In this document: one piece after another, positions 1 through 64,000 of the stretch
Layout: the number at the start of each line of letters is the position of its first letter
How positions within the stretch are numbered: the stretch's first letter is position 1
Origin: Niveibacterium umoris
GTDB lineage: Bacteria > Pseudomonadota > Gammaproteobacteria > Burkholderiales > Rhodocyclaceae
Reading direction: 5' to 3'
NCBI RefSeq assembly: GCF_014197015.1
Contig: NZ_JACIET010000002.1
Location: 620,001-684,000 of the forward strand
DNA length: 64,000 bases
Translations under genes and position numbers: made by a program
Notes under the pieces: generated by a model
What the model saw: only the letters and a program-made list of their open reading frames with translations
The model's database searches: none
Told to the model about the DNA's origin: nothing

Positions 1-709
1 CGCAAATGCCTTGCATGCGAGTCCTTTGGCTGATGCCCTGCAGACCTTGCTCGACCTGTGGATGGACCGGCGCAGCCCGCGGTGGTTGATGGGGTGGCGG
101 GACATTACCAACGCTACCAACGAACGCACGGTAATTGCGTCTGTAGTGCCACGGGTGGGGGTGGGCAACAACCTGCCTTTGATGCTCTTCCGCTCCAGCG
201 CAGCCGGCGGCTCGCTCGCCGCCTTGCTGGGCAATCTGTGTTCAATGAGTCTAGATTTCGTGGCTAGGCATAAGGTCGGCGGAATGCACCTGAACTACTT
301 CATCTACAAGCAGCTCCCGGTGCTGCCCCCTGACCGTTATACCGACACCGACCTCGCCTTCATCGTCCCCCGCGTCCTCGAACTCACCTACACCACCGAC
401 GACCTGCAGGCCTGGGGGCAGGACCTAGCAGCATACGACCCACGCCCTGCCGCCGAACAGGGCCGCCCCTTCGCCTGGAACCCTGAGCGACGCGCCCACC
501 TGCGCGCCGAGCTCGACGCCTACTACGCCCGCCTCTACGGCCTCACCCGAGACGAGCTGCGCTACATCCTCGACCCCAAAGACGTGATGGGCGCCGACTA
601 CCCCAGCGAAACCTTCCGCGTGCTCAAAGATAACGAAATGCGCGCCTACGGGGAGTACCGGACGCGGCGCTTGGTGCTGGAGGCGTGGGACCGGATGATT
701 CCGACATAA
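1..709 (+). CDS. C-terminal part of an adenine-specific methyltransferase / type IIG-like restriction protein (5' end outside window)
   Basis: The frame is open from the window edge, so the catalytic N-terminal region is not visible. The visible ~235 residues match the C-terminal end of large Eco57I-like methyltransferase/restriction proteins. There is a target-recognition-like stretch with 'LNYFIYKQLPVLPP', then a helical tail with 'YYARLYGLTRDELRYILDP', 'YPSETFRVLKDNE' and a terminal 'YRTRRLVLEAWD'. Such tails occur in type IIG enzymes and in the methylases of DISARM/BREX-like systems, which cannot be told apart from this fragment. A coiled-coil gene starts 18 bp downstream, followed by DUF262 and HNH genes on the same strand, which suggests one restriction or phage-defence operon. 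Family assignment is by recognition of the tail only. Confidence 0.6.
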   Translation, partial: ANALHASPLADALQTLLDLWMDRRSPRWLMGWRDITNATNERTVIASVVPRVGVGNNLPLMLFRSSAAGGSLAALLGNLCSMSLDFVARHKVGGMHLNYFIYKQLPVLPPDRYTDTDLAFIVPRVLELTYTTDDLQAWGQDLAAYDPRPAAEQGRPFAWNPERRAHLRAELDAYYARLYGLTRDELRYILDPKDVMGADYPSETFRVLKDNEMRAYGEYRTRRLVLEAWDRMIPT

Positions 710-727
710 CTACGGCGGGCAACAACC

Positions 728-1672
728 ATGGTCAATCCTGACTGGCTGAGGAAGCGTTCAAGGGAGGCCGAAGAGCGCCTCGAGCGGCAGCGCAAGGAGG
801 AGGAGGCGAAGCGCTTGAAGGAGGAAGAACTCAGAAGGCTTGAAGAGGAAAGGCTGCGGCGAGCTCAAGAAGAGCGCGAGCGAATTCGCAAGCTGGTTGA
901 TACCACCATAGCGACTTTCGTTCGCGCTGCCATCAAGTCCGCTTTGGTGGGTGCGAAGGCTGCAGACATAGAAGTCGACTCTGCGTTTATCACGACAGAA
1001 GTCGAGTCCAAGCTTATCGAGCGACTTCAGGGCATGGGTTATGAGTGCTACATCCGAGATTCTTCAAAACGTTGGATTACGACCTCAAGAGTTGTCAGCA
1101 AGATGCTCAGCAGAGTGGCATCGATTCCAGGGACTGAGCACTACAGAAGCCAATTGGGTGACGCGCTTGAGCGTCAAGATGAGCAGCGTCTGCTTGAGTT
1201 GACCCATGACCTTCGCACAGACAAGAGCATTGCGCTCCGTCCGAACGACGAGTTATTCATAAGGTTGCATGTAATTCGACATCTGGAGAGCGACCAGAAG
1301 GACCAAATCGTTTGCAGCCTAAATGGGAGTTGGCAGCCTATCGATGTGGTCGACGCACGCTTCACCGCGCTGCATCAGGCGCCCTCATGGATGGTCAGTC
1401 AAGGAGGTGCTTGGCTGATGGAGAGGATGGGGCTCTGTTATCAACGAGATGCCGACCGCGGGCTGAGGGAGACAGAGTTTCTGCTGATGAGCCTCCCCAT
1501 GAAACCCGAACGATGGGGGGAAAACGAGATGACGAAGTTTGTCTCCTCAGGCGAGCCCATCGGGACGAGCCCATTTCCTGACGAGCTGATGATTCAACTG
1601 CTTACGGTTCTGGGGTTCAAAGTTCGACTAGAGCCGACGGCGGATGCTCGGGTGATGAAAGTTTCCTGGTAG
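728..1672 (+). CDS. Coiled-coil protein of unknown function in a restriction-type operon
   Basis: A 314-residue soluble protein with an ATG start 18 bp after the methylase-like gene. Residues ~5-60 form a long charged helix rich in E/R/K, a clear coiled coil that suggests oligomerisation or partner binding. The remainder looks globular, with no motif I can name; there is no signal peptide or membrane segment. It ends 37 bp before the DUF262 gene, so it is probably co-transcribed with it. I do not recognise the family. The placement between a modification-type gene and a DUF262 nuclease-type gene suggests an accessory or regulatory subunit, but that is inference from context. Confidence 0.7.
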   Translation: MVNPDWLRKRSREAEERLERQRKEEEAKRLKEEELRRLEEERLRRAQEERERIRKLVDTTIATFVRAAIKSALVGAKAADIEVDSAFITTEVESKLIERLQGMGYECYIRDSSKRWITTSRVVSKMLSRVASIPGTEHYRSQLGDALERQDEQRLLELTHDLRTDKSIALRPNDELFIRLHVIRHLESDQKDQIVCSLNGSWQPIDVVDARFTALHQAPSWMVSQGGAWLMERMGLCYQRDADRGLRETEFLLMSLPMKPERWGENEMTKFVSSGEPIGTSPFPDELMIQLLTVLGFKVRLEPTADARVMKVSW

Positions 1673-1709
1673 TTGATTTGATTGGTAAGTGCACTGGGGG
1701 CAGTCGAAG

Positions 1710-3473
1710 ATGCTTGAGACTTTGTTCAAAGAGGTCCGCTACACCTTGGGCGGGTTGGTCAATGGCATCAGCATGGGCCAGATTGGCCTTCCTGATATCC
1801 AGCGCCCGTTCGTGTGGAGCAACGCCAAGGTCCGCGACCTGTTTGACTCGATGTACCGCGGCTACCCGGTGGGTTTCTTCCTGTTCTGGGAGACCGGCGC
1901 CGAGGGAGTGGACGCGAAGGTTATCGGTGACACGCACAAGCAGAAGGCGCCCTCTCTTCTCATCGTCGACGGCCAGCAGCGCTTGACCTCCTTGTATGCC
2001 GTTATTCGGCGCGAAGCGGTGTTGCGTGAGAACTTTGAACGCGAGCATATCCGCATCGCATTCCGCCCGCAGAGCGGTACGTTTGCGGTGCCAGATGCAA
2101 CGACAGAGCGTGACCCGGAGTACATCCTGGATATTTCTGAGGTGTTCAGCCGGCCAACGCACAAGACCATCGGGGAGTATCTCAAGCGTTTGACGGCATC
2201 GCGCCTCGTTTCCGACGAGGAGGAGGAGCAGGTGGCCGAGGCCATCGGTCGCTTGGCTGGGCTCACCAACTTTCCCTTCATCGCGTTGGAGCTTTCACAG
2301 CAGTGCAGTGAAGAACAAGTCGCCGATGTCTTTGTTCGCATCAACAGCGAAGGGAAGAAGCTCAACCAATCGGACTTCATCCTGACGTTGATGTCCGTCT
2401 TCTGGGATGAAGGCCGCACCGAGCTGGAGACCTTCTGTCGTGCGGCGCGACAGCCTGGGCTAGCAGGTCAGGCCAGCCCCTTTAACGCCATCTTTCAACC
2501 GGACCCGGACCACTTGTTGCGGGTAGACGTTGGCGTGGCCTTCCGTCGCGCTCGGCTGGAGCATGTCTATTCGTTGCTGCGGGGTAAGGATTTGGCCTCC
2601 GGGGAGTCCAGCCCCGAGAAGCGGGCCGACCAGTTCAGCAAGCTACGGGATGCTCAAGCAAGGGTGCTGAACTTGACCTACTGGGCGGACTTCCTGAACG
2701 TCGTTCGCCTCGCGGGCTATCGCAGCGCCAAGCACATCAGTTCGGTGAACGCTTTGGTCTTCGCATATCAGCTGTACTTGCTTGGTCGCACCGAGTATGA
2801 CGTTGAGGGTTTCAAGTTGCGCAAGGCAATTGCGCGCTGGCTGTTTATGTCGCTGCTCACGGGGCGGTTTACGTCATCGCCTGAGTCTCGGATGGAGCAA
2901 GACCTTGCTGAGCTGCGGGAACTGAAGTCGTCTGACCAGTTCCTTGCTCGGTTAGAGGCGGTCGAGACCAACACGCTTACCGACGACTACTGGACCAAGA
3001 CCCTGCCCATGGACCTGGCGACGTCGGCCGGTCGCAGCCCAGCCTTGTTCGGCTTCTATGCAGCGCAGGCGTTGCTGGGCGCCAGAGCGCTGTTCTCGAA
3101 TAGCTCAGTCGTTGATTTGCTGGACCCTCCAGCGCAGGGACAAAAGAAAGCACTCGAACGCCACCACCTTTTTCCGAAGAAGTACCTGAAGGGCAAGGGA
3201 ATAGACAGCGTGCGCGATATCAACCAGATTGCGAACTACGCACTGGTTGAGTGGGATGACAACATTGCCATCTCAGATGCTGCACCGTCGTCGTATTGGG
3301 GGAAGTATGCCGAGCGCTTCGACACCGAGACGCTCACTGCGATGATGCGATGGCATGCCCTGCCACAGAATTGGTGGACGCTGAGCTATGACGAATTTCT
3401 TGCAGCGCGGCGACCGCTCATCGCCAACATCATTCGGCAAGGGTATGAAACGCTGTCTGGCGCGAGTACATGA
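1710..3473 (+). CDS. DUF262 (GmrS-like) and HNH-like domain protein, candidate type IV restriction enzyme
   Basis: I chose the ATG at 1710, which has a GGGGG ribosome-binding run about 9 bp upstream; an in-frame GTG at 1689 is the alternative. The 587-residue product begins with a DUF262 domain: QRPFVW at 31-36 and the diagnostic DGQQR at 87-91, the DGQQR box associated with nucleotide handling in GmrSD-type enzymes. The C-terminal part has an HNH-like patch, ERHHLFPK near residue 485, followed by a conserved Asn-rich stretch ('INQIANYALVEWDDN'). This is the usual DUF262 + DUF1524/HNH architecture. GmrSD-family proteins cleave modified phage DNA using NTP; that activity is known for the family and only inferred here. 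The stop overlaps the next start (ATGA at 3470), so the HNH protein downstream is translationally coupled. Confidence 0.85.
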   Translation: MLETLFKEVRYTLGGLVNGISMGQIGLPDIQRPFVWSNAKVRDLFDSMYRGYPVGFFLFWETGAEGVDAKVIGDTHKQKAPSLLIVDGQQRLTSLYAVIRREAVLRENFEREHIRIAFRPQSGTFAVPDATTERDPEYILDISEVFSRPTHKTIGEYLKRLTASRLVSDEEEEQVAEAIGRLAGLTNFPFIALELSQQCSEEQVADVFVRINSEGKKLNQSDFILTLMSVFWDEGRTELETFCRAARQPGLAGQASPFNAIFQPDPDHLLRVDVGVAFRRARLEHVYSLLRGKDLASGESSPEKRADQFSKLRDAQARVLNLTYWADFLNVVRLAGYRSAKHISSVNALVFAYQLYLLGRTEYDVEGFKLRKAIARWLFMSLLTGRFTSSPESRMEQDLAELRELKSSDQFLARLEAVETNTLTDDYWTKTLPMDLATSAGRSPALFGFYAAQALLGARALFSNSSVVDLLDPPAQGQKKALERHHLFPKKYLKGKGIDSVRDINQIANYALVEWDDNIAISDAAPSSYWGKYAERFDTETLTAMMRWHALPQNWWTLSYDEFLAARRPLIANIIRQGYETLSGAST

Positions 3474-4192
3474 CACCGCTGGATAGGTTGCGCCTCGAAA
3501 AAGCCGCTGCGGACTGCGGATTTGAGATGCAGCCTCGGTGCCTGGACGACGGGCTCGAAATGTGTTCGGCCAGGTTTCCGGAAACGGTCATCGTGCGACA
3601 GACCGGGCCGTCATCGTTTCTTCTGGTGCCATCGACGCCTGTTCTTCTTGGCCGCTCAGAAGACGAGGGTCCGGTCAGTGTCGCCGGTTTCAATGAGCTC
3701 TACCGAATCTTGAGGACGACAGCCGCTCACGCTCGGACGCTGCCGAATCGCATCGCCGATGCTTTTCGCGCTCAAACGGCGAAGCTGCCGACCGCGACGG
3801 AGGCTGAGCGTCTCGTGGTGCAACGTGTTGGGCAAGGCATGTTTCGAGATGCATTGCTCGACTATTGGCAGGGTGCATGCTGCGTGACTGGTTTGGCTGT
3901 GCCCCATCTCCTGCGGGCATCGCATATCAAACCGTGGGCCAAGTGTGACAACGACGACGAGCGTCTGGACGTCTTCAATGGCCTCCTGCTCGCCCCTCAC
4001 GTCGATGCGCTGTTCGATGGAGGGTGGATATCGTTCGCTGAAAACGGCGACGTGGTGATATCCGATGCGTTGCCTCCAGCCGCGCGTGTTCAGCTGGGCG
4101 TGTCCGCGGATTGGCAGGTCAACGGCCTTCGCGATTCACACCTTCACTACTTGGCATTCCATCGGGAGAACGAACTGCGTCGTTCAGGCTGA
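3470..4192 (+). CDS. HNH endonuclease (HNH_2 type)
   Basis: A 240-residue soluble protein whose start overlaps the stop of the DUF262 gene by 4 bp. The C-terminal half carries the HNH_2 signature: ACCVTG, then ASHIKPW near residue 150, and 'FNGLLLAPHVDALFD' near 168-182, giving the His, Asn and His positions of a beta-beta-alpha metal site. The N-terminal ~110 residues are a variable region, likely for DNA or partner recognition. Such proteins occur as restriction endonucleases next to methylases or DUF262 proteins. The coupling here implies a fixed ratio between two HNH-bearing proteins in one system. No transmembrane segment or signal peptide is visible. Confidence 0.85.
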   Translation: MTPLDRLRLEKAAADCGFEMQPRCLDDGLEMCSARFPETVIVRQTGPSSFLLVPSTPVLLGRSEDEGPVSVAGFNELYRILRTTAAHARTLPNRIADAFRAQTAKLPTATEAERLVVQRVGQGMFRDALLDYWQGACCVTGLAVPHLLRASHIKPWAKCDNDDERLDVFNGLLLAPHVDALFDGGWISFAENGDVVISDALPPAARVQLGVSADWQVNGLRDSHLHYLAFHRENELRRSG

Positions 4193-4295
4193 CAAGGTGC
4201 TTAATTGGAATAGGCAGGTGCGTCCTGGAAAAACTCCACAGGAATACGCCATACCAAAGACGAAGCGACTAACGCCCCATACAACGGCCCTGTGA

Positions 4296-5393
4296 ATGAA
4301 ATCCCGAAACCCTTCGCGTACTGCCAGATTCAACAACCCGTTTCAAGGAAAACCGAAACCAGTCGAGCTGACGGGCTTCTGCATGCTCGACCCTGAGGTC
4401 ATCTGGCGTCTGCTTGGTGCGCCGTTCTCCCGGATGTTCTCGGACCAAGGCGCATCCCATCTTTACAAGCGTCTGCAGCGCATGAGCCAAGGGAAACAGG
4501 CGTTCGACCCCATGCTCATTCGTGAGCTGCACGACTGGTTTGGTTTGCCCGATGGGCTACGAGAGCAGTTTGAAGAAGCGATGCGAGGAGGAGATGGTCA
4601 TGCAGTGGAGCTGGCTCGGACGGGACCCTGGCACCAAACCCTGCTCGCTTGGGATTACCCGAACCCGTTGTCACCGCCCCACGCGTTTTTGGTGATTGCA
4701 GAGCGGGCAAGCCGTGTTGCTGAGTTTGTTGCAATGAAAAGGAGTGTGTCCGACACCGCAGATTACTTGGCCCAAGACGAGTTGTGGGCGCATGTCCTTT
4801 GGCCTGAAGCGCTTGAACGGCTTCGCGATACGAGGAGCTTCGAAGAGGTGAACGTCCTCAGGTATGCGTTTGCCTTGGAAGCGCACTTCGCCTTCTTGAT
4901 GGCCTGTGAGTGGAACGCCATGTCCGGGAGCAGCGGCGAGTTTAGGTCCGCGCTCGCGGACGTCATACCCACCCGCAAAGCCCTAGGACGTAATCCGACG
5001 AGTCTGTTCTACGACTGGCTCTGCGAAACAGTTGGCGCTTCGTCGATGAATGAAATTCTGGATGCCGCGAACTTGGGTGATGACAGCCCGGACATCTCAA
5101 CACTAAAGCGCTGGAGTGCGGGCACGAAGTCTCCAACCGATAAGCTTCTGAAAAGACTTACTGCAGCGCTTCTTAATGAAGACCAGGCCGAGGGGCTCAA
5201 GGCTCGTCGCGCTGCTGCGCGGCATCTGAATCTGCTCGGGACTCTCGGCTGTGAGCTACTTGAACATGCCCAGTCCTATCCGCATGGATTTGGCTGCTTC
5301 GAGGACTGGGCGGAATCAAGGTACGCCTTCTGGCTTGAGTTTCACCGGCGTGCCGCCCGTGACAAGCGCTATCAGTATTCAGAACGCGCTTGA
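4296..5393 (+). CDS. Hypothetical protein with a C-terminal helix-turn-helix-like segment
   Basis: A 365-residue protein 103 bp after the HNH gene on the same strand. I see no strong ribosome-binding site. I do not recognise the family. It is soluble and largely helical, with many aromatic residues. Around residues 265-295 the segment 'DISTLKRWSAGTKSPTDKLL' resembles the recognition helix region of Cro/CI-type helix-turn-helix domains (trp-x-ser/ala-gly followed by a helix), so it may bind DNA. It could be a regulator of the neighbouring restriction-type genes, or cargo of the Tn7-like element. Codon use is the same moderate-GC type as its neighbours and differs from the chromosomal genes after 32 kb. 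Confidence 0.7.
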   Translation: MKSRNPSRTARFNNPFQGKPKPVELTGFCMLDPEVIWRLLGAPFSRMFSDQGASHLYKRLQRMSQGKQAFDPMLIRELHDWFGLPDGLREQFEEAMRGGDGHAVELARTGPWHQTLLAWDYPNPLSPPHAFLVIAERASRVAEFVAMKRSVSDTADYLAQDELWAHVLWPEALERLRDTRSFEEVNVLRYAFALEAHFAFLMACEWNAMSGSSGEFRSALADVIPTRKALGRNPTSLFYDWLCETVGASSMNEILDAANLGDDSPDISTLKRWSAGTKSPTDKLLKRLTAALLNEDQAEGLKARRAAARHLNLLGTLGCELLEHAQSYPHGFGCFEDWAESRYAFWLEFHRRAARDKRYQYSERA

Positions 5394-5402
5394 AGCGGGC
5401 TG

Positions 5403-5594
5403 CTAGTTGCGCGGTTCAGCGTTACTTCGGTTTCCCCCGGACACTTCACCGGTGGTGCTCGGCCAATTTCCGCCTGGGTGTTGATTCAACGGGCGGCCGC
5501 GACTATCAACGCAAGGAGCGGGTTTGGCTCCCTGTTGCCCGTTCGGTGTCGATTTGGGCTGATGATTAGGCGCTGTTTTGGTCGACTTGCTCAT
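5403..5594 (-). CDS. Small basic Pro/Asn/Gly-rich protein
   Basis: A 63-residue product chosen from the ATG at 5594, which has a GGGGAG box 6 bp upstream; a longer frame starts at 5681 without a ribosome-binding site. The protein is low in hydrophobic residues and rich in K, P, N, G and S, ending 'STTGEVSGGNRSNAEPRN', so it is likely disordered. I recall similar short proteins in mobile islands of proteobacteria, but no function is known to me. It is convergent with the preceding gene and separated by 9 bp. Confidence 0.45.
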   Translation of the reverse strand: MSKSTKTAPNHQPKSTPNGQQGAKPAPCVDSRGRPLNQHPGGNWPSTTGEVSGGNRSNAEPRN

Positions 5595-5747
5595 GATGTG
5601 CTCCCCGAAAACGTCGGCGAATTGCGACGGAGCGAAGTCTGGAGCACTGAGCCCTCGCGGTCGGTAGCACGGTTTGGACACGAAGTGCGCCAGTCCAGCA
5701 AAGACTGGTAAGTGAGTACTTCCAGTACTCTGCCCAACAAGCGCCGG

Positions 5748-6518
5748 TTACAAGCACACCACGTGAATCGGACTTGGCGCCCACTCGTCCTGAAGCGCAT
5801 GCGCGAGATTGGCCAACTCGACGCAATCCGAAGGCAACACGAGGACGGCACGGTCGTAGCGCTGTAGCAGTTGCGCGAGTCGCGCCAGATAGCCGCCGAC
5901 CACATGCATGGGCGCTTGCTGCCCAGCGGCTTTCACCTCTACCGCGATGCGAAGCCCTTGCTGCAAGAGCACCATGTCAGGCATCAGCGGACGACCAGAT
6001 GGCGTGACCTGTAGTTCGTCGACCGGACCCAAGCCAAGCAATTCCGGGTTCCGTCGTATCCGTTCCACCGCGTCGCGTTCAAACTCTGCGACCCGTCGCG
6101 ACGTACTCAGCCGCCGATGTCGAACCGACGCTGTGCTCTGAGCGAGCGCTTCGTCGAGACGCGCGCGAATGCCGTCTGCAGGAAGAGTACCCGTGAACAC
6201 CTCGGTGGCTAGCTCGCGCGCAGCGCTCGGCGAGCAGTCGTGCAATTTTGCCAACTCGGCAACCGCCACTGAGCCGGCGGCAAGGGGTTTGCCGTTGAGC
6301 GCTTCCGGATACTCGCTCGCGAGAAAGCGGTAGAGGCGCTCAAACCGCCGTGCGGTGCGCGCATCAAGCCCAGTCTTGTCGAGGATGCTCTGCTGCGTTT
6401 CAGCAACTGTAGCTGCGCTCCCCGGCGCGTCGTCGATTATGGCTGCGATTAATTTCCCCTGAGCAAGCCACTGCGGCCACAAGGGATTTTCGGCATCCAT
6501 CAGCACACGACGACCCAT
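5748..6518 (-). CDS. Hypothetical protein with a PD-(D/E)XK nuclease-like C-terminal domain
   Basis: A 256-residue protein. The ATG at 6518 has a GGAG box 5 bp upstream. The N-terminal ~130 residues are helical and may contain a DNA-binding module. The C-terminal region carries P180-D181, twelve residues, then E194-V-K196, followed by alternating strands and helices: the arrangement of the PD-(D/E)XK nuclease fold. It is read divergently from tnsA with 122 bp between the two starts, so they share a control region. It may be cargo of the Tn7-like element, an accessory nuclease, or an element-protecting restriction protein. Function is inferred from the motif only. Confidence 0.7.
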   Translation of the reverse strand: MGRRVLMDAENPLWPQWLAQGKLIAAIIDDAPGSAATVAETQQSILDKTGLDARTARRFERLYRFLASEYPEALNGKPLAAGSVAVAELAKLHDCSPSAARELATEVFTGTLPADGIRARLDEALAQSTASVRHRRLSTSRRVAEFERDAVERIRRNPELLGLGPVDELQVTPSGRPLMPDMVLLQQGLRIAVEVKAAGQQAPMHVVGGYLARLAQLLQRYDRAVLVLPSDCVELANLAHALQDEWAPSPIHVVCL

Positions 6519-6603
6519 CTCAACTCCATCTGCAGCGCACTTGCGAAGCCCCGATTCTAGGGCTCAATCCTGGTTCACCATGCCGTTAAGGCGAACGTAC
6601 CTC

Positions 6604-6630
6604 TTGCGAGCCAATCAGCCTTAGTATACT
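6604..6630 (+). promoter_or_regulatory. Candidate promoter of the tns operon, giving a nearly leaderless tnsA message
   Basis: TATACT at 6625-6630 is a good -10 box; TTGCGA at 6604-6609 is a weak -35 with a short 15-bp spacer. The expected start point, about 6637, lies only a few bases before the tnsA ATG at 6641, and no ribosome-binding site precedes that ATG. Leaderless initiation is therefore possible, but the weak -35 keeps this tentative. Confidence 0.3.
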
Positions 6631-6640
6631 TTGTTTGCCG

Positions 6641-7414
6641 ATGAAACGGAAAACAAACAAAGGACCGTCTGCCGAGGTTGAGCAAGGCATCCGCAAGCTT
6701 GCCACCGTCGGCGGCCGACACGCGTACATGTACGACAGCCTAAAGGCGTCGGGAATCATCGCGTTGGAATCGCGACTTGAGCGAACCGCGGTGCAACTTG
6801 CTGACGTCGACCCGAACGTCCGTAGGGTCGTGGCCCAACCCTTCACGCTTGACGTTGAAACGGGCCAAATCTTTACGACACGCGAAGCGCTCCAGACGGC
6901 GAGGGAGGCGCGAAAGAAGACCGAGGCAACGAAGCGCGACTACACCCCCGACTTCAACTTCGGTTTGGTGTGGCGAGAAGTCGCGGTCGAGGCCAAGGAC
7001 GAGCGCTTCTTCGGCGACGCTGAGTACTGGAAGAAGGTCGAACGCGCGGCGCATATCTTGCGGACAGCGGGCAGGGGATTTGCGGTGGTGTGCTTCTCGC
7101 GCAAGGAGCTCGATGCTCTTGAATGGAATGCCGCCGTCCTGACTTCATTCCGTCATACCGCGACTGAATCACTCACGCCACGTGGCGTCGACGCCATCGC
7201 TGATTGTCTTGCCCACGGTGAGCGACCGCTGGCAGAGGTTCTGAAAGCGGCCGGCCTCTCAGTTCGTACGTCTCCCGGCCTGTTCCTTGATGGCGTGCTC
7301 CGAGCGGACCTCAAATCCAACCGGATATCGACGAACCTTATCGTTGAGTTGGCGCACGGAGACCTGTCCAGTCTTTCGCTCCTGCCTTTCGAACCAGGAC
7401 TGCTTGCGCCATGA
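6641..7414 (+). CDS. tnsA: TnsA-like endonuclease of a Tn7-like transposon
   Basis: A 257-residue protein. I use ATG 6641 rather than the in-frame TTG two codons upstream. It has the TnsA N-terminal nuclease pattern: E43/E47 in 'ALESRLER', 'YTPDF' with D104, and V-E-A-K with E117 and K119, i.e. the PD-(D/E)XK metal-binding set. In Tn7, TnsA cuts the 5' ends of the element and works in a complex with TnsB, so that the element moves by cut-and-paste. The C-terminal half matches the helical part that contacts TnsC in the Tn7 model. It overlaps tnsB by an ATGA. Divergence from Tn7 TnsA is large; it is closer in layout to the Tn6022-like group, where the equivalent is called tniC. Confidence 0.85.
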   Translation: MKRKTNKGPSAEVEQGIRKLATVGGRHAYMYDSLKASGIIALESRLERTAVQLADVDPNVRRVVAQPFTLDVETGQIFTTREALQTAREARKKTEATKRDYTPDFNFGLVWREVAVEAKDERFFGDAEYWKKVERAAHILRTAGRGFAVVCFSRKELDALEWNAAVLTSFRHTATESLTPRGVDAIADCLAHGERPLAEVLKAAGLSVRTSPGLFLDGVLRADLKSNRISTNLIVELAHGDLSSLSLLPFEPGLLAP

Positions 7415-9378
7415 GCCGGTATTTGCGCGCGGATATGCGTTTCGCAACGCCGAACGGTCCCCGGATTGTCATCAGTGTGCTGCAAGACGAAAAGCTGGTG
7501 CAGCTCTTCAATCCCGAGTCGAAGGAGACCGAGCTGTTGGGTTACCGGGATGTACGCAAGCACATCTCGGATGGCACGTTTGTCTTGCAGGAGAAGAATC
7601 CGATTGGGTCGGTCGTCAGTGCCACCGCGACGACGCCTGCACTCCTGCATCAGCACCACAACCTGCTGATAGTCGATGAACTGCTGCGACGAATTCGTAA
7701 GGGAGCTACGCCGCGTGCTGCCGTGTTGGCGTTGCAAACCAGCGGGCTTCAGGATGCCGACGGCAATGCAGTGCCGCTTTGCTCTAACCGCACGATGTTC
7801 CGTTTGTTGAGGCGGCGAATCGAGGGCAACAAAACGCTCCTGCCGCGGTTTGACCTTCGTGGAAATCGTGTCGGTCGATATCCGGCGCTGTTGGTGGACT
7901 TGATTCTCCAGCTCGTCGACGAGTTCTACGCCCAGCCGCAGTCGCGTATCAATTTGCAGCAAATCGCCTTTGCAGCGTCGCGACGCGGAAGCGACAGCGG
8001 ACTGCTCTCGCCGGGGGTATCTGTCACCTACAAGTTCGTCCGACGAATCGTTGTGACGATGTGGAACCCGGACCTCGATTTTCGGCGACTGGACTGGCGA
8101 ATTGCGCGGGCGGCCAAGGCGGTTGCGGCGGAGAAAATCTACGTTGCGAGCGCGCTCCAGCGGGTGGAGATGGATACGGTCAATCTGCCCTTTGTGTTGC
8201 GTGCACACCGCGTCATCTACACGACGGTCAATTTGATGATTGCAATCGACTGCGCAACGTCGCTTGTAGTCGGTTGGTGGTTCATGCTCGCGGCCCCCAC
8301 CACGGCAGACACCCTCAGTTGCGTGTCCCGCATCCTTTTCTCCAAGCGGCAGCTGCTATCAGACCTTGGTGTGGAGGCAACCGTGGACCCTTATGGGCTT
8401 TGCATTGAACTGGTTGTGGACAATGGCCCGGAGAACAAAGGGCCTCAGATAGACCGGCTCTCGACGATAGGCATCAACCTCACGCGAACGCCCGTCAACT
8501 CGCCCCAAAAGAAGCCCTTCGTCGAACGTATCAATCGCAGCTTGAAAGAGGCGCTTCAGACGCTGCCCGGCTGCACGCGCTTTAACGGAAAAGACGGTGC
8601 TCGTACGGAGGCCGCGCTTCACGACGCATTGATGACACCGCGTGAGCTCGAACAATGGATTGTTCGTTGGATGCACCAGAGCTGGGCACATCACGTCCTC
8701 CAACGATTTGTGACCGAGTCGTATCACACGGAAGAGTCCCCAGGGCTCACGCCCGCTGCGCGCTGGCAGTACTTCGAAAACACGTTGCCTCTGCCCTTGT
8801 CACCAAGGCGCGAAGACGTTGCTGCGCTGTCTTATCTGAAGGTCACGCGTAGCCTGAGTCCGAAGACCGGGATTCCGTTGGAGGGATTCCGCTTCAAAGG
8901 CGAGAACCTGCGCCGCCTGATTCAGGAGTACGGGCCCGATGCCGTCGTCGAGGTGTTCTACGACCCCAACGACTATCGGGTTGTTAAGGTGATTTCGCAG
9001 CGGTCGGGGGAATTGCTCACCCTTGTAAACACCGAGGCGCTGGCGGATGGCCCCGCCTACACCTTCAAGGAGTTCAAGGCGATAAAGGCTGGCAAGGCTG
9101 TCGAAGTCCGAGCGTTGCCGACGCATCCTCACGCTGAACTCTTTGACCGAGACCTTGCCGCCGCAGCGTTCAGCAAGCCGGCTGGCCGAGCCGCGAAGAA
9201 GGCCCAGCATCAGGCCGTGCGCGCTGAGCAGGCTGTTCGGCGAGCTGTCGAAAATCCGCTCCCGGTGACCTCACCGGCCCCGCTGGCGCCCTCGTCGCAC
9301 ATTTCCGAAGACGCCATTCCGTCGTTCACCGTCGCACGGTCCGCAGCAAAGTCTTCACGAGGACAGGCAAGCAAATGA
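7411..9378 (+). CDS. tnsB: TnsB-like DDE transposase
   Basis: A 655-residue DDE transposase of the Mu/Tn7/TniA class, catalysing 3'-end cleavage and strand transfer. The catalytic triad is visible: D255 in 'VEMDTVN', D337 in 'VVDNGPE', and E372 in 'PFVERINRS', with 34 residues between the second D and E. An N-terminal ~240 residues with helix-turn-helix-like stretches would bind the element ends. After the catalytic domain there is a Mu-type beta-barrel region. The last ~100 residues are basic and Ala/Pro-rich and may form the tail that contacts the ATPase. Start and stop both overlap neighbours by ATGA. Intact length and a complete triad indicate that it could be active. Confidence 0.93.
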   Translation: MSRYLRADMRFATPNGPRIVISVLQDEKLVQLFNPESKETELLGYRDVRKHISDGTFVLQEKNPIGSVVSATATTPALLHQHHNLLIVDELLRRIRKGATPRAAVLALQTSGLQDADGNAVPLCSNRTMFRLLRRRIEGNKTLLPRFDLRGNRVGRYPALLVDLILQLVDEFYAQPQSRINLQQIAFAASRRGSDSGLLSPGVSVTYKFVRRIVVTMWNPDLDFRRLDWRIARAAKAVAAEKIYVASALQRVEMDTVNLPFVLRAHRVIYTTVNLMIAIDCATSLVVGWWFMLAAPTTADTLSCVSRILFSKRQLLSDLGVEATVDPYGLCIELVVDNGPENKGPQIDRLSTIGINLTRTPVNSPQKKPFVERINRSLKEALQTLPGCTRFNGKDGARTEAALHDALMTPRELEQWIVRWMHQSWAHHVLQRFVTESYHTEESPGLTPAARWQYFENTLPLPLSPRREDVAALSYLKVTRSLSPKTGIPLEGFRFKGENLRRLIQEYGPDAVVEVFYDPNDYRVVKVISQRSGELLTLVNTEALADGPAYTFKEFKAIKAGKAVEVRALPTHPHAELFDRDLAAAAFSKPAGRAAKKAQHQAVRAEQAVRRAVENPLPVTSPAPLAPSSHISEDAIPSFTVARSAAKSSRGQASK

Positions 9379-10394
9379 AGCTCTCAAAATGGCTTCGACT
9401 CAACATCGACACCTTGGTCATCGAACATCCAGCCTTTGTGGCGGTGCGTCAGGCTATTCTCGATGCGGTGACCGATACCATCGACGGCCTGCCTTCCGAG
9501 GTATTGGTGCTGTTGGGCCCGACCCAAGCAGGCAAGTCGAAGATGCTGCGCACCATCGCTGAAGCGTATCCCCCTACAAGAATTGAGGGACGTCTTCAAG
9601 TTCTCGTGCTCTATATCAGTCTGCCACCGGGTGTCGCCCTTAAAGATTTGCCGAAGTACGTTATCAGGGCCCTGGGCATCCGACGCGGCGCCAAATTTCG
9701 GACCGCTGGAGAACTGTTCGGCGAGATGTGCGACTTGCTCAAAAACGCATCCGTTAGGGCAATTCTGTTTGATGAGGGTAACCATCTAGTTGATATCGGG
9801 CACCGCATTTTGCCCCGCCAAGCCGCTGATTGGTTTAAACACCTTAACGAGCTCGCCAATATCAGCATCGTAGTGGCAGGTATCCCGCGGCTGCGTGCGC
9901 TTCTCCAGCGCAACGAACAAGTGCGAGGACGCGCTCCGCGCGCCATCGAACTGCTGCCGTACCGATGGGACAGACGCGACGAACGATTGAACTTTGCGGG
10001 GTGTGTGCGTGCCTTTCTCGACCTCTTCGAGAACGAAGGCTGCATCGTCGAGATGACGATGGACGCTTTTGTGCGCTATGCCTACCTGGTGAGCGCGGGG
10101 CACGTGGGCTTATTGGCGCGCTTCTTCGTTGAACTGGCCAAGCCGCTCGACACACCACAGCCCATCACGCTGGCAGCGCTGCAAGCAGCGGCCTCGAAGC
10201 TCAATCCCCCGGGTGGCGTCGAGACGGCCCCATTCTCAACTCAACCACCCACAGACGATTTGCTGATGGAAGTCCTGTCCGCGGCGCTTGCAGAGAACGA
10301 CATCGTCCTCCCGCCGGACCCAGGTCTGGCCGAGGTCGGTCACTTGCGCAGCAAGATGCAACAGGCGCCAAGGAAGACCAGAGGCCGGAAATGA
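9375..10394 (+). CDS. tnsC: TnsC/TniB-like AAA+ ATPase, transposition regulator
   Basis: A 339-residue ATPase. Walker A is GPTQAGKS at residues 48-55, and Walker B with the acidic pair D133-E134 lies in 'AILFDEGNHLVD'. In Tn7 and related elements this protein forms the ATP-dependent link between the target selector (TniQ/TnsD) and the TnsAB transposase and enforces target immunity. The ~60 C-terminal residues beyond the AAA core are Pro/Glu-rich and probably flexible. Translation is coupled on both sides (ATGA at 9375 and at 10391). All motifs are intact. Confidence 0.92.
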   Translation: MKLSKWLRLNIDTLVIEHPAFVAVRQAILDAVTDTIDGLPSEVLVLLGPTQAGKSKMLRTIAEAYPPTRIEGRLQVLVLYISLPPGVALKDLPKYVIRALGIRRGAKFRTAGELFGEMCDLLKNASVRAILFDEGNHLVDIGHRILPRQAADWFKHLNELANISIVVAGIPRLRALLQRNEQVRGRAPRAIELLPYRWDRRDERLNFAGCVRAFLDLFENEGCIVEMTMDAFVRYAYLVSAGHVGLLARFFVELAKPLDTPQPITLAALQAAASKLNPPGGVETAPFSTQPPTDDLLMEVLSAALAENDIVLPPDPGLAEVGHLRSKMQQAPRKTRGRK

Positions 10395-12244
10395 GTCTGA
10401 TAGAGCTCTTCGAACCACGTCCGGACGAGGACGCTATTGGCTACTTGCGGCGGCTTGCGGGGCCGTCCGGCTACGCCGATTGGCGTGCGCTGGTGCGCAG
10501 CACCGGTATCAACCCTTCGCGAAATGCGTTGTGGAAGAACAAGGCGCATCTGACCCAATCGCTGGAGCTTGATGCCGTTTGGCTTGAACAGGTGATGCCG
10601 ACAGCGATGGACGGCGTGGGACTTCATGACCCGCAGTACCTGCGCGCTGGCGTCTCGCCCGTGTGTCCGGCCTGCTTGGCTGAATATGGTTACCTCAGGC
10701 GAGCCTGGCAACACATCTTCGTGGTGGGGTGTCCAGAGCACGACTGTCAGCTTCTCGACCACTGCCCCGATTGCGGTGAGCGCTTGCACGACGCGGCCTT
10801 TAGTTTCGAGCACTGCGAGTGTGGCTATGAATTGGCGTACGCCAAGACGCCGGGGCTGAGCGCGATGCACCGGTTCGTCAGCGCGCGACTGCAAGGCGAC
10901 ATGCGAACCATCGAAGGCGTTGCCGAACTCGGGCGACCGGAAGACTACAGGCTATTGGGGCCGCTGCTCTTTCAGCTCGCCGCGCGCTTGGACATTTCGT
11001 CGCGCATCAAGCCGAGCAAAATCGCGAAACCGAAGACCGTATCGGAAGCGGTGACGTTTCTTGATGGCACGCTGACCTTGTTCCACGACTGGCCGCGCGC
11101 CTTTGAAGCTCACGTGAAACAGCGGATTCGCGCGGGCAAGCCAAATGCCATGGGGTTGGCCAGTCGGCTCGGTCACTGGTACATGTCGCTCCAAGCGTTG
11201 TGTCGGGGGCAAGACTGCTTTGCCCCGGTCTGGCAGGCTTTCTCGGACGCGGTGTTTGATGCATTTGACGGCATGCTGCGCGGCGGTGGTGTGCTGAGGC
11301 CCTCTCCCCACAAGGTCCGCATGTTTCTCCCAGTGCAGGAGGCAGCGCGAGAACTTGGTGTGAGCAGTCCGACGCTCTCCAGCGCGATTGCCGGCGGCGA
11401 GGTCCATGCGCGGGCCAGTGAGCGCGGCACGCACTACACCGTGGCGATGATTGAGCGCACCGAAGTCAAGCGGGTGAAAGCTAGCCGCGAGGCTTGGTTA
11501 CCGGAATCGCGTGCGGCGGAGTTGCTCGGTGTGAGCGAGACTGTGCTTGAGAATCTGATTCGCGCCGGCTTGGTGCGCGTCGACACCACCTGGCGGTCGA
11601 CGTTTCTCAAGAGCGGCCCGGTCATGGCCGCCAGCCTCGACGAACTCTCTCATCGCCTTATCGGCTTCATCGAGCCCAGTCCGATTTTTGGCGAGACGCT
11701 CTCCTTCAATCAACTGACGGCACGCCGGACGCTCGACGGGAGGGCGCTCATCGCGTTGTACCAGGCCATCTTTGAAGGCCAGATTCGACCCGTCGGGCGC
11801 GACAGCGAGCATGGTCTGGGTGGATTGCTCTTTGCAGCCAATGAGGTGAAGCGCTATCTCGGGTCTGCCGCACTTTCAAGCGGTCTGACGCTGCTGCAAC
11901 TTGAACGCGCGACCGGTTGGAAGTACGAGGCGATTTCGCATTGGGCCTCGCTGGGGCTGCTTCGGATTGAGTCTGTCGAGCTTGCTGGGCGCCCGGCCCG
12001 GGTGGTGACGAGCGCAGCGCTGTGCGAGTTCCGCAGCCAGTGGGTTCCGGTGAGCGAACTCGCCGCATCGGTTGGGATGCCTGCAGCGAAGTTGGTGAGC
12101 ACCCTTGAGGGCCGAGGCGTGCCGGTGGAGGGTATGAAAGCGCTGCCCAACGGCACACGCCGCGGTGGTCTTGTGCCCATGGCTGCCCTCGCGCGCGCGC
12201 TCACCGCTCATGCGCCAGACGACGACCGGCGCGGGGTCGTGTGA
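10391..12244 (+). CDS. tniQ: TniQ/TnsD-like target-site selector
   Basis: A 617-residue protein. The N-terminal TniQ zinc domain has cysteines at 92/95, 114/119, 125/128 and 142/144, with the typical 'VCPACLAEYGYLRRAWQHIF' and 'CPEHDC' segments. The long C-terminus contains at least four helix-turn-helix-like or MerR-like modules, near residues 310-336, 368-397, 498-527 and 550-580 (for example 'WLPESRAAELLGVSETVLEN'). In TnsD, the C-terminal part reads a fixed chromosomal attachment site, so this long form suggests one preferred target rather than guide-RNA targeting. Short TniQ proteins of CRISPR-associated transposons lack such a tail. It overlaps tnsC by ATGA and the next gene by GTGA. 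Confidence 0.92.
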   Translation: MSLIELFEPRPDEDAIGYLRRLAGPSGYADWRALVRSTGINPSRNALWKNKAHLTQSLELDAVWLEQVMPTAMDGVGLHDPQYLRAGVSPVCPACLAEYGYLRRAWQHIFVVGCPEHDCQLLDHCPDCGERLHDAAFSFEHCECGYELAYAKTPGLSAMHRFVSARLQGDMRTIEGVAELGRPEDYRLLGPLLFQLAARLDISSRIKPSKIAKPKTVSEAVTFLDGTLTLFHDWPRAFEAHVKQRIRAGKPNAMGLASRLGHWYMSLQALCRGQDCFAPVWQAFSDAVFDAFDGMLRGGGVLRPSPHKVRMFLPVQEAARELGVSSPTLSSAIAGGEVHARASERGTHYTVAMIERTEVKRVKASREAWLPESRAAELLGVSETVLENLIRAGLVRVDTTWRSTFLKSGPVMAASLDELSHRLIGFIEPSPIFGETLSFNQLTARRTLDGRALIALYQAIFEGQIRPVGRDSEHGLGGLLFAANEVKRYLGSAALSSGLTLLQLERATGWKYEAISHWASLGLLRIESVELAGRPARVVTSAALCEFRSQWVPVSELAASVGMPAAKLVSTLEGRGVPVEGMKALPNGTRRGGLVPMAALARALTAHAPDDDRRGVV

Positions 12245-13422
12245 GTAGCAAAGCGAACCGTCGCGGGCGCGTCGAGTATGTCGAACTGACGCGCGAAGCC
12301 TTGTATCAGAAGGTTTGGTCGACACCGATGACGCACCTGGCTGCATCGCTTGGGATTTCTGACGTCGCGCTCGGAAAAGCCTGCCGGCGTGCCCTGATTC
12401 CTGTCCCGCCGCGCGGCCATTGGGCGCGCGTTGCGGCATCCAATGAACGCCCGCCCACCCCGCCGCTGCCGGCACGCGGGCTGGGCCAAGCGGAGCTTGT
12501 CACGTTCGGATTCCGGCGCTGGCCACCCAGCGACGCCGAGTTCGAACACTTGCCACCGGCCCCCAGCTATTCTGAGTCGCTCGAAGCCCTGATTGAGCAA
12601 GCGTCCCGTTTCATTGGAAAGGGCCGTGTTTCGAGGGGGCTTGAACCGCTCACGCCTGCGGTAGCCAAGGTGATGGAGGCTGACGAGGTGCGGCGGCGCA
12701 AATGCGCCGAGAGCGCGTGGCACTGGGACAAACCGAAGCTCGACACGCCCGAGGCCCAGCGGCGACTGAAAATCCTGAATGCGCTGGGGCTCCTGATTTC
12801 ACGCACCGACGCTCAGCTCATTGCTGTCTCCGATGACGCACTCTCGGCACGCGTTTGCGTCGGCGAGCAGCATCTGAGCTTTGTCTTTGAATATGCGAAA
12901 AAGTCAGCACGGCAGAAGACGAGAACCCCCAACCTGACCTTCCGGCTGGAGGTATCAGTGGCCCAGTGGGAAGAGATTGCGACCCGCTGGTCCGACGAAG
13001 CTGGTCACAGAATTGAGGAGGAGCTGCGGCACATGGCTGTGTCGGCGCTCGTGTTCGGCGAACTCGCGCACCGCGCTTCGGCAATTCGGCAGCATCAGTG
13101 GCTGGTAGAGCGTCGCGACGCGCTGCACGAGACTGCGCGTCGCGAAGCGGAGGCGCGGGAACAAGCGCGACGTGAGGCCCGACAACGGCGGCAGAACGCG
13201 CAAATTAAACAGTTGCTCGCGGCCTCCGAAGCGCTGCGTCAATCAGAAGCGATTCGCGCGCTGGTCGACGCCATGGCTGCCAAGCGTGGCGTTGACGCTG
13301 ATGAGGCGTTCTTATCTTGGAAGCGCTGGGCGCTTGAACAAGCCGACCGCCTCGACCCTCGCCATGCCGACATCGGCGGCTTCGTTCGGTCCTTCACCCC
13401 GGACGACGACGATGGCGGATAA
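12241..13422 (+). CDS. Helix-turn-helix plus coiled-coil protein coupled to tniQ, unknown function
   Basis: A 393-residue protein starting with a GTG that overlaps the tniQ stop (GTGA). Residues ~14-60 form a module with 'ALYQKVWSTPMTHLAASLG', then 'ISDVALGKACRR' and 'IPVPPRGHWAR'. This helix-turn-helix-type domain is recurrent in hypothetical proteins of mobile elements. The central part is unassigned. Residues ~285-335 are Arg/Glu/Ala-rich and form a strong coiled coil. The stop overlaps the metallophosphoesterase start by 11 bp. Because it is the fifth member of a translationally coupled tns operon, I infer a role tied to transposition or to the following phosphoesterase; no biochemical role is known to me. 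Confidence 0.8.
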   Translation: MSSKANRRGRVEYVELTREALYQKVWSTPMTHLAASLGISDVALGKACRRALIPVPPRGHWARVAASNERPPTPPLPARGLGQAELVTFGFRRWPPSDAEFEHLPPAPSYSESLEALIEQASRFIGKGRVSRGLEPLTPAVAKVMEADEVRRRKCAESAWHWDKPKLDTPEAQRRLKILNALGLLISRTDAQLIAVSDDALSARVCVGEQHLSFVFEYAKKSARQKTRTPNLTFRLEVSVAQWEEIATRWSDEAGHRIEEELRHMAVSALVFGELAHRASAIRQHQWLVERRDALHETARREAEAREQARREARQRRQNAQIKQLLAASEALRQSEAIRALVDAMAAKRGVDADEAFLSWKRWALEQADRLDPRHADIGGFVRSFTPDDDDGG

Positions 13423-14440
13423 GGATTCCGCACTCTGGCGCCTGGTGACCGCAAGGCCTTACCCGCGCATCCATGTGCTGTCGGACTTGCATCTCGAAAC
13501 CGGGCCTTACGCCCTGCCCGATGGGCTGGGCTTTGATGTGCTCGTTGCCGCGGGTGACATCGGACCGGTCGAGGAAGCGGTGGCGTGGCTTGCGGCCATC
13601 GGGAAGCCGGTCGTGTATGTCCTCGGCAATCACGAGTTTTGGGGGCGTCAGTTTGATGAAGTGCTGCCGGCAGCGCGTGCGGCGGCGCGTGGCACGCAGG
13701 TCCACGTCCTGGAGCGCACTCACGTAGTGATTGCGGGCGTGCGTTTCCTCGGAGCGACGCTGTGGACTTCGCTTGGCGAGTGGCACCCTAACCTCGTTCA
13801 TCAGGCGCATCGCCAGATGCGCGACTACGCTGAAATTGGCGCACGGAGCTGGTATAGCTCTGCGCGCAACCTTGCCTTCTTTCGTCGACAACTAAAGGCG
13901 GCAGGTCTGCATGTACCGTCGCAGGACGCGTGCAGCCGGCTGTCGCGCTTTCATCCCGTCATTTCGTATCAAGCGCACCTGCGCGCCGTTGCATGGCTTC
14001 AGCGGGAATTGGCGAAGCCGTTCAAAGGTCCAACGGTAGTGGTTTCTCATCACGCCCCGAGCTTTCGTTCGCTCGAACGCGCTGGCCTCGGGGCAGACGT
14101 CCTCGACCCCATTACCTGGGGTCAGCGAGACGACCGACTCGTCCGGGTCGCGTGCTATGCAAGCCCTCGGACCGTGAGTCGAGAATCGTGGCGTCACGTC
14201 GCAGTGTGGGTCCACGGACATCTTCATCATGCGCTGGATTTCGTTGCTGATGGCACGCGGGTCGTCTGCAACCCGAGGGGTTATGCGCTCAAGCCGTTCA
14301 CTGAACGGGACATCGAGGCGTTTTCGCTCTTCGGGGTTCCGCTGACCGAGGACGATGTGGCCCGCCGCAAAGGTTTGCTTCGAGAGCAGCCGTATCGTGG
14401 CGATGCTGTAGCGTCAATCCGCACGCCATCGTCGAGCTAA
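13412..14440 (+). CDS. Calcineurin-like metallophosphoesterase coupled to the tns operon
   Basis: A 342-residue protein from the ATG at 13412, 11 bp inside the previous gene; a longer frame upstream lies entirely within that gene and is rejected. All metallophosphatase motifs are present: D25-x-H27 in 'VLSDLHLE', G48-D49, G72-N-H-E75, a 'VVSHHAPS' block, and G269-H-L-H272. Members bind two metals and hydrolyse phosphomono- or diesters, including nucleic acids and cyclic nucleotides; the substrate cannot be read from the sequence. Being encoded in the tns transcript, it could act on DNA ends, on a signalling nucleotide, or as cargo defence. No signal peptide is visible, so it is cytoplasmic. 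Confidence 0.88.
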   Translation: MADKDSALWRLVTARPYPRIHVLSDLHLETGPYALPDGLGFDVLVAAGDIGPVEEAVAWLAAIGKPVVYVLGNHEFWGRQFDEVLPAARAAARGTQVHVLERTHVVIAGVRFLGATLWTSLGEWHPNLVHQAHRQMRDYAEIGARSWYSSARNLAFFRRQLKAAGLHVPSQDACSRLSRFHPVISYQAHLRAVAWLQRELAKPFKGPTVVVSHHAPSFRSLERAGLGADVLDPITWGQRDDRLVRVACYASPRTVSRESWRHVAVWVHGHLHHALDFVADGTRVVCNPRGYALKPFTERDIEAFSLFGVPLTEDDVARRKGLLREQPYRGDAVASIRTPSSS

Positions 14441-14526
14441 GCGAAGGGAATCGGACCGTCGTCAGGAGCCTCGTTCAGCCTGCGGCTTCGGAAACCACTG
14501 CCCTTGCGGCGAACTCCAAGGAACTC

Positions 14527-15135
14527 GTGGCCCATGTCGCGAGAGATGACATTTTGGGGGACTGCGCCAGACGTTGCTTTGACGCGAATGTCGAAGCGGC
14601 CCGACGCATCACCGCTGACGTTGTGGCCCAGTTGGAGGGCGCGCTCGATGAACCGGACCGGATGTTTTCGTCACTCAGGCAGGAGTACGGCCGCCTCTCA
14701 CTCTATGGACCGACGCCTGACGGTGACCGCACGGTGCTGGAGCCCTCGGACTACGAACGCTGCGCAGAGCGACTGGAAAGCGCAGCGGCGTGGTTGAGTG
14801 ACCTTCCCGACGCGACACAACGCTGGTTGCGCAATTGGGCGTCCGAAGCACTGGAACAAGTCGAGAGGCTGCGTCACGAGGGCCGGGAGGCCTACTGTCA
14901 GCCGCTGCCAGCGTCTGCGTTACGGCTGAGAAGAAACATTGACGTCACCCTATTTGTCGATGACGCGCCTGAGGTTTGTATGCGGCTGCAAGAACGCCTG
15001 CGTGAACGGGCGGGTCGCGGTGCGCAATTTGTGTTTGTCCGCGTTCGGCCATACGCCGAGGTATCCCGAAAAGAACGAAAGGCCCTGCTGTCCCGCGACA
15101 CACTGAGTGAGATTCTTGGCGCTTGGGTTGCGTGA
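14527..15135 (+). CDS. Hypothetical protein at the end of the tns operon
   Basis: A 202-residue product from GTG 14527, the first usable start in this frame. The frame is open without a start codon back into the phosphoesterase gene, so a lost start or a small frameshift is possible. It is a soluble, mostly helical, acidic/arginine-rich protein with a C-terminal strand-rich part ('NIDVTLFVDDAPEVCMRLQE'). I do not recognise it. It lies 86 bp after the phosphoesterase on the same strand and is probably transcribed with the tns genes. Confidence 0.5.
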   Translation: MAHVARDDILGDCARRCFDANVEAARRITADVVAQLEGALDEPDRMFSSLRQEYGRLSLYGPTPDGDRTVLEPSDYERCAERLESAAAWLSDLPDATQRWLRNWASEALEQVERLRHEGREAYCQPLPASALRLRRNIDVTLFVDDAPEVCMRLQERLRERAGRGAQFVFVRVRPYAEVSRKERKALLSRDTLSEILGAWVA

Positions 15136-15648
15136 GTGCCGCATCGGCCGCGAACGCGTGCTGTGCCGACTAGATAGGCTCCTCGAATTCACCGTGAAGG
15201 ACTTCGTCGTCGCAACGTGGCCAAGTGCTTGTAATGCTGGCGAGGGTCGTCGGAGACTTGGCGCGTTGACTGGCCGGCGTTGCTAAGAGAGCACAACCAG
15301 ACAGATGCAGTGAAATGCACGCCAGCGCGCGGTGCCGACCTCAGTTGCCGCACGTTGTCTACATTGCTGGCGAAAACGTGGCTCGGAGCCCAGTTGCGGG
15401 TCAGTTTTTCCTAGCACCCTTGCGGGGCTGCGAGCGTAGCTGATTTATCGGTGGTCCATGCTCCTACGGCAGCACATGAAATGTCCGAAATCGAAAACCG
15501 TGGCTAGGTCCTGACTCTCATGGTGTGCGATGGGGCCTAACGACTCCTAACTTTGAGCTGGCTCGTCCTCCGTCCGGTATGGCAGTCTGACAATTGTCGA
15601 CATGAGTGCTACCGGCACGCCAACAAACCAATCGATAAAGCGACGAGC
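15136..15648. other. 513-bp intergenic stretch between the tns operon and the ATPase/helicase cassette
   Basis: No convincing gene, RNA or terminator with a T-run is seen. The stretch is lower in GC than the flanking genes, and the last ~95 bp are an in-frame extension of the next gene. It probably contains that cassette's promoter; I could not pick out a clear -35/-10 pair. Confidence 0.4.
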
Positions 15649-18600
15649 ATGGCTACCGAAATGGAAGGCTCGACTACACCCAAAGCCGTCATCGAACATA
15701 TCAGGCGGTACGAGTTTGGCATCGGAGCCGAGCTCGTTGGAGATGGCCGGGAAGTCGTCGACCGAATGGTTCGAAAATACCGGAATCTCTTGGAGACGGT
15801 CGCAAAGGACCTCAACTCAAAAGAGTCGCACTTCTTGCTCGAGTTGCTCCAAAACGCCGATGACAACCGCTACGCTCCCGGTGTCGCTCCGTCTCTTGCA
15901 TTTCGATTGACCTCTAGAGAAATCGTAGTCTCGAACAACGAAATCGGCTTTTCGTCTGACAACGTTCGTGCGCTTTGCAGCGCTGGCGAGAGTTCAAAGA
16001 AGAACAAGGTCGGTTACATCGGAGAGAAGGGAATCGGCTTCAAGTCGGTGTTCAAGGTCACGGACACGCCGGAGATTCACTCCAATGGCTATCACTTCCG
16101 GTTCGACTTGACCGACCCCAACGACCAGTTGGGCTATGTCGTTCCCCATTGGGTGGCCCCCCGGGCAGAAGACGATGAGAGAGTCACCACTGTCGTTCTT
16201 CCGGCTAGGGCAGGAAGCGAATTCTCGCCAGAGCTTCTGGGTGACATCAACGCGACGTTGCTCCTGTTTTTGGAGAAACTTCGCCTGCTCGAAGTTCACA
16301 CGAACGATGGCACCTTCCGCTATGAGCGAGCGGATGACAACTTCCTCAGCGCGCTGACAGTAGTCAGTAAGCGTGCTGGTGAGGCTGAGTCGAGAGAGAC
16401 GTCGACGTACCTCCGCTCAAAGTACTCGCTTGACATGGCAGACATCGTTGAGCCGAAGCGGGAGAAAGTTGAACGTGTTGACGTCGTGCTTGCCTTTCCC
16501 CTTTCAGACGACGGCGCTGCGGCACCGGTTGAGGGGTGCCCGACCTATGCCTTTCTTCCCATCCGTAGTTTCGGTTTCTCTTTTTGCATCCAGGCGGACT
16601 TCGTCCTTATCTCCAGTCGCGAGGGCGTACACGAGGAACTGCCTTGGAATCGACGTCTGCGCGATTCAATTGCTCCGGCGTTCGTAGCCGCAGTCGAGGA
16701 GTTCAAGCGGCATCCGGCACTGGCGCTGAGCTACCTGCGGTTCTTACCCAAAAAAAGTGATGTCGTGGACCCGTTCTTCGCCCCTGTCGTGGCGCAGACC
16801 GTTGACGCGCTTAAGGAGGTCGCCTGCATTCCTGTTGAAGGAGGTGGTTGGCGCAAACCGTCGAAGGTGTTGCTGGCATCTGATGCAATCCGCGAACTCT
16901 TTACTTCGGCCGACGCAGTGACGCTGTTCGGGGCTGACTACCCGACGCCTGGTTTCGTGGCACCGGAAGGCGGCCTTGAGCGATTGTCATGCCGTACGCT
17001 TTTCATCCAGGAGGTGCTTGAGCTCTTCGGCAAGCGCAGCGAATGGCTAAAGGGTAAGGACTTAACGTGGAAGGTTCGGTTCTACGAGTACATTGCAAAG
17101 TCGCCAATGCGGGACGACTACGTCAAAGAAATGTTGAAGCTGCCTTGCATTCCTGCCGCAGGTGGGAAGATGGCAACGCCGCAGAGCGACGCAGTCTTCT
17201 ATCCCTTGAGTTCAGCTGAGAAGTACGGCTTCGAGCACCTGCTTACCGTTGTTGATGGCGAGTTCCATGCTCGGGCTCGTGAGATATCCCCGGATGTACT
17301 TGCTCTCCTGGATAGCCTTGGGGTTCAACACGACGAGCCGTACGAACTCGTCCAGCACCACGTTTTGCCACACCACACACCCGACGGGTTTAAGAAGGCG
17401 GACCGAGTAGCGCTTCTTGGGCATATCCGCTATCTCCGCGATAAGCTCGACGCCTATCTAGCCAAAGCTCGTGATGGTCAGTCAGAAGAAACAGCCCTGA
17501 AGACACTTCGCACAGGGTTGTACTTGTGCAACAAGTATGAAGAAGATGGTTCCTGGTACTTTGGCCGGCCAGACTCAATTTACTTGGGCAAAGAATATCG
17601 TCCGGCCTTCGATATTGAAGGCTTGCTAGGCGACCAGCTTCCCCCTAAGAAGTTGTTGTCCGAAAAGTACATCGTCAAGTCGGCGGGTAGGTCTGACAAG
17701 GAGGAAACTGCAGCTGACCTTCAGCGGTGGCGTGAGTTCTTCATTCGAATCGGGGTGCACGACGCTCCACAGGTCGTCCCTCAGGTCACGGGTGATGTTG
17801 CTTGCAGCGACGAACTCTCTGCGCTGCTGACGGCTGAAGACAAAGCGGTGCGGAGGGAGACTCTTGAGTGTTTGAACAAGCACTGGAGTCGATACAGTCA
17901 CCTGACGACATATCAAGCTCGTTCAGGGAGGTCGGTTTTCCAGACGCAGCGGACGCAGTTCGCGGCGGCGTTGCGAGCAACTGCCGCACCGACCCGACGT
18001 CGAGTGACGGTGCCGCTGGAGCAAACCTATCACGACCGTCCCGAGGTGAGTGACCTCCTGGGCGGAAACCTTACGTACGTGGATGCTGACGTTTCGGATG
18101 AGCGCTTCCTTGCTTCGTGCGGCATCACTTACAAGGTGGATGCCAACGCGTGTCTCAAGCGGCTCCGCCAGATTCGCGCCGAAGGCGGCACTACCAAAGA
18201 GCAGATACGACGCATCTACCGACGGCTTGAGGACCTCTGGAACATCGACGGGCCCACGATTAAAGCCGCCTTCGCAAGCGAAGCGCTCATCGCTCTTGGG
18301 CGAGGTGACAGCCTCACATGGGTTCTACCGAGCGATGCGTGTTGGCGTCCAACGAACGTGCGCTTCCTCGATACACGGCATCCCCCGCTGAGTACGCAGT
18401 ACGTCGACTACTCGAATTTCTTTACCCGCTTGCTGCATGTTCCACCCGAACTGGAACTGACCAAGTGGGTAGACGCGCTCGCGGAACTTGAGGGGGTGGA
18501 GTCGAAAAGTGAGCGCGAAGACATTGCCCGCGTTATCTACAGACGCCTGAGTCGCGAACTCGCCTTGCAGTCATCTACCAATCCGCCTAGCCCACCGCCC

Positions 18601-20445
18601 GCGTGGCTGGGGCGGTTCGAGTCGCAGCAGCTCTTTCTTAGTCACCGCGGAAAACTTGTTGCGAACTCTGCTGCGCTGTACTTCAACGATGCGCCTGAAT
18701 ACGCCGCGCTCTTCAAGGACTCACCGGACGTTTCCTTGTTGACCCTTGCGCGGGATGATTGGTCCGCAGTCGAACTACTTCTCAACAAGTCGGGAGTCCG
18801 AACTCTTTCTTCGTCGTTAACGATAGCAGTCGCACCTGGCATTGAGGGGACATCTAGCGAGCGACTCACTCAAAAGCTGCGGGACATGTTCGTGTGTTTC
18901 GCTCGCGTGGTTTATGAGCATAACCAACAGCGCTTTGAGACGGCCATCAAGGAGAAGCTGTTTGAAGAGCTGCATAACCTTGAGGTTGTCATCGTTCAGG
19001 ACTTGGTGCTTGATGTAACGCTTGGTGCGTCTGTGCGCAGGACGACCGGTCCAGTGGCTCGACGAGGAGCTGAACTCTTGCTCCACGCGGAAGCCCCTTC
19101 GCATTTGGACCAAGTGGCATTAGAAGTCCGCAAGCTTTTGCGACTGCCAGTTGTGCTCACCGACATCATCAGCCGGGTGTTGATTTCACCGACAGTGCAG
19201 GACGCGGAAGCGTACCTCCGACTGCGTAACGTCAGCGCACTCCCGCCTGAGGAAACGCTCGCGCTGGACCGAGCATTCGGTCTTGCACCGCCAGCGCTAG
19301 CAGTGCCGCCTAGTCAGGAGAGCGAGGACACCGAGGTCAAGACGACTGCACTAACAGCTCCCGCGACGGAGCCTGCTGCAACGGTTCCTAGCCCAGCATC
19401 ACTGCCACTGGGCGCCGCAGGTACTGAGCCTCGTCCGCCTGCAGATGAGGGTCTGGACAAGAACTTTGCGCCGCTCTCCAAGTCGGCAGCAGGCGATATA
19501 TGTTCACGCGCAGGTTCTGCCGGAAACAGTTCGTCGCAACTCGTCGCGAGCGCCACGGACGGCAGCAGTTCACCAAGGTGTGACTCCAGTGTGCCTACTG
19601 CATCTACGCCCACGCCGAAATCGCCTGGCACTGCTAGGAATGGAGGTGCTGCAGGCGGACAGGCGTCCGAAGGTGCGTACACGCCAAGAGGCAGTCGGAA
19701 TGGCGCTTCCGAGGGAGGACTAGCGCCAGCACAGGTCAGTACGGGGACTTATCGCGGTGGTCCACAAGTAGGACATCGAGCGCAAAAGGCCAGGCCAGCG
19801 CGAACGAAGAGAGGACGGCTGCTTAGCTACGCAGACACCTCCGACCCAACGAAGCCGTCGGTACCGCCAGACGCGGAGTCGAACTCCGAGGCCGCAAAAT
19901 GGAATCTCGCTGTTGAACAAGCTGCGGTCACCTATTTTCTTGAGAAGGCTGCGCCGCAGTGGAAGTCTGCAGAAGTGATGCCACCCGGAAACGCCGGCTT
20001 TGACGTCAAGGCCATCGCCATGGATGGCGGCGAGGAATACATCGAGGTTAAAGGTCAGGGTGGCGCTTGGACCGAGGAAGGGGTTGCGTTAACACCCACC
20101 GAACTCGCCAAGGCGTTCTCAGCCGGAAGGCGGTATTGGCTCTGCGTAGTCGAGCATGCTACTGACGACAACCGTCGTCAGCTGTTCCTGGTGCAGGACC
20201 CCTTTGGGCTAACGACGCAGTTTCGCTTCGACAAGGGTTGGAAGGCAATGGCCAAGACGGTCGCCGCAAAGCCCCTTTGCCCGGAGGTCGGCATGTTTGT
20301 CACCATTGAGAATGATGGGAAGGGGAGAATCACCAAAGTGAAGGGCAGCGGGCGCTTCAAGAAACTGCACATCGAGTTCGCGGACGGGAGGCTGTCCTTC
20401 AGCAAGGTATTCAACCCCTCAACGATGACGCTGAGCTACGAGTAA
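15649..20445 (+). CDS. Sacsin/HSP90-like ATPase with C-terminal DUF3883 domain, candidate defence protein
   Basis: About 1598 residues from ATG 15649; the longer frame begins at 15553 and the start is not fixed by a ribosome-binding site. The N-terminus is a GHKL/sacsin-type ATPase: 'LLELLQNADDNRY' near residue 64 is the N-box with the metal-binding Asn, and 'GEKGIGFKSVFKV' near 125-137 is the G1 box. A long helical middle follows. Residues ~1225-1400 are a Ser/Pro/Ala-rich, low-complexity linker. The end is a DUF3883 domain with Y-I-E-V-K-G near 1463, a likely PD-(D/E)XK-type nuclease core. This ATPase + DUF3883 architecture occurs in bacterial defence islands. The next gene starts 2 bp after the stop, so they form one operon. 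Defence function is inferred. Confidence 0.88.
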   Translation: MATEMEGSTTPKAVIEHIRRYEFGIGAELVGDGREVVDRMVRKYRNLLETVAKDLNSKESHFLLELLQNADDNRYAPGVAPSLAFRLTSREIVVSNNEIGFSSDNVRALCSAGESSKKNKVGYIGEKGIGFKSVFKVTDTPEIHSNGYHFRFDLTDPNDQLGYVVPHWVAPRAEDDERVTTVVLPARAGSEFSPELLGDINATLLLFLEKLRLLEVHTNDGTFRYERADDNFLSALTVVSKRAGEAESRETSTYLRSKYSLDMADIVEPKREKVERVDVVLAFPLSDDGAAAPVEGCPTYAFLPIRSFGFSFCIQADFVLISSREGVHEELPWNRRLRDSIAPAFVAAVEEFKRHPALALSYLRFLPKKSDVVDPFFAPVVAQTVDALKEVACIPVEGGGWRKPSKVLLASDAIRELFTSADAVTLFGADYPTPGFVAPEGGLERLSCRTLFIQEVLELFGKRSEWLKGKDLTWKVRFYEYIAKSPMRDDYVKEMLKLPCIPAAGGKMATPQSDAVFYPLSSAEKYGFEHLLTVVDGEFHARAREISPDVLALLDSLGVQHDEPYELVQHHVLPHHTPDGFKKADRVALLGHIRYLRDKLDAYLAKARDGQSEETALKTLRTGLYLCNKYEEDGSWYFGRPDSIYLGKEYRPAFDIEGLLGDQLPPKKLLSEKYIVKSAGRSDKEETAADLQRWREFFIRIGVHDAPQVVPQVTGDVACSDELSALLTAEDKAVRRETLECLNKHWSRYSHLTTYQARSGRSVFQTQRTQFAAALRATAAPTRRRVTVPLEQTYHDRPEVSDLLGGNLTYVDADVSDERFLASCGITYKVDANACLKRLRQIRAEGGTTKEQIRRIYRRLEDLWNIDGPTIKAAFASEALIALGRGDSLTWVLPSDACWRPTNVRFLDTRHPPLSTQYVDYSNFFTRLLHVPPELELTKWVDALAELEGVESKSEREDIARVIYRRLSRELALQSSTNPPSPPPAWLGRFESQQLFLSHRGKLVANSAALYFNDAPEYAALFKDSPDVSLLTLARDDWSAVELLLNKSGVRTLSSSLTIAVAPGIEGTSSERLTQKLRDMFVCFARVVYEHNQQRFETAIKEKLFEELHNLEVVIVQDLVLDVTLGASVRRTTGPVARRGAELLLHAEAPSHLDQVALEVRKLLRLPVVLTDIISRVLISPTVQDAEAYLRLRNVSALPPEETLALDRAFGLAPPALAVPPSQESEDTEVKTTALTAPATEPAATVPSPASLPLGAAGTEPRPPADEGLDKNFAPLSKSAAGDICSRAGSAGNSSSQLVASATDGSSSPRCDSSVPTASTPTPKSPGTARNGGAAGGQASEGAYTPRGSRNGASEGGLAPAQVSTGTYRGGPQVGHRAQKARPARTKRGRLLSYADTSDPTKPSVPPDAESNSEAAKWNLAVEQAAVTYFLEKAAPQWKSAEVMPPGNAGFDVKAIAMDGGEEYIEVKGQGGAWTEEGVALTPTELAKAFSAGRRYWLCVVEHATDDNRRQLFLVQDPFGLTTQFRFDKGWKAMAKTVAAKPLCPEVGMFVTIENDGKGRITKVKGSGRFKKLHIEFADGRLSFSKVFNPSTMTLSYE

Positions 20446-20447
20446 CC

Positions 20448-22154
20448 ATGGCACGCATGCTTCCTGAGTTGACCGAAGAGCAGCTGAAAGGTCTGAAGTC
20501 ACAGGCCGAGGCCCGCTTCTACGAAGAGTGTCGGAAACAGTTGCCTGACGATGTTCTCGTCATCTATTCAGTCAACTGGATATATCGGGACGGCCGGGGT
20601 TGGCTATTCGAGGGGGAGGCGGATTTCACCATCGTCGTACCGCAAAGCGGTGTGTTCGCGATTGAGGTCAAAGGCGGAGGAGTGTCGTTTGATTCTGTCA
20701 CTGGGCGTTGGCAGTCCATCGACCGAAACAAGGTAATACACGACATCAAGGACCCGTTCAGCCAAGCAGCTGGTGAGCGCCACGCCCTCCGGGACCAACT
20801 TCTTGGACATCCCCTCTGGCGTCGGTGGCGAGGCTCCCGAGTGACTCTGGGCCATGCGGTGATGTTGCCGGACATTCACGACGCACAACAACTCGTTGCG
20901 CCAAACCGTCAGCGACCAATCATCGGCGTCGATACGGACATCAGCGCGCTTGTGCCGTGGATGGCACAGCTGCAGGCCTTCTGGACACAAACAAATGAGA
21001 GCCCACTCGGCGCCCACGGCGTTCAGTTGGTCGAGGAAATCCTGTGTAGCTCTGTAGAGGTTCGACCGGCCATGCGAGCCGTTCTTGATGCTGCTGAGCA
21101 AGCGCGCATACGGCTGACGACCAATCAAGCAAAAGTCCTCCGCATACTGGGAGGTCGTAAGCGTGCGGTCATTGCGGGTGGAGCCGGCACAGGCAAGACC
21201 CTGATAGCGGTCGAAAAGGCAAGGCAGCTCGCGGAGATGGGACTGTCAGTCTTACTGCTTTGCTACAACAGACCACTCGCGGGAGCTCTGGCCGCAAGTG
21301 TTATTGACGAACCCCGCATCACGGTACTCAGTTTCCATCAGCTCTGCGATAGACGCATCGCTGAGGCTCGCAAAGCGGCCGGCGTGGACCTGCTTGCAGA
21401 AGCGCAGGAAGCATTCCCAGGCCACGATGAGAAGCACCTCTTCGAGGTCCAAATGCCTTTCGCGCTAGCTCGGTCGAACGAAGTTCTTGACGCGAAGTAT
21501 GACGCGCTGGTTGTCGATGAGGCACAGGACTTCAGCGACGACTACTGGTTCTCGATAGAGGAATTGCTCCGCGAACCTGAGCAAGGGTTCCTGTACATCT
21601 TCATCGACGAGAACCAAGCGCTCTACCGCAAGCATGCCAACTTGCCGGTGAAGGACGAGACCTACCGTCTTCTCGCAAACTGCCGCAACACTGTCCCCAT
21701 TCATCGAGCTGGCTACGCGTTCTACAAGGGTGATGCCATTGACGACCCCGACCTGCTTGGAGACCCCGTCACTCGAATGGCCGCCGACGACGACGGCCAA
21801 CAAGCGGTTGCAATAGCAAGCGTCGTGAAAAAGCTTCTCGCTGATGCGGTCCAACCAACTGAAATTGCGGTTCTGTTGGCCAAGCGACCGAAGGCTCGAT
21901 TGTATGGATTGCTTCAGGACCAAAAGCTATCGGGTGGGCACTCTTGGACTATTGAGGCCCCGGGACCGCATCGAGCAGTACTCGTCGACACTGTGGGCCG
22001 TTTCAAGGGCTTGGAGGCGCCGGTGGTCATCCTTTGGGTCGGCGACGAGGTTATTGACGAGAAACAGTGGGAATACCTTTACGTTGGGGCCACTCGCGCG
22101 AAGTCACTCCTCTACGTGGTCGGCTCTGCAAGAGCAGTGGATGCGTTCGCCTAG
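20448..22154 (+). CDS. NERD nuclease-domain superfamily 1 (UvrD-like) helicase
   Basis: A 568-residue protein, ATG 2 bp after the previous stop. The N-terminal NERD (nuclease-related) domain has D59 in 'GEADFTIV' and E73-V-K75 in 'VFAIEVKGG', the PD-(D/E)XK-like set. A superfamily 1 helicase follows: Walker A GGAGTGKT at 244-251, DEAQ at 357-360 in 'ALVVDEAQDFSDDYW', and a C-terminal 'KGLEAPVVILW' and 'YVGATRAK' as motifs V-VI. It would unwind and possibly cut DNA, with the large ATPase/DUF3883 protein as partner. Two putative nucleases and two NTPases in a two-gene operon fit a phage-defence module. A good terminator follows at 22220. Confidence 0.88.
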   Translation: MARMLPELTEEQLKGLKSQAEARFYEECRKQLPDDVLVIYSVNWIYRDGRGWLFEGEADFTIVVPQSGVFAIEVKGGGVSFDSVTGRWQSIDRNKVIHDIKDPFSQAAGERHALRDQLLGHPLWRRWRGSRVTLGHAVMLPDIHDAQQLVAPNRQRPIIGVDTDISALVPWMAQLQAFWTQTNESPLGAHGVQLVEEILCSSVEVRPAMRAVLDAAEQARIRLTTNQAKVLRILGGRKRAVIAGGAGTGKTLIAVEKARQLAEMGLSVLLLCYNRPLAGALAASVIDEPRITVLSFHQLCDRRIAEARKAAGVDLLAEAQEAFPGHDEKHLFEVQMPFALARSNEVLDAKYDALVVDEAQDFSDDYWFSIEELLREPEQGFLYIFIDENQALYRKHANLPVKDETYRLLANCRNTVPIHRAGYAFYKGDAIDDPDLLGDPVTRMAADDDGQQAVAIASVVKKLLADAVQPTEIAVLLAKRPKARLYGLLQDQKLSGGHSWTIEAPGPHRAVLVDTVGRFKGLEAPVVILWVGDEVIDEKQWEYLYVGATRAKSLLYVVGSARAVDAFA

Positions 22155-22219
22155 ACAGTCGATTAGAACGAGCGGTGCCTCGTAGCGTTACAAGAGACCA
22201 GCGAACGTATTGGACTTTC

Positions 22220-22247
22220 AGCGCCCGTCGTCGGGCGCTCTTGTGTT
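22220..22247 (+). terminator. Rho-independent terminator after the NERD-helicase gene
   Basis: The stem AGCGCCCG (22220-22227) pairs with CGGGCGCT (22232-22239) across a TCGT loop, followed by CTTGTGTT. It closes the ATPase/helicase operon. Confidence 0.75.
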
Positions 22248-22528
22248 CCTAGCTTCCACGGTTTCCGTCACCCTGAAGCAAGCAGATTCTGGATTGCCGA
22301 CTGCATCTGAGACCGCCCCAATGACGGGGGAGACGCGTGTTGCTAGCTCGCTTGGGCAGCGTAGTCAGAGCCGCACACAGGCGTTCTCAGCTCATGAGGC
22401 CCGGTTTCTTGCGATATGCATACCCAGCCTCCGGGGGCTTGAGCGCAAACGCTTGTTGGCGTATAAATACTTAACTATTTGATTCTCCTGGCTTTTGTGC
22501 GGAAGCCCTAGTTACGCCACCGGGTAGC

Positions 22529-22682
22529 GGTGTGACACTAATTGGGTAAATGTGTGCCAATTTTTGGTTCCGGAATCCTCTGTAGGCCTTGCGGCTGCTA
22601 GGGGGCCTGTGCCACCAATTGAGTCTCGCTACAGAACTGCGCAGGGTCACAATGAGTGACGTAGCTGGCGCCAATTGTTGAT
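22529..22682. repeat. Cluster of CCAATT-containing repeats, possible transposon-end binding sites
   Basis: CCAATT or its complement occurs four times in ~150 bp of otherwise GC-rich DNA. One is in TGTGACACTAATTGGG (22530-22545, inverted); the others are in TGTGCCAATTTTTGG (22553-22567), TGTGCCACCAATTGAG (22608-22623) and GGCGCCAATTGTTGA (22667-22681). Three share a TGTGCCA-like lead or a close variant. The rest of 22248-22725 shows no gene. Multiple transposase-binding repeats at an element end are typical of Tn7/Tn402-like transposons. No matching set was found upstream of tnsA within the window. Confidence 0.35.
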
Positions 22683-22725
22683 TGCCGCCCGCTGTTTCAT
22701 TGTCAATGCCCCTCTGCGGTCGCGC

Positions 22726-23112
22726 CTATTTGCTGCGTCTTGGCCCACCGACATTTGTTCGCACGATTGCATCAAGATCCCGACTGTGGAACAGGTCGAT
22801 GCATTTCATCGAGTTGTACGAGGACTTGGTCGATCCCGCGTACTCGCGCTTGATAAACGTCACGACTAGCTTGTCGATTGCCTCGTAGGTCTCGATCGGC
22901 TGATGACCAAACTCCAGGTAGGCCGCCGCGGTGGCATTTGCGTCGTTGCGCGACGCTTCGTCCGGGGCGATCTGGGCGAGACAGCGGCTGAGCGCCCAAT
23001 TTTTGAGCAAAGTCTTCTGGGAGTACTTGGCGGTCGTGGGCTCCTGGGCCACAGCAGTGGTCGTCGTCCCTAAAGTCGCCAAACACAGGCAGACGATGAT
23101 CCTTGGGGTCAT
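22726..23112 (-). CDS. tai4: Tai4-family immunity protein to a type VI amidase effector
   Basis: A 128-residue protein whose ATG overlaps the stop of the amidase gene (ATGA at 23109-23112). The first ~22 residues are a signal peptide ending 'TTTTAVAQ', so it acts in the periplasm, where Tai4 proteins bind and block Tae4. The body has the family pattern 'KTLLKNWALSRCLAQ', 'DANATAAAYLEFG' and a C-terminal 'SMKCIDLFHS' with conserved cysteines. Length agrees with Tai4 proteins. It protects the cell from its own and sibling Tae4. Position directly after the effector gene confirms the pairing. Confidence 0.9.
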   Translation of the reverse strand: MTPRIIVCLCLATLGTTTTAVAQEPTTAKYSQKTLLKNWALSRCLAQIAPDEASRNDANATAAAYLEFGHQPIETYEAIDKLVVTFIKREYAGSTKSSYNSMKCIDLFHSRDLDAIVRTNVGGPRRSK

Positions 23113-23624
23113 TGGAGAATCCAGAGTGAGGCCGTTTCTGGAGTGAACGGGCCATTGTCAGGATCATGCATCAGATGGCAGGAATCCGAGCACCGGCTGC
23201 CGTCCCAGAGCGTGACATGCCCGCGGGCGTTCGACCAACCGTGGCCTTTGACGACGAGGATGCCTCGCAGGCCCGCGAAGTCCGAAGGTTGGGGGGAGGC
23301 GACCGTTTGGTCAGGCTTCCCAAGTGTACGCGTGAGGTAATCGAGCATCTCGTTCACGCGGTACCGATACAGACTGGAATCGGCGCCGCTCACTACCTCG
23401 TAGCCGGCTCCTCGGGTGATGGGGCGTCCGGACTTGTTCAAGACGTAGCTCATCCGGATCGGGCAAGCATTTTGGAAGATGCCCGATTCGATGTTCTGTT
23501 GCACCTTGCCGCCGATCTTTTTGCCGACTTGATCGACCGGCACGTTGATCTCGAGAAACGCGGCCCAAGCCGTGTGGAAAGTTGGTCTGTCCAAGGGGTT
23601 GCCTCCTGTGTATGCGAAAAGCAT
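23109..23624 (-). CDS. tae4: Tae4-family type VI secretion amidase effector
   Basis: A 171-residue peptidoglycan amidase that cuts the D-Glu/mDAP crosspeptide after delivery into a rival's periplasm. The NlpC/P60-like catalytic set is visible: C54 in 'NACPIRMSYVLN', H136 in 'RGHVTLWDG' with D141 near it, and the pair C145/C149 that forms a disulfide in the family. There is no signal peptide, as expected for a type VI cargo. The start ATG at 23624 lacks a good ribosome-binding site, and the real N-terminus may lie a few residues inside, near the conserved 'RPTFHTAWAAF'. The immunity gene overlaps its end. No type VI structural gene adjoins it. Confidence 0.92.
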   Translation of the reverse strand: MLFAYTGGNPLDRPTFHTAWAAFLEINVPVDQVGKKIGGKVQQNIESGIFQNACPIRMSYVLNKSGRPITRGAGYEVVSGADSSLYRYRVNEMLDYLTRTLGKPDQTVASPQPSDFAGLRGILVVKGHGWSNARGHVTLWDGSRCSDSCHLMHDPDNGPFTPETASLWILQ

Positions 23625-23780
23625 AGTTCAGGTGGGCGACCGCGAGAGGACAAACACTTCACGGTGGGCTGTCTTAGTGTGGTCTTCAGCGCAACCTGGC
23701 GACCCGGTAAGTCATCTTGAGACTCACGCTTGGCGTTAGCGTCACGACGGGACGGTGGAAAACGTCTCCGGACGTGCCGT

Positions 23781-23835
23781 TCGGAAAATTTCACTAACGG
23801 TGCCCAGATTTTCGGGGAATTTCATTAATGGTGGC
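23781..23835. repeat. Two imperfect 24-bp direct repeats, probable IS-end remnant
   Basis: Copies at 23781-23804 and 23812-23835 agree at 19 of 24 positions (core AATTTCA-TAA-GGTG), spaced 31 bp start to start. Such tandem sites near an end are typical of IS21-like elements, but no transposase gene is nearby. Confidence 0.4.
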
Positions 23836-23972
23836 GCAGACGGAACGCCCTGTGACACAGAAACCGAAAAAACCAAATGAAATCAGTGATCAACGTTGCA
23901 CTTTCGGTGACATCCAACAGAACTGTCGGGTGCCACAGATAGTGAGAGGGTCCGACGGATCCCAGACATACA

Positions 23973-24000
23973 AACGCCCGGGTTTCCCGGGCGTTTTCTT
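23973..24000 (+). terminator. Strong Rho-independent terminator
   Basis: AACGCCCGGG (23973-23982), loop TTT, CCCGGGCGTT (23986-23995), then TTCTT. It lies downstream of no recognisable + strand gene, so it may be left over from a lost or short transcript. Confidence 0.7.
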
Positions 24001-24030
24001 TGGGCGCATCCAAGTCGATCAGATGTCTGT

Positions 24031-24159
24031 TTCAAGCTGGTGCTCGATACGCATCTCAACGAAGTCGTCGCCAACGAGTTCGCGCAGGATTTCGTGAAAC
24101 GCGCAGTCAACGGCTGCTTTCTTGAAGACAAGCCTGATCGCCGGGCGGTGCCGTATTGA
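24031..24159 (+). pseudogene. Coding-like gene remnant (C-terminal fragment)
   Basis: The frame ending TGA at 24157-24159 reads about 42 residues including 'KLVLDTHLNEVVANEFAQDF' and ending 'DKPDRRAVPY', which looks like a real protein C-terminus. No start codon or plausible N-terminal part precedes it; the strong terminator at 23973 is just upstream. It is likely debris from an insertion or deletion. The family is not recognised. Confidence 0.3.
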
Positions 24160-24168
24160 GCCCGTCGC

Positions 24169-25278
24169 TCAGCCACCGAAGAGTTTCTTGAGGCCCTCGC
24201 CGATTCCGCCGGCGGCTTTGCCGACGCCGCCGACAACGCCCTGCAGGCTGATTCCCAGCCCTTGCGCGACCGAGGCGGCTACCCGCGTCGCCATCATTTC
24301 GTTGAGCGAGAACTTCGGGTCGTCGAGGTTGCCCTGCAGTGAGAAGTCGACACGAACCCGGCCATCGCGATCCTTCAACGAACTGATCACCAGCGAACGC
24401 GGCATGCCCAGGAAGCTGTTGCCATGTTCGGCCAGCTCAAGGTCGCTGAGCGTCAGTTGCCCGGGCGCATTGAGCTTGCGCCGCGCTACTTTGGCGTGAA
24501 TGTTCAGATCCAGCGTGCCGCGCCGCACGCCGGTCTCGGCCGCCTTGATCAGGTAAGGCTCTACCGTATGCAGATCGACCCCGGCGAGCTTCAGCGTCAG
24601 GTCGAGGTCGCGCGTGGCGAGCGTGATATCGCCATCCAGCGACAGGCTGCCTTTGCGTTGGGGCCCTTCGACGCTGCCATCCAGATGCAGGTCGCTGTGT
24701 GCATCCAGCGCTGGTAGCGCGAGGCTGGTGAAGCGTCCGTTGAGTGCGCGTAGCGCGATGCAGTGCGGCTTGCGCGCGACGCTGGCGTCGCAGTAGTCGA
24801 GCGCCGAGTCCGCCAGCGAGATCGCCTCAATCGTGATCCGTCGCGCCGCCGCCGCGGGCGCCGATTGGCTGTTCTCGTCTGCCTCGTCGTGTGGCGCCTC
24901 AAGCACTGCGGGCAACACGCGCAAGTTGCCTTTGCGGGTACGCAGCATCGACAGGTAGGCGGCGTCGAGCGCCACTTCGTGGATCACGATGTCGTGGGAA
25001 AACAGGCTCAGGAGCGAGGGCGACACACGGATGCTGCGTGCGCGCAGTTCCTCAGGCACGGGCCAGTCGGGTGCTGAACGCACCGCTACGTCGTGCAAGG
25101 TCAGCGCATTCCAGCCCACCTCGATCGCGCCGACCGTGCTGCGCTCGCCGAGTGCCGATTCCACTTCGCTCTTCAGTCGGGCAACCGCAAAGTGGAACCC
25201 GACCGGCAGCGCCGCGAGCAAGAGCAGCAACGCGACGAGCGCGCCAAGGAGGATGCGGGAGCGAAGCGGGCGAGACAT
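24169..25278 (-). CDS. DUF748/AsmA-like inner-membrane-anchored protein
   Basis: A 369-residue protein with one N-terminal membrane anchor (about residues 8-28, 'ILLGALVALLLLLAALPVG') and a large periplasmic region of repeated beta strands. The text 'LTLHDVAV', 'IVIHEVALDAAYLS' and later 'DLDLTLKLAGVDLHTVEPY' has the rhythm of DUF748/AsmA proteins, which form long beta grooves thought to carry lipids between membranes. It ends in a Gly-rich tail with 'LKKLFGG', as in DUF748 proteins. Length is short for DUF748 (often over 900), so it is a compact version. It stands alone between the remnant strip and a response regulator. Confidence 0.8.
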   Translation of the reverse strand: MSRPLRSRILLGALVALLLLLAALPVGFHFAVARLKSEVESALGERSTVGAIEVGWNALTLHDVAVRSAPDWPVPEELRARSIRVSPSLLSLFSHDIVIHEVALDAAYLSMLRTRKGNLRVLPAVLEAPHDEADENSQSAPAAAARRITIEAISLADSALDYCDASVARKPHCIALRALNGRFTSLALPALDAHSDLHLDGSVEGPQRKGSLSLDGDITLATRDLDLTLKLAGVDLHTVEPYLIKAAETGVRRGTLDLNIHAKVARRKLNAPGQLTLSDLELAEHGNSFLGMPRSLVISSLKDRDGRVRVDFSLQGNLDDPKFSLNEMMATRVAASVAQGLGISLQGVVGGVGKAAGGIGEGLKKLFGG

Positions 25279-25387
25279 TCTGGCAACTGCGGTGAAGCAG
25301 GAAAGTAGCGGACTGCCGTGATTTTACGCCTGCCCCATCTGGCCGGCGGGCAGCAAGCGGGTGGCGGGTGACGCGGAGCCGATTCCG

Positions 25388-25412
25388 AAAACAAAAGGGG
25401 CCATAAGGCCCC
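25388..25412 (-). terminator. Rho-independent terminator of the response-regulator gene
   Basis: Read on the minus strand: GGGGCC, loop TTAT, GGCCCC (25412 down to 25397), followed by TTTTGTTT. It lies 22 bp beyond the stop of the response-regulator gene. Confidence 0.85.
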
Positions 25413-25434
25413 TCGAAATGCGGTGGAGCAGAGA

Positions 25435-26019
25435 TCAGGCTGCTGAGTCGCCGCTGCCCGCCGGCGCGGCAGCGGTGGTGCCGGTGCTGGTCACGACGCG
25501 ACGCGGCACCATGTCGGCATCCAGCAGGCGTTCGATGCGGGCGAAAACTTCGAGCCGCGAAAAGGGCTTCTTCATGAAGTCGTCGGCGCCGATGCGCGTG
25601 CCGAAGAACTGCTCGGTCGCCTGCTCATTGCCGCTGATCATGATCACCGGAATGTCGCGGGTCACCGCGTCGCGGCGCAAGGTACGCAGCGCGGCAAAGC
25701 CGTTCATGCCGGGCAGCACGATGTCGAGGAAGATGATGTCAGGCGTCAGGTCGCGTGCGATCTCGATGCCTTCTTCGGCGGTGAGCGCTTCGAGCGTGAC
25801 GTAACCGGCCGAATTGAGCATCTTGCGCAGCGCGGCAACAATGGTTGGCGAATCATCGACGATCAGCGCGCTGGTCCCCGGCCGCGCATCGTGACGTTCT
25901 CGCACGCGCCGATCCGCGGGCGGCGCAACGTTGGCCGGCGCCGGTTCCGGTGCGGCCTCAGGCTGATGCGACGGCGAAGTCTTGCCGAGAATCGATTTGA
26001 GCTGATCGAAAAGTCCCAC
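25435..26019 (-). CDS. Response regulator, single receiver domain with N-terminal linker
   Basis: A 194-residue protein starting with GTG at 26019; an AGAGGG box precedes it. The receiver domain spans residues ~50-170 with the acidic pair D55-D56, phosphoacceptor D99 in 'IIFLDIVLPGMNG', a Ser in 'VIMISG', and K151 in 'FMKKPFSR'. No output domain follows, so it signals through protein contacts, as CheY-like and PilG/PilH-like proteins do. The first ~48 residues are a Pro/Ala-rich linker with an amphipathic start 'MGLFDQLKSILGK'. No sensor kinase is next to it. Confidence 0.9.
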   Translation of the reverse strand: MGLFDQLKSILGKTSPSHQPEAAPEPAPANVAPPADRRVRERHDARPGTSALIVDDSPTIVAALRKMLNSAGYVTLEALTAEEGIEIARDLTPDIIFLDIVLPGMNGFAALRTLRRDAVTRDIPVIMISGNEQATEQFFGTRIGADDFMKKPFSRLEVFARIERLLDADMVPRRVVTSTGTTAAAPAGSGDSAA

Positions 26020-26306
26020 GATAACCCTCTGCCAAGTGCGCCCGGCCGATTGACCGGGGCGGAACGCAATAACGCCGGATCATACCGGCGGCATGCGCGG
26101 GATGCCTTGACCGAATGTGCCCGGCCTCATGCGCGGTGAGGCGATCGTCACGCTTTCGATCATTCCGGGCCGCCCGGCACTCCCCGCAATGCTGATCGTC
26201 CGGCCGCCGCGACCGTGGCCGGAAGCGGCCGCACTTCACGGCCGCAGATATGCCATTGCGATATGCTCCCCGCCTACCCAGACAACACCGCGTTCGGAAT
26301 TCGCCC

Positions 26307-29300
26307 ATGCCCGGTCCCAGCCTCTCCGCTCTGCTGTCGCGCAGCTTCTCAGACGCGAACCGGCTCCTGCGCCTGACCACGCCACTTGGGGACGACGCCC
26401 TGCTGGTGGAAACCGCCCACATCCGCGAGTCAATCGGAAACGGCGGATTCGAGCTGGACCTGCATCTGCTCAGCGAAGATGCACACATCGCGCACAAGCG
26501 CCTGGTCGGGCAAGCGGTATCGCTGTACCTGCTGACCGATGGCACGGCCGGCCCGCGCGAGCGGCCCTTTCATGGTCATGTCACCGGATTCGGCATCCTC
26601 GGCGCCGACGGTGGCTTCGCCCGCTACCGCATGCGGGTGCAGCCCTGGCTGGCCTTCCTGGGCCATAACCGCGACAGCTGGGCGTTCCAGGACAAGAACG
26701 TCGTCGCGATCCTCGACGACATCTTCAGCGGCTGGCAGGGTCAAGGCGCGTTGGCGCCGCAATGGCGCTGGGACCTGGCGGAACCCGACCAGCTGCTGCC
26801 GCGCAGCCTGTGTGTCCAGGCGGGCGAAAGCGACCTCGCCTTCGTCGAACGCCTGCTCGCTGAAGAGGGGCTGTTCTACTGGTTCGAACACGCGGCCGAT
26901 GCGCACACACTTGTCATTGCCGATCACAACGGTGCCTTTGCGCAGCCAGAGCGCATCCGCTTCCACCGCGCCGCCGCCACCGAGCGCAGCGATACGGTGC
27001 AGCGCGCGGTGCCGATTGCGCGCTGCGTCCCCACGGGGGTGCGCATCGCAAGCTGGGATTACCGCGCGCATCAACGCATCGTTGCTCAAACGGCAGTTGC
27101 CAGCAGCGCACCGCTTGATCTGCCGCGCGACGACACGCCGGGGCTCTACAGCTTTGCCACTGAGTCAGACGGCGATCGTTACGCCACACGGCAGCTGCAG
27201 GCCTGGCAAGCGCGCGCACTGCAATACCGGCTGCGCGGCAGCGTACGCCGTCTCGCGCCCGCCCAACGCATCCTGCTCACGGACTCCCCGCTCGGCCGGC
27301 CCGACGATGTGGCCGGTGTCGAACTCGCGATCCTCGAAGTCGAACATCGCGCGCGAAACAACCTCTCTGCCGACGTGTTGGCCCAGGTTGAAGCACTGCT
27401 CGGCGTCCTGCCCGCCCATGCCGGCAGCGTCCGCAACGACAGTGACACGCCGCTGTACCAGAACGGCGTGCTGGCGATCCCGGCCGACACGCCCTACCGG
27501 CCGCTCGACCGCGACGAACACGGCGCACGCATCCACCCCAAGCCCACGATGCGCGGTACGCACACCGCTATCGTGGTCGGTAGCCAGGGCAGCCCCCTCC
27601 TCGCCGACCGCGACGGCCGCATCAAGATCCAGCTGCCCTGGCTGCGCGGTAGCCAGTCGCACAGCCGCCAGCCCCACCCCAGCGGTGATGACAACGCGGC
27701 CGCGAATGAAAGCGTCGGCACCTGGGTACGCGTCGCCAGCGCGCTGGCGGGTGACAACTGGGGCGCGCATTTCACGCCGCGCATAGGTCAGGAAGTGCTG
27801 GTCGAATTCTCTGAAGGCGACATCGACAGGCCGGTGGTGGTCGGGCTTGCCTACAACGGACGTGGGCAGGAAAACGCCCAAGGCAATGCAGTTTCCGCCG
27901 GTGCGGCCAAGGCGACCGGCAACGCGCCCGCGTGGTTTCCTGGCACCACAGGGGCCCACGCGCACAAGCCGGTCTTCTCGGGCATCAAAACGCAAGCGCT
28001 AGCAGCGAGCCAGTCCCGCGCCGGCGGCCACAACGCGCTGATCTTTGACGCCACGCCGGGGCAAGACGGCCTGCGCCTCTCCACGACCCAGTTCGACAGC
28101 CGCCTGCAACTGGGGCACCTGCGCGCGCAGACCGACAACGCGCGCGAAGCGGCGCGTGGTCATGGTGCGGAACTGGCCACGAGCGCTGCCGGCGCCGTGC
28201 GTGCCGGGCAGGGCCTGCAAGTCTCGGCCGGCGAAGCGGGCCATCGCGGTGCGTCGCATGTCGATGCGAGTGGTGCCAGCGCAGTGCTGGAGAGCAGCAG
28301 TGAGCTTGCGACAGCCCTCGCCAAGGCGGCGAGCACCTCTCGCGCGAAACTGCCGAAAGACCCGTCGGAGCCCAAGCAACTGCCGCCGCTCGCGGGCTGC
28401 ACAAGTCAGACCAAGGATCTGGCTGAAACCACTGCTTGCGGGCAAAGTCCCGCCGGCATCGCCGGCGGCACCGGAACCGCCGCCGCCTGGGCTGCGCCGC
28501 ACCTCTCACTGTTTGGCGAGGCGAGCATCGCGTTCGCCACGCCGGCGCACAGTACCGCGGTTGCCAATCACCTCATCGTCACCGCCGGCCAAAGCCTCGA
28601 AGCCGCCGCGCAGGGAGCGATCCGCTGGGCCAGTGGCGGTGGCCTCGTGCTTTACACCGTTGGCAAGAAAGCCGATGCCACCCGCCCGATCACTGACGCT
28701 GGCATCAAACTGCACGCGGTAGCCGGAAAAGTCACCGCGCACGCCCACGACAACACCGCCACCGTCGCCGCGCAAAAGCAGGTCGCCCTCTCCAGCACGC
28801 ACGCCAGCGTGCAGATCAGCGCCAAGAGCCACGTCCACCTCACCGCCGCCGGTGCCGCGATCCAGATCGAAGGCGGCAACATCACCCTCACCGCACCAGG
28901 CAGCGTGAAGCTCAAGGCGAGTCAGAAGAACTTGACTGGGGGGGCGAGAGCGAGCAGCGAGTTGCCATGCATGCCGAAGAGCAACGGAGAAGAAGGTGAT
29001 CGTTACTTCGTGCTGAAGTCACATAAGGGCGAACCTATTGCCAATCGCCGCTATAGGGCAAAGTCGGGCAACGTCGCGATCGAGGGTGTGACAGGACCAA
29101 ATGGCGAAACAAAAATACTTGAAGGCTTCATCGATCAGATTGCACGGTTCGAACTCGTGAATGAAGTGTTTGATGAGCACTTCATACTGACTGACCCCAT
29201 CGGGCAACCGATAGCCAACATGACTTATCGCATTAGAGCCGAGGGTGGTGCATTGATCGATGGTGTAACCGATGACCAAGGTCGCACAAGCCTATACAAG

Positions 29301-29372
29301 AATGACGCCATCGAGTCCGTCGAACTCCTTTTCATTCCCCACGAACACTCGAACGGCGAAGGAGGCGACTGA
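26307..29372 (+). CDS. vgrG: VgrG-type spike protein of the type VI secretion system with a C-terminal transthyretin-like extension
   Basis: 1021 residues from ATG 26307. The gp27-like N-terminal domain (about 1-380) begins 'LSRSFSDANRLLRLTTPLG'. A gp5-like OB/needle region follows, with 'LPWLRGSQSHSRQ', 'TWVRVASALAGDNWGAHFTP' and 'GQEVLVEFSEGDIDRPVVVG'. DUF2345 then follows to about residue 875. Residues ~893-1008 are two ~55-residue repeats, each with '(Y/H)F(V/I)L', 'G(E/Q)PIAN' and 'G.T...G.T', a transthyretin/carrier-like adaptor that probably holds the effector encoded next. The coding sequence changes abruptly to lower GC near 28930, at the start of this extension. The stop overlaps the NlpC/P60 gene (TGATG). 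No other structural T6SS gene is adjacent. Confidence 0.93.
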   Translation: MPGPSLSALLSRSFSDANRLLRLTTPLGDDALLVETAHIRESIGNGGFELDLHLLSEDAHIAHKRLVGQAVSLYLLTDGTAGPRERPFHGHVTGFGILGADGGFARYRMRVQPWLAFLGHNRDSWAFQDKNVVAILDDIFSGWQGQGALAPQWRWDLAEPDQLLPRSLCVQAGESDLAFVERLLAEEGLFYWFEHAADAHTLVIADHNGAFAQPERIRFHRAAATERSDTVQRAVPIARCVPTGVRIASWDYRAHQRIVAQTAVASSAPLDLPRDDTPGLYSFATESDGDRYATRQLQAWQARALQYRLRGSVRRLAPAQRILLTDSPLGRPDDVAGVELAILEVEHRARNNLSADVLAQVEALLGVLPAHAGSVRNDSDTPLYQNGVLAIPADTPYRPLDRDEHGARIHPKPTMRGTHTAIVVGSQGSPLLADRDGRIKIQLPWLRGSQSHSRQPHPSGDDNAAANESVGTWVRVASALAGDNWGAHFTPRIGQEVLVEFSEGDIDRPVVVGLAYNGRGQENAQGNAVSAGAAKATGNAPAWFPGTTGAHAHKPVFSGIKTQALAASQSRAGGHNALIFDATPGQDGLRLSTTQFDSRLQLGHLRAQTDNAREAARGHGAELATSAAGAVRAGQGLQVSAGEAGHRGASHVDASGASAVLESSSELATALAKAASTSRAKLPKDPSEPKQLPPLAGCTSQTKDLAETTACGQSPAGIAGGTGTAAAWAAPHLSLFGEASIAFATPAHSTAVANHLIVTAGQSLEAAAQGAIRWASGGGLVLYTVGKKADATRPITDAGIKLHAVAGKVTAHAHDNTATVAAQKQVALSSTHASVQISAKSHVHLTAAGAAIQIEGGNITLTAPGSVKLKASQKNLTGGARASSELPCMPKSNGEEGDRYFVLKSHKGEPIANRRYRAKSGNVAIEGVTGPNGETKILEGFIDQIARFELVNEVFDEHFILTDPIGQPIANMTYRIRAEGGALIDGVTDDQGRTSLYKNDAIESVELLFIPHEHSNGEGGD

Positions 29373-29932
29373 TGGCCGAAACACTTATCGCAAGATCGGT
29401 CACCAGCGAACGGTCTAACACTCAGGGAAAGGAGTGCACCGTCGGGCGCTATCTCTCTGAAGCCGAAGGCTGGAAGATCGTGGAAGTCGCAGCAACATGG
29501 GAGGGAACGCCTTACCAGATGGTCGGCGCCCGCTCTGAAAAAGGGATAGTAGGAGACTGTTCCGGCACCACATTCAAGATCTATACCGAGGCCGGTTTTC
29601 CCTATGGTTACAGGATGACAGCGGACTTCGTAGCCTACGTCACAGAGACAAATCGTTTCCGCGAAATTGATCCCGCGACACAACCGATGCAAGCAGGTGA
29701 CGTGTTGTTCTGGACTGGACACATGGCGATCTTTGCGCCCTTTCCGGAAGGGCACCCTAAACGCGAAACCGGCGTCATGAAAGCGGGCAAGGCCATACAG
29801 AACAATATGTACACAGCATTCAACGCAAAGCGCAACGTGCCGTATGGCCCATACAACATCGCAACGTTTCGCGGTGATAAGTATCGCGTGTTCAGGTATT
29901 TCTTTCTGCCGGGAGAGGCCGGATGCAAATGA
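29372..29932 (+). CDS. NlpC/P60-like peptidoglycan hydrolase, probable VgrG-delivered effector
   Basis: A 186-residue protein; GGAGG precedes the ATG, which shares its A with the vgrG stop. The catalytic Cys is C63 in 'GDCSGTTFKIY', and the His is H117 in 'GDVLFWTGHMAIF', the NlpC/P60 pair used for cutting peptide crosslinks in peptidoglycan. There is no signal peptide, as expected for a T6SS cargo, and no lipoprotein motif. Its position, immediately after the VgrG carrying adaptor repeats and before a secreted protein, indicates an effector. The next gene overlaps by 10 bp. Confidence 0.82.
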   Translation: MAETLIARSVTSERSNTQGKECTVGRYLSEAEGWKIVEVAATWEGTPYQMVGARSEKGIVGDCSGTTFKIYTEAGFPYGYRMTADFVAYVTETNRFREIDPATQPMQAGDVLFWTGHMAIFAPFPEGHPKRETGVMKAGKAIQNNMYTAFNAKRNVPYGPYNIATFRGDKYRVFRYFFLPGEAGCK

Positions 29933-30861
29933 TGCGACAGGGCATTAGTACGGCCCTCTGCTATATGCTCTTCGCAGCAGGGCCTGCAATTGCATGGGAG
30001 TCGGAATCCGGCGCGGTTTTTCCGGCGCTCGTCGGCACCCTGCCCGAAGGCATTTCCCTCAAGGCCACAAACGTCAGGCTTTCTGCCGAAAGCGTCGTTA
30101 TCGAATACACGCTGCAAAACTCGACGGTAAAGCCAAAGTCATTCAAGCTATCGAGCTACCTCGCGCCATTCGGTTGGCAAGGCGCAGCCGCCGAATACAA
30201 CGACCTGCATTTTCCAGAAGTAGCGCTAAAGGTCGATGGCAAACCGCAGATACCGCGAACCAGAGTTTCTGCTCTACTCGACGGTGACGAAATTGCCGCC
30301 TCGCTCCGTCGTAGCGCCATAGACCCCTACTTGGTAGCACGAGAAGACGTTAAGACGGACGAACGCGCGATAGCGAAGAGGGTCGCTCAGAAGCAATTGC
30401 CGGCAGAGGCATTTCGGGCTGGACTGCCGATCTGGCAGCTCCAGGTCACGCGTTCATGGCTAATTCGACTTTCGGTCCAGCGCGAAACGGTACTCGGGCT
30501 GCGTTATCGAGTGAGGCCGGCGTTCCGCCCGGTCAAGGTTGGGGGAAGCGATTGGCAATCATTGATCCTCCAGCATTGCGGCAACCCAAAACAAGTCGGG
30601 GAAGCACTGGCAGAGCTCGAACCATCGTCTCCAGAGTATCGAAACGTAGAGGTCTACACGATTCCGGTGAAGGTCGCGAATGCACAAGCGTCCGATGTCG
30701 ATCTCAGCATTGATTTGCAGGCGAAAGGCAGTGGAAGTAAACGCGCAAGCGCTTCCTTGACCTGCAATGCCTACTCCGGGACGGGTCAGCTGGGGTTGCC
30801 GTCGGTTTCGACCACGCAGGTGCTCTCGCCATCACAGCTCTCTGTTCTTGTTATCTACTGA
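29923..30861 (+). CDS. Periplasmic protein, probable immunity to the NlpC/P60-like effector
   Basis: A 312-residue protein with a signal peptide of about 24 residues ('ALCYMLFAAGPAIA'). The mature part is beta-rich, resembling an immunoglobulin-like fold, with no catalytic motif that I recognise. It overlaps the effector gene by 10 bp and has the same low-GC codon use, which is the usual layout for a periplasmic immunity protein. It is larger than most immunity proteins, so an accessory role in effector loading is an alternative. The 31 bp to the next gene suggest one operon. Confidence 0.6.
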   Translation: MQMMRQGISTALCYMLFAAGPAIAWESESGAVFPALVGTLPEGISLKATNVRLSAESVVIEYTLQNSTVKPKSFKLSSYLAPFGWQGAAAEYNDLHFPEVALKVDGKPQIPRTRVSALLDGDEIAASLRRSAIDPYLVAREDVKTDERAIAKRVAQKQLPAEAFRAGLPIWQLQVTRSWLIRLSVQRETVLGLRYRVRPAFRPVKVGGSDWQSLILQHCGNPKQVGEALAELEPSSPEYRNVEVYTIPVKVANAQASDVDLSIDLQAKGSGSKRASASLTCNAYSGTGQLGLPSVSTTQVLSPSQLSVLVIY

Positions 30862-30892
30862 CTAATCGCGCAACTCGACTCGACGGAGCACC

Positions 30893-31489
30893 ATGCTCAT
30901 CATCAAGAATGGCCAACTCACCGCGAAAAGTGACAAAAGTCCGATTGTCGTTACCGTTTGCCATGTCGCATGGTTTGATCTGACAAAGACCTATCAGATC
31001 GCCAATGCACCCGCACGAACAAGCAGCCTTGTGTTCACTGGTGCAGATTTGAATTTCGTCGCACGAGTTCTTTACGCCGAGTCGTCGGGCTCTGCCAAGG
31101 TTACAGATCGGGACGAACGGATGAAGGAAAAGGCCGCGATTCTGAACGTCAAGCATTTCCGGCTCAACCGGATGGGTTACCCAAATCGCCACGCGCCCCA
31201 AACATTCACTGACGTTTGCCAAGCCAAAGGGCAGTTCGAATCGGTCTACAGCGGGACACCGAAATTCTCGGGCTCCGACCCGGACACCTATGAATCACTG
31301 TCAAAGCCTGAGTGCTTCGATCTTGAAGAGGCCATTGACGCGGTTCGGGAATTCCTCAAGGCAGGTCCGAACAGCGACTACCTCTTTGACAACTTCCGCG
31401 GTGGTCGCGGCTCACGAGGGACGACGATTGGGCAAACACGGTTCTGGTTATCACCGGAAGGCGAGCGGCTGTATGAAAAACATGAATAG
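30893..31489 (+). CDS. SleB-like cell-wall hydrolase, probable second type VI effector
   Basis: A 198-residue protein without a signal peptide. It has the Hydrolase_2/SleB pattern: 'DLNFVARVLYAESSG' with likely catalytic E63, then 'KEKAAILNVKHFRLNRMGYP', 'TFTDVCQAKGQFESVYSG' and a C-terminal 'DNFRGGRGSRGTTIG'. SleB-type enzymes are lytic transglycosylases acting on glycan strands, so this would complement the peptide-cutting NlpC/P60 effector before it. Sequence match is partial; the fold assignment is moderately sure, the activity is inferred. It overlaps the following signal-peptide gene. Confidence 0.7.
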   Translation: MLIIKNGQLTAKSDKSPIVVTVCHVAWFDLTKTYQIANAPARTSSLVFTGADLNFVARVLYAESSGSAKVTDRDERMKEKAAILNVKHFRLNRMGYPNRHAPQTFTDVCQAKGQFESVYSGTPKFSGSDPDTYESLSKPECFDLEEAIDAVREFLKAGPNSDYLFDNFRGGRGSRGTTIGQTRFWLSPEGERLYEKHE

Positions 31490-31997
31490 GGAATTCACCG
31501 TATTTGCCGCACTCGCGATAGCGTTCGCCGCACCGGATTGCGCTTCCGCTACCGATTGTGGCGCGGCAAAGTGTGCCCCGTCTTTTGATGACTACCCTGT
31601 GGTCGAACACAGCCGACTGTTCCCATCGGTCACCCTCGTCCTACAAACCAAACTTGCCAAGAAGTACCGGACGGTCATCACTCAGCAGTCTCGCCAGGAC
31701 CCAGACTTTGCCGGCCATTATCGGGTTGCGACCTGGGGATGCGGTACCGATTGCCACGGCTTTGCGATCATCAACAAACGCAATGGCAAGGTCTATACGG
31801 TGCCGGATCTGGAGTATGTCGCCGGCGTCATGGGCAACGGAGAAGATCGATTGGCCTATCGTGTCGAAAGCCGCTTATTCATCGTCACGGGGCGCAAGAA
31901 CGACGAGGACGAGGGCAAGTTCTACTATCTGTGGAACGGCAGCTCCCTCAAGCTCATCTTTAAGAGCGAAATCGCGAAGGAATCATTTGAGGACTAG
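31473..31997 (+). CDS. Secreted protein, probable immunity to the SleB-like effector
   Basis: 174 residues from ATG 31473 (a second ATG, three codons later, is also possible). A signal peptide ends near 'PDCASATDC'. The mature part has paired cysteines and the motif 'DPDFAGHYRVATWGCGTDC', which I recall from a family of small secreted proteobacterial proteins without known function. Its start lies inside the end of the SleB-like gene (17-bp overlap), and the operon terminator follows at 32054. Effector-immunity pairing is inferred from position and export signal. Confidence 0.6.
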   Translation: MKNMNREFTVFAALAIAFAAPDCASATDCGAAKCAPSFDDYPVVEHSRLFPSVTLVLQTKLAKKYRTVITQQSRQDPDFAGHYRVATWGCGTDCHGFAIINKRNGKVYTVPDLEYVAGVMGNGEDRLAYRVESRLFIVTGRKNDEDEGKFYYLWNGSSLKLIFKSEIAKESFED

Positions 31998-32053
31998 ACA
32001 GACTTGGCTCGTGTGCTTCTTTCGGTACGAATAGCGCACTGGTCGGATAAAGC

Positions 32054-32083
32054 ACGAGCACCCTCGGGTGCTCGTTTGTTTTC
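32054..32083 (+). terminator. Rho-independent terminator of the vgrG-effector operon
   Basis: ACGAGCACCC and GGGTGCTCGT (32054-32075) form the stem, followed by TTGTTTTC. It lies 57 bp past the last gene and just before the convergent AI-2E-family gene. Confidence 0.85.
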
Positions 32084-32105
32084 TGGTGAATGGATGAGCG
32101 TGAAA

Positions 32106-33173
32106 TCAGATTTCGTCCTTTGCCGGCCACGCATCCCCGATCCACGCATCCAGCAAGGTGTAAGTCACCGCGAGTACGACTGGGCCGATGAAGAGGCCAA
32201 CCAGGCCGAAGGCGAACAGGCCGCCGATGACGCCGGCGAAGATCAGCAGCAGCGGGAGGTCGGCGCCTTTCTTGATCAGCCAGGGGCGCAGGATGTTGTC
32301 GAGCGAGCCGACGACCAGGGTCCACACCAGCAGCACCGTGCCCCAGGTGGTGTCACCGGTCCAGTAAAGCCAGCCGACCGCCGGGGCGAGGACCAGGATG
32401 GGGCCGATCTGCGCGAGGCAGCACATGAACATGACGGCGGTGAGCAGTCCGGCAAACGGCACGCCGCAGATCAGCAGGCCGAGCCCCCCGAGGGTCGATT
32501 GCACCAGCGCGGTCACGACGATGCCCATTGCGACGCCGCGGATCGCTTGGCCGGCGAGGATCACCACCCGGTCGCCCTGGTCGCCGGCAAGGCGGCGGGC
32601 GAACCCGCGGACGCCGCGCGCAGCCTGTTCGCCGGTGCTGTAGAGGATGCCGGCGATCGCGACGGTGAGCAGGAACTGGATGACGACCAGGCCAAGGCTG
32701 CCCGCATGCGAGGCGGTCCACTTCAATGCGGTGCCGGCGTAGGGCTTGATCGTTGCGAGGATCGGTGCGATGCCGCTTTCGGTAATCCCCTGCCACGTTG
32801 CGGAAAGTTTCTCGCCGACCAGCGGCACGGTTGCCAGCCAGGCCGGCGGTGCCGGGACGGTGGCGTCCTGCAGGCGCGGCACGAGTTCTGCGACCTTGTT
32901 GGCGTTGGTAACGACAGTGGTGATCGCGATCGTCAGCGGCACGAACAGGACCAGCAGCAGGACGCCGACCATCACCGCGGTGGCGAGGCTACGTCGCCCC
33001 CACAGGCGTTTCTGCAAGCCGATCATCAGCGGCCAGGTCGCCACCACCACCATCGTTGCCCAGATCAGGCCGCCGATGAAGGGTTGCAGCACCCACAGCG
33101 AGGCAAAGATCAGGAAGGCGATCGTGATGACGGCAAGCAGCGTGCGGGTCACTTCGGTCTTCGGGGCATCCAT
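32106..33173 (-). CDS. AI-2E family (PerM/YdiK type) membrane transporter
   Basis: A 355-residue inner-membrane protein with about eight hydrophobic segments, two at the N-terminus ('LLAVITIAFLIFASLWVLQPF') and a block at the C-terminus. The family signature is 'LPLLLIFAGVIGGLFAFGLVG' followed by 'FIGPVVLAV', with a periplasmic amphipathic middle around residues 90-180. Members export or import small molecules, including autoinducer-2 in some cases; the substrate here is unknown. The C-terminal 'DAWIGDAWPAKDEI' is short and cytoplasmic. It is convergent with the T6SS operon. Confidence 0.88.
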   Translation of the reverse strand: MDAPKTEVTRTLLAVITIAFLIFASLWVLQPFIGGLIWATMVVVATWPLMIGLQKRLWGRRSLATAVMVGVLLLVLFVPLTIAITTVVTNANKVAELVPRLQDATVPAPPAWLATVPLVGEKLSATWQGITESGIAPILATIKPYAGTALKWTASHAGSLGLVVIQFLLTVAIAGILYSTGEQAARGVRGFARRLAGDQGDRVVILAGQAIRGVAMGIVVTALVQSTLGGLGLLICGVPFAGLLTAVMFMCCLAQIGPILVLAPAVGWLYWTGDTTWGTVLLVWTLVVGSLDNILRPWLIKKGADLPLLLIFAGVIGGLFAFGLVGLFIGPVVLAVTYTLLDAWIGDAWPAKDEI

Positions 33174-33262
33174 GGCGGGGGCCTATGCGAAGTTGTGGAA
33201 GCCCGATTCTGATCCCCTCACATGACGACGCAAAGCGGAACGTCAACATTCCCGCGATGGGC

Positions 33263-33754
33263 TCAGTCGTGCGGAACGAAACGCGTAAGCGCGGCGAGCG
33301 CGTCAGAGAGATCGCCCACGACGATTCGCGCAGCAATCGCGAGCATCAGGTTCAGCGGCAGGCCGAAATCTTCCACCCGCTGGCCGTTGCGGTCGAGCGC
33401 GCCGTCTTCCGTCTGGCGCAAGGGGCCGAATCCTTGCGCGACCCGGTCGCGCAGCACCGCGGCGTCCGGCAGGTAGCCGATGACGGGCTTGCCGAGCGCG
33501 CTGGCAAAACCCACCTCGAAGGCGGTGCCCGAGTCCGGCTCCACGCCACGGAAGGACATCAGGTTGGCCATCACCACATCGGCGGCGCGGATCATTGCAA
33601 CGTTCGCCGCATAGATGCCCGCCGCATCGATGGCGTCGCCATCGAGCGGCACCAGTGCCTCATGTCCGTGCGCGGCACACAGGGCGCGTGCGGTGTCGGC
33701 CCAGGCAAGGGCATCGGAGCGGAATACATCGGGGCCGGCGAGATAGAGCTTCAT
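33263..33754 (-). CDS. Nucleoside 2-deoxyribosyltransferase
   Basis: A 163-residue cytosolic protein. I start at the ATG at 33754 ('MKLYLAGPDVF'), which matches the family start; the longer frame adds unconserved residues. The Rossmann-like core has the 'AGPDVF' substrate loop, 'MIRAADVVMANLMSFRG' and the catalytic Glu region 'EPDSGTAFEVGFASALGKPV'. The enzyme exchanges or hydrolyses the base of deoxynucleosides or nucleotides in purine/pyrimidine salvage. It stands alone, with its 5' end facing the chemoreceptor gene. Confidence 0.9.
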   Translation of the reverse strand: MKLYLAGPDVFRSDALAWADTARALCAAHGHEALVPLDGDAIDAAGIYAANVAMIRAADVVMANLMSFRGVEPDSGTAFEVGFASALGKPVIGYLPDAAVLRDRVAQGFGPLRQTEDGALDRNGQRVEDFGLPLNLMLAIAARIVVGDLSDALAALTRFVPHD

Positions 33755-33915
33755 GGCGCAAGCGGGAACGAAAGGCGGCCGCCACTCTAACGCAGGCTGC
33801 GCCGGGTGGTGTCGTCTCCCGCTCAAGCCCGGCGCCCATCAGGCCGTTAACCAGACTCTACCCAGCCCTGCATTGCGCTCTGCAGGGGTGAGCGCCGAAA
33901 GACCGGAGGTCGCCC

Positions 33916-35538
33916 ATGTTCGCCAGACTCAGCTTGAAAACCCGCCTGATGGTGCTCGTCGCGGTCGCCCTGCTCGGCATGCTGTTTCTTGCCGCCCTGC
34001 AGATCGTTCATCTGCGCACGCAGTTGCTCGAAGACCGCAAGCTCACACTGACTTCGGCCGTCGACATCGCCTACAGCGTCGTCGCCGGATTGCAGGCGCG
34101 GGTGGAAAAGGGCGAATTGCAGAAGGATCAGGCGCAGGAACTCGCCAAGCAGGCGCTCAAGTCGATGCGCTACCAGGGCAAGGAATACTTCTACGTCTAC
34201 GACTCGAAGGGCAATGGGGTGGCCCACCCGATCCGGCCGGAATACGAAGGCAAGAGCCACTGGGATCGCAAGGACAAGTCCGGCGTCTACACCGTACGCA
34301 AGATGGTCACCGCCGCGCTCGACAAGAGCGGCTTCACCGATACTCTGACGGTCAAGCCCGGTGGCACCGAACAATTGCCCAAGCTGCAGTACCTGCGCTA
34401 TTTCGAACCCTGGGACTGGGCGATCGGTACCGGCCTCTACGTCGATGACCTCGATGTCGTGTTCCAGCAGGAACTGGTGAAGGTACTGGCGGCGATCGTC
34501 GTGATTCTGGTGCTGGTCGGGCTTGTCGCGACGGCGGTCGTGCGGGCGGTGCTGCGCGACATTGGCGGCGAGCCGGTCAAGGCGGTGGCGGTGATGCGCG
34601 CGGTTGCAAATGGTGACCTCACGGTCAGCCTCGACAATGCGCGCGGCGACAGCCTGCTCGGCGAGCTTGATCGTCTGGTGCGCAAGCTGCATGACGTGAT
34701 CGGTGAGATCGGCGCCGGTGCTGCCCGCGTGACAAGCGCGGCCAAGGAGATCAACACCGCGTCGACCACCGTGGCGGGCGCGGCCGCCGAACAGACCGAC
34801 AGCACCCAATCGATGGCCGCGTCGATGGAGCAGCTGACCGTGTCCATCAATCACATCTCCGACAACGCCACCGAAACCGCGCGCCACGCCAGCGACGCGG
34901 CCGGGCTGGCGAGCGAGGGTAAGGCCCAGGTTTCCGTGGCAGCGGACGACATCGGCACCATGGCGTCGACCTTGGGTGGCGCGGCCGAGCAGGTGCGCGC
35001 GCTGGCAAAGAATGCCGAGGAAGTCTCGCGGATTGCCCAGGTGATCAAGGATATCGCTGGCCAGACCAACCTGCTCGCGCTCAATGCGGCGATCGAGGCG
35101 GCGCGTGCCGGCGAACACGGGCGGGGCTTTGCGGTGGTGGCGGATGAGGTGCGCAAGCTCGCGGCCCGCACCGAAACGGCCACCTCGGAAATCTCGCACG
35201 TCGTCGAGCGCATCCAGCGCGATACGCTGGACGCTGCACAGACCATGGATCACGCGCTGCCGCTGGCCGACAAGGCGCGCGAAGCGGCGGCGACGGCGGC
35301 CGATACGCTGAGCCGGATTGCGGCCGGCGCGCAGGCCGCCGAGGCGCTGGTGCGCGATGTCGCGTCGTCCACGCGGGAACAGAGCCAGGCCAGCAGCCTG
35401 CTCGCGCAGCAAGTGGATCGCATTGCGCACCAGGTCGAGGAAACCGCGGCGGAGATGAGCTCTGCAGCCCAGACTGCGCAGGCGCTGGAACAGACCGCCG
35501 CCGAACTCGACAGCGTGACCTCGCGCTTCCGCGTCTGA
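33916..35538 (+). CDS. Methyl-accepting chemotaxis protein with a single Cache (sCache_2) sensor
   Basis: A 540-residue chemoreceptor. TM1 is at residues ~10-32, then a periplasmic sCache_2 domain with '[20 protein letters not shown]' and '[14 protein letters not shown]', and TM2 near 192-214. A HAMP domain follows ('[14 protein letters not shown]'), then the signalling helix bundle with the highly conserved hairpin '[20 protein letters not shown]' near 390. sCache_2 domains bind small organic acids; the ligand is not readable. No C-terminal CheR-binding pentapeptide is seen. It stands alone. Confidence 0.95.
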
Positions 35539-35565
35539 GGCGCGCCGGCGCGCCCCAGCGCGACC

Positions 35566-36132
35566 TCAGTGCGGCATCAGCGCGGGCACGCCGAACAGCC
35601 AGACGTGGCCGTGCATCACCGCACCGGCGGCGATCAGCCCGATCGCTGCCGCCTTGAGGTCGGCGCCCAGTGCGGGCGTTACCGTGGCGCGCTTGCGGAA
35701 GACGACAGCCACGATCAGCGCAAACGCCGAATAGGCCGCGAAGCAGCCGAAGAGCACGGTTTCCCGCAAGCCGCCGTTGGCGAACAGATGCGTCAATGAC
35801 CAGATCAGCACGCCGATCACCATCGGGTGATGCAGGCGTGCTCGCAGGTAGCCGGGGAAATTGAACCCGCCCGCGACGAACAGGATCAGCGCCAGCGTGT
35901 TCGTCCACGGCGCCAGCATCCAGGCCAGCGGACTTGGCGCAAATACCGCCGTAGCGGGGGCCTGCGCCCAGTTCATGCCGACCAGTACCAGACCCGCAAG
36001 CGACAAGAGCGAATGCACGCCGCGCCACGCGTTGACCCCGATGCGACCGACGATCTGCTGACGCATCGGTGGCAGCACGCTCGACAGGTGGGCGACGAAG
36101 AACAGGGTCAGGCCAAGGTAGATGGGGGTCAT
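35566..36132 (-). CDS. nnrU: NnrU family membrane protein
   Basis: 188 residues from the ATG at 36132 ('MTPIYLGLTLFFVAHLSSVL'); the longer frame upstream has no membrane start. Five to six hydrophobic segments and the motifs 'HPMVIGVLIWSLTHLFANG' and 'HGHVWLFGV' are typical of NnrU, a membrane protein linked to nitric-oxide and nitrite reduction in denitrifiers. No denitrification gene adjoins it here. It is a standalone gene, read toward the chemoreceptor. Confidence 0.85.
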   Translation of the reverse strand: MTPIYLGLTLFFVAHLSSVLPPMRQQIVGRIGVNAWRGVHSLLSLAGLVLVGMNWAQAPATAVFAPSPLAWMLAPWTNTLALILFVAGGFNFPGYLRARLHHPMVIGVLIWSLTHLFANGGLRETVLFGCFAAYSAFALIVAVVFRKRATVTPALGADLKAAAIGLIAAGAVMHGHVWLFGVPALMPH

Positions 36133-36397
36133 GGGGGCTCCGGCAGCGGCGAGTGACGATGGCCTATGCTGCGCCCGAGCAGGGCGACCGACAAGGCCCC
36201 GTGCGGGCGAGCTACCACCCGAATGCCGGCGCCCGGCAGCTTGCGCCGCCGCCACACAAGTCCCTGAATCCTCAGGATTCTTGACAATTTTGCAGGGTCG
36301 CAACAAACTGCCACCCCTTGCGCCGCTTTGACCTCAGCTTGCTGGGCGCCGACCCCGACCGGGCCGAAATCAGCTAAAGCGAGACGCGTTTCACAAG

Positions 36398-36437
36398 AAC
36401 CCGTTCCGCCGCCGAGGCCGAACGGGTTTTCTGTTTT
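36398..36437 (+). terminator. Intrinsic terminator upstream of the PaiB-like gene; possible end of a small RNA
   Basis: Stem AACCCGTTC (36398-36406) and GAACGGGTT (36420-36428) with a 13-nt loop and a T-rich tail (TTCTGTTTT). It lies only 11 bp before the next ATG and no + strand gene precedes it; a TTGACA box at 36278-36283 is upstream. It could end a ~130-nt transcript or attenuate the next gene. Confidence 0.7.
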
Positions 36438-36447
36438 CAGGGCCGCG

Positions 36448-37068
36448 ATGACGCTCTACGTTCCCGACCACTTTGCCGCACCGGACCGCGACGCGATCGT
36501 TCAACTGATCGCGCAGCACCCGTTTGCCACGCTGATCAGCGTGGCTGGCGGCGAACCGGTGATTACCCATCTGCCGCTGGTGGCCGACGCCACCGGCACG
36601 CTGGTCGGGCATGTGGCGCGTGCCAATCCGCACGCCGCGCTGTTAGCTGAAGGCGCCACCGTTACCGCGGTGTTCCACGGCCCGCATGTGTATGTGTCAC
36701 CGACCTGGTACGAACAGGCCGGCGTGCCGACCTGGAATTACGCGACGGTGCATGTGCATGCCAAGGTGCGCGTGATCGACGGCGAGGCCGCGCAGGCAAT
36801 GCTCGACCACCTGGTCGATACCTTCGACCCCGATCCGCTCGGCGAGGCGGGTACGCGGCACATGCGGCGAGATGAGCGCGCCGGCATGCTGGCCCACATC
36901 CACTGCTTCGCGCTTGAGATGCAGCGCGTCGAGGCCAAGTTCAAGCTGTCGCAGAACAAGTCGCCGGCCGATCGACTGCGCGTCGTCAGCGCCCTCGGCC
37001 AGCAGGACAACCCGGACGCTGACGCCATCGCCAGCCTGATGATGAACACCCTGATGCAGAGCCGCTGA
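36448..37068 (+). CDS. FMN-binding split-barrel protein of the PaiB family
   Basis: 206 residues from ATG 36448; the ATG lies 11 bp after a terminator hairpin, so initiation may depend on that structure. Sequence: '[14 protein letters not shown]', '[13 protein letters not shown]', '[14 protein letters not shown]', '[16 protein letters not shown]', '[19 protein letters not shown]', all PaiB hallmarks. PaiB-like proteins have an FMN-binding split beta-barrel and were described in Bacillus as negative regulators; the role in proteobacteria is uncertain, and an oxidoreductase or quencher role is possible. It is followed by metH 71 bp downstream on the same strand, but nothing else connects them. 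Confidence 0.88.
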
Positions 37069-37139
37069 CGCGCCTTCTGCCCCCCAAGATTTCGGCATTG
37101 CCGCCGCACACCGGCGATGCGACACGACAGACGAGAACG

Positions 37140-40817
<3,678 letters not shown>

Positions 40818-40922
40818 CGGTCCTAGCCTTTTAAGCTTCTGCGTCGACAATATTGACATCGGAAACTTCGACACCGGATTCGACAAACGGTATCCCTTCC
40901 ATTGTTCCCATCGCGCAATGCA

Positions 40923-40937
40923 TGGTGCATATATTGC
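40923..40937 (+). promoter_or_regulatory. Candidate sigma-54 promoter of the PEP-CTERM gene
   Basis: TGGTGCATATATTGC keeps the -24 GG and -12 GC with exact sigma-54 spacing (consensus TGGCACG-N4-TTGC). A start near 40949 would leave a 23-nt leader with an AGGGGGA ribosome-binding site before ATG 40972. PEP-CTERM genes are known to be controlled by RpoN with PrsK/PrsR in floc-forming betaproteobacteria. Confidence 0.5.
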
Positions 40938-40971
40938 TTTGTGGCATCACGCACTTAACCAAGGGGGATAT

Positions 40972-41706
40972 ATGCGAAGCGCGTTCTTAGCAATGATCGT
41001 GTTGATCTGGTGTGGCATCTCCGTAAATGCGAAGGCAGATGTATTGAACGGCAATTTTCAAGGCCACGAGTCGGATTGGAAGCAGGACGGGCTTTTGCGC
41101 CAGATAGTGGAGTGGGAAGGAAGCGGTAGCAACCCCGCAGGGTGGATTCGGCGCAACCCGAGTTCAATCGTTTCGGTCGAACTGTTGGAAACACATCTCG
41201 GCCTAAGTGCTGGGGCCTTTGCCGCGTCGGGTTCCACAACAGCGCCTTCTCAAGGCGCTGCGATCAGGCAAGCCATTGAGGCAAAGGCCGGAGACTCCAT
41301 CAATTTTGACTTCAAGTTTTGGAGCGGGGAACCTAGCGATCGCGGCGCCACGTATCACGACTTCGCCTTCGCGACACTGTCTTCGCTCAGTCACGGTCAG
41401 TTGGTGAAGACACTCGTTGACTCAACAAGTCCGTTACTCGTTTCGAAGACAGTCAGTGCATTTGGCGAAAACTATTACGGCCGGACGCCGTGGCTCCACA
41501 CGACGATGGTTGTGCCAGAGACTGGTACCTGGACGGTTGGATTTGGCGTGATTGAGGGGGGCGATCTTGCCAATGCGTCGTCTGTCTTCATCGACAACGT
41601 TTCGCTCGTTGCGGCACCGGTTCCCGAACCAAGCGCCGCATTAATGCTCCTTTGCGGCGGCGCTTTGATTGGCGGTTTCGCTGCCAAGAGGAAGGAGCAA
41701 GGGTAG
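40972..41706 (+). CDS. PEP-CTERM sorting-domain exported protein
   Basis: 244 residues from ATG 40972 with a strong AGGGGGA box. Signal peptide ~1-23 ('MIVLIWCGISVNAKA'). The mature part starts 'DVLNGNFQGHESDW', a domain with the look of carbohydrate-binding or jelly-roll folds in PEP-CTERM proteins. It ends with VPEPSAALML, a hydrophobic helix, and 'FAAKRKEQG', the exosortase recognition tail. It would be cleaved and anchored or released by an exosortase and contribute to exopolysaccharide matrix or flocs. No exosortase gene is in the window. Probable sigma-54 control. Confidence 0.88.
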   Translation: MRSAFLAMIVLIWCGISVNAKADVLNGNFQGHESDWKQDGLLRQIVEWEGSGSNPAGWIRRNPSSIVSVELLETHLGLSAGAFAASGSTTAPSQGAAIRQAIEAKAGDSINFDFKFWSGEPSDRGATYHDFAFATLSSLSHGQLVKTLVDSTSPLLVSKTVSAFGENYYGRTPWLHTTMVVPETGTWTVGFGVIEGGDLANASSVFIDNVSLVAAPVPEPSAALMLLCGGALIGGFAAKRKEQG

Positions 41707-41930
41707 CGCAGCGCGTTGCTCCCTCAAAGAAACCAAGGGGCCGTAGGGCTGATTGGCGAGGCCCTACTGCCCGAAGGGCTTGTGGTCAACCCGCGTTCGC
41801 CACCGGCAAGATCGGGACCATCCCCTCAGGCCCAGTCCATCGTTAAACGCCCTGCGTTTGACCGGGTCGATTGGTCGACGGGCACGCGACGGATAGACTC
41901 GCGGCATTGATTCCTTATCAGGAGCTTTTC

Positions 41931-42758
41931 ATGCCGCGTCATGGCCGTCGTGTTGGTTCATTGTTGAGCGTCTTGCTGGCTTGCGCCCTGTCGTGCCTCG
42001 GGCTGGCTTCGATGCCTGCGCTGGCGGAAACGGACCTCGGTTCGCTCGACATGCTCAGCGGCGCCGGTGACGCCTCGCCAGTGCCACAGGGCCTGGTGCT
42101 GGGGGGTGTGTTCATCGGGTCGAATGCCCGCTATCAGGGGCAGGACGATACGGCGCTGCTGATCCCGGGTGCGGTGTATTTTGGCGAGCGCTTCATGTAC
42201 CTCGGCGATCGGGCGCGCTACTACTTCCGTCGCGATGGCGGCTTTGCGGCATTTGCATACGGCCGTGTGCGCTTCGGAAATCTGGACCCGGCCGAGGTGC
42301 CGGAGCTCGCCGGCATGAAGAAGCGCGAGTGGGAGCCGGAGGCGGGCATCGGCGCCAACCTGATCACGCCCTATGCGCTGCTGACCATGCGCGCGGCCAC
42401 CGACATCAGCGGAACCAGCAAGGGGCAGGAGTGCCTGCTGTGGTCGGACTTTCCGGTCGTGCGTGATCGCCTGCTGGTGATGCCCGGACTTGGCGTGCTG
42501 TGGCGTTCCAGCAAGCTTGCCAACTACTACTTTGGCGGCGTTTCGGCCGAAGAGGCGCGGCCCGGCCGGCCGCAGCACGACACCGGTGCGACCTGGTCGC
42601 CGATGGTGAGTCTGGTCACCACCTATCGCTTTGACCGCCACTGGATGGCAACCCTGACGGGCAACGTCGAGTTCTTCGACAGCGGCACCGCGCAGAGCCC
42701 GATCGTCGGGCACGACAACGAGGTGACGGTGATCGCGGGCGTCGGCTACGTCTGGTAG
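41931..42758 (+). CDS. MipA/OmpV family outer-membrane protein
   Basis: 275 residues from ATG 41931, preceded by AGGAG. Signal peptide of ~35 residues ending 'SMPALAET'. The mature chain is a beta barrel with alternating strands such as 'GLVLGGVFIGSNARYQGQDD', 'AFAYGRVRFGN', 'WEPEAGIGANL' and a C-terminal 'NEVTVIAGVGYVW' ending in an aromatic residue for outer-membrane assembly. MipA proteins scaffold murein hydrolases and synthases; many homologues are only known as outer-membrane antigens. No operon partner is visible. Confidence 0.85.
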   Translation: MPRHGRRVGSLLSVLLACALSCLGLASMPALAETDLGSLDMLSGAGDASPVPQGLVLGGVFIGSNARYQGQDDTALLIPGAVYFGERFMYLGDRARYYFRRDGGFAAFAYGRVRFGNLDPAEVPELAGMKKREWEPEAGIGANLITPYALLTMRAATDISGTSKGQECLLWSDFPVVRDRLLVMPGLGVLWRSSKLANYYFGGVSAEEARPGRPQHDTGATWSPMVSLVTTYRFDRHWMATLTGNVEFFDSGTAQSPIVGHDNEVTVIAGVGYVW

Positions 42759-42890
42759 TCCGGCGTGTGGCAGCGTGCTGGCGCGCTGTGACGATTGTTC
42801 ACCGCTTAGACGCAGCGCAGGCTGGCGAAAGACGCTCCGCGGTCAGATAATTCGGGCAGCACACAATCTTCCCGCTGTACCCGATCTGTC

Positions 42891-43247
42891 ATGAACAACC
42901 CCGCCGTCGCCAGCCAGGAACGCCGCCAGCATGCCCGCAAGGCTTTCCACAGCGTGGCCTACGTCCTGCTGACGGGGCGGCAGCCGATCGCGGTGCGCAC
43001 CCTGGACATCAGCCCCGGCGGCATGGCCATCGTCGCACCGGCCAACCCGCCGGCGAAGATGAACTGCAAGATCCGGATTTCCTTGCCGGTCAAACTGCGC
43101 GCGCCGACCGTGGTCGAGATCCAGGCGACCGTGTTGCACAGCGTGCTGAGCCGGCGCGAGAACGGTTTCAAGGTGGGGCTGCATTTCGTCCATCCGGCGC
43201 CCGAAGCGAAGCAGGCCATCGCGGCTTTCCTCAGCGCACCGGGCTGA
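42891..43247 (+). CDS. PilZ domain cyclic-di-GMP receptor
   Basis: A 118-residue single-domain protein. The c-di-GMP-binding motifs are both visible: 'ERRQHARKAF' supplies the RxxxR-like arginines and 'DISPGGMAI' the (D/N)xSxxG loop. The rest is a beta barrel with a C-terminal helix. It would sense c-di-GMP and act on a partner in motility or biofilm formation. It is followed 75 bp downstream by a GAF-domain protein on the same strand. Ribosome-binding signal is weak, but no competing start exists. Confidence 0.9.
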   Translation: MNNPAVASQERRQHARKAFHSVAYVLLTGRQPIAVRTLDISPGGMAIVAPANPPAKMNCKIRISLPVKLRAPTVVEIQATVLHSVLSRRENGFKVGLHFVHPAPEAKQAIAAFLSAPG

Positions 43248-43322
43248 TCGCAACCTCGCCCGGTTGCTTTCGTGTCATGCTTGGCGGGCCAACCGGCCGC
43301 CTTGTCCGACAGGAGCCCGGCG

Positions 43323-43826
43323 ATGACCAAAGACCCCGAACTGCGTAACGATGACTGGCCGGCCAGTCGTCTGCTGCGCATATCCGAAATCACGGCTGAT
43401 TTTCGCGGCGCCCGCTACCTCCAGGCGCTGGTGCTGGCGCTTGCACGCGTGCTGCAGGTGCGCTTTGCGATGATCGCGGTGCGGCGCGAAGGCCGCGAAC
43501 ACGCCCAGGTGCTCGCGATCGCCGACGGCGAAGACCTTTCCCAGCCGTTTCGTTACCTTACCCGCGAACTGCCGTGCCATACGGTGCTGGGCGGCGAGGC
43601 GGTGAGCGTGCCGTGCAACATCGTCGAGCTCTACCCCGGCGCGAATGAAATCGAGGCCTACGTCGGCCAGCCGCTCAAGGGGCGCGATGGCGCGGTGATC
43701 GGCCTGCTTGCGGTGGAGCATACTGCGCCGATTACGTCCGCAGCCGGGATGGCTCGGGTGCTGCGCGCGCTGGCAGGGCGCACCGCCGCCGAAATCGAGG
43801 GCGAGCCGGATCTGCTGCGCGCCTGA
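43323..43826 (+). CDS. GAF domain protein
   Basis: 167 residues from ATG 43323, with AGGAG 8 bp upstream. One GAF domain covers nearly all of it: 'RYLQALVLALARVLQVRFAM', 'ALADGED...LPCHTVLGGEAV', 'EAYVGQPLKGRDGAVIGLLAVEH'. The Cys in 'ELPCHTVLGG' is a position used for ligands or redox in some GAF domains. It has no output domain, so it may act as a stand-alone sensor or partner of a PAS/GGDEF protein. Proximity to the PilZ gene is a weak hint of c-di-GMP signalling. Confidence 0.82.
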   Translation: MTKDPELRNDDWPASRLLRISEITADFRGARYLQALVLALARVLQVRFAMIAVRREGREHAQVLAIADGEDLSQPFRYLTRELPCHTVLGGEAVSVPCNIVELYPGANEIEAYVGQPLKGRDGAVIGLLAVEHTAPITSAAGMARVLRALAGRTAAEIEGEPDLLRA

Positions 43827-43948
43827 ACTGCGGCAAAACGCTCAAGCTGCGCTTGAACCGGACGATAAATCGCCACTAGCTCGATCAAACCGGCAGTCGG
43901 CGCCCCGCTGCGTCGCTGCGTTCTCAGTCCGACACGAAGGAGTACACC

Positions 43949-44707
43949 ATGCGCCGCACCCTTCTGCTGCTGTTGTTGTGCTGGTTTTCGCAGGCGAACG
44001 CTGCACCGCTCGAGCTGAGCACCCTCGGCCAGTCGGCCACCAAAGGCAAATACGATCCCGCGGATACCGCCCGGCCCGGCGTGTGCATCGAGATCATCCA
44101 GGCGCTGATGCATGTGGACCCCGATCTGAAGATCTCCGGACAGAATCAGTTGAAGCCACTGCCGGAGGTTGAAGCAGCACTGACCGAGGGGCGCATCGAT
44201 CTGTTCGTCGGCCTGATCCGCACGCCCGAGCGCGAGGCGAAGTTCGACTTCCTCGAACCGAAGGTCTTCAGTTTCCAGCACAAGATCGCGGTAAAGGCCG
44301 CCGACAAGGGCCTCAAGATCGCGAGCTTCGACGACCTGCGCAAGCTCGACGGCACCATCGCCACCACGCAGGGCACCGCTTACGTCGCGTTCCTCGAGAA
44401 GCAAGGCGGCCTGAAGATCGACGCCGGCAGCAAGGACCCGGCGAGCATCCTCAAGAAGCTCACGCTGGGCGTGAACAACGTGCGCTTTTACTACCAGGCC
44501 GATCTCAACCTGATCGACTACATTGCCGAGGCGAACCTCAAGGACCTGGTGGTGATCCTGCCGCATTCCTTCAAGGACGACGCACAGTACCTTGCGGTAT
44601 CGAAACAACTCGCGGCGCCGGCGCGCAAGCGGCTGGTCGCGGCTTTGGAAAAACTGGACAAGAGTGGTGAGCTCAAGCGCATCTACGCGCGCTACGTGCC
44701 CGACTGA
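43949..44707 (+). CDS. Periplasmic substrate-binding protein, family 3 (amino-acid type)
   Basis: 252 residues with a good AAGGAG box. Signal peptide ~1-18 ('LLLLLLCWFSQANA'). The mature protein has the two-lobe SBP_bac_3 pattern: 'PGVCIEIIQALMHVDPDL', 'GRIDLFVGLIRTPEREAKF', 'TIATTQGTAYVAFLE', 'LEKLDKSGELKRIYARY'. No ABC permease or ATPase gene follows; instead a paralogous binding-protein gene overlaps its end. Such orphan binding proteins can feed a distant transporter or a sensor. Substrate unknown. Confidence 0.9.
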   Translation: MRRTLLLLLLCWFSQANAAPLELSTLGQSATKGKYDPADTARPGVCIEIIQALMHVDPDLKISGQNQLKPLPEVEAALTEGRIDLFVGLIRTPEREAKFDFLEPKVFSFQHKIAVKAADKGLKIASFDDLRKLDGTIATTQGTAYVAFLEKQGGLKIDAGSKDPASILKKLTLGVNNVRFYYQADLNLIDYIAEANLKDLVVILPHSFKDDAQYLAVSKQLAAPARKRLVAALEKLDKSGELKRIYARYVPD

Positions 44708-45506
44708 GCCAGGCAGCCGGTTCAGCACGATCCGGCGGCTTGCGCTGGCCGGCGCCCTGGCGGTGCTCGCGAGCGGCGCGGCCAGCGCCGCTGCCACAAC
44801 GGTGCTGCGGACCGCTGCGCAACTGCACTCCGAACCGAAGTTCGTCGAGCAGCGTGACGGCGTAACCGGCCTGTGTGTCGATATCCTGCGCGCGCTCGAA
44901 AATGTCGATGGCGGTCTGCGCTTCTCCGGCACCGACGACTGGATGCCACTGGCGCGCATCGAAAAGCTGCTCGAAGTCGGTGCCCTCGATGTGTCCTGCG
45001 GCCAGCAGATCACGCCCTCGCGCCAGGCGCATTTCACGATCCCGCCGGTCGTGTTGTTCACGGTGAATTGGCAGCTCGCGGTGAGAGCCAACGACACAGT
45101 GCGCGTCAATGACTGGGACGACGTCAGAAGGCTGGGGGACGAAGGCATCGTGCTGGTGAATTTCGGCTTTGGTGCGGCGACCCGGCTCGCCGCGATGCCC
45201 GGGCTGAAAGTGGATTCGAGCGGGCGCGAGAGCGGCGAAAACCTGCTGAAGCTGCTCGCCGGGCGTGGCCGCTTTTTCTACTACCGCAGCCCCGGCTTCA
45301 AGGACGAACTGCGACCCTTCAAGGGGCGAGTGAAAGTCCTGCCGGCGGTGATGGACAGCACGCCGTACTACCTGCTGGTCGGTCGTCATGTGTCGGCGCC
45401 CGTTTCCGAGCGCATCGCGGCCGGCCTTCACACGCTTGAGCGCAGCGGCGAACTGCGGCGTCTCTTTCTGCGCTGGGGCGACGACGGCCTCGCGCCGAGC
45501 AAATGA
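44664..45506 (+). CDS. Paralogous periplasmic substrate-binding protein with an unclear start codon
   Basis: The mature domain starts after a signal peptide 'TIRRLALAGALAVLASGAASA' and again has the SBP_bac_3 pattern ('VTGLCVDILRALENVD', 'GALDVSCGQQITPSRQAHF', 'RIAAGLHTLERSGELRRLF'). It is a diverged copy of the preceding gene. There is no ATG, GTG or TTG next to the signal peptide; the nearest is GTG 44664, inside the upstream gene, which gives a long N-terminal region. An ATC at about 44731 would fit the signal peptide better. Both remain possible. No transporter partner is present. Confidence 0.75.
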   Translation: MVSSSASTRATCPTEPGSRFSTIRRLALAGALAVLASGAASAAATTVLRTAAQLHSEPKFVEQRDGVTGLCVDILRALENVDGGLRFSGTDDWMPLARIEKLLEVGALDVSCGQQITPSRQAHFTIPPVVLFTVNWQLAVRANDTVRVNDWDDVRRLGDEGIVLVNFGFGAATRLAAMPGLKVDSSGRESGENLLKLLAGRGRFFYYRSPGFKDELRPFKGRVKVLPAVMDSTPYYLLVGRHVSAPVSERIAAGLHTLERSGELRRLFLRWGDDGLAPSK

Positions 45507-45507
45507 A

Positions 45508-45529
45508 AACCGCCCCTTGCGGGGCGGTT
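45508..45529 (-). terminator. Terminator between convergent genes
   Basis: AACCGCCCC and GGGGCGGTT with a 4-nt loop. On the minus strand it is followed by TTTTCATTT and so ends the phytase-like gene; on the + strand the T-run is absent. Confidence 0.8.
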
Positions 45530-45556
45530 GGAGCCAAGACTTGAAGCAGCTTCGAA

Positions 45557-46993
45557 TCAGCCACGCTTGGCGCGGCGACGTGCGCTCACGCCGATGATGC
45601 CGAGTCCGGCCAACAGCATGGCGTAGGTCTCCGGCTCCGGCACGGCGCTGATCTGCTGTGCCTGATAACCCGGCAGATCGGCGTCGGTGAACGAGAACAC
45701 GTAGAACTTGTTCGGGTTCGCGATGCCAGCCGGGTGATTCGAATCGGTCACCGTGCTGACGAAGTCGTTGTCGTTGGCGATGTACAGCGTATGGCGGGTC
45801 TGACCACCGACGACGATGTCCTGACCAAAGGACACGCCTTCGATCTTCGCCGGAATGTCCTTGGCGCTGACGCCTGCCGCAGTGAGCTTCGCGACCAGAT
45901 CGAGGATCGGTGCGGCCGACTTGGTCACCGCTTTCGACGACAGGTCGCCGGAGAGGCCGCTCACATCCTGCGCGCCGGTGATGTCGATCTTGAACAACTG
46001 CTTGACCTTGGCCGTGCTGTTGTCCCCCAGGCCCTTGCCGTCACGCTCGTCGACCAGGAACTCGTGGTCGTTGATCGCGACGATGTCACTCACACCCGAA
46101 CCGGTGCTCAGCTTGTAGGCGAACTGCTTGGTGGTGCCGCTGGCGATGTCGATGGTGACGATGCGCACATTGCCGTTGGTGTCCTGCTTCAGCGGTGCCT
46201 GGACGATGCCGACCAGCGTCTTGCCGTCCGGCGTGATCGCAAGGCCTTCCATGCCCTTGTTGGCGACGCGGCCGGTGGCGTTGCCGTCGATCTCGTTCTG
46301 ACCGATCGGGCTCAACCTGCTGACTGCCAGCTCAGACGGCAGCGCAAAGCTCTTGATGCGGGCGCCGGTCGAACGGTCAAACTGATAGACATAGGGACCG
46401 TACTCGTCCGAGACGAAGACGCTTTTGCCGTCGTTGGAAACCCGGATGCTTTCCGGATCGAGGCGCGCGTTGTTCGGGTTGAGCGAATTCTTCGTCGCAT
46501 CGAAGTTGTCCGAACGTCCCGAAAAGTAGAACTTGTCGGCGGTGTTCCGGGCCGGTGCGCCGTTGCCAACGCCCAGGCCAGCGCCGCTGCCGTAGGTCAG
46601 CGCGGTCGTGCTGTACAGCAGCGTGGTCGAGGTCAGCGTCGGCGTCAGCGTGAAGCTGCCCGCGGGCGAGGCGTTCAGCGACATCGTGATCGTCTGCAGG
46701 CGCGGGATGTAGCTGGTGGTGTTGTCTACCGCAGCGTTGTAGCTGACGGCGTTGGGGCCGCGGTCGGGCAGCGCGATGAAGGTATTGCCGCCGGCCCACG
46801 CGAGGCCGGAACCGAGGCCGCCGAGCAGGTTCGCTGCGGCGCCATTTTCCAGCGTGCCGGTGAGGCCGGAGAGGTCGGCGAAGGAGCCGGCGCTGCTGCC
46901 GGTCAGGTCGCCGGTCGCGATCAGGTCGAAGCTGGCGAAGGCGGGGGACGCAAGCGCGGCGATCAATACCGCGAGCAGTTTCTTCTGGTGCAT
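45557..46993 (-). CDS. Phytase-like esterase domain protein with PEP-CTERM anchor
   Basis: 478 residues from the ATG at 46993. Signal peptide ~1-21 ('LLAVLIAALASPAFA'). The mature part is a beta-propeller-like phytase-esterase domain: 'SGLAWAGGNTFIALPDRGPN', 'DPESIRVSNDGKSVFVSDEY', 'KGMEGLAITPDGKTLVGIVQ' and 'NDHEFLVDERDGKG'. It ends VPEPETYAML plus a hydrophobic stretch and 'ARRRAKRG', the exosortase tail. It may act on phosphate or sugar esters in the cell envelope or matrix; substrate unknown. The long, low-complexity loops are rich in Ser, Thr and Gly. Together with the gene at 40972 it shows an exosortase system in this organism. Confidence 0.9.
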   Translation of the reverse strand: MHQKKLLAVLIAALASPAFASFDLIATGDLTGSSAGSFADLSGLTGTLENGAAANLLGGLGSGLAWAGGNTFIALPDRGPNAVSYNAAVDNTTSYIPRLQTITMSLNASPAGSFTLTPTLTSTTLLYSTTALTYGSGAGLGVGNGAPARNTADKFYFSGRSDNFDATKNSLNPNNARLDPESIRVSNDGKSVFVSDEYGPYVYQFDRSTGARIKSFALPSELAVSRLSPIGQNEIDGNATGRVANKGMEGLAITPDGKTLVGIVQAPLKQDTNGNVRIVTIDIASGTTKQFAYKLSTGSGVSDIVAINDHEFLVDERDGKGLGDNSTAKVKQLFKIDITGAQDVSGLSGDLSSKAVTKSAAPILDLVAKLTAAGVSAKDIPAKIEGVSFGQDIVVGGQTRHTLYIANDNDFVSTVTDSNHPAGIANPNKFYVFSFTDADLPGYQAQQISAVPEPETYAMLLAGLGIIGVSARRRAKRG

Positions 46994-47273
46994 GGTCTCT
47001 ATCCTGGAATGTTTTCTGACAACGTGGCGCCCCGCGCACGACTTCACCCTGCGGGTCGACGGAGCCTGCCGACCTCGTGTGACGTGCCGGTGAATCGCGG
47101 CTCATGCCATCAGAAACCCGTGACGGATTTCACGCACCGCATGCATTGAACGACCGATATCCCGGGATGCCGACGTCGCGCGCGATACGCGACTTTGCAA
47201 GGCCGCTGTCGCCGTCTATACCCAACGAATCGGCCGACCGGCCGATCCCCGACCCGACAGAAGGAGAATTCGC

Positions 47274-47708
47274 ATGCGTTCGATCTGCACCCTTGCGGTA
47301 TGTGTCGCTTTCAGCCTTGCAGGCGCTTCGGCGATGGCCCAGGAGAAGAGTTACAAGGAAGGCCCGGTGATGGAGCAGAGCTTCATCAAGATCAAGCCGG
47401 GCAAGTTCAGCGACTACATGAGCTTTCTCGCCGGCCCCTACAAGGCGTTGATGGAAGCGCGCAAGAAGGCGGGCCTGATCACCGGTTACGCGGTGTACTC
47501 GGTCGCGGCGCGCAACCCCGGCGAGCCCGACCTGATCCTCACCACCACCTATCCGAACTGGGCGGCGCTCGATCGCGTGGCGGATGACGAGGCGGTGTCG
47601 GCCAAGGTCATGGGCTCGATGAAACAGATGGAGCAGGGCGGCGCTGACCGTGGCGTGATGCGCGAAGTGCTCGGCTCGCAGATGGCGCAGGAGCTGATCC
47701 TCAAGTGA
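47274..47708 (+). CDS. Small secreted protein with a dimeric alpha-beta barrel-like pattern
   Basis: 144 residues with an AGGAG box and signal peptide ~1-22 ('LAVCVAFSLAGASAMAQ'). The mature part reads 'EQSFIKIKPGKFSDYMSFLA', 'YAVYSVAARNPGEPDLILTT' and 'WAALDRVADDE', which resembles the dimeric alpha/beta barrel (NIPSNAP/EthD-like) pattern. I do not assign an activity. A hairpin follows at 47717, so it is a single-gene unit. Confidence 0.75.
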   Translation: MRSICTLAVCVAFSLAGASAMAQEKSYKEGPVMEQSFIKIKPGKFSDYMSFLAGPYKALMEARKKAGLITGYAVYSVAARNPGEPDLILTTTYPNWAALDRVADDEAVSAKVMGSMKQMEQGGADRGVMREVLGSQMAQELILK

Positions 47709-47716
47709 GCCCCGCC

Positions 47717-47742
47717 GGGCGCGTGATGCGCTTCACGCGCCC
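47717..47742 (+). terminator. Hairpin after the secreted-protein gene, weak terminator
   Basis: A 10-bp perfect stem GGGCGCGTGA / TCACGCGCCC with a 6-nt loop. No T-run follows, so termination is uncertain. Confidence 0.4.
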
Positions 47743-47749
47743 GCCGCAA

Positions 47750-47764
47750 CTAAGAAATTCTTAG
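47750..47764 (+). promoter_or_regulatory. Palindromic operator candidate upstream of the hemerythrin gene
   Basis: CTAAGAAATTCTTAG is a perfect 7-bp inverted repeat around a central A, in a GC-rich intergenic region 106 bp before the hemerythrin ATG. Its AAGAA/TTCTT arms are similar in kind to sites of nitric-oxide or iron-sulfur Rrf2 regulators, but no specific factor can be named. Confidence 0.45.
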
Positions 47765-47869
47765 GATTGCCGGAGCCAAGATTTAGCAACGCCGGCTTGC
47801 TGTCCTTCCTATCCTGCAATGGCCGGATCACCCGACCCGGCCTACCCCGAGAGACTGCAGGAGACCATC

Positions 47870-48523
47870 ATGCAAACCCCCCGTCACGATATCTACGCCT
47901 TCATCCACAAGGGCCTGCGCGCCTTCATGGCGCACACGCTGGTGCGCGTTGGCCGGCTCGACGCGCACGACGCCGCCGAGGTCGCCGTCGTCAGCGATGA
48001 AGTGCGCGCGCTGCTCGACATCTGCACCCACCACCTCGCCAACGAGAACCGCCATATCCACAGCGCGATGCAGGCGCGCCAGCCCGGCGCCTGCGCCGAG
48101 GTCGAGGCCGAGCACGTCGCGCACGAACACGAGATCGCGCAGCTGCGCTGGCTGCTCGAACGCGTACCTGAAAACGAGCAGGCCGCCCAGGGCCTCTACC
48201 GCCAGTTGTCGGACTTTGTCGCGCACAACTTCGAGCACATGGGCAAGGAAGAGCGCGAGCACAACGCGGTGCTGTGGGCGCACTACAGCGATGACGAGAT
48301 TCGCGCGATCGAGCACGCGATCATCGCCAACGAGTCGCCGGAACACCTGCAGCTCGCGATCCGCTGGATGCTGCCGCACATGACGCCGAGCGAGCGCGCC
48401 GGCATGCTCGGCGGCATGCGGCAAACCGCGCCGGCGGAAATGTTCGAGGGTGTCCTGAACCTGATCAGGCCGTTGCTTGGTGGGCGTGACTGGCGCAAGC
48501 TCAGCCTCGCGCTCGGCATCTGA
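47870..48523 (+). CDS. Hemerythrin-like domain protein
   Basis: 217 residues from ATG 47870, with AGGAG ahead. The first ~155 residues form the four-helix hemerythrin domain with iron-ligand candidates in 'DICTHHLANENRHIHSAM', 'EHVAHEHEIAQL', and 'HNFEHMGKEEREHNAVL'. The C-terminal ~60 residues are helical ('WMLPHMTPSERAGMLGGMRQ'). It likely binds a di-iron centre and senses or detoxifies oxygen or nitric oxide. The downstream membrane protein gene (69 bp later) probably belongs to the same transcript. A palindrome upstream may be its operator. Confidence 0.88.
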   Translation: MQTPRHDIYAFIHKGLRAFMAHTLVRVGRLDAHDAAEVAVVSDEVRALLDICTHHLANENRHIHSAMQARQPGACAEVEAEHVAHEHEIAQLRWLLERVPENEQAAQGLYRQLSDFVAHNFEHMGKEEREHNAVLWAHYSDDEIRAIEHAIIANESPEHLQLAIRWMLPHMTPSERAGMLGGMRQTAPAEMFEGVLNLIRPLLGGRDWRKLSLALGI

Positions 48524-48592
48524 GCGTGTCGAGCCCGCCACCCCCATCGGCGGGCCGACCCAATGACAAGACGTAACCCCAGGGAGACTTCA

Positions 48593-48976
48593 ATGAACCG
48601 TTCCACCCAACGCTGGATCCTGCTTTCGCTCGTGTATTTCGTGCTCGCCGTCGGGCTCGGTGTCGGCATGGCCGCCACCCACGACTTCCGCTTGCGCCCG
48701 GTGCACGCCCACCTGAACCTGCTGGGCTGGGTGTCGCTGGCGCTCACCGGCTGGGTGTACAGCCAGTTTCCGCAAGCTGCCGGCACGCGTGCGGCGAGCG
48801 CCCACTTCTGGCTCTACAACCTGTCCTTGCCGGTGATGATGGCGGGCTTGGCCGCTCTGACGCTGGGCATGGCCGCGATCGAACCGCTCGTTGCGGTGTC
48901 GAGCGTGGTGATGTTCGCGGCGATCCTCACCTTCGCGATCAACGTGTTCCGCCACCGGGGCGCTGCGGTGGCCTGA
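48593..48976 (+). CDS. Small membrane protein related to cytochrome-c/NO reductase subunit I
   Basis: 127 residues with four predicted membrane helices. ATG 48593 has an AGGGAG box. The stretch 'RPVHAHLNLLGWVSLALTGWVYSQFP' resembles helices of the heme-copper oxidase or NorB family with conserved His, which is why such proteins are often annotated as cytochrome-c oxidase; it is far too short for an enzyme. Placement after a hemerythrin suggests a role in NO or O2 handling. A terminator follows at 48996. Confidence 0.75.
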   Translation: MNRSTQRWILLSLVYFVLAVGLGVGMAATHDFRLRPVHAHLNLLGWVSLALTGWVYSQFPQAAGTRAASAHFWLYNLSLPVMMAGLAALTLGMAAIEPLVAVSSVVMFAAILTFAINVFRHRGAAVA

Positions 48977-48995
48977 GGGCGCGCCGCTTCGCCGG

Positions 48996-49026
48996 GGGGC
49001 GGTGAGCAGCCGCCCCTTGTTTCGTT
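48996..49026 (+). terminator. Rho-independent terminator of the hemerythrin operon
   Basis: GGGGCGG (48996-49002) and CCGCCCC (49010-49016), then TTGTTTCGTT. It sits between convergent genes. Confidence 0.75.
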
Positions 49027-49036
49027 CACGGCGGTG

Positions 49037-50374
49037 TCACAGCTCGATCAGCGTCAGGGGCAGAGCCACTTCAAGGCGGAAGAGTCCGCGACCGGTCTTG
49101 CGCATCCGGATGCCGGCATTGCGCTCGTCGAGCCGGCGCTGCAGCAGGATCAGACGCGCTTCGAGGTTGTCGCAGATATCCGGCAGGCGCAGTTCCGGCG
49201 AGACGCGCAATTCCCGGTTCGAGAAATCCTCGCGACCTGTCTTGGCGCGTGTTTGCAGCAGGCACCACAGGATCGCGCCGGCCACGCCCTTGATCAGGTA
49301 ATCACCGCCGACGAAGACACTGTTGTTGGCGCCGTAGTGACGCACTTCCAGCGGCTGGCCGAGCGGCGCGGGCGTCACCGCAGCCGGCTGCCCGGCCGTG
49401 GCGGACTCGGCCAGTGCCTGCTGCTGCAGCGCATGGATCGCCGAACCGAGCTGTGTTGCCAGCGCCACCAGCGCGTCCTCGTCGTCGTAGCTGAAATGGA
49501 GGTCGTGCGGGCTTTCCACGCACAGCACGCCGAGCAGCCGCCCGTGCGCCAGCACCGGCACCGCGAGCTGGCTGTGCGGCTCCGGCAGTCCGGGAAAGGG
49601 GATCTGCGTTTCCAGCGGCCAAGCCGGCGTGCTCACGCCGTCGAGCGCCGCGCGCCCGTAGCTGTACTCCATGGTCATGTGGTTGATGCGGATCGGCGTG
49701 CGGTACTGCGCCGCGACGCCGATCACGCCATCGCCGAAGGCGATCTCGGAACCCACCCCGCTCACCGCATATCCGCGGCTGGCCACGGTGTAGAGCCGGC
49801 CGCACGCTTCCTCGGCGAACAGCAGCATGGCGTGGTCGATCGCGAAATCGCTGCCGAGTGCTTCGAGCGCCGCGTCGACCGCGCCGTCGAGATCGGTGCA
49901 GGCGGCGATGCGCGCGCTGGCGCTGCGCATCGCATGCAGCAGGTTCACCCGCGCCGGCGGGCGCGGCAGCGCCGGGCCGGGGATGCGTTCGACGCCGAGC
50001 ACCCGGTACACGTCCGCACCCTGCAGCTTGAAGACGCCTGTCATGCCTGAATGCGACGCGATGCCGGCGAGCTTCGCCTTCATGTGCTGGAACAGCGCGC
50101 CCTCGGTCTCGGTCCGCAGGTAAAGCATCTCGACGCGGAAACTCTCGGCGCTTACCGGGTCGATCACCAGGCCGGCACAGCGCGCATTGGCGAGGATGTT
50201 CTCGCGCGTCTTGTTGAAGAACTGGAAGGACAGCGCGACATGCCGCGGGTCGACGTACTGCATCTGCGAGACATAGGTGACGTTCGGCGTGCCGTCGGCG
50301 CTGGCAGTGGCGATCACCGCGGGGATCCAGCCTTCGAGGCAGCCGCGGATCGCCTCGAGTTGCACCGCGCCCAT
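49037..50374 (-). CDS. Pyridoxamine-oxidase-like split-barrel plus GAF domain signalling protein
   Basis: 445 residues from the ATG at 50374, which overlaps the upstream stop (TGATG). The N-terminal ~130 residues form an FMN-type split barrel ('IPAVIATASADGTPNVTYVS', 'ALSFQFFNKTRENILANARC'), then a GAF domain at ~190-345 ('DFAIDHAMLLFAEEACGRLY', 'PHSQLAVPVLAHGRLLGVLC'). The C-terminal ~100 residues ('FVGGDYLIKGVAGAILWCLL' and on) look like a winged-helix DNA-binding output. It may link a flavin or redox ligand to transcription. It is coupled with a second split-barrel protein upstream. Confidence 0.82.
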   Translation of the reverse strand: MGAVQLEAIRGCLEGWIPAVIATASADGTPNVTYVSQMQYVDPRHVALSFQFFNKTRENILANARCAGLVIDPVSAESFRVEMLYLRTETEGALFQHMKAKLAGIASHSGMTGVFKLQGADVYRVLGVERIPGPALPRPPARVNLLHAMRSASARIAACTDLDGAVDAALEALGSDFAIDHAMLLFAEEACGRLYTVASRGYAVSGVGSEIAFGDGVIGVAAQYRTPIRINHMTMEYSYGRAALDGVSTPAWPLETQIPFPGLPEPHSQLAVPVLAHGRLLGVLCVESPHDLHFSYDDEDALVALATQLGSAIHALQQQALAESATAGQPAAVTPAPLGQPLEVRHYGANNSVFVGGDYLIKGVAGAILWCLLQTRAKTGREDFSNRELRVSPELRLPDICDNLEARLILLQRRLDERNAGIRMRKTGRGLFRLEVALPLTLIEL

Positions 50375-50874
50375 CACGCACGCCTCGCCAGCGCTTCGCC
50401 GGCACGCGGGCCCGGCGTCTGGCCGAAGACGCCATCCGGCGTGAAACGGATCGCGATCAACTCGGCCGGGTCGCGCCAGAACACCGCGTCGATGAAGTCC
50501 GGCCCCCAGCCGAGCGGCGTGATGTCCTCGGCAAAGCGATCGAGGTTGCGCCGCACGCAGGCGACATCGCCCGGCAGCAGTGGCACCGTGCGCGCGTCGT
50601 TGCCCTTGATCTGGATCGTCTCGTGCGTGCTCGGCCGGCTGAAGGTCACCGCGATGCGGCCGTTGGCCGCGACGTCGCGGCAGGTGGCTTCGGCACTCTC
50701 GGCGAACACGAACACGGTGAGCGTGGAGCGGTCTTCCGCGACGCGGCAACCTACGCCTTTGGCGATCGACGGCACCAGCCGGCTGTCGCAGGACGCGAGC
50801 GTGATCGAGAGTCCGCCGCCGATGAATGCGGCAACGTCGGGCGTCATCAGCGGTGCGGTGGCGGGGGGGCTCAT
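50374..50874 (-). CDS. Pyridoxamine 5'-phosphate oxidase-like split-barrel protein
   Basis: 166 residues, upstream partner of the GAF protein. The core reads 'FIGGGLSITLASCDSRLVPS', 'DRSTLTVFVFAESAEATCRD', 'GRIAVTFSRPSTHETIQIKG', typical of the FMN-binding split-barrel superfamily. No catalytic assignment can be made, as many members are flavin reductases, heme-utilisation proteins or orphans. Stop and next start overlap (TGATG), so both proteins are made together and may form a complex. Confidence 0.82.
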   Translation of the reverse strand: MSPPATAPLMTPDVAAFIGGGLSITLASCDSRLVPSIAKGVGCRVAEDRSTLTVFVFAESAEATCRDVAANGRIAVTFSRPSTHETIQIKGNDARTVPLLPGDVACVRRNLDRFAEDITPLGWGPDFIDAVFWRDPAELIAIRFTPDGVFGQTPGPRAGEALARRA

Positions 50875-51020
50875 CGGGCTGCGGCTCGTTCCAGGCTATG
50901 CCATCAGGCTAGCACCTGCAACGTGACGCACAAGTGTCGTCGCTACGTTTCGATACCTGCCGCGTGAAACTGCCGTCAGGCCCTAGAATCGCCCGATCGC
51001 GACCCCCTTCCGATTCGATC

Positions 51021-51971
51021 ATGCGCATCACGCCTCTTCCCGCCTCCTTCTTCGGCATGGTGCTGGGCCTGTCCGGGCTCGGGCAGGCCTGGCGCCTCGC
51101 CCATCGCCTCTGGGGCGTGCCGGAATCTCTGGGGGAAGGGGTGCTGCTGTTGGCCGCGCTGGTTTGGGCGGTGCTGCTGCTGGGGTATGCAATCCAGGCG
51201 GTGCGCGAACCATCGCGGGTCGCGGCCGAGTTCACCCATCCGGTGCAGGGCAGCACACCGGCCTTGCTGGGCGTGGCAACGCTGCTGATGGTGCTCGCGG
51301 CGCGGCCGTATTCGCTTGGACTGGCCTGGGGTCTCGCGCTCGCCGGCATCGCCTGGCACCTTGCGTTCGCGCTGTGGCACACCGGCCTGCTGTGGCAAGG
51401 CGGACGCGACCCGCAGCACATCGTCCCGGCGATCTACCTGCCCACGGTGGCCGGCAACTTCACCAGCGCCGCGGCGCTGGGTGCGCTCGGGCAGGCGGAC
51501 TGGGGCTGGCTGTTCCTCGGTGCCGGCCTGTTCTCGTGGTTTGCGCTTGAATCACCGGTGGTGCAGCGTCTCTGGCAGGGTCCGGCGCTGCCGCCGCCGC
51601 AACGCCCGCTGATCGGGATCCAGTTCGCACCGCCGGTGGTGTGCGCGATGGCCTGGCTGATGCTCGATCCGGTCGGCCACGATCACTGGCTGCTGATGCT
51701 GTGGGGCTACGGCCTGTTCCAGTTGCTGCTGGGCGTGCGCCTGCGCCAATGGCTGGCCGCGCAGCCCTTCGCGCCCACGTATTGGGCCTACACCTTCGGC
51801 GTTGCGGCTGCGACGGTGGTGGGGCTCAAGCTCGCGATTGCAGGCATTGCTGCGGCGGGCATGCTGGCGCTGCCGGTTTTCATTGCGGCCAACCTGTTCA
51901 TCGGCGGGCTCGCGCTGCGTACCGCATGGCTGTGGGCGACCGGACGGCTGCTGCCGCCCGGCGCGCCATGA
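51021..51971 (+). CDS. tehA: TehA-like (TDT family) transporter or anion channel
   Basis: 316 residues from ATG 51021, with ten predicted membrane helices. N-terminal 'ITPLPASFFGMVLGLSGLGQAWR' is the TDT/TehA signature, in which a Phe gates the pore; later helices carry 'PTVAGNFTSAAALGALGQ' and 'YWAYTFGVAAATVVGLKLA'. The family includes dicarboxylate/tellurite transporters and SLAC1-type anion channels. Substrate is not readable. Single gene between divergent neighbours. Confidence 0.88.
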   Translation: MRITPLPASFFGMVLGLSGLGQAWRLAHRLWGVPESLGEGVLLLAALVWAVLLLGYAIQAVREPSRVAAEFTHPVQGSTPALLGVATLLMVLAARPYSLGLAWGLALAGIAWHLAFALWHTGLLWQGGRDPQHIVPAIYLPTVAGNFTSAAALGALGQADWGWLFLGAGLFSWFALESPVVQRLWQGPALPPPQRPLIGIQFAPPVVCAMAWLMLDPVGHDHWLLMLWGYGLFQLLLGVRLRQWLAAQPFAPTYWAYTFGVAAATVVGLKLAIAGIAAAGMLALPVFIAANLFIGGLALRTAWLWATGRLLPPGAP

Positions 51972-52048
51972 CCGGGCGCGGCGGACGCTAAGGCTTTGCC
52001 GCCATGCCTGCCGGATTGGCGTAGCGTTTGGATGACTGCGCGAAAAGC

Positions 52049-52915
52049 TCAGCCTGCCCGCGCATCGGCGGCCTGGCTGAAGCGCCACTCGCTGAGCACC
52101 ACCGCACCCACCACCAGCGCCCCGCCGACCATGCCGCGCGCACCGAGCGACTCCGACAGCCACAGCCAGGCGAAGATCGAGGCGAACACCGGTTCCATGG
52201 CGTAAATCACGGCGGCCTTCTCGGCCGCAACATGGCGTTGCGCGACGGCCTGCAGGAAAAGCATGCCGGCGCTGGCGACGAGGCCCAGATAAAGCACCGA
52301 CACCCACACCGGCTGCAGGCGTGCCGGCAGCGTGGCGAGGCGTTCGCCGCCGAGGCCGCTGCCGAGCATCCAGACCACCGCGAAGGCGGCCATCAGCACG
52401 ATCTGCGTGGCAGCGAGGGTGCGCGGGTTGTGCGCAGCGGCGCAGCGTGACAGCAGGATCACGTAGATCGCGTAGGCCAGCGCGCAGACCAGCGTGGCTG
52501 CATCGCCGACCCAGTTGCCGCCGCCTTCCCACGACAACAGCCCGATGCCGAAGCAGGCGAGCGCGCCGGCCAGCAGCACCTGCAGGTTCAGGCGGCCGCC
52601 CAGCGCGAGGCCGAGGAAGGGCACCATCAGCACATTGAGGCTGGTGATGAAGGCGCTGCGGTTCGAAGAGATGTATTCCAGCCCGAAGGCCTGCGTCACA
52701 TACGACACCAGCGCGACAACGCCGAGCAGGGCCCCGTCACGCCACGCCGCACGCGAGGCCTTGAACGCAAAGGGCAGCATCACCGCGCCGGCGACGAGGA
52801 AGCGCAGCGCAGAGATCTCGACGCCGCTCAGCGTGGCGGCGGCGGATTTGAGCAGCGGAAAAGTCGTGCCCCAGACCAGGGTGACGACGAGCAGCAGGAC
52901 GACGTTGAGGTTCAC
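52049..52915 (-). CDS. DMT-superfamily EamA transporter
   Basis: 288 residues and ten membrane helices in two EamA repeats (about 6-135 and 145-280). Typical text: 'VTLVWGTTFPLLKSAAATLS', 'SSNRSAFITSLNVLMVPFLG', 'VAEKAAVIYAMEPVFASIFAW' (read in part). It is likely an exporter of amino acids or other metabolites. It is a single gene, read towards the TehA-like gene. Confidence 0.9.
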   Translation of the reverse strand: MNLNVVLLLVVTLVWGTTFPLLKSAAATLSGVEISALRFLVAGAVMLPFAFKASRAAWRDGALLGVVALVSYVTQAFGLEYISSNRSAFITSLNVLMVPFLGLALGGRLNLQVLLAGALACFGIGLLSWEGGGNWVGDAATLVCALAYAIYVILLSRCAAAHNPRTLAATQIVLMAAFAVVWMLGSGLGGERLATLPARLQPVWVSVLYLGLVASAGMLFLQAVAQRHVAAEKAAVIYAMEPVFASIFAWLWLSESLGARGMVGGALVVGAVVLSEWRFSQAADARAG

Positions 52916-53003
52916 GAGCGGGCGGGCGATGCGGATGAATCCGCAATTCTAACAAGGGCTTGCGGATCGCCGCGAGGGTGCGACTTGCCTGCGCGCCGCG
53001 CCG

Positions 53004-53954
53004 TCAGAAGCTGACTGCGAAGCCGATCGACACGCCCGAGACGCCCTCGCCGAAGGCATAGCGCGCCACCAGCCGGGTGCGGGTGATGATGATGTCGTAC
53101 GCGCTGGAGTCGAACTCGATGCCGGCGCCGATCTGGCTCAGGCGCACGAAGCCGAGTGCGCCGCGCTGGTCTCCGAAGTACTCGGAATGCGAACACTCCA
53201 GCACGTAGCGCAAGGGGCGATCCATCACCACGAAGCCGGTTGGGGCGCGGTAGCGCGCCCACAGGTTGGCGGTGGTCGAGTTGGCGTGACCCTTGATCGA
53301 ATCGCTGGTGCCGGAAAAACTCTGCAGTTGCAGGTTGGTCAGGCGCAGTTCGATATCGGTCTCATGGGACTCGACCTTCTTTTCGTAATCCAGCATCAGG
53401 CTGCCGCCGAGCCCGTAGGAATTGAGCGTGCCGCCGTCCAGAAAGTCGGCCTCGCGGCCGAGCTTGTAGTTGATGAAGGCCTTGCCGATCGCAAGATCGC
53501 TGGTTACCGCGCCGAGCGAGAAGTTGAATACCGGGCGGAACACCCAGTACTTGGCGATCGGGAAATCCCAGCCGATACCGCCGGTGGCGGACAGCGACAC
53601 CCATTTCACCGGGATCGGTCGGGTCTCGCTGCCGTTGGTGGCGACGAAGCTCGGGTCGTAACGGCTGTAGGCCGCAGCCCCTTCGAGGTAGAGCGGCGTC
53701 TCGGTGCTCCAGGTGAAGCCGCCGCCGAACTGCGACATCACCAGATCGGGGTTGCCGGTCGAGGCGCTGCTGATCGACAGCGAACTCGATGTGATGTCCG
53801 GTATCACCGAGTAACTCATCAGGGACAGGACGCCATTGGCGGCCTTTTGCAGCTGGGAACCATCGACAAGCGAGAACGGCTTGGCCTGGGCCTGCGCGAA
53901 CGAGGGAACAAGCAGCGACGCGGCGATCACGGCAATTCGAGCGGCGGCGGACAT
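53004..53954 (-). CDS. Predicted outer-membrane beta-barrel protein
   Basis: 316 residues from the ATG at 53954. Signal peptide ~1-23 ('IAASLLVPSFAQAQA'). The mature protein consists of alternating strands ('SLSATGGIGWDFPIAKYWVF', 'FNFSLGAVTSDLAIGKAF', 'YGLGGSLMLDYEKKVES') and ends '...GVSIGFAVSF', with the C-terminal Phe used by the BAM complex. I do not recognise the family; an autotransporter-like or Solitary outer-membrane barrel is possible. A single gene. Confidence 0.7.
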   Translation of the reverse strand: MSAAARIAVIAASLLVPSFAQAQAKPFSLVDGSQLQKAANGVLSLMSYSVIPDITSSSLSISSASTGNPDLVMSQFGGGFTWSTETPLYLEGAAAYSRYDPSFVATNGSETRPIPVKWVSLSATGGIGWDFPIAKYWVFRPVFNFSLGAVTSDLAIGKAFINYKLGREADFLDGGTLNSYGLGGSLMLDYEKKVESHETDIELRLTNLQLQSFSGTSDSIKGHANSTTANLWARYRAPTGFVVMDRPLRYVLECSHSEYFGDQRGALGFVRLSQIGAGIEFDSSAYDIIITRTRLVARYAFGEGVSGVSIGFAVSF

Positions 53955-54080
53955 CTCAGGGCTCCGGATCAGGCGGTGTGCGGATCGGGCGTCAAGCCCC
54001 CGCACGGTGCGCATCACGCTAGCACAGCTGGCTTGCGTGTGGATTGCGCCAAGCGGGGCCCGGCCGCTCGTTTTGCCGCG

Positions 54081-54446
54081 TTACGCCGGGCGGCAACGCA
54101 CACCGGGCAGCGTTGCGCGACGGCCGCTATCGGGCCGCCACAGCACACAGCCGTCGCGGCCGGTGCGCAGCGTCAGCACGTGTGGCACCGCCAAGTCGCG
54201 GGATTCGATCCGCAGGCCGTCCGGCCCGCGCCGTTCGCGTTGCGCGATCGATACGCTGCTGTCGCGGGTGAAGGCGTCATCGGCCAGCAGCAGCGCGGCG
54301 CCATCGAACAGATCACTGGCGGCGCGTTGAATCGCCTGCCGCGTCGCGGCGTCGGGTGCGTCGAGCAAGGCATCCTGCTCGACCGCAAAGGGTGTGGCCT
54401 GGCAGGCCGCGACCAGCAGCGTGACGCTGGCGAGGCCGCGGCGCAT
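54081..54446 (-). CDS. Small lipoprotein in the S41 protease cluster
   Basis: 121 residues from the ATG at 54446. The N-terminus 'MRRGLASVTLLVAACQA' has a lipobox (LVAAC), so it is lipidated. The mature part ('QAIQRAASDLFDGAALLLAD') has no domain I recognise; a Cys pair lies near the end. It starts 2 bp after the S41 protease stop and is probably co-transcribed with it. Confidence 0.65.
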   Translation of the reverse strand: MRRGLASVTLLVAACQATPFAVEQDALLDAPDAATRQAIQRAASDLFDGAALLLADDAFTRDSSVSIAQRERRGPDGLRIESRDLAVPHVLTLRTGRDGCVLWRPDSGRRATLPGVRCRPA

Positions 54447-54448
54447 CG

Positions 54449-55978
54449 TCAGCGCTGCAGGATGCGGTTGTCGCGCCATGGTGCGCGTCCGCTGATCGCC
54501 GGGCCGCCTGCGTTGCCCAGCGTCGAGCGGGCGGCCGTCTGCACCGGGCAGGTACCGGTAGCGCGATAGCCCAGCGCCGCCGCAAAGCGGCCTTCGGCCG
54601 GGTCGCCCAGCGCATGGCTGAAGTCGTCTGCCACCACGCAGCCCGGCAGGCCGGCGTCGCCCGAGCTGGCGGGTACGAAACCGTCGGCATAGTCACCGTA
54701 GCCGGCCGCGTTGACGCCGCGGAACTGGATCGAGAAGTAGGTCGTGCCGCAGTTGTCCTGCGCATAGAAGCCATACGGCTTGCCGCAGGTGGTATTGCCG
54801 ATCTGGATCACTTCGACGCCGACGCCGCGCAGGCCGTTGATGATGGCCTCGCTCGCCGAACAGGTGCCGGCGCCGGTCAGCACATAGACCCGGTTGAGGC
54901 CCAGTGTCGGCAGCGCCTGCCCCTGCGTCAGCGAGAAGCCGAGCGTGGTGTTGTAGAAGGGCGTTGGCGTCAGCGCGCGCCCGGTGACCGGGTTGGTGCT
55001 CGGATATTTGTCGTTGAACACCTGTCGTTCGAAGGTGGCGCCGGTGGTCCGCGCAGGCCCGGCGATCATGTAGGCGAGCTGGCTCGCGATCGCGAGGTAA
55101 CCACCGCCGTTGTAGCGGATGTCCAGCACCAGATCGCTCACGCCCACTGTGCGCAACTGCTCGATTGCGCTCACAAGTGCGGCCTCGGCTGGCGCGATGT
55201 GATCGTTGAACTGCAAGTAGCCGAGCGTGCCGGTCGGGGTGAGCATCCAGTGCGTGTTCATCACCGGCTGCATCGTGATCGCTTCGGAGGTCATCGTGAT
55301 ATCGCGGGTGGTGCTCGCGCCCGGATCGCGCACGGTGAAGGTGTGCGTCGCCCCGGGGTCGTCCGGGCCGAGGCCCTGGTTCAGGCCATCCACGTTGCTG
55401 CTGTTGGCGACGTCGAGACCATCGACGGTGAGGATCTGCGTGCCCCGCAGCAAGCCGGCGCGCTCCGCCGGCGTACCCGCCTGCACATAGCCGACGTGGA
55501 TCTCGCGCGGCGGCGTGCGCGACACCACTGCCCATTCCGCGCCGTAGCCGGCCGATACGCCCGCCTGCGACATGGCTTCCCACTTGTCGGTCGCGTAGGT
55601 GAAGTGGAACTGGTCCTTGGACTTGCCGCTGGCGGTCTTCGCGGTGGTCTTCAGCACGTCGAAGTAGCTCAGCACGGTCGAGAAGGTCGTCGGGTCCGGA
55701 TCCGGCACTTCCCGATACCAAAGGTAGAGCTCATTGGTCCACGAGCGCAGCCAGGCCTTTTCGGTCGCCGCCGATCCGGCGCGATCTGCATAAGGGATGC
55801 CGGTCACCGGCGAACTGCCGCTGCGCGGCGCAATGCACTGCGCAGCGAGCGTGGATGAAGCGGGGAAGCCGGCGTTCTGGATCGCGCCGCCGGACGATCC
55901 ACCCCCGCCGCCCCCACACGCGGCGAGCAGGGTAATGAGGCCGATGGAAGCGAGGGTGCGGTGGCTGGAGGAGGTCAT
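54449..55978 (-). CDS. S41 family (C-terminal processing) peptidase lipoprotein
   Basis: 509 residues. The lipobox LLAAC with Cys21 and a Gly-rich linker gives a membrane-anchored periplasmic protein. A PDZ domain lies around 155-225 ('VGYVQAGTPAERAGLLRGTQ'), and the S41 protease core follows: 'SDLVLDIRYNGGGYLAIASQ', 'YVLTGAGTCSASEAIINGL' with the nucleophile Ser, and 'IGNTTCGKPYGFYAQ' with the catalytic Lys. It would process envelope proteins. The PDZ domain lies between an N-terminal helical domain and the protease, as in CtpA-like enzymes. Confidence 0.9.
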   Translation of the reverse strand: MTSSSHRTLASIGLITLLAACGGGGGGSSGGAIQNAGFPASSTLAAQCIAPRSGSSPVTGIPYADRAGSAATEKAWLRSWTNELYLWYREVPDPDPTTFSTVLSYFDVLKTTAKTASGKSKDQFHFTYATDKWEAMSQAGVSAGYGAEWAVVSRTPPREIHVGYVQAGTPAERAGLLRGTQILTVDGLDVANSSNVDGLNQGLGPDDPGATHTFTVRDPGASTTRDITMTSEAITMQPVMNTHWMLTPTGTLGYLQFNDHIAPAEAALVSAIEQLRTVGVSDLVLDIRYNGGGYLAIASQLAYMIAGPARTTGATFERQVFNDKYPSTNPVTGRALTPTPFYNTTLGFSLTQGQALPTLGLNRVYVLTGAGTCSASEAIINGLRGVGVEVIQIGNTTCGKPYGFYAQDNCGTTYFSIQFRGVNAAGYGDYADGFVPASSGDAGLPGCVVADDFSHALGDPAEGRFAAALGYRATGTCPVQTAARSTLGNAGGPAISGRAPWRDNRILQR

Positions 55979-56089
55979 GAGCGCTTGCGGGCTGTTGCGT
56001 GCAATCCCGCATTCTGACGCAAACGCGGGGTGCGTCGTTCGCCGGCAGGCGGCGTCTTGACGGGCGACAGGCGGTGGCTAGCGGGTGTG

Positions 56090-56926
56090 TCAGTCAGGGA
56101 TGGGTGCCGCAAGCACAGTGACGATCTGCCAGCGCCCCTTGTTGCGTGCCATCTGGAGGTACTCGACGCGCGCGCCAGCTTCGAGCATGACGGCGGCAGA
56201 GCGACCCCGGATCTCGGCGACCTCGATCCTTGTCTGCGCCTGCGTGGTCGAGCGCCCAGCGGTGACGCCTTTACGAACCGCGCCCGCCACTGCTCCGGCA
56301 TCGCGCGTCGTGATGCGGATGTCACCGCCTGCGTCGAGCAGCGCCGGCTCGCGCCGGATATGTTCCGGGTGCAGCGCACGGCGCACCCGCGCCACATCGC
56401 CGCTGTACCAGCCGTCCACATAGTCGCGCACGGCGGCCTCGACCTGCGGCGCCTCTTGCATCGTGGGCCCATCGTCGGGGCTGGCCTTGGGTTCCCACAG
56501 CACGTTGAGCACCTGCCAGCGGCCGCCATTGCGCACCAGTTGCAGGTAGCTGAAGGTGCCGCCTGTCTCGACCAATGCCAGCGCAGCAATGCCGCGCTGG
56601 GCGAACACCGCGGTGGCCATCCGCTTGCGGTCTTCCGCCGGAGCCCGGCGCCCGAGCCCGCTGCGTGCGGCGGCGAGCAAGCCGAGCTGGTCGATTTCTT
56701 CGAGCTGGATCGTACCGTCGGTGCCGGCCAGCGCAGGCTTGCGGCGGATCAGATCGGGATGGGTGGCCGTTTCGATGCGCGCGGCGTCGCCGGCATACCA
56801 GCCTTCGACATACGCATCCAGGGTTTCCCGCAGCGCGTCGTCTTGCGCGGCGTGCGCGGCACCGTGCGGCATCAGGCAGGCGATGATGGCCCCGAACACG
56901 AGCCCGGCACAGGTGTCTCGGGTCAT
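56090..56926 (-). CDS. Tandem SnoaL/lumazine-binding-like domain exported protein
   Basis: 278 residues with a signal peptide (1-26, 'GAAHAAQ'). Two copies of one ~120-residue domain follow. Each has 'YV(E/D)GWY(A/S)GD', a 'HP(D/E)..RR(K/E)PALL' patch, and ends 'Y(L)Q(L/M)(V/A)RN.GRWQ(V/I)(L/V)'. This is the cone-shaped NTF2/SnoaL-like (Lumazine_bd_2) fold, duplicated in one chain. Function is unknown; such domains bind small hydrophobic ligands or catalyse isomerisations. It is downstream of an esterase with 9 bp between, on the same strand, so likely one operon. Confidence 0.8.
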   Translation of the reverse strand: MTRDTCAGLVFGAIIACLMPHGAAHAAQDDALRETLDAYVEGWYAGDAARIETATHPDLIRRKPALAGTDGTIQLEEIDQLGLLAAARSGLGRRAPAEDRKRMATAVFAQRGIAALALVETGGTFSYLQLVRNGGRWQVLNVLWEPKASPDDGPTMQEAPQVEAAVRDYVDGWYSGDVARVRRALHPEHIRREPALLDAGGDIRITTRDAGAVAGAVRKGVTAGRSTTQAQTRIEVAEIRGRSAAVMLEAGARVEYLQMARNKGRWQIVTVLAAPIPD

Positions 56927-56935
56927 GGCGCTGCC

Positions 56936-57973
56936 TCAACCTTGCCGTTCGAAGCGGCCGATGCCGGGAATCACCAAGGCGCGCGGCGCGCCCGTGGCGT
57001 CGTCCTCGAAACGGATCAGGAATGGTCCGATGAACTGGCGGCGGTCGATCGGCAGGAACTCGATCTGCGAGCCTTCACTCAGCGCGATGTCGATCCGATC
57101 TGCATGCACGGTGACATCCGCCGTCTCGCGGTTGTCGGCCCGGTAGTGGCCCGCGAGTTCGGCGCCGGGGGCGGGTGCGGCGGGGGCGGTGCCGCGACGC
57201 TGCGCGAACAGCCATTCATAGAAGGCTGGCGTTTCGGCATAGGTGCGCGTCCAGGCATCGTGGCCCACATTTGGCATCCACTCGGTCTTTGGCGTCATGC
57301 CAAGCTGCTTGAGCACGCCGGCGACGCGCCGGGCCATCGCGAACGGGACGACCGGGTCGACTTCGCCATGCGCCAGCCACACCGGCAGGTGGCTCAGCGG
57401 GCGGATGGCGGGCAGCCAGTCGGCGGCGGTGGGCTCGGGGCGACCGAGGTTGTAGGCCAGCATGTCGTTCGGGAAGGAACCCGCCACCGGCGCCAGGGCG
57501 GCGAAGCGATCGGGGAAGGCGAGGGCGGTGCTCCAGGTGCCCATTGCGCCGAGCGACAAGCCGGTCAGGTAGGTGCGGTCGGTATCGATCCGGTAGCGGG
57601 CGCCGACTTCGCGCATCACCGCATCGACGAACAGCGGATGCCAGAATTGGCCGCTTGGCGTTTGCGGGGCGACGACGATCGCGGGCAGCTTGCCACCGCC
57701 TTCGATGTAGGCGCCCAGCCCCTGCGTCTTCACCCGCGCAAGATCCTCACCCCACTCGCCGGCACCATGCAGGAACACGATCAGCGGCCAGGCACGTTGC
57801 GGGTCGGCTTCGTAGCCGTCGGGCAGAGCGACCATGTAATGCTGGCCGTAGCGGATGTTTGCAGTGGCCGTCAGGCTTGCCGCCTGCCACGGAGACGCCG
57901 CGGCGCCGGCGCCAGACAGCGCGCCGAATGCGAGCAGGGCCACGATGCGGCGAAGTTTCGGAATCAGAGACAC
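56936..57973 (-). CDS. Secreted alpha/beta hydrolase (feruloyl/PHB-depolymerase-like esterase)
   Basis: 345 residues from the GTG at 57973 with a GGAG box 8 bp upstream. Signal peptide ~1-26 ('LLAFGALSGAGAA'). The hydrolase core has 'PLIVFLHGAGEWGED' (oxyanion region), the nucleophile elbow 'TGLSLGAMGTWS', Asp in 'GEVDPVVPF', and His in 'PNVGHDAWTR'. A C-terminal ~75 residues form a lipocalin-like or beta-rich tail. It would cut esters of dietary, plant or storage polymers outside the cell membrane. It is divergent from a TetR gene with an ACCGATCGGT palindrome between. Confidence 0.87.
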   Translation of the reverse strand: MSLIPKLRRIVALLAFGALSGAGAAASPWQAASLTATANIRYGQHYMVALPDGYEADPQRAWPLIVFLHGAGEWGEDLARVKTQGLGAYIEGGGKLPAIVVAPQTPSGQFWHPLFVDAVMREVGARYRIDTDRTYLTGLSLGAMGTWSTALAFPDRFAALAPVAGSFPNDMLAYNLGRPEPTAADWLPAIRPLSHLPVWLAHGEVDPVVPFAMARRVAGVLKQLGMTPKTEWMPNVGHDAWTRTYAETPAFYEWLFAQRRGTAPAAPAPGAELAGHYRADNRETADVTVHADRIDIALSEGSQIEFLPIDRRQFIGPFLIRFEDDATGAPRALVIPGIGRFERQG

Positions 57974-57997
57974 GGGGGACACTCCGTTAATTAACCG

Positions 57998-58007
57998 ACC
58001 GATCGGT
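57998..58007. promoter_or_regulatory. TetR-type operator between the esterase and tetR-like genes
   Basis: The perfect palindrome ACCGATCGGT lies in the 86-bp divergent region beside an extra ACCG half-site at 57994-57997 and an AT-rich run. ACCGA-CGGT patterns are typical of TetR/AcrR sites, so it probably controls both genes. Confidence 0.6.
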
Positions 58008-58059
58008 ATAGTAATTATCACGGTAGGATTGTCAACCGCCCTGCAGCACTGAAACAGCG

Positions 58060-58671
58060 ATGGCACGACCCAAGAGCGACACGCGCGAACAACTGATCGG
58101 CCAACTGGTCGATCTGTTCTACGAGTACGGATACGACGGCACCACGCTGGCGCTGATCACCGTGCGCACCGGGCTTGGCCGCGCCAGCATCTACCACCAC
58201 TTCCCGGGCGGCAAGGACGAGATGGCGGTGGCCGTGCTGATGCAGGCCGACGCCTGGGCAACGACCCATGTCGATGCGCTGCTCGCCAGCCCGCTGCCCC
58301 CGCGCGAACGCCTGGCCGCCTACCTCAAGGTCATCGACGAGGTGCAGTACCGCGCCAGCCAGCTCACGCCGGCCAACGCCTTCGGCATCGGTAACGGGCT
58401 GGAGCGTTTCGGCGCCGGTCTGCGCGAACGCTTCGTCAAACGCGCCGAACACCTGGCCGACTTGCTGGTCGATTGCGGCGTCGCCCCGGCCGTTGCGAAA
58501 CGGCGCGCCTGGGAAGCCAAGATCCTGATCGAAGGCGCGCTGGTGTGCAGCCGCGTCGTGGGCGATCTGGCGCTGTATCGCGGCGTGATGCAGCAGCTTC
58601 AGGCGCAGCTGCTTGCACCGGACGACGCGCCGGGCCCGCTGCCTGCGGCGCAGGCCTTGCCGAAGCCTTGA
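58060..58671 (+). CDS. TetR/AcrR family transcriptional regulator
   Basis: 203 residues. The N-terminal helix-turn-helix reads 'TREQLIGQLVDLFYEYGYDG' and 'ITVRTGLGRASIYHHFPGGK', the TetR signature. The C-terminal helices form a ligand pocket, ligand unknown. Its ATG is 86 bp from the start of the divergent esterase, and the palindrome at 57998 is the likely binding site, so it probably represses the esterase/SnoaL-like operon and itself. Confidence 0.93.
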   Translation: MARPKSDTREQLIGQLVDLFYEYGYDGTTLALITVRTGLGRASIYHHFPGGKDEMAVAVLMQADAWATTHVDALLASPLPPRERLAAYLKVIDEVQYRASQLTPANAFGIGNGLERFGAGLRERFVKRAEHLADLLVDCGVAPAVAKRRAWEAKILIEGALVCSRVVGDLALYRGVMQQLQAQLLAPDDAPGPLPAAQALPKP

Positions 58672-58716
58672 ACGCAGCGGCCCGACTGGCCGTTCGGCGC
58701 GGACACGGATCGCGCG

Positions 58717-61700
58717 CTACATGTTCCTGCGGTACTGCCCGCCGACCTCGAACAGCGCATTCGTGATCTGGCCGAGCGAGCAGCAGCGCACGGCGTCCAT
58801 CAGCACTGCGAACACGTTCTCGTCGTGGATCACCGCTTGCTTCAGCCGCGCGAGCATCGCTGGGGATTCGCCGGCATGGCTCGCATGGAAGCTAGCGAGG
58901 CGTGCGAGCTGCGACTGCTTTTCGTCTTCGGTCGAGCGCGCGAGTTCCAGCTTCTCCAGCACCGCATCGCCATGCGGATTGCGGAAGGTGTTCACGCCGA
59001 CGATCGGGTAGCTGCCGTCGTGCTTCTTGTGCTCGTAGTAGAGCGACTCTTCCTGGATCTTGCCGCGCTGGTAGCCGGTCTCCATCGCGCCGAGCACGCC
59101 GCCGCGTGCGGCGATCGCTTCGAATTCCTTCAGCACCGCCTCCTCGACCAGATCGGTCAGCTCGTCGATCAGGAAGCTGCCCTGGTTGGGGTTCTCGCAC
59201 TTCGCCACACCCCACTCGCGGTTGATGATCAGCTGGATCGCCATCGCGCGGCGCACGCTGTCTTCGGTCGGTGTGGTGATCGCCTCGTCGAAGGCGTTGG
59301 TGTGCAGCGAGTTGCAGTTGTCGTAGATCGCGATCAGCGCCTGCAGCGTGGTGCGGATGTCGTTGAAGTCGATCTCCTGCGCGTGCAGCGAGCGGCCGGA
59401 GGTCTGGATGTGGTACTTGAGCTTCTGGCTGCGCTCGTTGGCGCCGTACTTCTCGCGCATCGCCACCGCCCAGATGCGCCGCGCGACGCGGCCCAGCACC
59501 GCGTACTCCGGGTCCATGCCGTTGCTGAAGAAGAAGCTCAGGTTCGGCGCGAAGTCGTCGATGTGCATGCCGCGTGCGAGATACGCCTCGACATAGGTGA
59601 AGCCGTTCGCCAGCGTGAAGGCGAGCTGCGAGATCGGGTTCGCGCCGGCCTCGGCGATGTGATAACCCGAGATCGACACCGAGTAGAAGTTCTTCACATC
59701 GTGCTCGACGAAGTACTGCTGGATGTCGCCCATCACCTTCAGCGAAAACTCGGTCGAGAAGATGCAGGTGTTCTGGCCCTGGTCTTCCTTCAGGATGTCG
59801 GCCTGCACCGTGCCGCGCACGGTGGCCAGCGTCCAGGCGCGGATCTTCGCGATCTCGTCCTCGGTCGGCACGCGCCCGTTGTCCGCTTCGAACTTCTCCA
59901 GCTGCTGGTCGATCGCCGCGTTCAGGTACATCGCGAGAATCGTCGGCGCCGGCCCGTTGATCGTCATCGACACGCTGGTGTTCGGTGCGCAGAGGTCGAA
60001 GCCGGAGTACAGCACCTTCAGATCATCGAGCGTCGCGATCGACACGCCTGAGTTGCCGACCTTGCCGTAGATGTCCGGCCGCAGGTCGGGGTCGTTGCCG
60101 TACAGCGTCACCGAGTCGAAGGCGGTGGAAAGCCGCTTGGCCGGCATGCCTTCGGAGAGCAGCTTGAAGCGGCGATTGGTGCGGAAGGCGTCGCCCTCGC
60201 CAGCGAACATCCGCGTCGGGTCTTCATTCTCGCGTTTGAACGCGAACACGCCGGCGGTGTAGGGGTAGGCGCCGGGCAGGTTCTCGCGCATCAGGAAGCG
60301 CAGCAGCTCGCCGTGGTCCTCGTACTTCGGCAGCGACACCTTGCGGATGAAGTTGCCGGAAAGGGTTTCGGATACCAGCCGGGTGCGGATCTCCTTGTCG
60401 CGAATCTTCACCACGTACTCGTCGCCGGCGTAGGACGCCGCCACCTGCGGCCAGTCGGCGAGCAGTTTCTTCTCGTGCGCGCCGAGCTGCGCTTCGCGCT
60501 CGGCGATCAGCGCGTCGAGGTCCGCACCGAGCGCGTCATTCCCGCGCAGGCGGGAATCCAGCGTCGCGTGTGAGTCGCTGGGTCCCCGCCTGCGCGGGGA
60601 CGACAGCAACATCTCGCGTGCGGCTGCCAGTTGCTGGCGTTCGCGTGCGATGCGGCTCTGCGTGGCCACGCGCTTGTGATAGCCGCGCAGCGTGTCCGAA
60701 ATCTCCGCGAGATAGCGGCTGCGCTCCGGCGGCACGATCGGCGTCTGGTGCGTCGAATGCCGCACATGCACTAGCGGCAGGCGGCCCGCTTCGAAATGCA
60801 GGCCGAGCCCCTGCAGCTCGGCGCGCACCGCCTGGTACAGCGCGGTCACGCCATCGTCGTTGAAGCGGCTCGCCTGCGTGCCGAACACCGGCATCTCATG
60901 CGGGCGCTGGTTGAAGGCCTCGCGGTTGCGCTGCACCTGCTTGGCCACATCGCGCAGCGCATCGGCCGCGCCCTTGCGGTCGAACTTGTTGATCGCGACG
61001 AAGTCGGCGAAGTCCAGCATGTCGATCTTCTCGAGCTGGCTCGCGGCGCCGAACTCCGGCGTCATCACGTACAGCGAGCGATCCACATGCGGCACCACCG
61101 CCGCATCGCCCTGGCCGATGCCGGAGGTCTCCACGATCACCAGATCGAAGCCGGCGAGCTTGCAGGCGGCAATCACTTCCGGCAGCGCGGCCGAGATTTC
61201 GCTACCGGTGTCGCGGGTGGCGAGCGAGCGCATGTAGATGTTGGCGTGCTCGATTGCGTTCATGCGGATGCGGTCGCCCAGCAGCGCGCCACCGGTGCGC
61301 TTGCGTGAGGGGTCCACCGCGATCACCGCGATCTTCATGCGGTCCGCCTGATCGAGGCGGAATCGGCGGATCAGCTCGTCGGTCAGCGAGCTCTTGCCCG
61401 AACCACCGGTGCCGGTGATGCCCAGGCGCGGTGTGCTCAGTGCCTCGGCTTCGCGCAGAATCGCCTCGCGCACAGCGGGCGCGGCAGAGCCTGCTTCCAG
61501 CGCGGTGATCGTGCGCGCCAGCAGGCGCCGGTCGCCACCGCGCAGCCCGGCGAGCAGCGCGTCGGTATCGGTCGGCAGCTCACGCGCGATCTCGAAATCC
61601 GCCTTCGCCACCACGTCGTTGATCATGCCCTGCAGGCCCAGCGCGGCGCCGTCTTCCGGCGAGTAGATCCGCGTCACGCCGTAGTCCATCAGCTCGCGCG

Positions 61701-62046
61701 CCTCGGCCGGCACGATCACGCCACCGCCACCGCCGAACACCTTGACATGCCCCGCGCCCGCCTCGCGCAGCAGGTCGACCATGTACTTGAAGAACTCGAC
61801 ATGCCCGCCCTGGTACGAGGTGATCGCGATGCCCTGCACATCCTCCTGCAGCGCTGCGTTCACGATCTCGCCCACCGAGCGGTTATGCCCCAGGTGGATC
61901 ACCTCGCAGCCGGTCGCCTGCAGCAGCCGCCGCATGATGTTGATCGAGGCGTCGTGGCCGTCGAACAGCGCGGCGGCGGTGACGAAGCGGACGCGGTGCT
62001 TGGTCTTGTACGGGGCCAACTGGGTGTGGACGCGCGGGTCGGTCAT
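58717..62046 (-). CDS. icmF: Isobutyryl-CoA mutase fused with its G-protein chaperone
   Basis: 1109 residues from the ATG at 62046, with GGAG 7 bp upstream. Architecture: B12-binding domain (about 15-150, cobalt ligand His31 in 'FDGHDAS', '[10 protein letters not shown]'); MeaI-like GTPase chaperone (about 205-420, Walker [10 protein letters not shown] at 212-220, '[15 protein letters not shown]', 'NKFD'); linker; substrate-binding mutase barrel (about 560-1109). It interconverts isobutyryl-CoA and n-butyryl-CoA using adenosylcobalamin. Residues ~481-504 in the linker are encoded by a palindromic repeat (60534-60604), seen as '[11 protein letters not shown]' and 'LDSRLRGND', an addition absent from the family. 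An AraC-type gene is divergent with 141 bp between. Confidence 0.94.
60534..60604. repeat. REP/dRS3-like palindromic repeat pair inside the icmF coding sequence
   Basis: The left half contains ATTCCC-N8-GGGAAT (60538-60557, the pattern known as dRS3 in Neisseria); the right half (60576-60604) is its near-inverted copy with GTCCCC-N8-GGGGAC. Outer arms CCAGCG/CGCTGG also match. Two inverted palindromes form a 71-bp unit, read in frame as a basic linker in IcmF. Confidence 0.88.
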
Positions 62047-62187
62047 CGGTGTTCTCCGGTGCCCGCATCGTGAAGATTCGGCGGGCTTCCTGTGAAAGTA
62101 GCCGCCCGCACATCGCAGTGCCAGTGCCGGATTGGCCGCCGATCGTGCAAACTCCGCCAATCGCTTTCGCGCTTCAGTTGGCTTGTC

Positions 62188-63255
62188 ATGCACGCGACAA
62201 ATTCCGAACTTTCGCCGCCCTCGCGCGCCACCGTGGCGATCGGCTTCGTGCTGGGCATGCTGGCGGGCGCGTCGGCCCAGGATCGCGATGCAGAGCAGCT
62301 TGCCGCCGAAGTCGGCATCGACGCCGCCCTGCTGGCCGACCCCGCAGCCCGCGTGCCCCTGGCCCACTACGCCGCGCTCTACAACCATGTCGCGGCGACG
62401 CTCGACGACGAGGCCTTCGGGCTGTTCCCCTTGCCGATGCGGGTGGGCAGTTTTGAATTCCTGTGCCGGGGTGTGCTCAGCGCCGCAACGCTGGGCGAGG
62501 CGCTGGCGCGCGCGGCGCGCTTTCTGCGGCTGGTGCTGCCCGATGTGTCGATCACGGTGGCGCGGAGCGGCGAACATGCGCAGCTCACGATCAGCGAGCG
62601 CCAACCCTTTGCGGTGGACCGCGTGTTCAGCTTCGAATGGCTGCTGCGCCTGCTGCACGGGCTGTCGTGCTGGCTGGTGGGGCGCGGCATCGCACTCGAC
62701 GCGGTGGACTTCCCCTACCCGCCCCCGGCGCATGTCGCCGACTACACGCTGATCTACACCGCGCACAGCCGCTTCGCCGCGCCGGGCGATTCACCGGCTA
62801 CGCCGTTGGTCGCTCCGCTTGTTGCTCATTTCGCCGCCAACCTGCTCGATCTGCCGCTGCGGCGCGACGAAGCCGCGCTCGCCCGCTTCCTCGCCGGCGG
62901 CCCGGGGCGGCTCACCACGCTCTACCGGCGCGACCGCGAAATGGTCACCCGCGTGCGCGACCTCCTGCGCGAAGCCCTGCCCGAACTCCCCACGCTCGAA
63001 ACCGTGGCCGCCCGCCTGCACCTCTCACCCCGCACCCTCGCGCGCCGGCTCGAAGCCGAAGCCTCCAGCTTCCGCGCCATCCGCGAAGCCCTGCGCCGCG
63101 ACCTCGCCCTCGCGCGCCTGGGGCAGACCGATGTGCCGATCGCCACGCTCGCCGCCGAACTCGGCTACGCCGAACCCTCGGCGTTTTTCCGCGCGTTTGT
63201 CGGGTGGACTGGGCAATCGCCGAGTGCGTGGCGGCGGGGGCGTCAGGCCGGTTGA
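62188..63255 (+). CDS. AraC-family transcriptional regulator (Arabinose_bd type N-terminus)
   Basis: 355 residues from ATG 62188. The N-terminal ~190 residues match the Arabinose_bd (PF12625) type: '[20 protein letters not shown]', '[20 protein letters not shown]', '[20 protein letters not shown]'. The C-terminal HTH_18 domain has '[20 protein letters not shown]' and '[20 protein letters not shown]'. Its 5' end faces icmF, so it may control isobutyryl-CoA or branched-chain metabolism; the OruR/ArgR-like subgroup often controls catabolic genes next door. Confidence 0.92.
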
Positions 63256-63756
63256 GCGCGCGCAGTTACAGAGCTTGGTGTGACGGGAATTTGAAAGGTC
63301 GGGGCAATACGGCGCTACTTGCACCGAGGTACTCATCGTCATCCGGCCAAGACCTGACATTCGCGACGCAGTCGGGATATCCCGCCTTGGCCCGAGCTGA
63401 ATGACCGGTTTAGGGCGACCAACTTGACCACCGCTCTTGCTCGATTTGGCTACCAGCGGCGCGCAGTTGCGATCGCTCGGAGCCAACAATTCGGCCGTCC
63501 GCTGCTCGCGAATTGCGGCGCGATTGGCCCGGTGCAGCGATGCTCTCGCCTGCTTGCAACTCGGCGCCCAAGGTGTACTTGAGATACCCCGAGATGCCCG
63601 ACACCAACCTCTGTACCTCAACCGTCTCGTCCCGCGCCGCCTTGTAGATCATCTGATGTGGGTGGCAAGCCATGACTTACAGCCAAGAGCGTCCCGCGGC
63701 AGGGGGCTCAGCCCGCTACCCCGCGAGCGAGCCAAAGGGCTTGAAGCCTTAGCGCC
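63256..63756. other. 501-bp non-coding region with a possible interspersed repeat
   Basis: No convincing gene. The stretch 63380-63560 resembles repeated intergenic sequence I recall from betaproteobacteria (an 'AATGACCGGTTTAGGG'-type start followed by a short open frame), but this cannot be checked here. No T-run terminator is seen for the minus-strand gene. Confidence 0.3.
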
Positions 63757-64000
63757 TCAACGTGGTCGCTGCCGTCCGGCCACCAGCGTCGCGGTCAAGG
63801 CCAGCAACACCAGTGCCAGCGTTTGTGGCTCCGGCAATGAGACCGCCCCATCGCTGGTGCGCACAGCCACCGCATACAACGGAATGCCACCTTTATTGAC
63901 GAGGTGCTGGCGGCCGTCGCTGGCGCTGAAGACCCACACGAAGGTCGGATCCGGCGCATACAACGTTCCTGACCAGTAGTCGTAGGACTGCACGTTGCTG
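63757..64000 (-). CDS. C-terminal part of a PEP-CTERM protein with a DUF1566-like domain (5' end outside window)
   Basis: The frame is open to the right edge of the window, so the start is missing. Visible are ~80 residues: 'QSYDYWSGTLYAPDPTFVWV', 'VNKGGIPLYAVAVRTSDGAV' and then the tail LPEPQTL plus a hydrophobic segment and 'AGRQRPR'. The first part is the end of a Lcl/DUF1566 domain (the W-S-T and Y-A-V-A-V-R signature), and the last is the exosortase PEP motif. It is the third PEP-CTERM protein in this window. Confidence 0.75.
   Translation of the reverse strand, partial: SNVQSYDYWSGTLYAPDPTFVWVFSASDGRQHLVNKGGIPLYAVAVRTSDGAVSLPEPQTLALVLLALTATLVAGRQRPR

Follow-up and report, generated by a model that had tools for sequence, protein, structure and literature searches.

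A Tn7-like transposon directly behind gyrB in Niveibacterium umoris, with two probable passenger genes downstream of tniQ

The window analysed here, a stretch of 64,000 nucleotides from Niveibacterium umoris, contains part of a Tn7-like element. In our reading, which we consider quite probable, this is a complete transposon inserted at gyrB, with tnsABC-tniQ as its core, and the two genes behind tniQ, encoding a protein of a helix-turn-helix (HTH) family and a metallophosphoesterase (MPE), are captured passengers. The element has intact ends, a target-site duplication, a recurrent site and a core gene order, and its pattern of conservation among relatives separates the core from the genes that follow it.

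Extent of the element and its insertion site

An operon between 6641 and 15135 had previously been described as Tn7-like. This identity holds and is strengthened by both ends, the duplication and the attachment site, but the element is far larger than that interval, reaching 12.4 kb to the left of the window and position 22633 on the right (Table 1). Repeats around 22530-22680 pointed to counterparts 12.4 kb beyond the left edge of the window, and by repeat matching the element was delimited to 35,078 bp (contig C2 607556-642633). Its left tip is TGTAGCGAGACCCAATTAGTGACACA and its right tip TGTGCCACCAATTGAGTCTCGCTACA, both flanked by GAACT, and the inverted ends contain two transposase-site repeats on the left and three on the right. 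Such repeat arrays and a 5-bp duplication are expected of a Tn7-like transposon, as are genes for TnsA, TnsB, TnsC and TniQ/TnsD found together with intact motifs and repeated insertion at one safe site, here the 3' end of gyrB in several genomes.

Table 1. Features of the element (window positions, unless another sequence is named)
Feature	Position	Strand	Basis or remark
Left end of element	contig C2 607556 = window -12444 = L071:7556		12.4 kb left of window; directly 3' of gyrB
Element part within window	1-22633	+	inverted tips and GAACT at both flanks
Divergent gene, 256 aa	5748-6518	-	phmmer 150 and 152 bits to G589 and G650; alignment 38% identity
tnsA, endonuclease subunit	6641-7414	+	NCBIfam TnsA-like 1e-12; D..EAK motif
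tnsB, DDE transposase	7411-9378	+	Pfam Mu-transpos_C, IS481-type integrase core; DDE motifs
tnsC, AAA+ regulator	9375-10394	+	Pfam TniB 1e-16; Walker A and B
tniQ, long TnsD-like putative target selector, 617 aa	10391-12244	+	Pfam TniQ 1e-11, HTH_17 2e-7
HTH-family gene, 393 aa	12241-13422	+	GTGA coupling to tniQ
MPE frame, 342 aa from ATG 13412	13412-14440	+	Pfam Metallophos 6e-7; intact metal motifs
Candidate C-terminal half of MPE, -1 frame	14416-15135	+	coding-signal frame switch; aligns to C-termini of L121 and L123; includes ORF 14527-15135
TmtA-like sacsin/NOV_C protein, right cargo	15553-20445	+	PADLOC, Pfam
NERD-UvrD helicase, right cargo	20448-22154	+	PADLOC, Pfam
Two internal transposase-site-like repeats, right end	22531-22567 (at 22531 and 22553)	+	weight-matrix scan, sequence
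Right tip	22608-22633	+	inverted copy at L071:7556-7581
Target-site duplication GAACT	22634-22638	+	second copy at L071:7551-7555, immediately 3' of gyrB stop

The left flank of the element is gyrB, and the duplication starts right at the end of its stop codon. Among 20 genomes of the host family, six have TGTAG no more than 9 bp behind the gyrB stop (background 0.0028 per position); one of the six, L176, may be a chance occurrence. Elements at gyrB were delimited in G589 (25.9 kb, duplication TCGAA, with the core genes in the same order and the divergent gene upstream of tnsA) and, through a TniQ search, in G627 (33.0 kb, CGTTT) and G650 (24.0 kb, AACAG). A complete element of 13.9 kb with duplication GATGT also follows gyrB directly in G583 (L191, L196), which belongs to a different clade. 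In the TnsC tree the window forms a group with G589, G627 and G650 (support 0.99) whose sister is the Burkholderia-type set L199-L210; the G583 clade is distant from it, and the gyrB site has therefore been used at least twice, independently. Five precisely bounded Tn7-like elements from two separate clades are thus located directly after gyrB, at a safe site that adjoins this essential gene and could serve targeted insertion. The literature that we searched, the coverage of which is incomplete, contains no description of this site, which may be described elsewhere; its main text on Tn7-like target selection and cargo mentions neither gyrase nor phosphoesterases.

Some further observations concern the site and its surroundings. 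The element of G650 (L231-L233) is inserted opposite to the gyrB orientation, unlike those of the window, G589 and G627, and this is unusual for a Tn7-like element. TGTAG tips are found behind gyrB in G593 and G594, which belong with G583 to the second, distant Tn7-like clade. Next to the element of the window, 30 bp beyond its right tip, a CAATTG repeat at 22664-22683 resembles the transposase sites; it was not counted as an end and is possibly a chance likeness or left over from an earlier element. Some 1.1 kb beyond the element, TTCGGRRAATTTCAYTAAYGGTG occurs in two direct copies with 31-bp spacing (window 23780-23833). Within the element, the left cargo (L071:8020-20000, continuing to window 4192) is a large block of defence type, encoding a DruE/DpdJ-like helicase, a DpdE-like helicase, a methyltransferase of roughly 1,480 aa and GmrSD_N and HNH proteins.

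The core operon

Translational coupling is conserved for the genes tnsA-tnsB-tnsC-tniQ, and the conserved unit ends at tniQ. Reading the sequence, we found the reported stop-to-start overlaps in place (ATGA at 7411, 9375 and 10391, GTGA at 12241), and the motifs that had been called intact are so in TnsA, in TnsB (D..DNGPEN..E), in TnsC (Walker A and B) and in the MPE (SDxH, GD, GNHE, SHH, GHLH). TnsB relatives score 450-671 bits and the TniQ relatives at gyrB 576-620 bits. The TnsB matches on plasmids were discarded as merely TniA-type proteins, about 25% identical.

From what is established for their families, TnsA and TnsB would cut and join DNA and TnsC would license insertion. The tniQ product carries C-terminal helix-turn-helix segments, and a TniQ of more than 400 aa suggests direct target selection (PMC10293859). 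At 617 aa, the TnsD-like TniQ of the window most likely recognises the conserved gyrB 3' end, and it would direct insertion to the position observed, a few bases after the gyrB stop. No tnsE was recognised in the element.

Upstream of tnsA, three of the four closely related elements at gyrB, namely those of the window, G589 and G650, have a divergent gene of approximately 260 aa (window 5748-6518 and L193:747-1544, both on the minus strand, and again in G650), which is conserved with the core better than either the HTH or the MPE gene. It has no Pfam match, and its AlphaFold model was of too low quality for a fold search. A PD..E pattern made a nuclease conceivable, but the lysine is not retained in G589 and this assignment was dropped.

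Genes behind tniQ

Because of the tight coupling, the preliminary description had proposed that the HTH protein and the MPE take part in transposition. To follow this claim, neighbourhoods were compared in 54 Tn7-like loci, namely those with enough sequence, which were recruited by TnsB or TniQ resemblance and are not a random sample. The 15 closest relatives (G589, G627, G650 and L199-L210) retain tnsA-tnsB-tnsC-tniQ, mostly with the same overlaps, the copy of L206 being broken; within 1.5 kb past tniQ, none of the 15, three of which are at gyrB, has an HTH or MPE gene. Among all 54 loci, an HTH gene follows tniQ in two (the window and G633) and an MPE gene in three (the window, L082 and L211, in the last two of which it starts 77 and 96 bp past tniQ), and these loci are on separate, distant branches of the TnsC tree. 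From this census, the proposed role in transposition is not borne out: the occurrence is sporadic, the very outcome that the preliminary description had named as refuting its proposal, and on unrelated branches, which indicates that the coupling behind tniQ arose by capture. Stop-start coupling after tniQ does not in itself argue that a gene acts in transposition. No ends were found for the G633 element or for L199-L211, and neither peptide-pattern scans with single proteins nor a TniQ scan of viral contigs returned any relative.

The HTH gene and a long MPE gene would accordingly have been captured right behind tniQ in the lineage of the window, and both are probably co-transcribed passengers. 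Against this reading stand the tight couplings and the fact that the two families recur beside tniQ in the unrelated G633, L082 and L211, which is more than neutral placement of cargo predicts. Since this recurrence includes a second stop-start coupling of tniQ to an HTH gene, in G633, a role for the HTH protein retains a small probability.

The HTH family is common on plasmids and islands, and its members are mostly stand-alone, with no adjacent tniQ. The AlphaFold model of the window protein is poor overall and unfit for a fold search; residues 18-50 form a confident three-helix N-terminal DNA-binding segment. Pfam and NCBIfam gave no match to a zinc-finger/XerH-like (TnsF) or TnsE domain, and no PDB relative was found by sequence. 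Nor does the gene show the conservation beside tniQ, within its own lineage, by which a selector of TnsF or TnsE type could be recognised, given its absence from all 15 nearest relatives and its presence in two of 54 loci. It could nevertheless be a DNA-binding factor associated with TniQ that has been recruited repeatedly behind tniQ, either to select a second target or to regulate the tns operon. This would agree with the predicted DNA-binding segment and with the stop-start coupling in two elements on distant branches, that of the window and that of G633 (at 10423), the latter with a TniQ of a size class thought to require a separate selector (PMC10293859). We regard it as unlikely, because three relatives use the same gyrB site without an HTH gene, the TniQ of the window is long enough to target directly, and about 30 other members of the family have no neighbouring tniQ. 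A small chance is likewise given to the idea that HTH-family proteins are modular partners of TniQ which Tn7-like elements have captured independently as an additional selector or regulator, most clearly in G633 with its short TniQ; the window element would then have two targeting routes, one by TniQ to gyrB and another by TniQ and the HTH protein to other sites. Probably, the HTH protein of the window either was captured as cargo or serves as an optional partner.

In G633 (L242:9386-11634) the situation differs: TniQ has 345 aa, and its stop overlaps the start of the HTH-family gene. A TniQ this short presumably depends on a partner for selecting the target (PMC10293859), so that this unrelated element, where the HTH protein could be the target-selector partner of TniQ, is the best one for testing such a role. 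G633 also has two MPE genes, 7-8 kb upstream of the point where tniQ ends, and after the TniQ-HTH pair a RES/Xre-like toxin-antitoxin pair lies on the other strand.

Concerning the MPE, two details of the gene structure have changed. An 11-bp gap had been reported between the HTH and MPE genes; position 13433 has no start codon, and the in-frame ATG at 13412 gives instead an 11-bp overlap with the end of the HTH gene. The third separate gene (14527-15135) that had been placed behind them is probably not a gene of its own and likely represents the out-of-frame C-terminal part of the MPE. The closest relatives of the MPE exceed it in length (L121, 561 aa, with 63% identity over 287 aa; L123, 584 aa; L211, 505 aa), and both parts of the window gene are collinear with a single one of them, the 561-aa L121. 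By base composition and codon likelihood, the coding signal changes frame at about 14400-14416, ahead of the GTG of ORF14527. The first frame aligns to L211 as far as the valine at 14408-14410, the other takes over from 14416, and NPHAIVELSEG of the second frame pairs with RYVVDLEDG of L121. When the second-frame part is added, the score against L121 rises from 930 to 966 (the highest of 300 shuffles being 948), and in pairwise comparison this part reaches z values of 4.6 against L121 and 4.1 against L123. A direct match to the C-terminus of L211 was undetectable, and with a profile of the two long-MPE C-termini the window part ranked 45th among 2,002 sequences, not above shuffles. Positions 13412-15135 are therefore likely one long MPE gene whose frame changed near 14411-14416, a claim based on the pairwise tests, the codon phase and the collinearity, to which the profile added no support. 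The change may be either a mutation or an assembly error; programmed frameshifting is not favoured, since no slippery heptamer was seen on inspection by eye.

That the MPE acts in transposition or in the processing of transposon DNA appears very improbable. Its metal motifs are intact and genes of its family follow tniQ closely in L082 and L211, but it is missing from the 15 nearest relatives, its relatives are frequent on plasmids and chromosomes away from tns genes, and the frame in the window is probably broken. More probably it is one of the accessory enzymes that circulate in the mobile gene pool, and its function may be defence. Residues 12-123, in its N-terminal half, match the phage-defence candidate PDC-S10 of PADLOC weakly (E 4e-9), and the same N-terminal-half match is seen in the tniQ-side MPEs of L211 and G633. 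These matches, together with the joint presence of HTH-family and MPE-like genes on a Tn554-like island (L123) and in the neighbourhood of G633, would also fit an independent small defence or maintenance cassette of HTH, MPE and ORF14527 inserted as a unit behind tniQ. We hold this to be improbable, less so than a part of the MPE in transposition, because HTH and MPE genes are adjacent nowhere else among the loci examined, most relatives of either stand alone, and ORF14527 probably belongs to the MPE. On the island itself (L123:478-17562), the HTH-family protein is accompanied by three recombinases and by a phosphoesterase-like protein without any metal-binding motif.

Comparison with known systems

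As in Tn7 (TnsABC with TnsD, targeting glmS), one operon of the window element encodes TnsA, TnsB, TnsC and a long TniQ/TnsD protein, the ends carry repeated transposase sites, the duplication comprises 5 bp and the insertion lies just past an essential gene. The window element differs from Tn7 in its target, gyrB, in that 19 kb separate tnsA from the closer of the two tips and cargo is present on either side, in the HTH and MPE genes after tniQ and in that tnsE was not recognised. With the Tn6022 family (short TniQ with TnsF, at comM) it shares a second operon protein directly behind tniQ; however, TnsF is characterised by zinc fingers and XerH-like domains (PMC10293859), neither of which Pfam matched in the window HTH protein, and TniQ is long in the window element. 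G589, G627 and G650 share with it the gyrB site, TGTAGCG tips and the core order, and G589 and G650 also the divergent gene, whereas their tniQ is not followed by HTH or MPE genes, their cargo is other and G650 is reversed in orientation. The likeness to PDC-S10 is limited to the N-terminal phosphoesterase half of the MPE, the window protein being longer and probably having an additional C-terminal half in the shifted frame.

Follow-up and report, generated by a model that had tools for sequence, protein, structure and literature searches.

A full-length Tiamat (TmtA) homologue paired with a NERD nuclease-SF1 helicase in the cargo of a Tn7-like transposon

Tiamat, the system of the TmtA protein, was reportedly described by Millman et al. 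in 2022. It is treated as a single gene. The mechanism is given as unknown in the literature (PMC12926258, PMC10482375). The DUF3883 domain has been named as a novel REase domain (PMC3710099). A related architecture is found in VcSduA, a single GHKL plus PD-(D/E)xK protein in which both activities are needed for phage defence (PMC12137116).

The window analyzed here is a stretch of DNA of 64,000 nucleotides, and its features are collected in Table 1. Two intact genes lie 2 bp apart, as a sequence-only reading of this DNA had claimed, and Pfam and motif location recover every motif it named. That reading did not match the pair to any named system. However, when both proteins were compared with PADLOC and HMM profiles, as it had proposed, gene 1 matched one of the PADLOC TmtA models (PDLC03964-03972). 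The match to PDLC03966 scores 1293 bits (E 0), covers profile positions 2-1651 of 1655 and spans residues 42-1573, numbered on the 1630-aa frame of gene 1. This frame is open from a TTG at 15553. Because homologues begin at the matching place, the start is assigned to the conserved ATG at 15649, where the reading had also put it. The profile match identifies the product of gene 1 as full-length TmtA, the protein of the Tiamat system.

Table 1. Features of the TmtA-helicase locus and its transposon (window positions)
Feature	Positions	Strand	Evidence
Tn7-like transposition genes	6635..12244	+	PADLOC, Pfam
Likely TnsA	6635-7414	+	position only
TnsB	7411-9378	+	PADLOC TnsB, 34 bits
TnsC/TniB	9375-10394	+	Pfam TniB PF05621, E 1e-16
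TniQ	10391-12244	+	Pfam TniQ PF06527, E 1.3e-11
Gene 1, TmtA (Tiamat) homologue, 1598 aa	15649..20445	+	PADLOC PDLC03966; Pfam SACS, NOV_C
GHKL ATP-binding motifs (E65/N69/D71; GEKGIGF 125-131)	15826..16128	+	Pfam SACS (PF25794), E 1.4e-12; NCBIfam NF047352
DUF3883/NOV_C, PD-(D/E)XK-type nuclease core, D1452...E1466-x-K1468	19912..20172	+	Pfam PF13020, E 3.8e-11
C-terminal Tudor-like barrel, TmtA residues 1543-1596	20275..20436	+	AlphaFold, Foldseek, VIA-align, Pfam
Gene 2, NERD nuclease + SF1 (UvrD/RecD-like) helicase, 568 aa	20448..22154	+	Pfam; PADLOC RTasNERD-Hel
NERD domain, D59, E73, K75	20499..20810	+	Pfam PF08378, E 9.8e-8
SF1 helicase core: Walker A GGAGTGKT, DEAQD, C-terminal motifs	21114..22121	+	Pfam and motif location
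Terminator-like hairpin AGCGCCCG-TCGT-CGGGCGCT	22220..22239	+	sequence match; hairpin in RNA fold
Tn7-like element right end	22531..22633	-	terminal TGTAGCGAGACTCAATTG (reverse strand) ends at 22633

The domain order of gene 1 is a sacsin/Hsp90-like GHKL ATPase, a long middle region, a DUF3883 nuclease core and a putative UvrD-type Tudor tail. The sacsin and NOV_C domains both score above their Pfam gathering scores, and the NCBIfam family P_loop_sacsin matches at 75.7 bits against a cut-off of 50. The GHKL motifs (N-box E65-LLQ-N69-ADD; G2 box GEKGIGF from residue 125) are intact and the C-terminal DUF3883 with its D...ExK is present, as in Tiamat. The E and N of the N-box, the GIGF of the G2 box, and the D and E-x-K of DUF3883 are invariant in 12 TmtA homologues. 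The E-V-K-G motif had been noticed correctly, but it lies at residues 1466-1469 rather than near 1463.

The AlphaFold models (pLDDT 49 for residues 1-1190 and 53 for the C-terminal 224 residues) do not reliably resolve the ATPase half, the middle or the nuclease core; the Tudor barrel is their one well-predicted part. At this low confidence, the predicted order of elements in the DUF3883 core is alpha-beta-beta-beta-alpha-beta. The top Foldseek matches of the ATPase half are Hsp90, TRAP1 and HtpG; none has E < 0.05 and they are not counted as proof.

The Tudor barrel is the best-predicted part of the TmtA model (block pLDDT 72-90). Its top Foldseek matches are the Tudor domains of UvrD and PcrA (probability 1.00), and VIA-align superposes 52 of 53 residues on the PcrA/UvrD Tudor with a Z of 8.0 and an rmsd of 1.8. 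In Pfam, PF21196 is the top match for five of eight TmtA tails, at 15.7-19.7 bits, below the cut-off of 23.9. A profile of the tails found no Tudor among PDB sequences, and therefore the assignment rests on structure together with the sub-threshold Pfam matches. In the predicted model, the C terminus of TmtA is nearest to the C-terminal Tudor of PcrA/UvrD. We found no report in the open-access literature of a PcrA/UvrD-type Tudor domain at the end of TmtA.

Gene 2 combines NERD with UvrD_C_2 (PF13538, E 9.6e-10) and AAA_19 (E 5.7e-8), all above Pfam gathering scores; for both genes, the domain make-up agrees with that first proposed from the letters. The NERD motifs read D59 and E73-V-K75, and the D and E-x-K are kept in all 17 other homologues but the paralogue in the same genome, which is without E-x-K. 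Walker A occupies residues 244-251 and DEAQD residues 357-361. The nearest PADLOC profile is RTasNERD-Hel, that of the reverse transcriptase-associated NERD helicase, matched over the whole length at 201 bits. In a search of solved structures, neither protein of the pair was related by sequence to any entry.

A Tn7-like transposon had been read as lying next to the pair. The transposon is there, but its ends and target duplication place the pair inside it as cargo. The element is 35,078 bp long, is flanked by a 5-bp target duplication and lies 5 bp after gyrB. At the right end, inner repeats TGTGNCACNAATTG occur at 22531 and 22608, and the duplicated GAACT follows at 22634-22638. The matching inverted end, also with GAACT, is at contig position 607556 (window -12444), 5 bp past the gyrB stop. 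Since the fetched loci of relatives do not include gyrB, the insertion rests on the terminal repeats and the target duplication. Downstream of gene 2, a terminator had been proposed; the hairpin is found, but it has a weak T-tail, and hits of this kind are no more frequent in the region than in shuffled sequence. No match to a sigma-70-type promoter was found from 15100 on.

The same transposon also carries a DpdE/DrmD-type helicase (702 bits) and GmrSD-like and HNH genes, which bears out the defence context suggested earlier. In other genomes, the neighbors of the pair include Gabija (L006), HerA (L008), an LmuB-like gene (L007) and restriction genes. From the homology of gene 1 to TmtA and from these neighbors, we infer a defence role for the pair. 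A GHKL protein with a UvrD-like helicase resembles mismatch repair, and the sacsin domain is Hsp90-like, so that a chaperone or DNA-repair module benefiting the transposon or the host might be imagined. However, the TmtA gene family has been reported as anti-phage, and the sparse distribution, mobile contexts and defence neighbors make this alternative barely credible.

The new result is the pairing of TmtA with a NERD-SF1 helicase, for which no report was found in open-access papers. A TmtA gene lies directly upstream in 11 of the 12 helicase relatives that share at least 40% identity, whereas this adjacency is seen in none of the 11 relatives at 35% or less. The sequence-only reading had offered co-occurrence in other genomes as a check on its proposal, and the pair is indeed conserved together. 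Junctions are gaps of 1-5 bp or overlaps. Order and orientation are kept in several groups of proteobacteria, on a plasmid of an alphaproteobacterium and in a Leptospirillum MAG, and the pairs sit in unrelated mobile contexts and in two PADLOC TmtA clades (PDLC03966 and PDLC03969). Over seven shared loci the TmtA and helicase trees have the same topology, with most forks well supported, and pN/pS is 0.16-0.27. Comparison of these sequences shows that TmtA is co-inherited with the helicase and that purifying selection acts on both, with their catalytic motifs intact. Members of either family are also found without the other, as would be expected if the two were independent defence genes brought into one island and transcript by chance; the adjacency, shared tree topology, breadth of groups and unrelated contexts already disfavor this, and we consider it very improbable.

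The helicase was the query by which most loci were retrieved, and helicase-less members of this TmtA clade are therefore poorly sampled. In a TmtA-first search of the order, the helicase was present in both clade members (this locus and G699). The pair is sparsely distributed (present in few of the roughly 400 genomes in each sample). It has no relative in viral contigs, and E. coli genomes contain no DNA match to it, close or remote; phage records gave one distant helicase and one weak TmtA match. In a third clade, TmtA is followed by a different UvrD-type helicase (L032), which indicates that SF1 helicases recur as partners.

The two genes can also be found with other company. TmtA proteins of other clades (L033, L021) have no NERD helicase next door, and a close helicase relative (L009) is partnered by an AAA_11/12 helicase; therefore, there is no strict dependence in either direction. 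Related NERD helicases occur in DISARM-like UvrD/SNF2/DUF1998 operons (L019, L020, L069) and in methyltransferase-Vsr-like loci (L037, L038). TmtA genes without an adjacent NERD helicase and swapping of helicases between system types are what would be expected if TmtA alone were the whole system. The helicase would then be an optional accessory, for example a reserve nuclease or a processing enzyme, and would extend the range or strength of the system. The tight coupling, congruent trees and recurrence in two TmtA clades point instead to a lasting functional link, and we regard the single-gene explanation as unlikely, although it merits serious consideration.

The reading that we favor, with about even confidence, is that the pair is a two-component Tiamat variant carried by the Tn7-like transposon, in which a GHKL-gated nuclease and an SF1 helicase-nuclease act against invading DNA. 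VcSduA provides the precedent for this reading. The GHKL module of TmtA would dimerize on ATP and, by way of the long middle region, recognize the invader, either as DNA or as a phage protein bound to it. Recognition would license the DUF3883 nuclease to cut; the partner helicase would then load at the cut and unwind, and the NERD nuclease would degrade the DNA. The MutL-MutH-UvrD toolkit of GHKL ATPase, PD-(D/E)XK nuclease and SF1 helicase would thereby be redirected to invading DNA.

The same parts could serve abortive infection, with TmtA sensing phage and then turning both its nuclease and the NERD helicase against the DNA or RNA of the host, so that growth stops. For BREX and Dnd systems, nucleases including NERD have been put forward as suicidal co-effectors (PMC12839542, PMC10853773), and infection is aborted by two-gene ATPase-nuclease systems, WonAB among them (PMC12137116). 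However, the fusion of helicase to nuclease suggests degradation of particular DNA rather than general toxicity, and we find this possibility doubtful.

Under the two-component reading, the Tudor tail probably anchors TmtA to RNA polymerase or to the helicase partner, by analogy with UvrD, which binds RNA polymerase through this type of Tudor. In a bolder and rather improbable version, TmtA and the helicase would form a single machine, analogous to MutL-MutH-UvrD but serving defence. Its GHKL clamp, with the nuclease built in, would dock on RNA polymerase through the UvrD-type Tudor tail, inspect transcribed foreign DNA, cut it and pass it to the helicase-nuclease. If this were true, Tiamat would be a transcription-coupled DNA restriction system. 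The TmtA-helicase-nuclease lineage and the UvrD-like tail point to DNA as the Tiamat target, and the pair names residues and a partner through which the mechanism can be probed. In this lineage, surveys that score Tiamat from TmtA alone may overlook a gene that the system requires. The data also suggest that one NERD helicase family is a module common to Tiamat, DISARM-like and methyltransferase-Vsr-like systems.

Among known systems, several resemble the pair in part. The helicase matches DRT/RTasNERD-Hel, but DRT membership was dropped because no reverse transcriptase match was found among the genes around the pair (Pfam/PADLOC) and the partner is TmtA. In the DISARM-like/YprA-family operons, a NERD-SF1 helicase homologous to that of the pair (30-33% identity) is encoded late in the gene order; its partners there are UvrD, another helicase and DUF1998 rather than TmtA, and DUF1998 and SNF2/UvrD helicases are absent beside the pair, so DISARM membership was also rejected. 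GajB matches are weak (29 bits or less, helicase core) with no GajA in the pair, and the AbiO (34.5 bits) and Nhi (29.4 bits) matches have their best stretch in the helicase part only; neither Gabija nor Nhi/AbiO was retained. Like VcSduA, a Shedu protein with a GHKL N terminus (PMC12137116), TmtA joins a GHKL ATPase and a PD-(D/E)XK nuclease on one chain. However, VcSduA carries DUF4263 and has no helicase partner, whereas TmtA has DUF3883 and a much longer middle region; with NOV_C and no DUF4263 match in the pair (Pfam), Shedu membership was dropped. The likeness to MutL-MutH-UvrD, which extends to the putative UvrD-type Tudor, is one of working parts and not of membership: the nuclease is fused to the ATPase in TmtA, and no MutL C-terminal or MutS-like part was found in the pair. 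The closest described system is thus Tiamat itself, shared through the full-length TmtA match, the sacsin-type ATPase and DUF3883, with the difference that TmtA is here tightly linked to, and co-inherited with, a NERD helicase.

Gene 1 matches the TmtA (Tiamat) family across its full length (PADLOC profile PDLC03966, 1293 bits), and seven further TmtA models match it with E values of 1e-10 or better. Therefore, the earlier statement that no named system fits, made from sequence alone, does not hold for this gene. The top PADLOC model for gene 2 (hereafter the helicase) is RTasNERD-Hel at 201 bits, followed by a generic NERD+UvrD model at 88 bits. For both genes, NCBIfam contains zero equivalogs scoring above cut-off. 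Pfam domains above cut-off are the sacsin ATPase and NOV_C/DUF3883 in gene 1, and NERD and the superfamily 1 (SF1) helicase in gene 2. A check of coordinates in the sequence placed both genes, separated by 2 bp, where they had been reported, and located the downstream hairpin. All of the reported motifs were found as well, and only the position of EVKG needed correction, to residues 1466-1469 of gene 1.

Coordinates of the gene pair, the transposon and related features
Feature	Location	Strand	Details
Gene 1 (TmtA)	window 15649-20445	same as gene 2	1598 aa
Gene 2 (helicase)	window 20448-22154	same as gene 1	568 aa
Hairpin	window 22220-22239		downstream of gene 2
Tn7-like element	contig 607556-642633		35,078 bp
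Right-end region of element	window 22531-22638		right end at 22633
Opposite end of element	G000:C2:607550-607605 (L055)
GmrSD-like DUF262 protein and HNH nuclease	window 1689-4192		4-bp overlap; within the element
Two long overlapping frames	window 12241-14440		after TniQ
First frame	window 12241-13422		zero family matches
Second frame	window 13172-14440		calcineurin-like phosphoesterase
Type VI secretion cluster	window 23109-29932		right of the element; Tae4 amidase effector, VgrG, NlpC/P60
Helicase relative paired with AAA_11/AAA_12 helicase	L009:3-4218		contig begins within the AAA_11/AAA_12 gene
Distant helicase paralogue	L053:5254-6903 (G000:C1)		own genome; beside RecC-like gene
Second Tn7-like gene set	L052:4274-12583		TnsABC-TniQ by appearance

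When gene 2 was used as the query against one genome per species, seven relatives with 55-81% identity were recovered. Five of these have a complete TmtA (38-75% identity) immediately upstream, and at L004 the contig end truncates the locus and leaves the TmtA C-terminus. The seventh, L009, has an AAA_11/AAA_12 helicase in place of TmtA. The L009 relative is 72% identical to a helicase having TmtA, and this locus is probably a partner swap. TmtA also lies upstream at L050 (genome G699, helicase 57% identical) and in four relatives at 40-43%: L017 (a Sphingomonas naphthae plasmid), L035 (G240), L051 (G579) and L036 (G282), the last reduced to a DUF3883-end remnant. The sequence-only reading had proposed asking whether the pair co-occurs across genomes, and it does: TmtA adjoins 11 of 12 helicase relatives with at least 40% identity and 0 of 11 with 35% or less, the helicase being the search entry for most pairs. 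Adjacency by chance is negligible because each family occurs in few of the ∼400 genomes sampled per search. A search beginning with TmtA in 395 genomes of the order returned two members of this clade, the TmtA of the window and that of G699, and the helicase accompanies each. A further six matches were weaker (28-30%; open frames of ∼1040-1130 aa) and are in genomes without a close helicase. The two genes overlap by a few bases at L006-L008; other junctions have a 1-5 bp gap or a longer overlap.

Co-inheritance of the pair is evident from the TmtA and helicase trees, which have identical topology over seven main-clade loci: ((L050,(window,L003)),(L005,(L008,(L006,L007)))). Every fork is well supported in the TmtA tree; the helicase tree includes several forks with moderate support or left open. 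Across the pairs, conservation extends to the ATPase, NERD, DUF3883 and Walker motifs; pN/pS values are 0.16-0.18 (helicase) and 0.25-0.27 (TmtA).

The TmtA proteins of L017 and L051 belong to clade PDLC03969 (1279 and 2295 bits, PADLOC), and therefore the pairing spans two TmtA clades. At L032 (clade PDLC03972), the next gene encodes a different UvrD-type helicase of 710 aa without NERD, and at L021 two helicases, one UvrD and one large, lie on the opposite strand; thus, SF1 helicases recur beside TmtA. The TmtA of L033 stands alone. Helicase relatives at 29-35% occupy other operon types: with UvrD, another helicase and DUF1998 (L019, L020, L069 and partly L071), with cytosine-methyltransferase-like and Vsr-like genes recognized by eye rather than by profile (L037, L038), or with a giant DEAD/DEAH helicase (L072). 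The distant paralogue (∼27% identity; L053, L010-L016) is present in much of the genus; the L053 copy has lost the NERD E-x-K and has EQR instead. The L052 set carries a methyltransferase-like gene and a NERD helicase with 31% identity.

The last 54 residues are the only well predicted part of the TmtA C-terminal model. Their top Foldseek matches are the Tudor domains at the C-termini of UvrD, UvrD1 and PcrA (probability 1.00, E 0.03-0.1). Alignment to PcrA gives Z 8.0 and rmsd 1.8 over 52 residues (VIA-align), versus at most 6.4 for unrelated barrels. PF21196 (PcrA_UvrD_tudor) is the top Pfam match, below cut-off, in five of eight tails from both clades; the tail is missing from L032 and L033. 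According to the titles of structures 6yi2 and 7egs, UvrD uses this Tudor domain to bind RNA polymerase. The gene 2 protein ends directly past its last helicase motif and has no Tudor-type domain.

The pair is mobile, being the final cargo ahead of the right end of a Tn7-like element that starts 5 bp past the gyrB stop codon. The element is defined by terminal inverted repeats TGTAGCGAGAC(C/T)CAATT(A/G) and a GAACT duplication, along with inner repeats TGTGNCACNAATTG. The text of the two Tn7 surveys searched makes no mention of gyrB, which may be an undescribed Tn7-like attachment site. The element also carries a helicase of the DpdE/DrmD type (702 bits), together with weaker calls for type IIG-like, GmrSD-like and HNH genes; the last two are possibly a type IV restriction pair. 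Elsewhere, the pair adjoins tyrosine integrases (L005, L006), and nearby defence genes include Gabija (L006), HerA (L008) and LmuB-like (L007). Many defence systems are carried by Tn7-like transposons (PMC8649781).

Neither the TmtA-NERD helicase pair nor the TmtA Tudor tail is reported in the open-access papers searched; with the search confined to these, the novelty of the pairing is probable rather than certain. Architecture, conservation, co-inheritance and mobility of the pair are established here; in the proposed mechanism, TmtA would provide ATP-gated recognition and its DUF3883 domain would cut, and the helicase-nuclease partner would unwind and degrade. DNA is the favoured target because of the helicase; abortive action is also conceivable. 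The ability of a GHKL domain to control a PD-(D/E)XK nuclease in phage defence is known from VcSduA, a Shedu-type single protein that contains both (PMC12137116).
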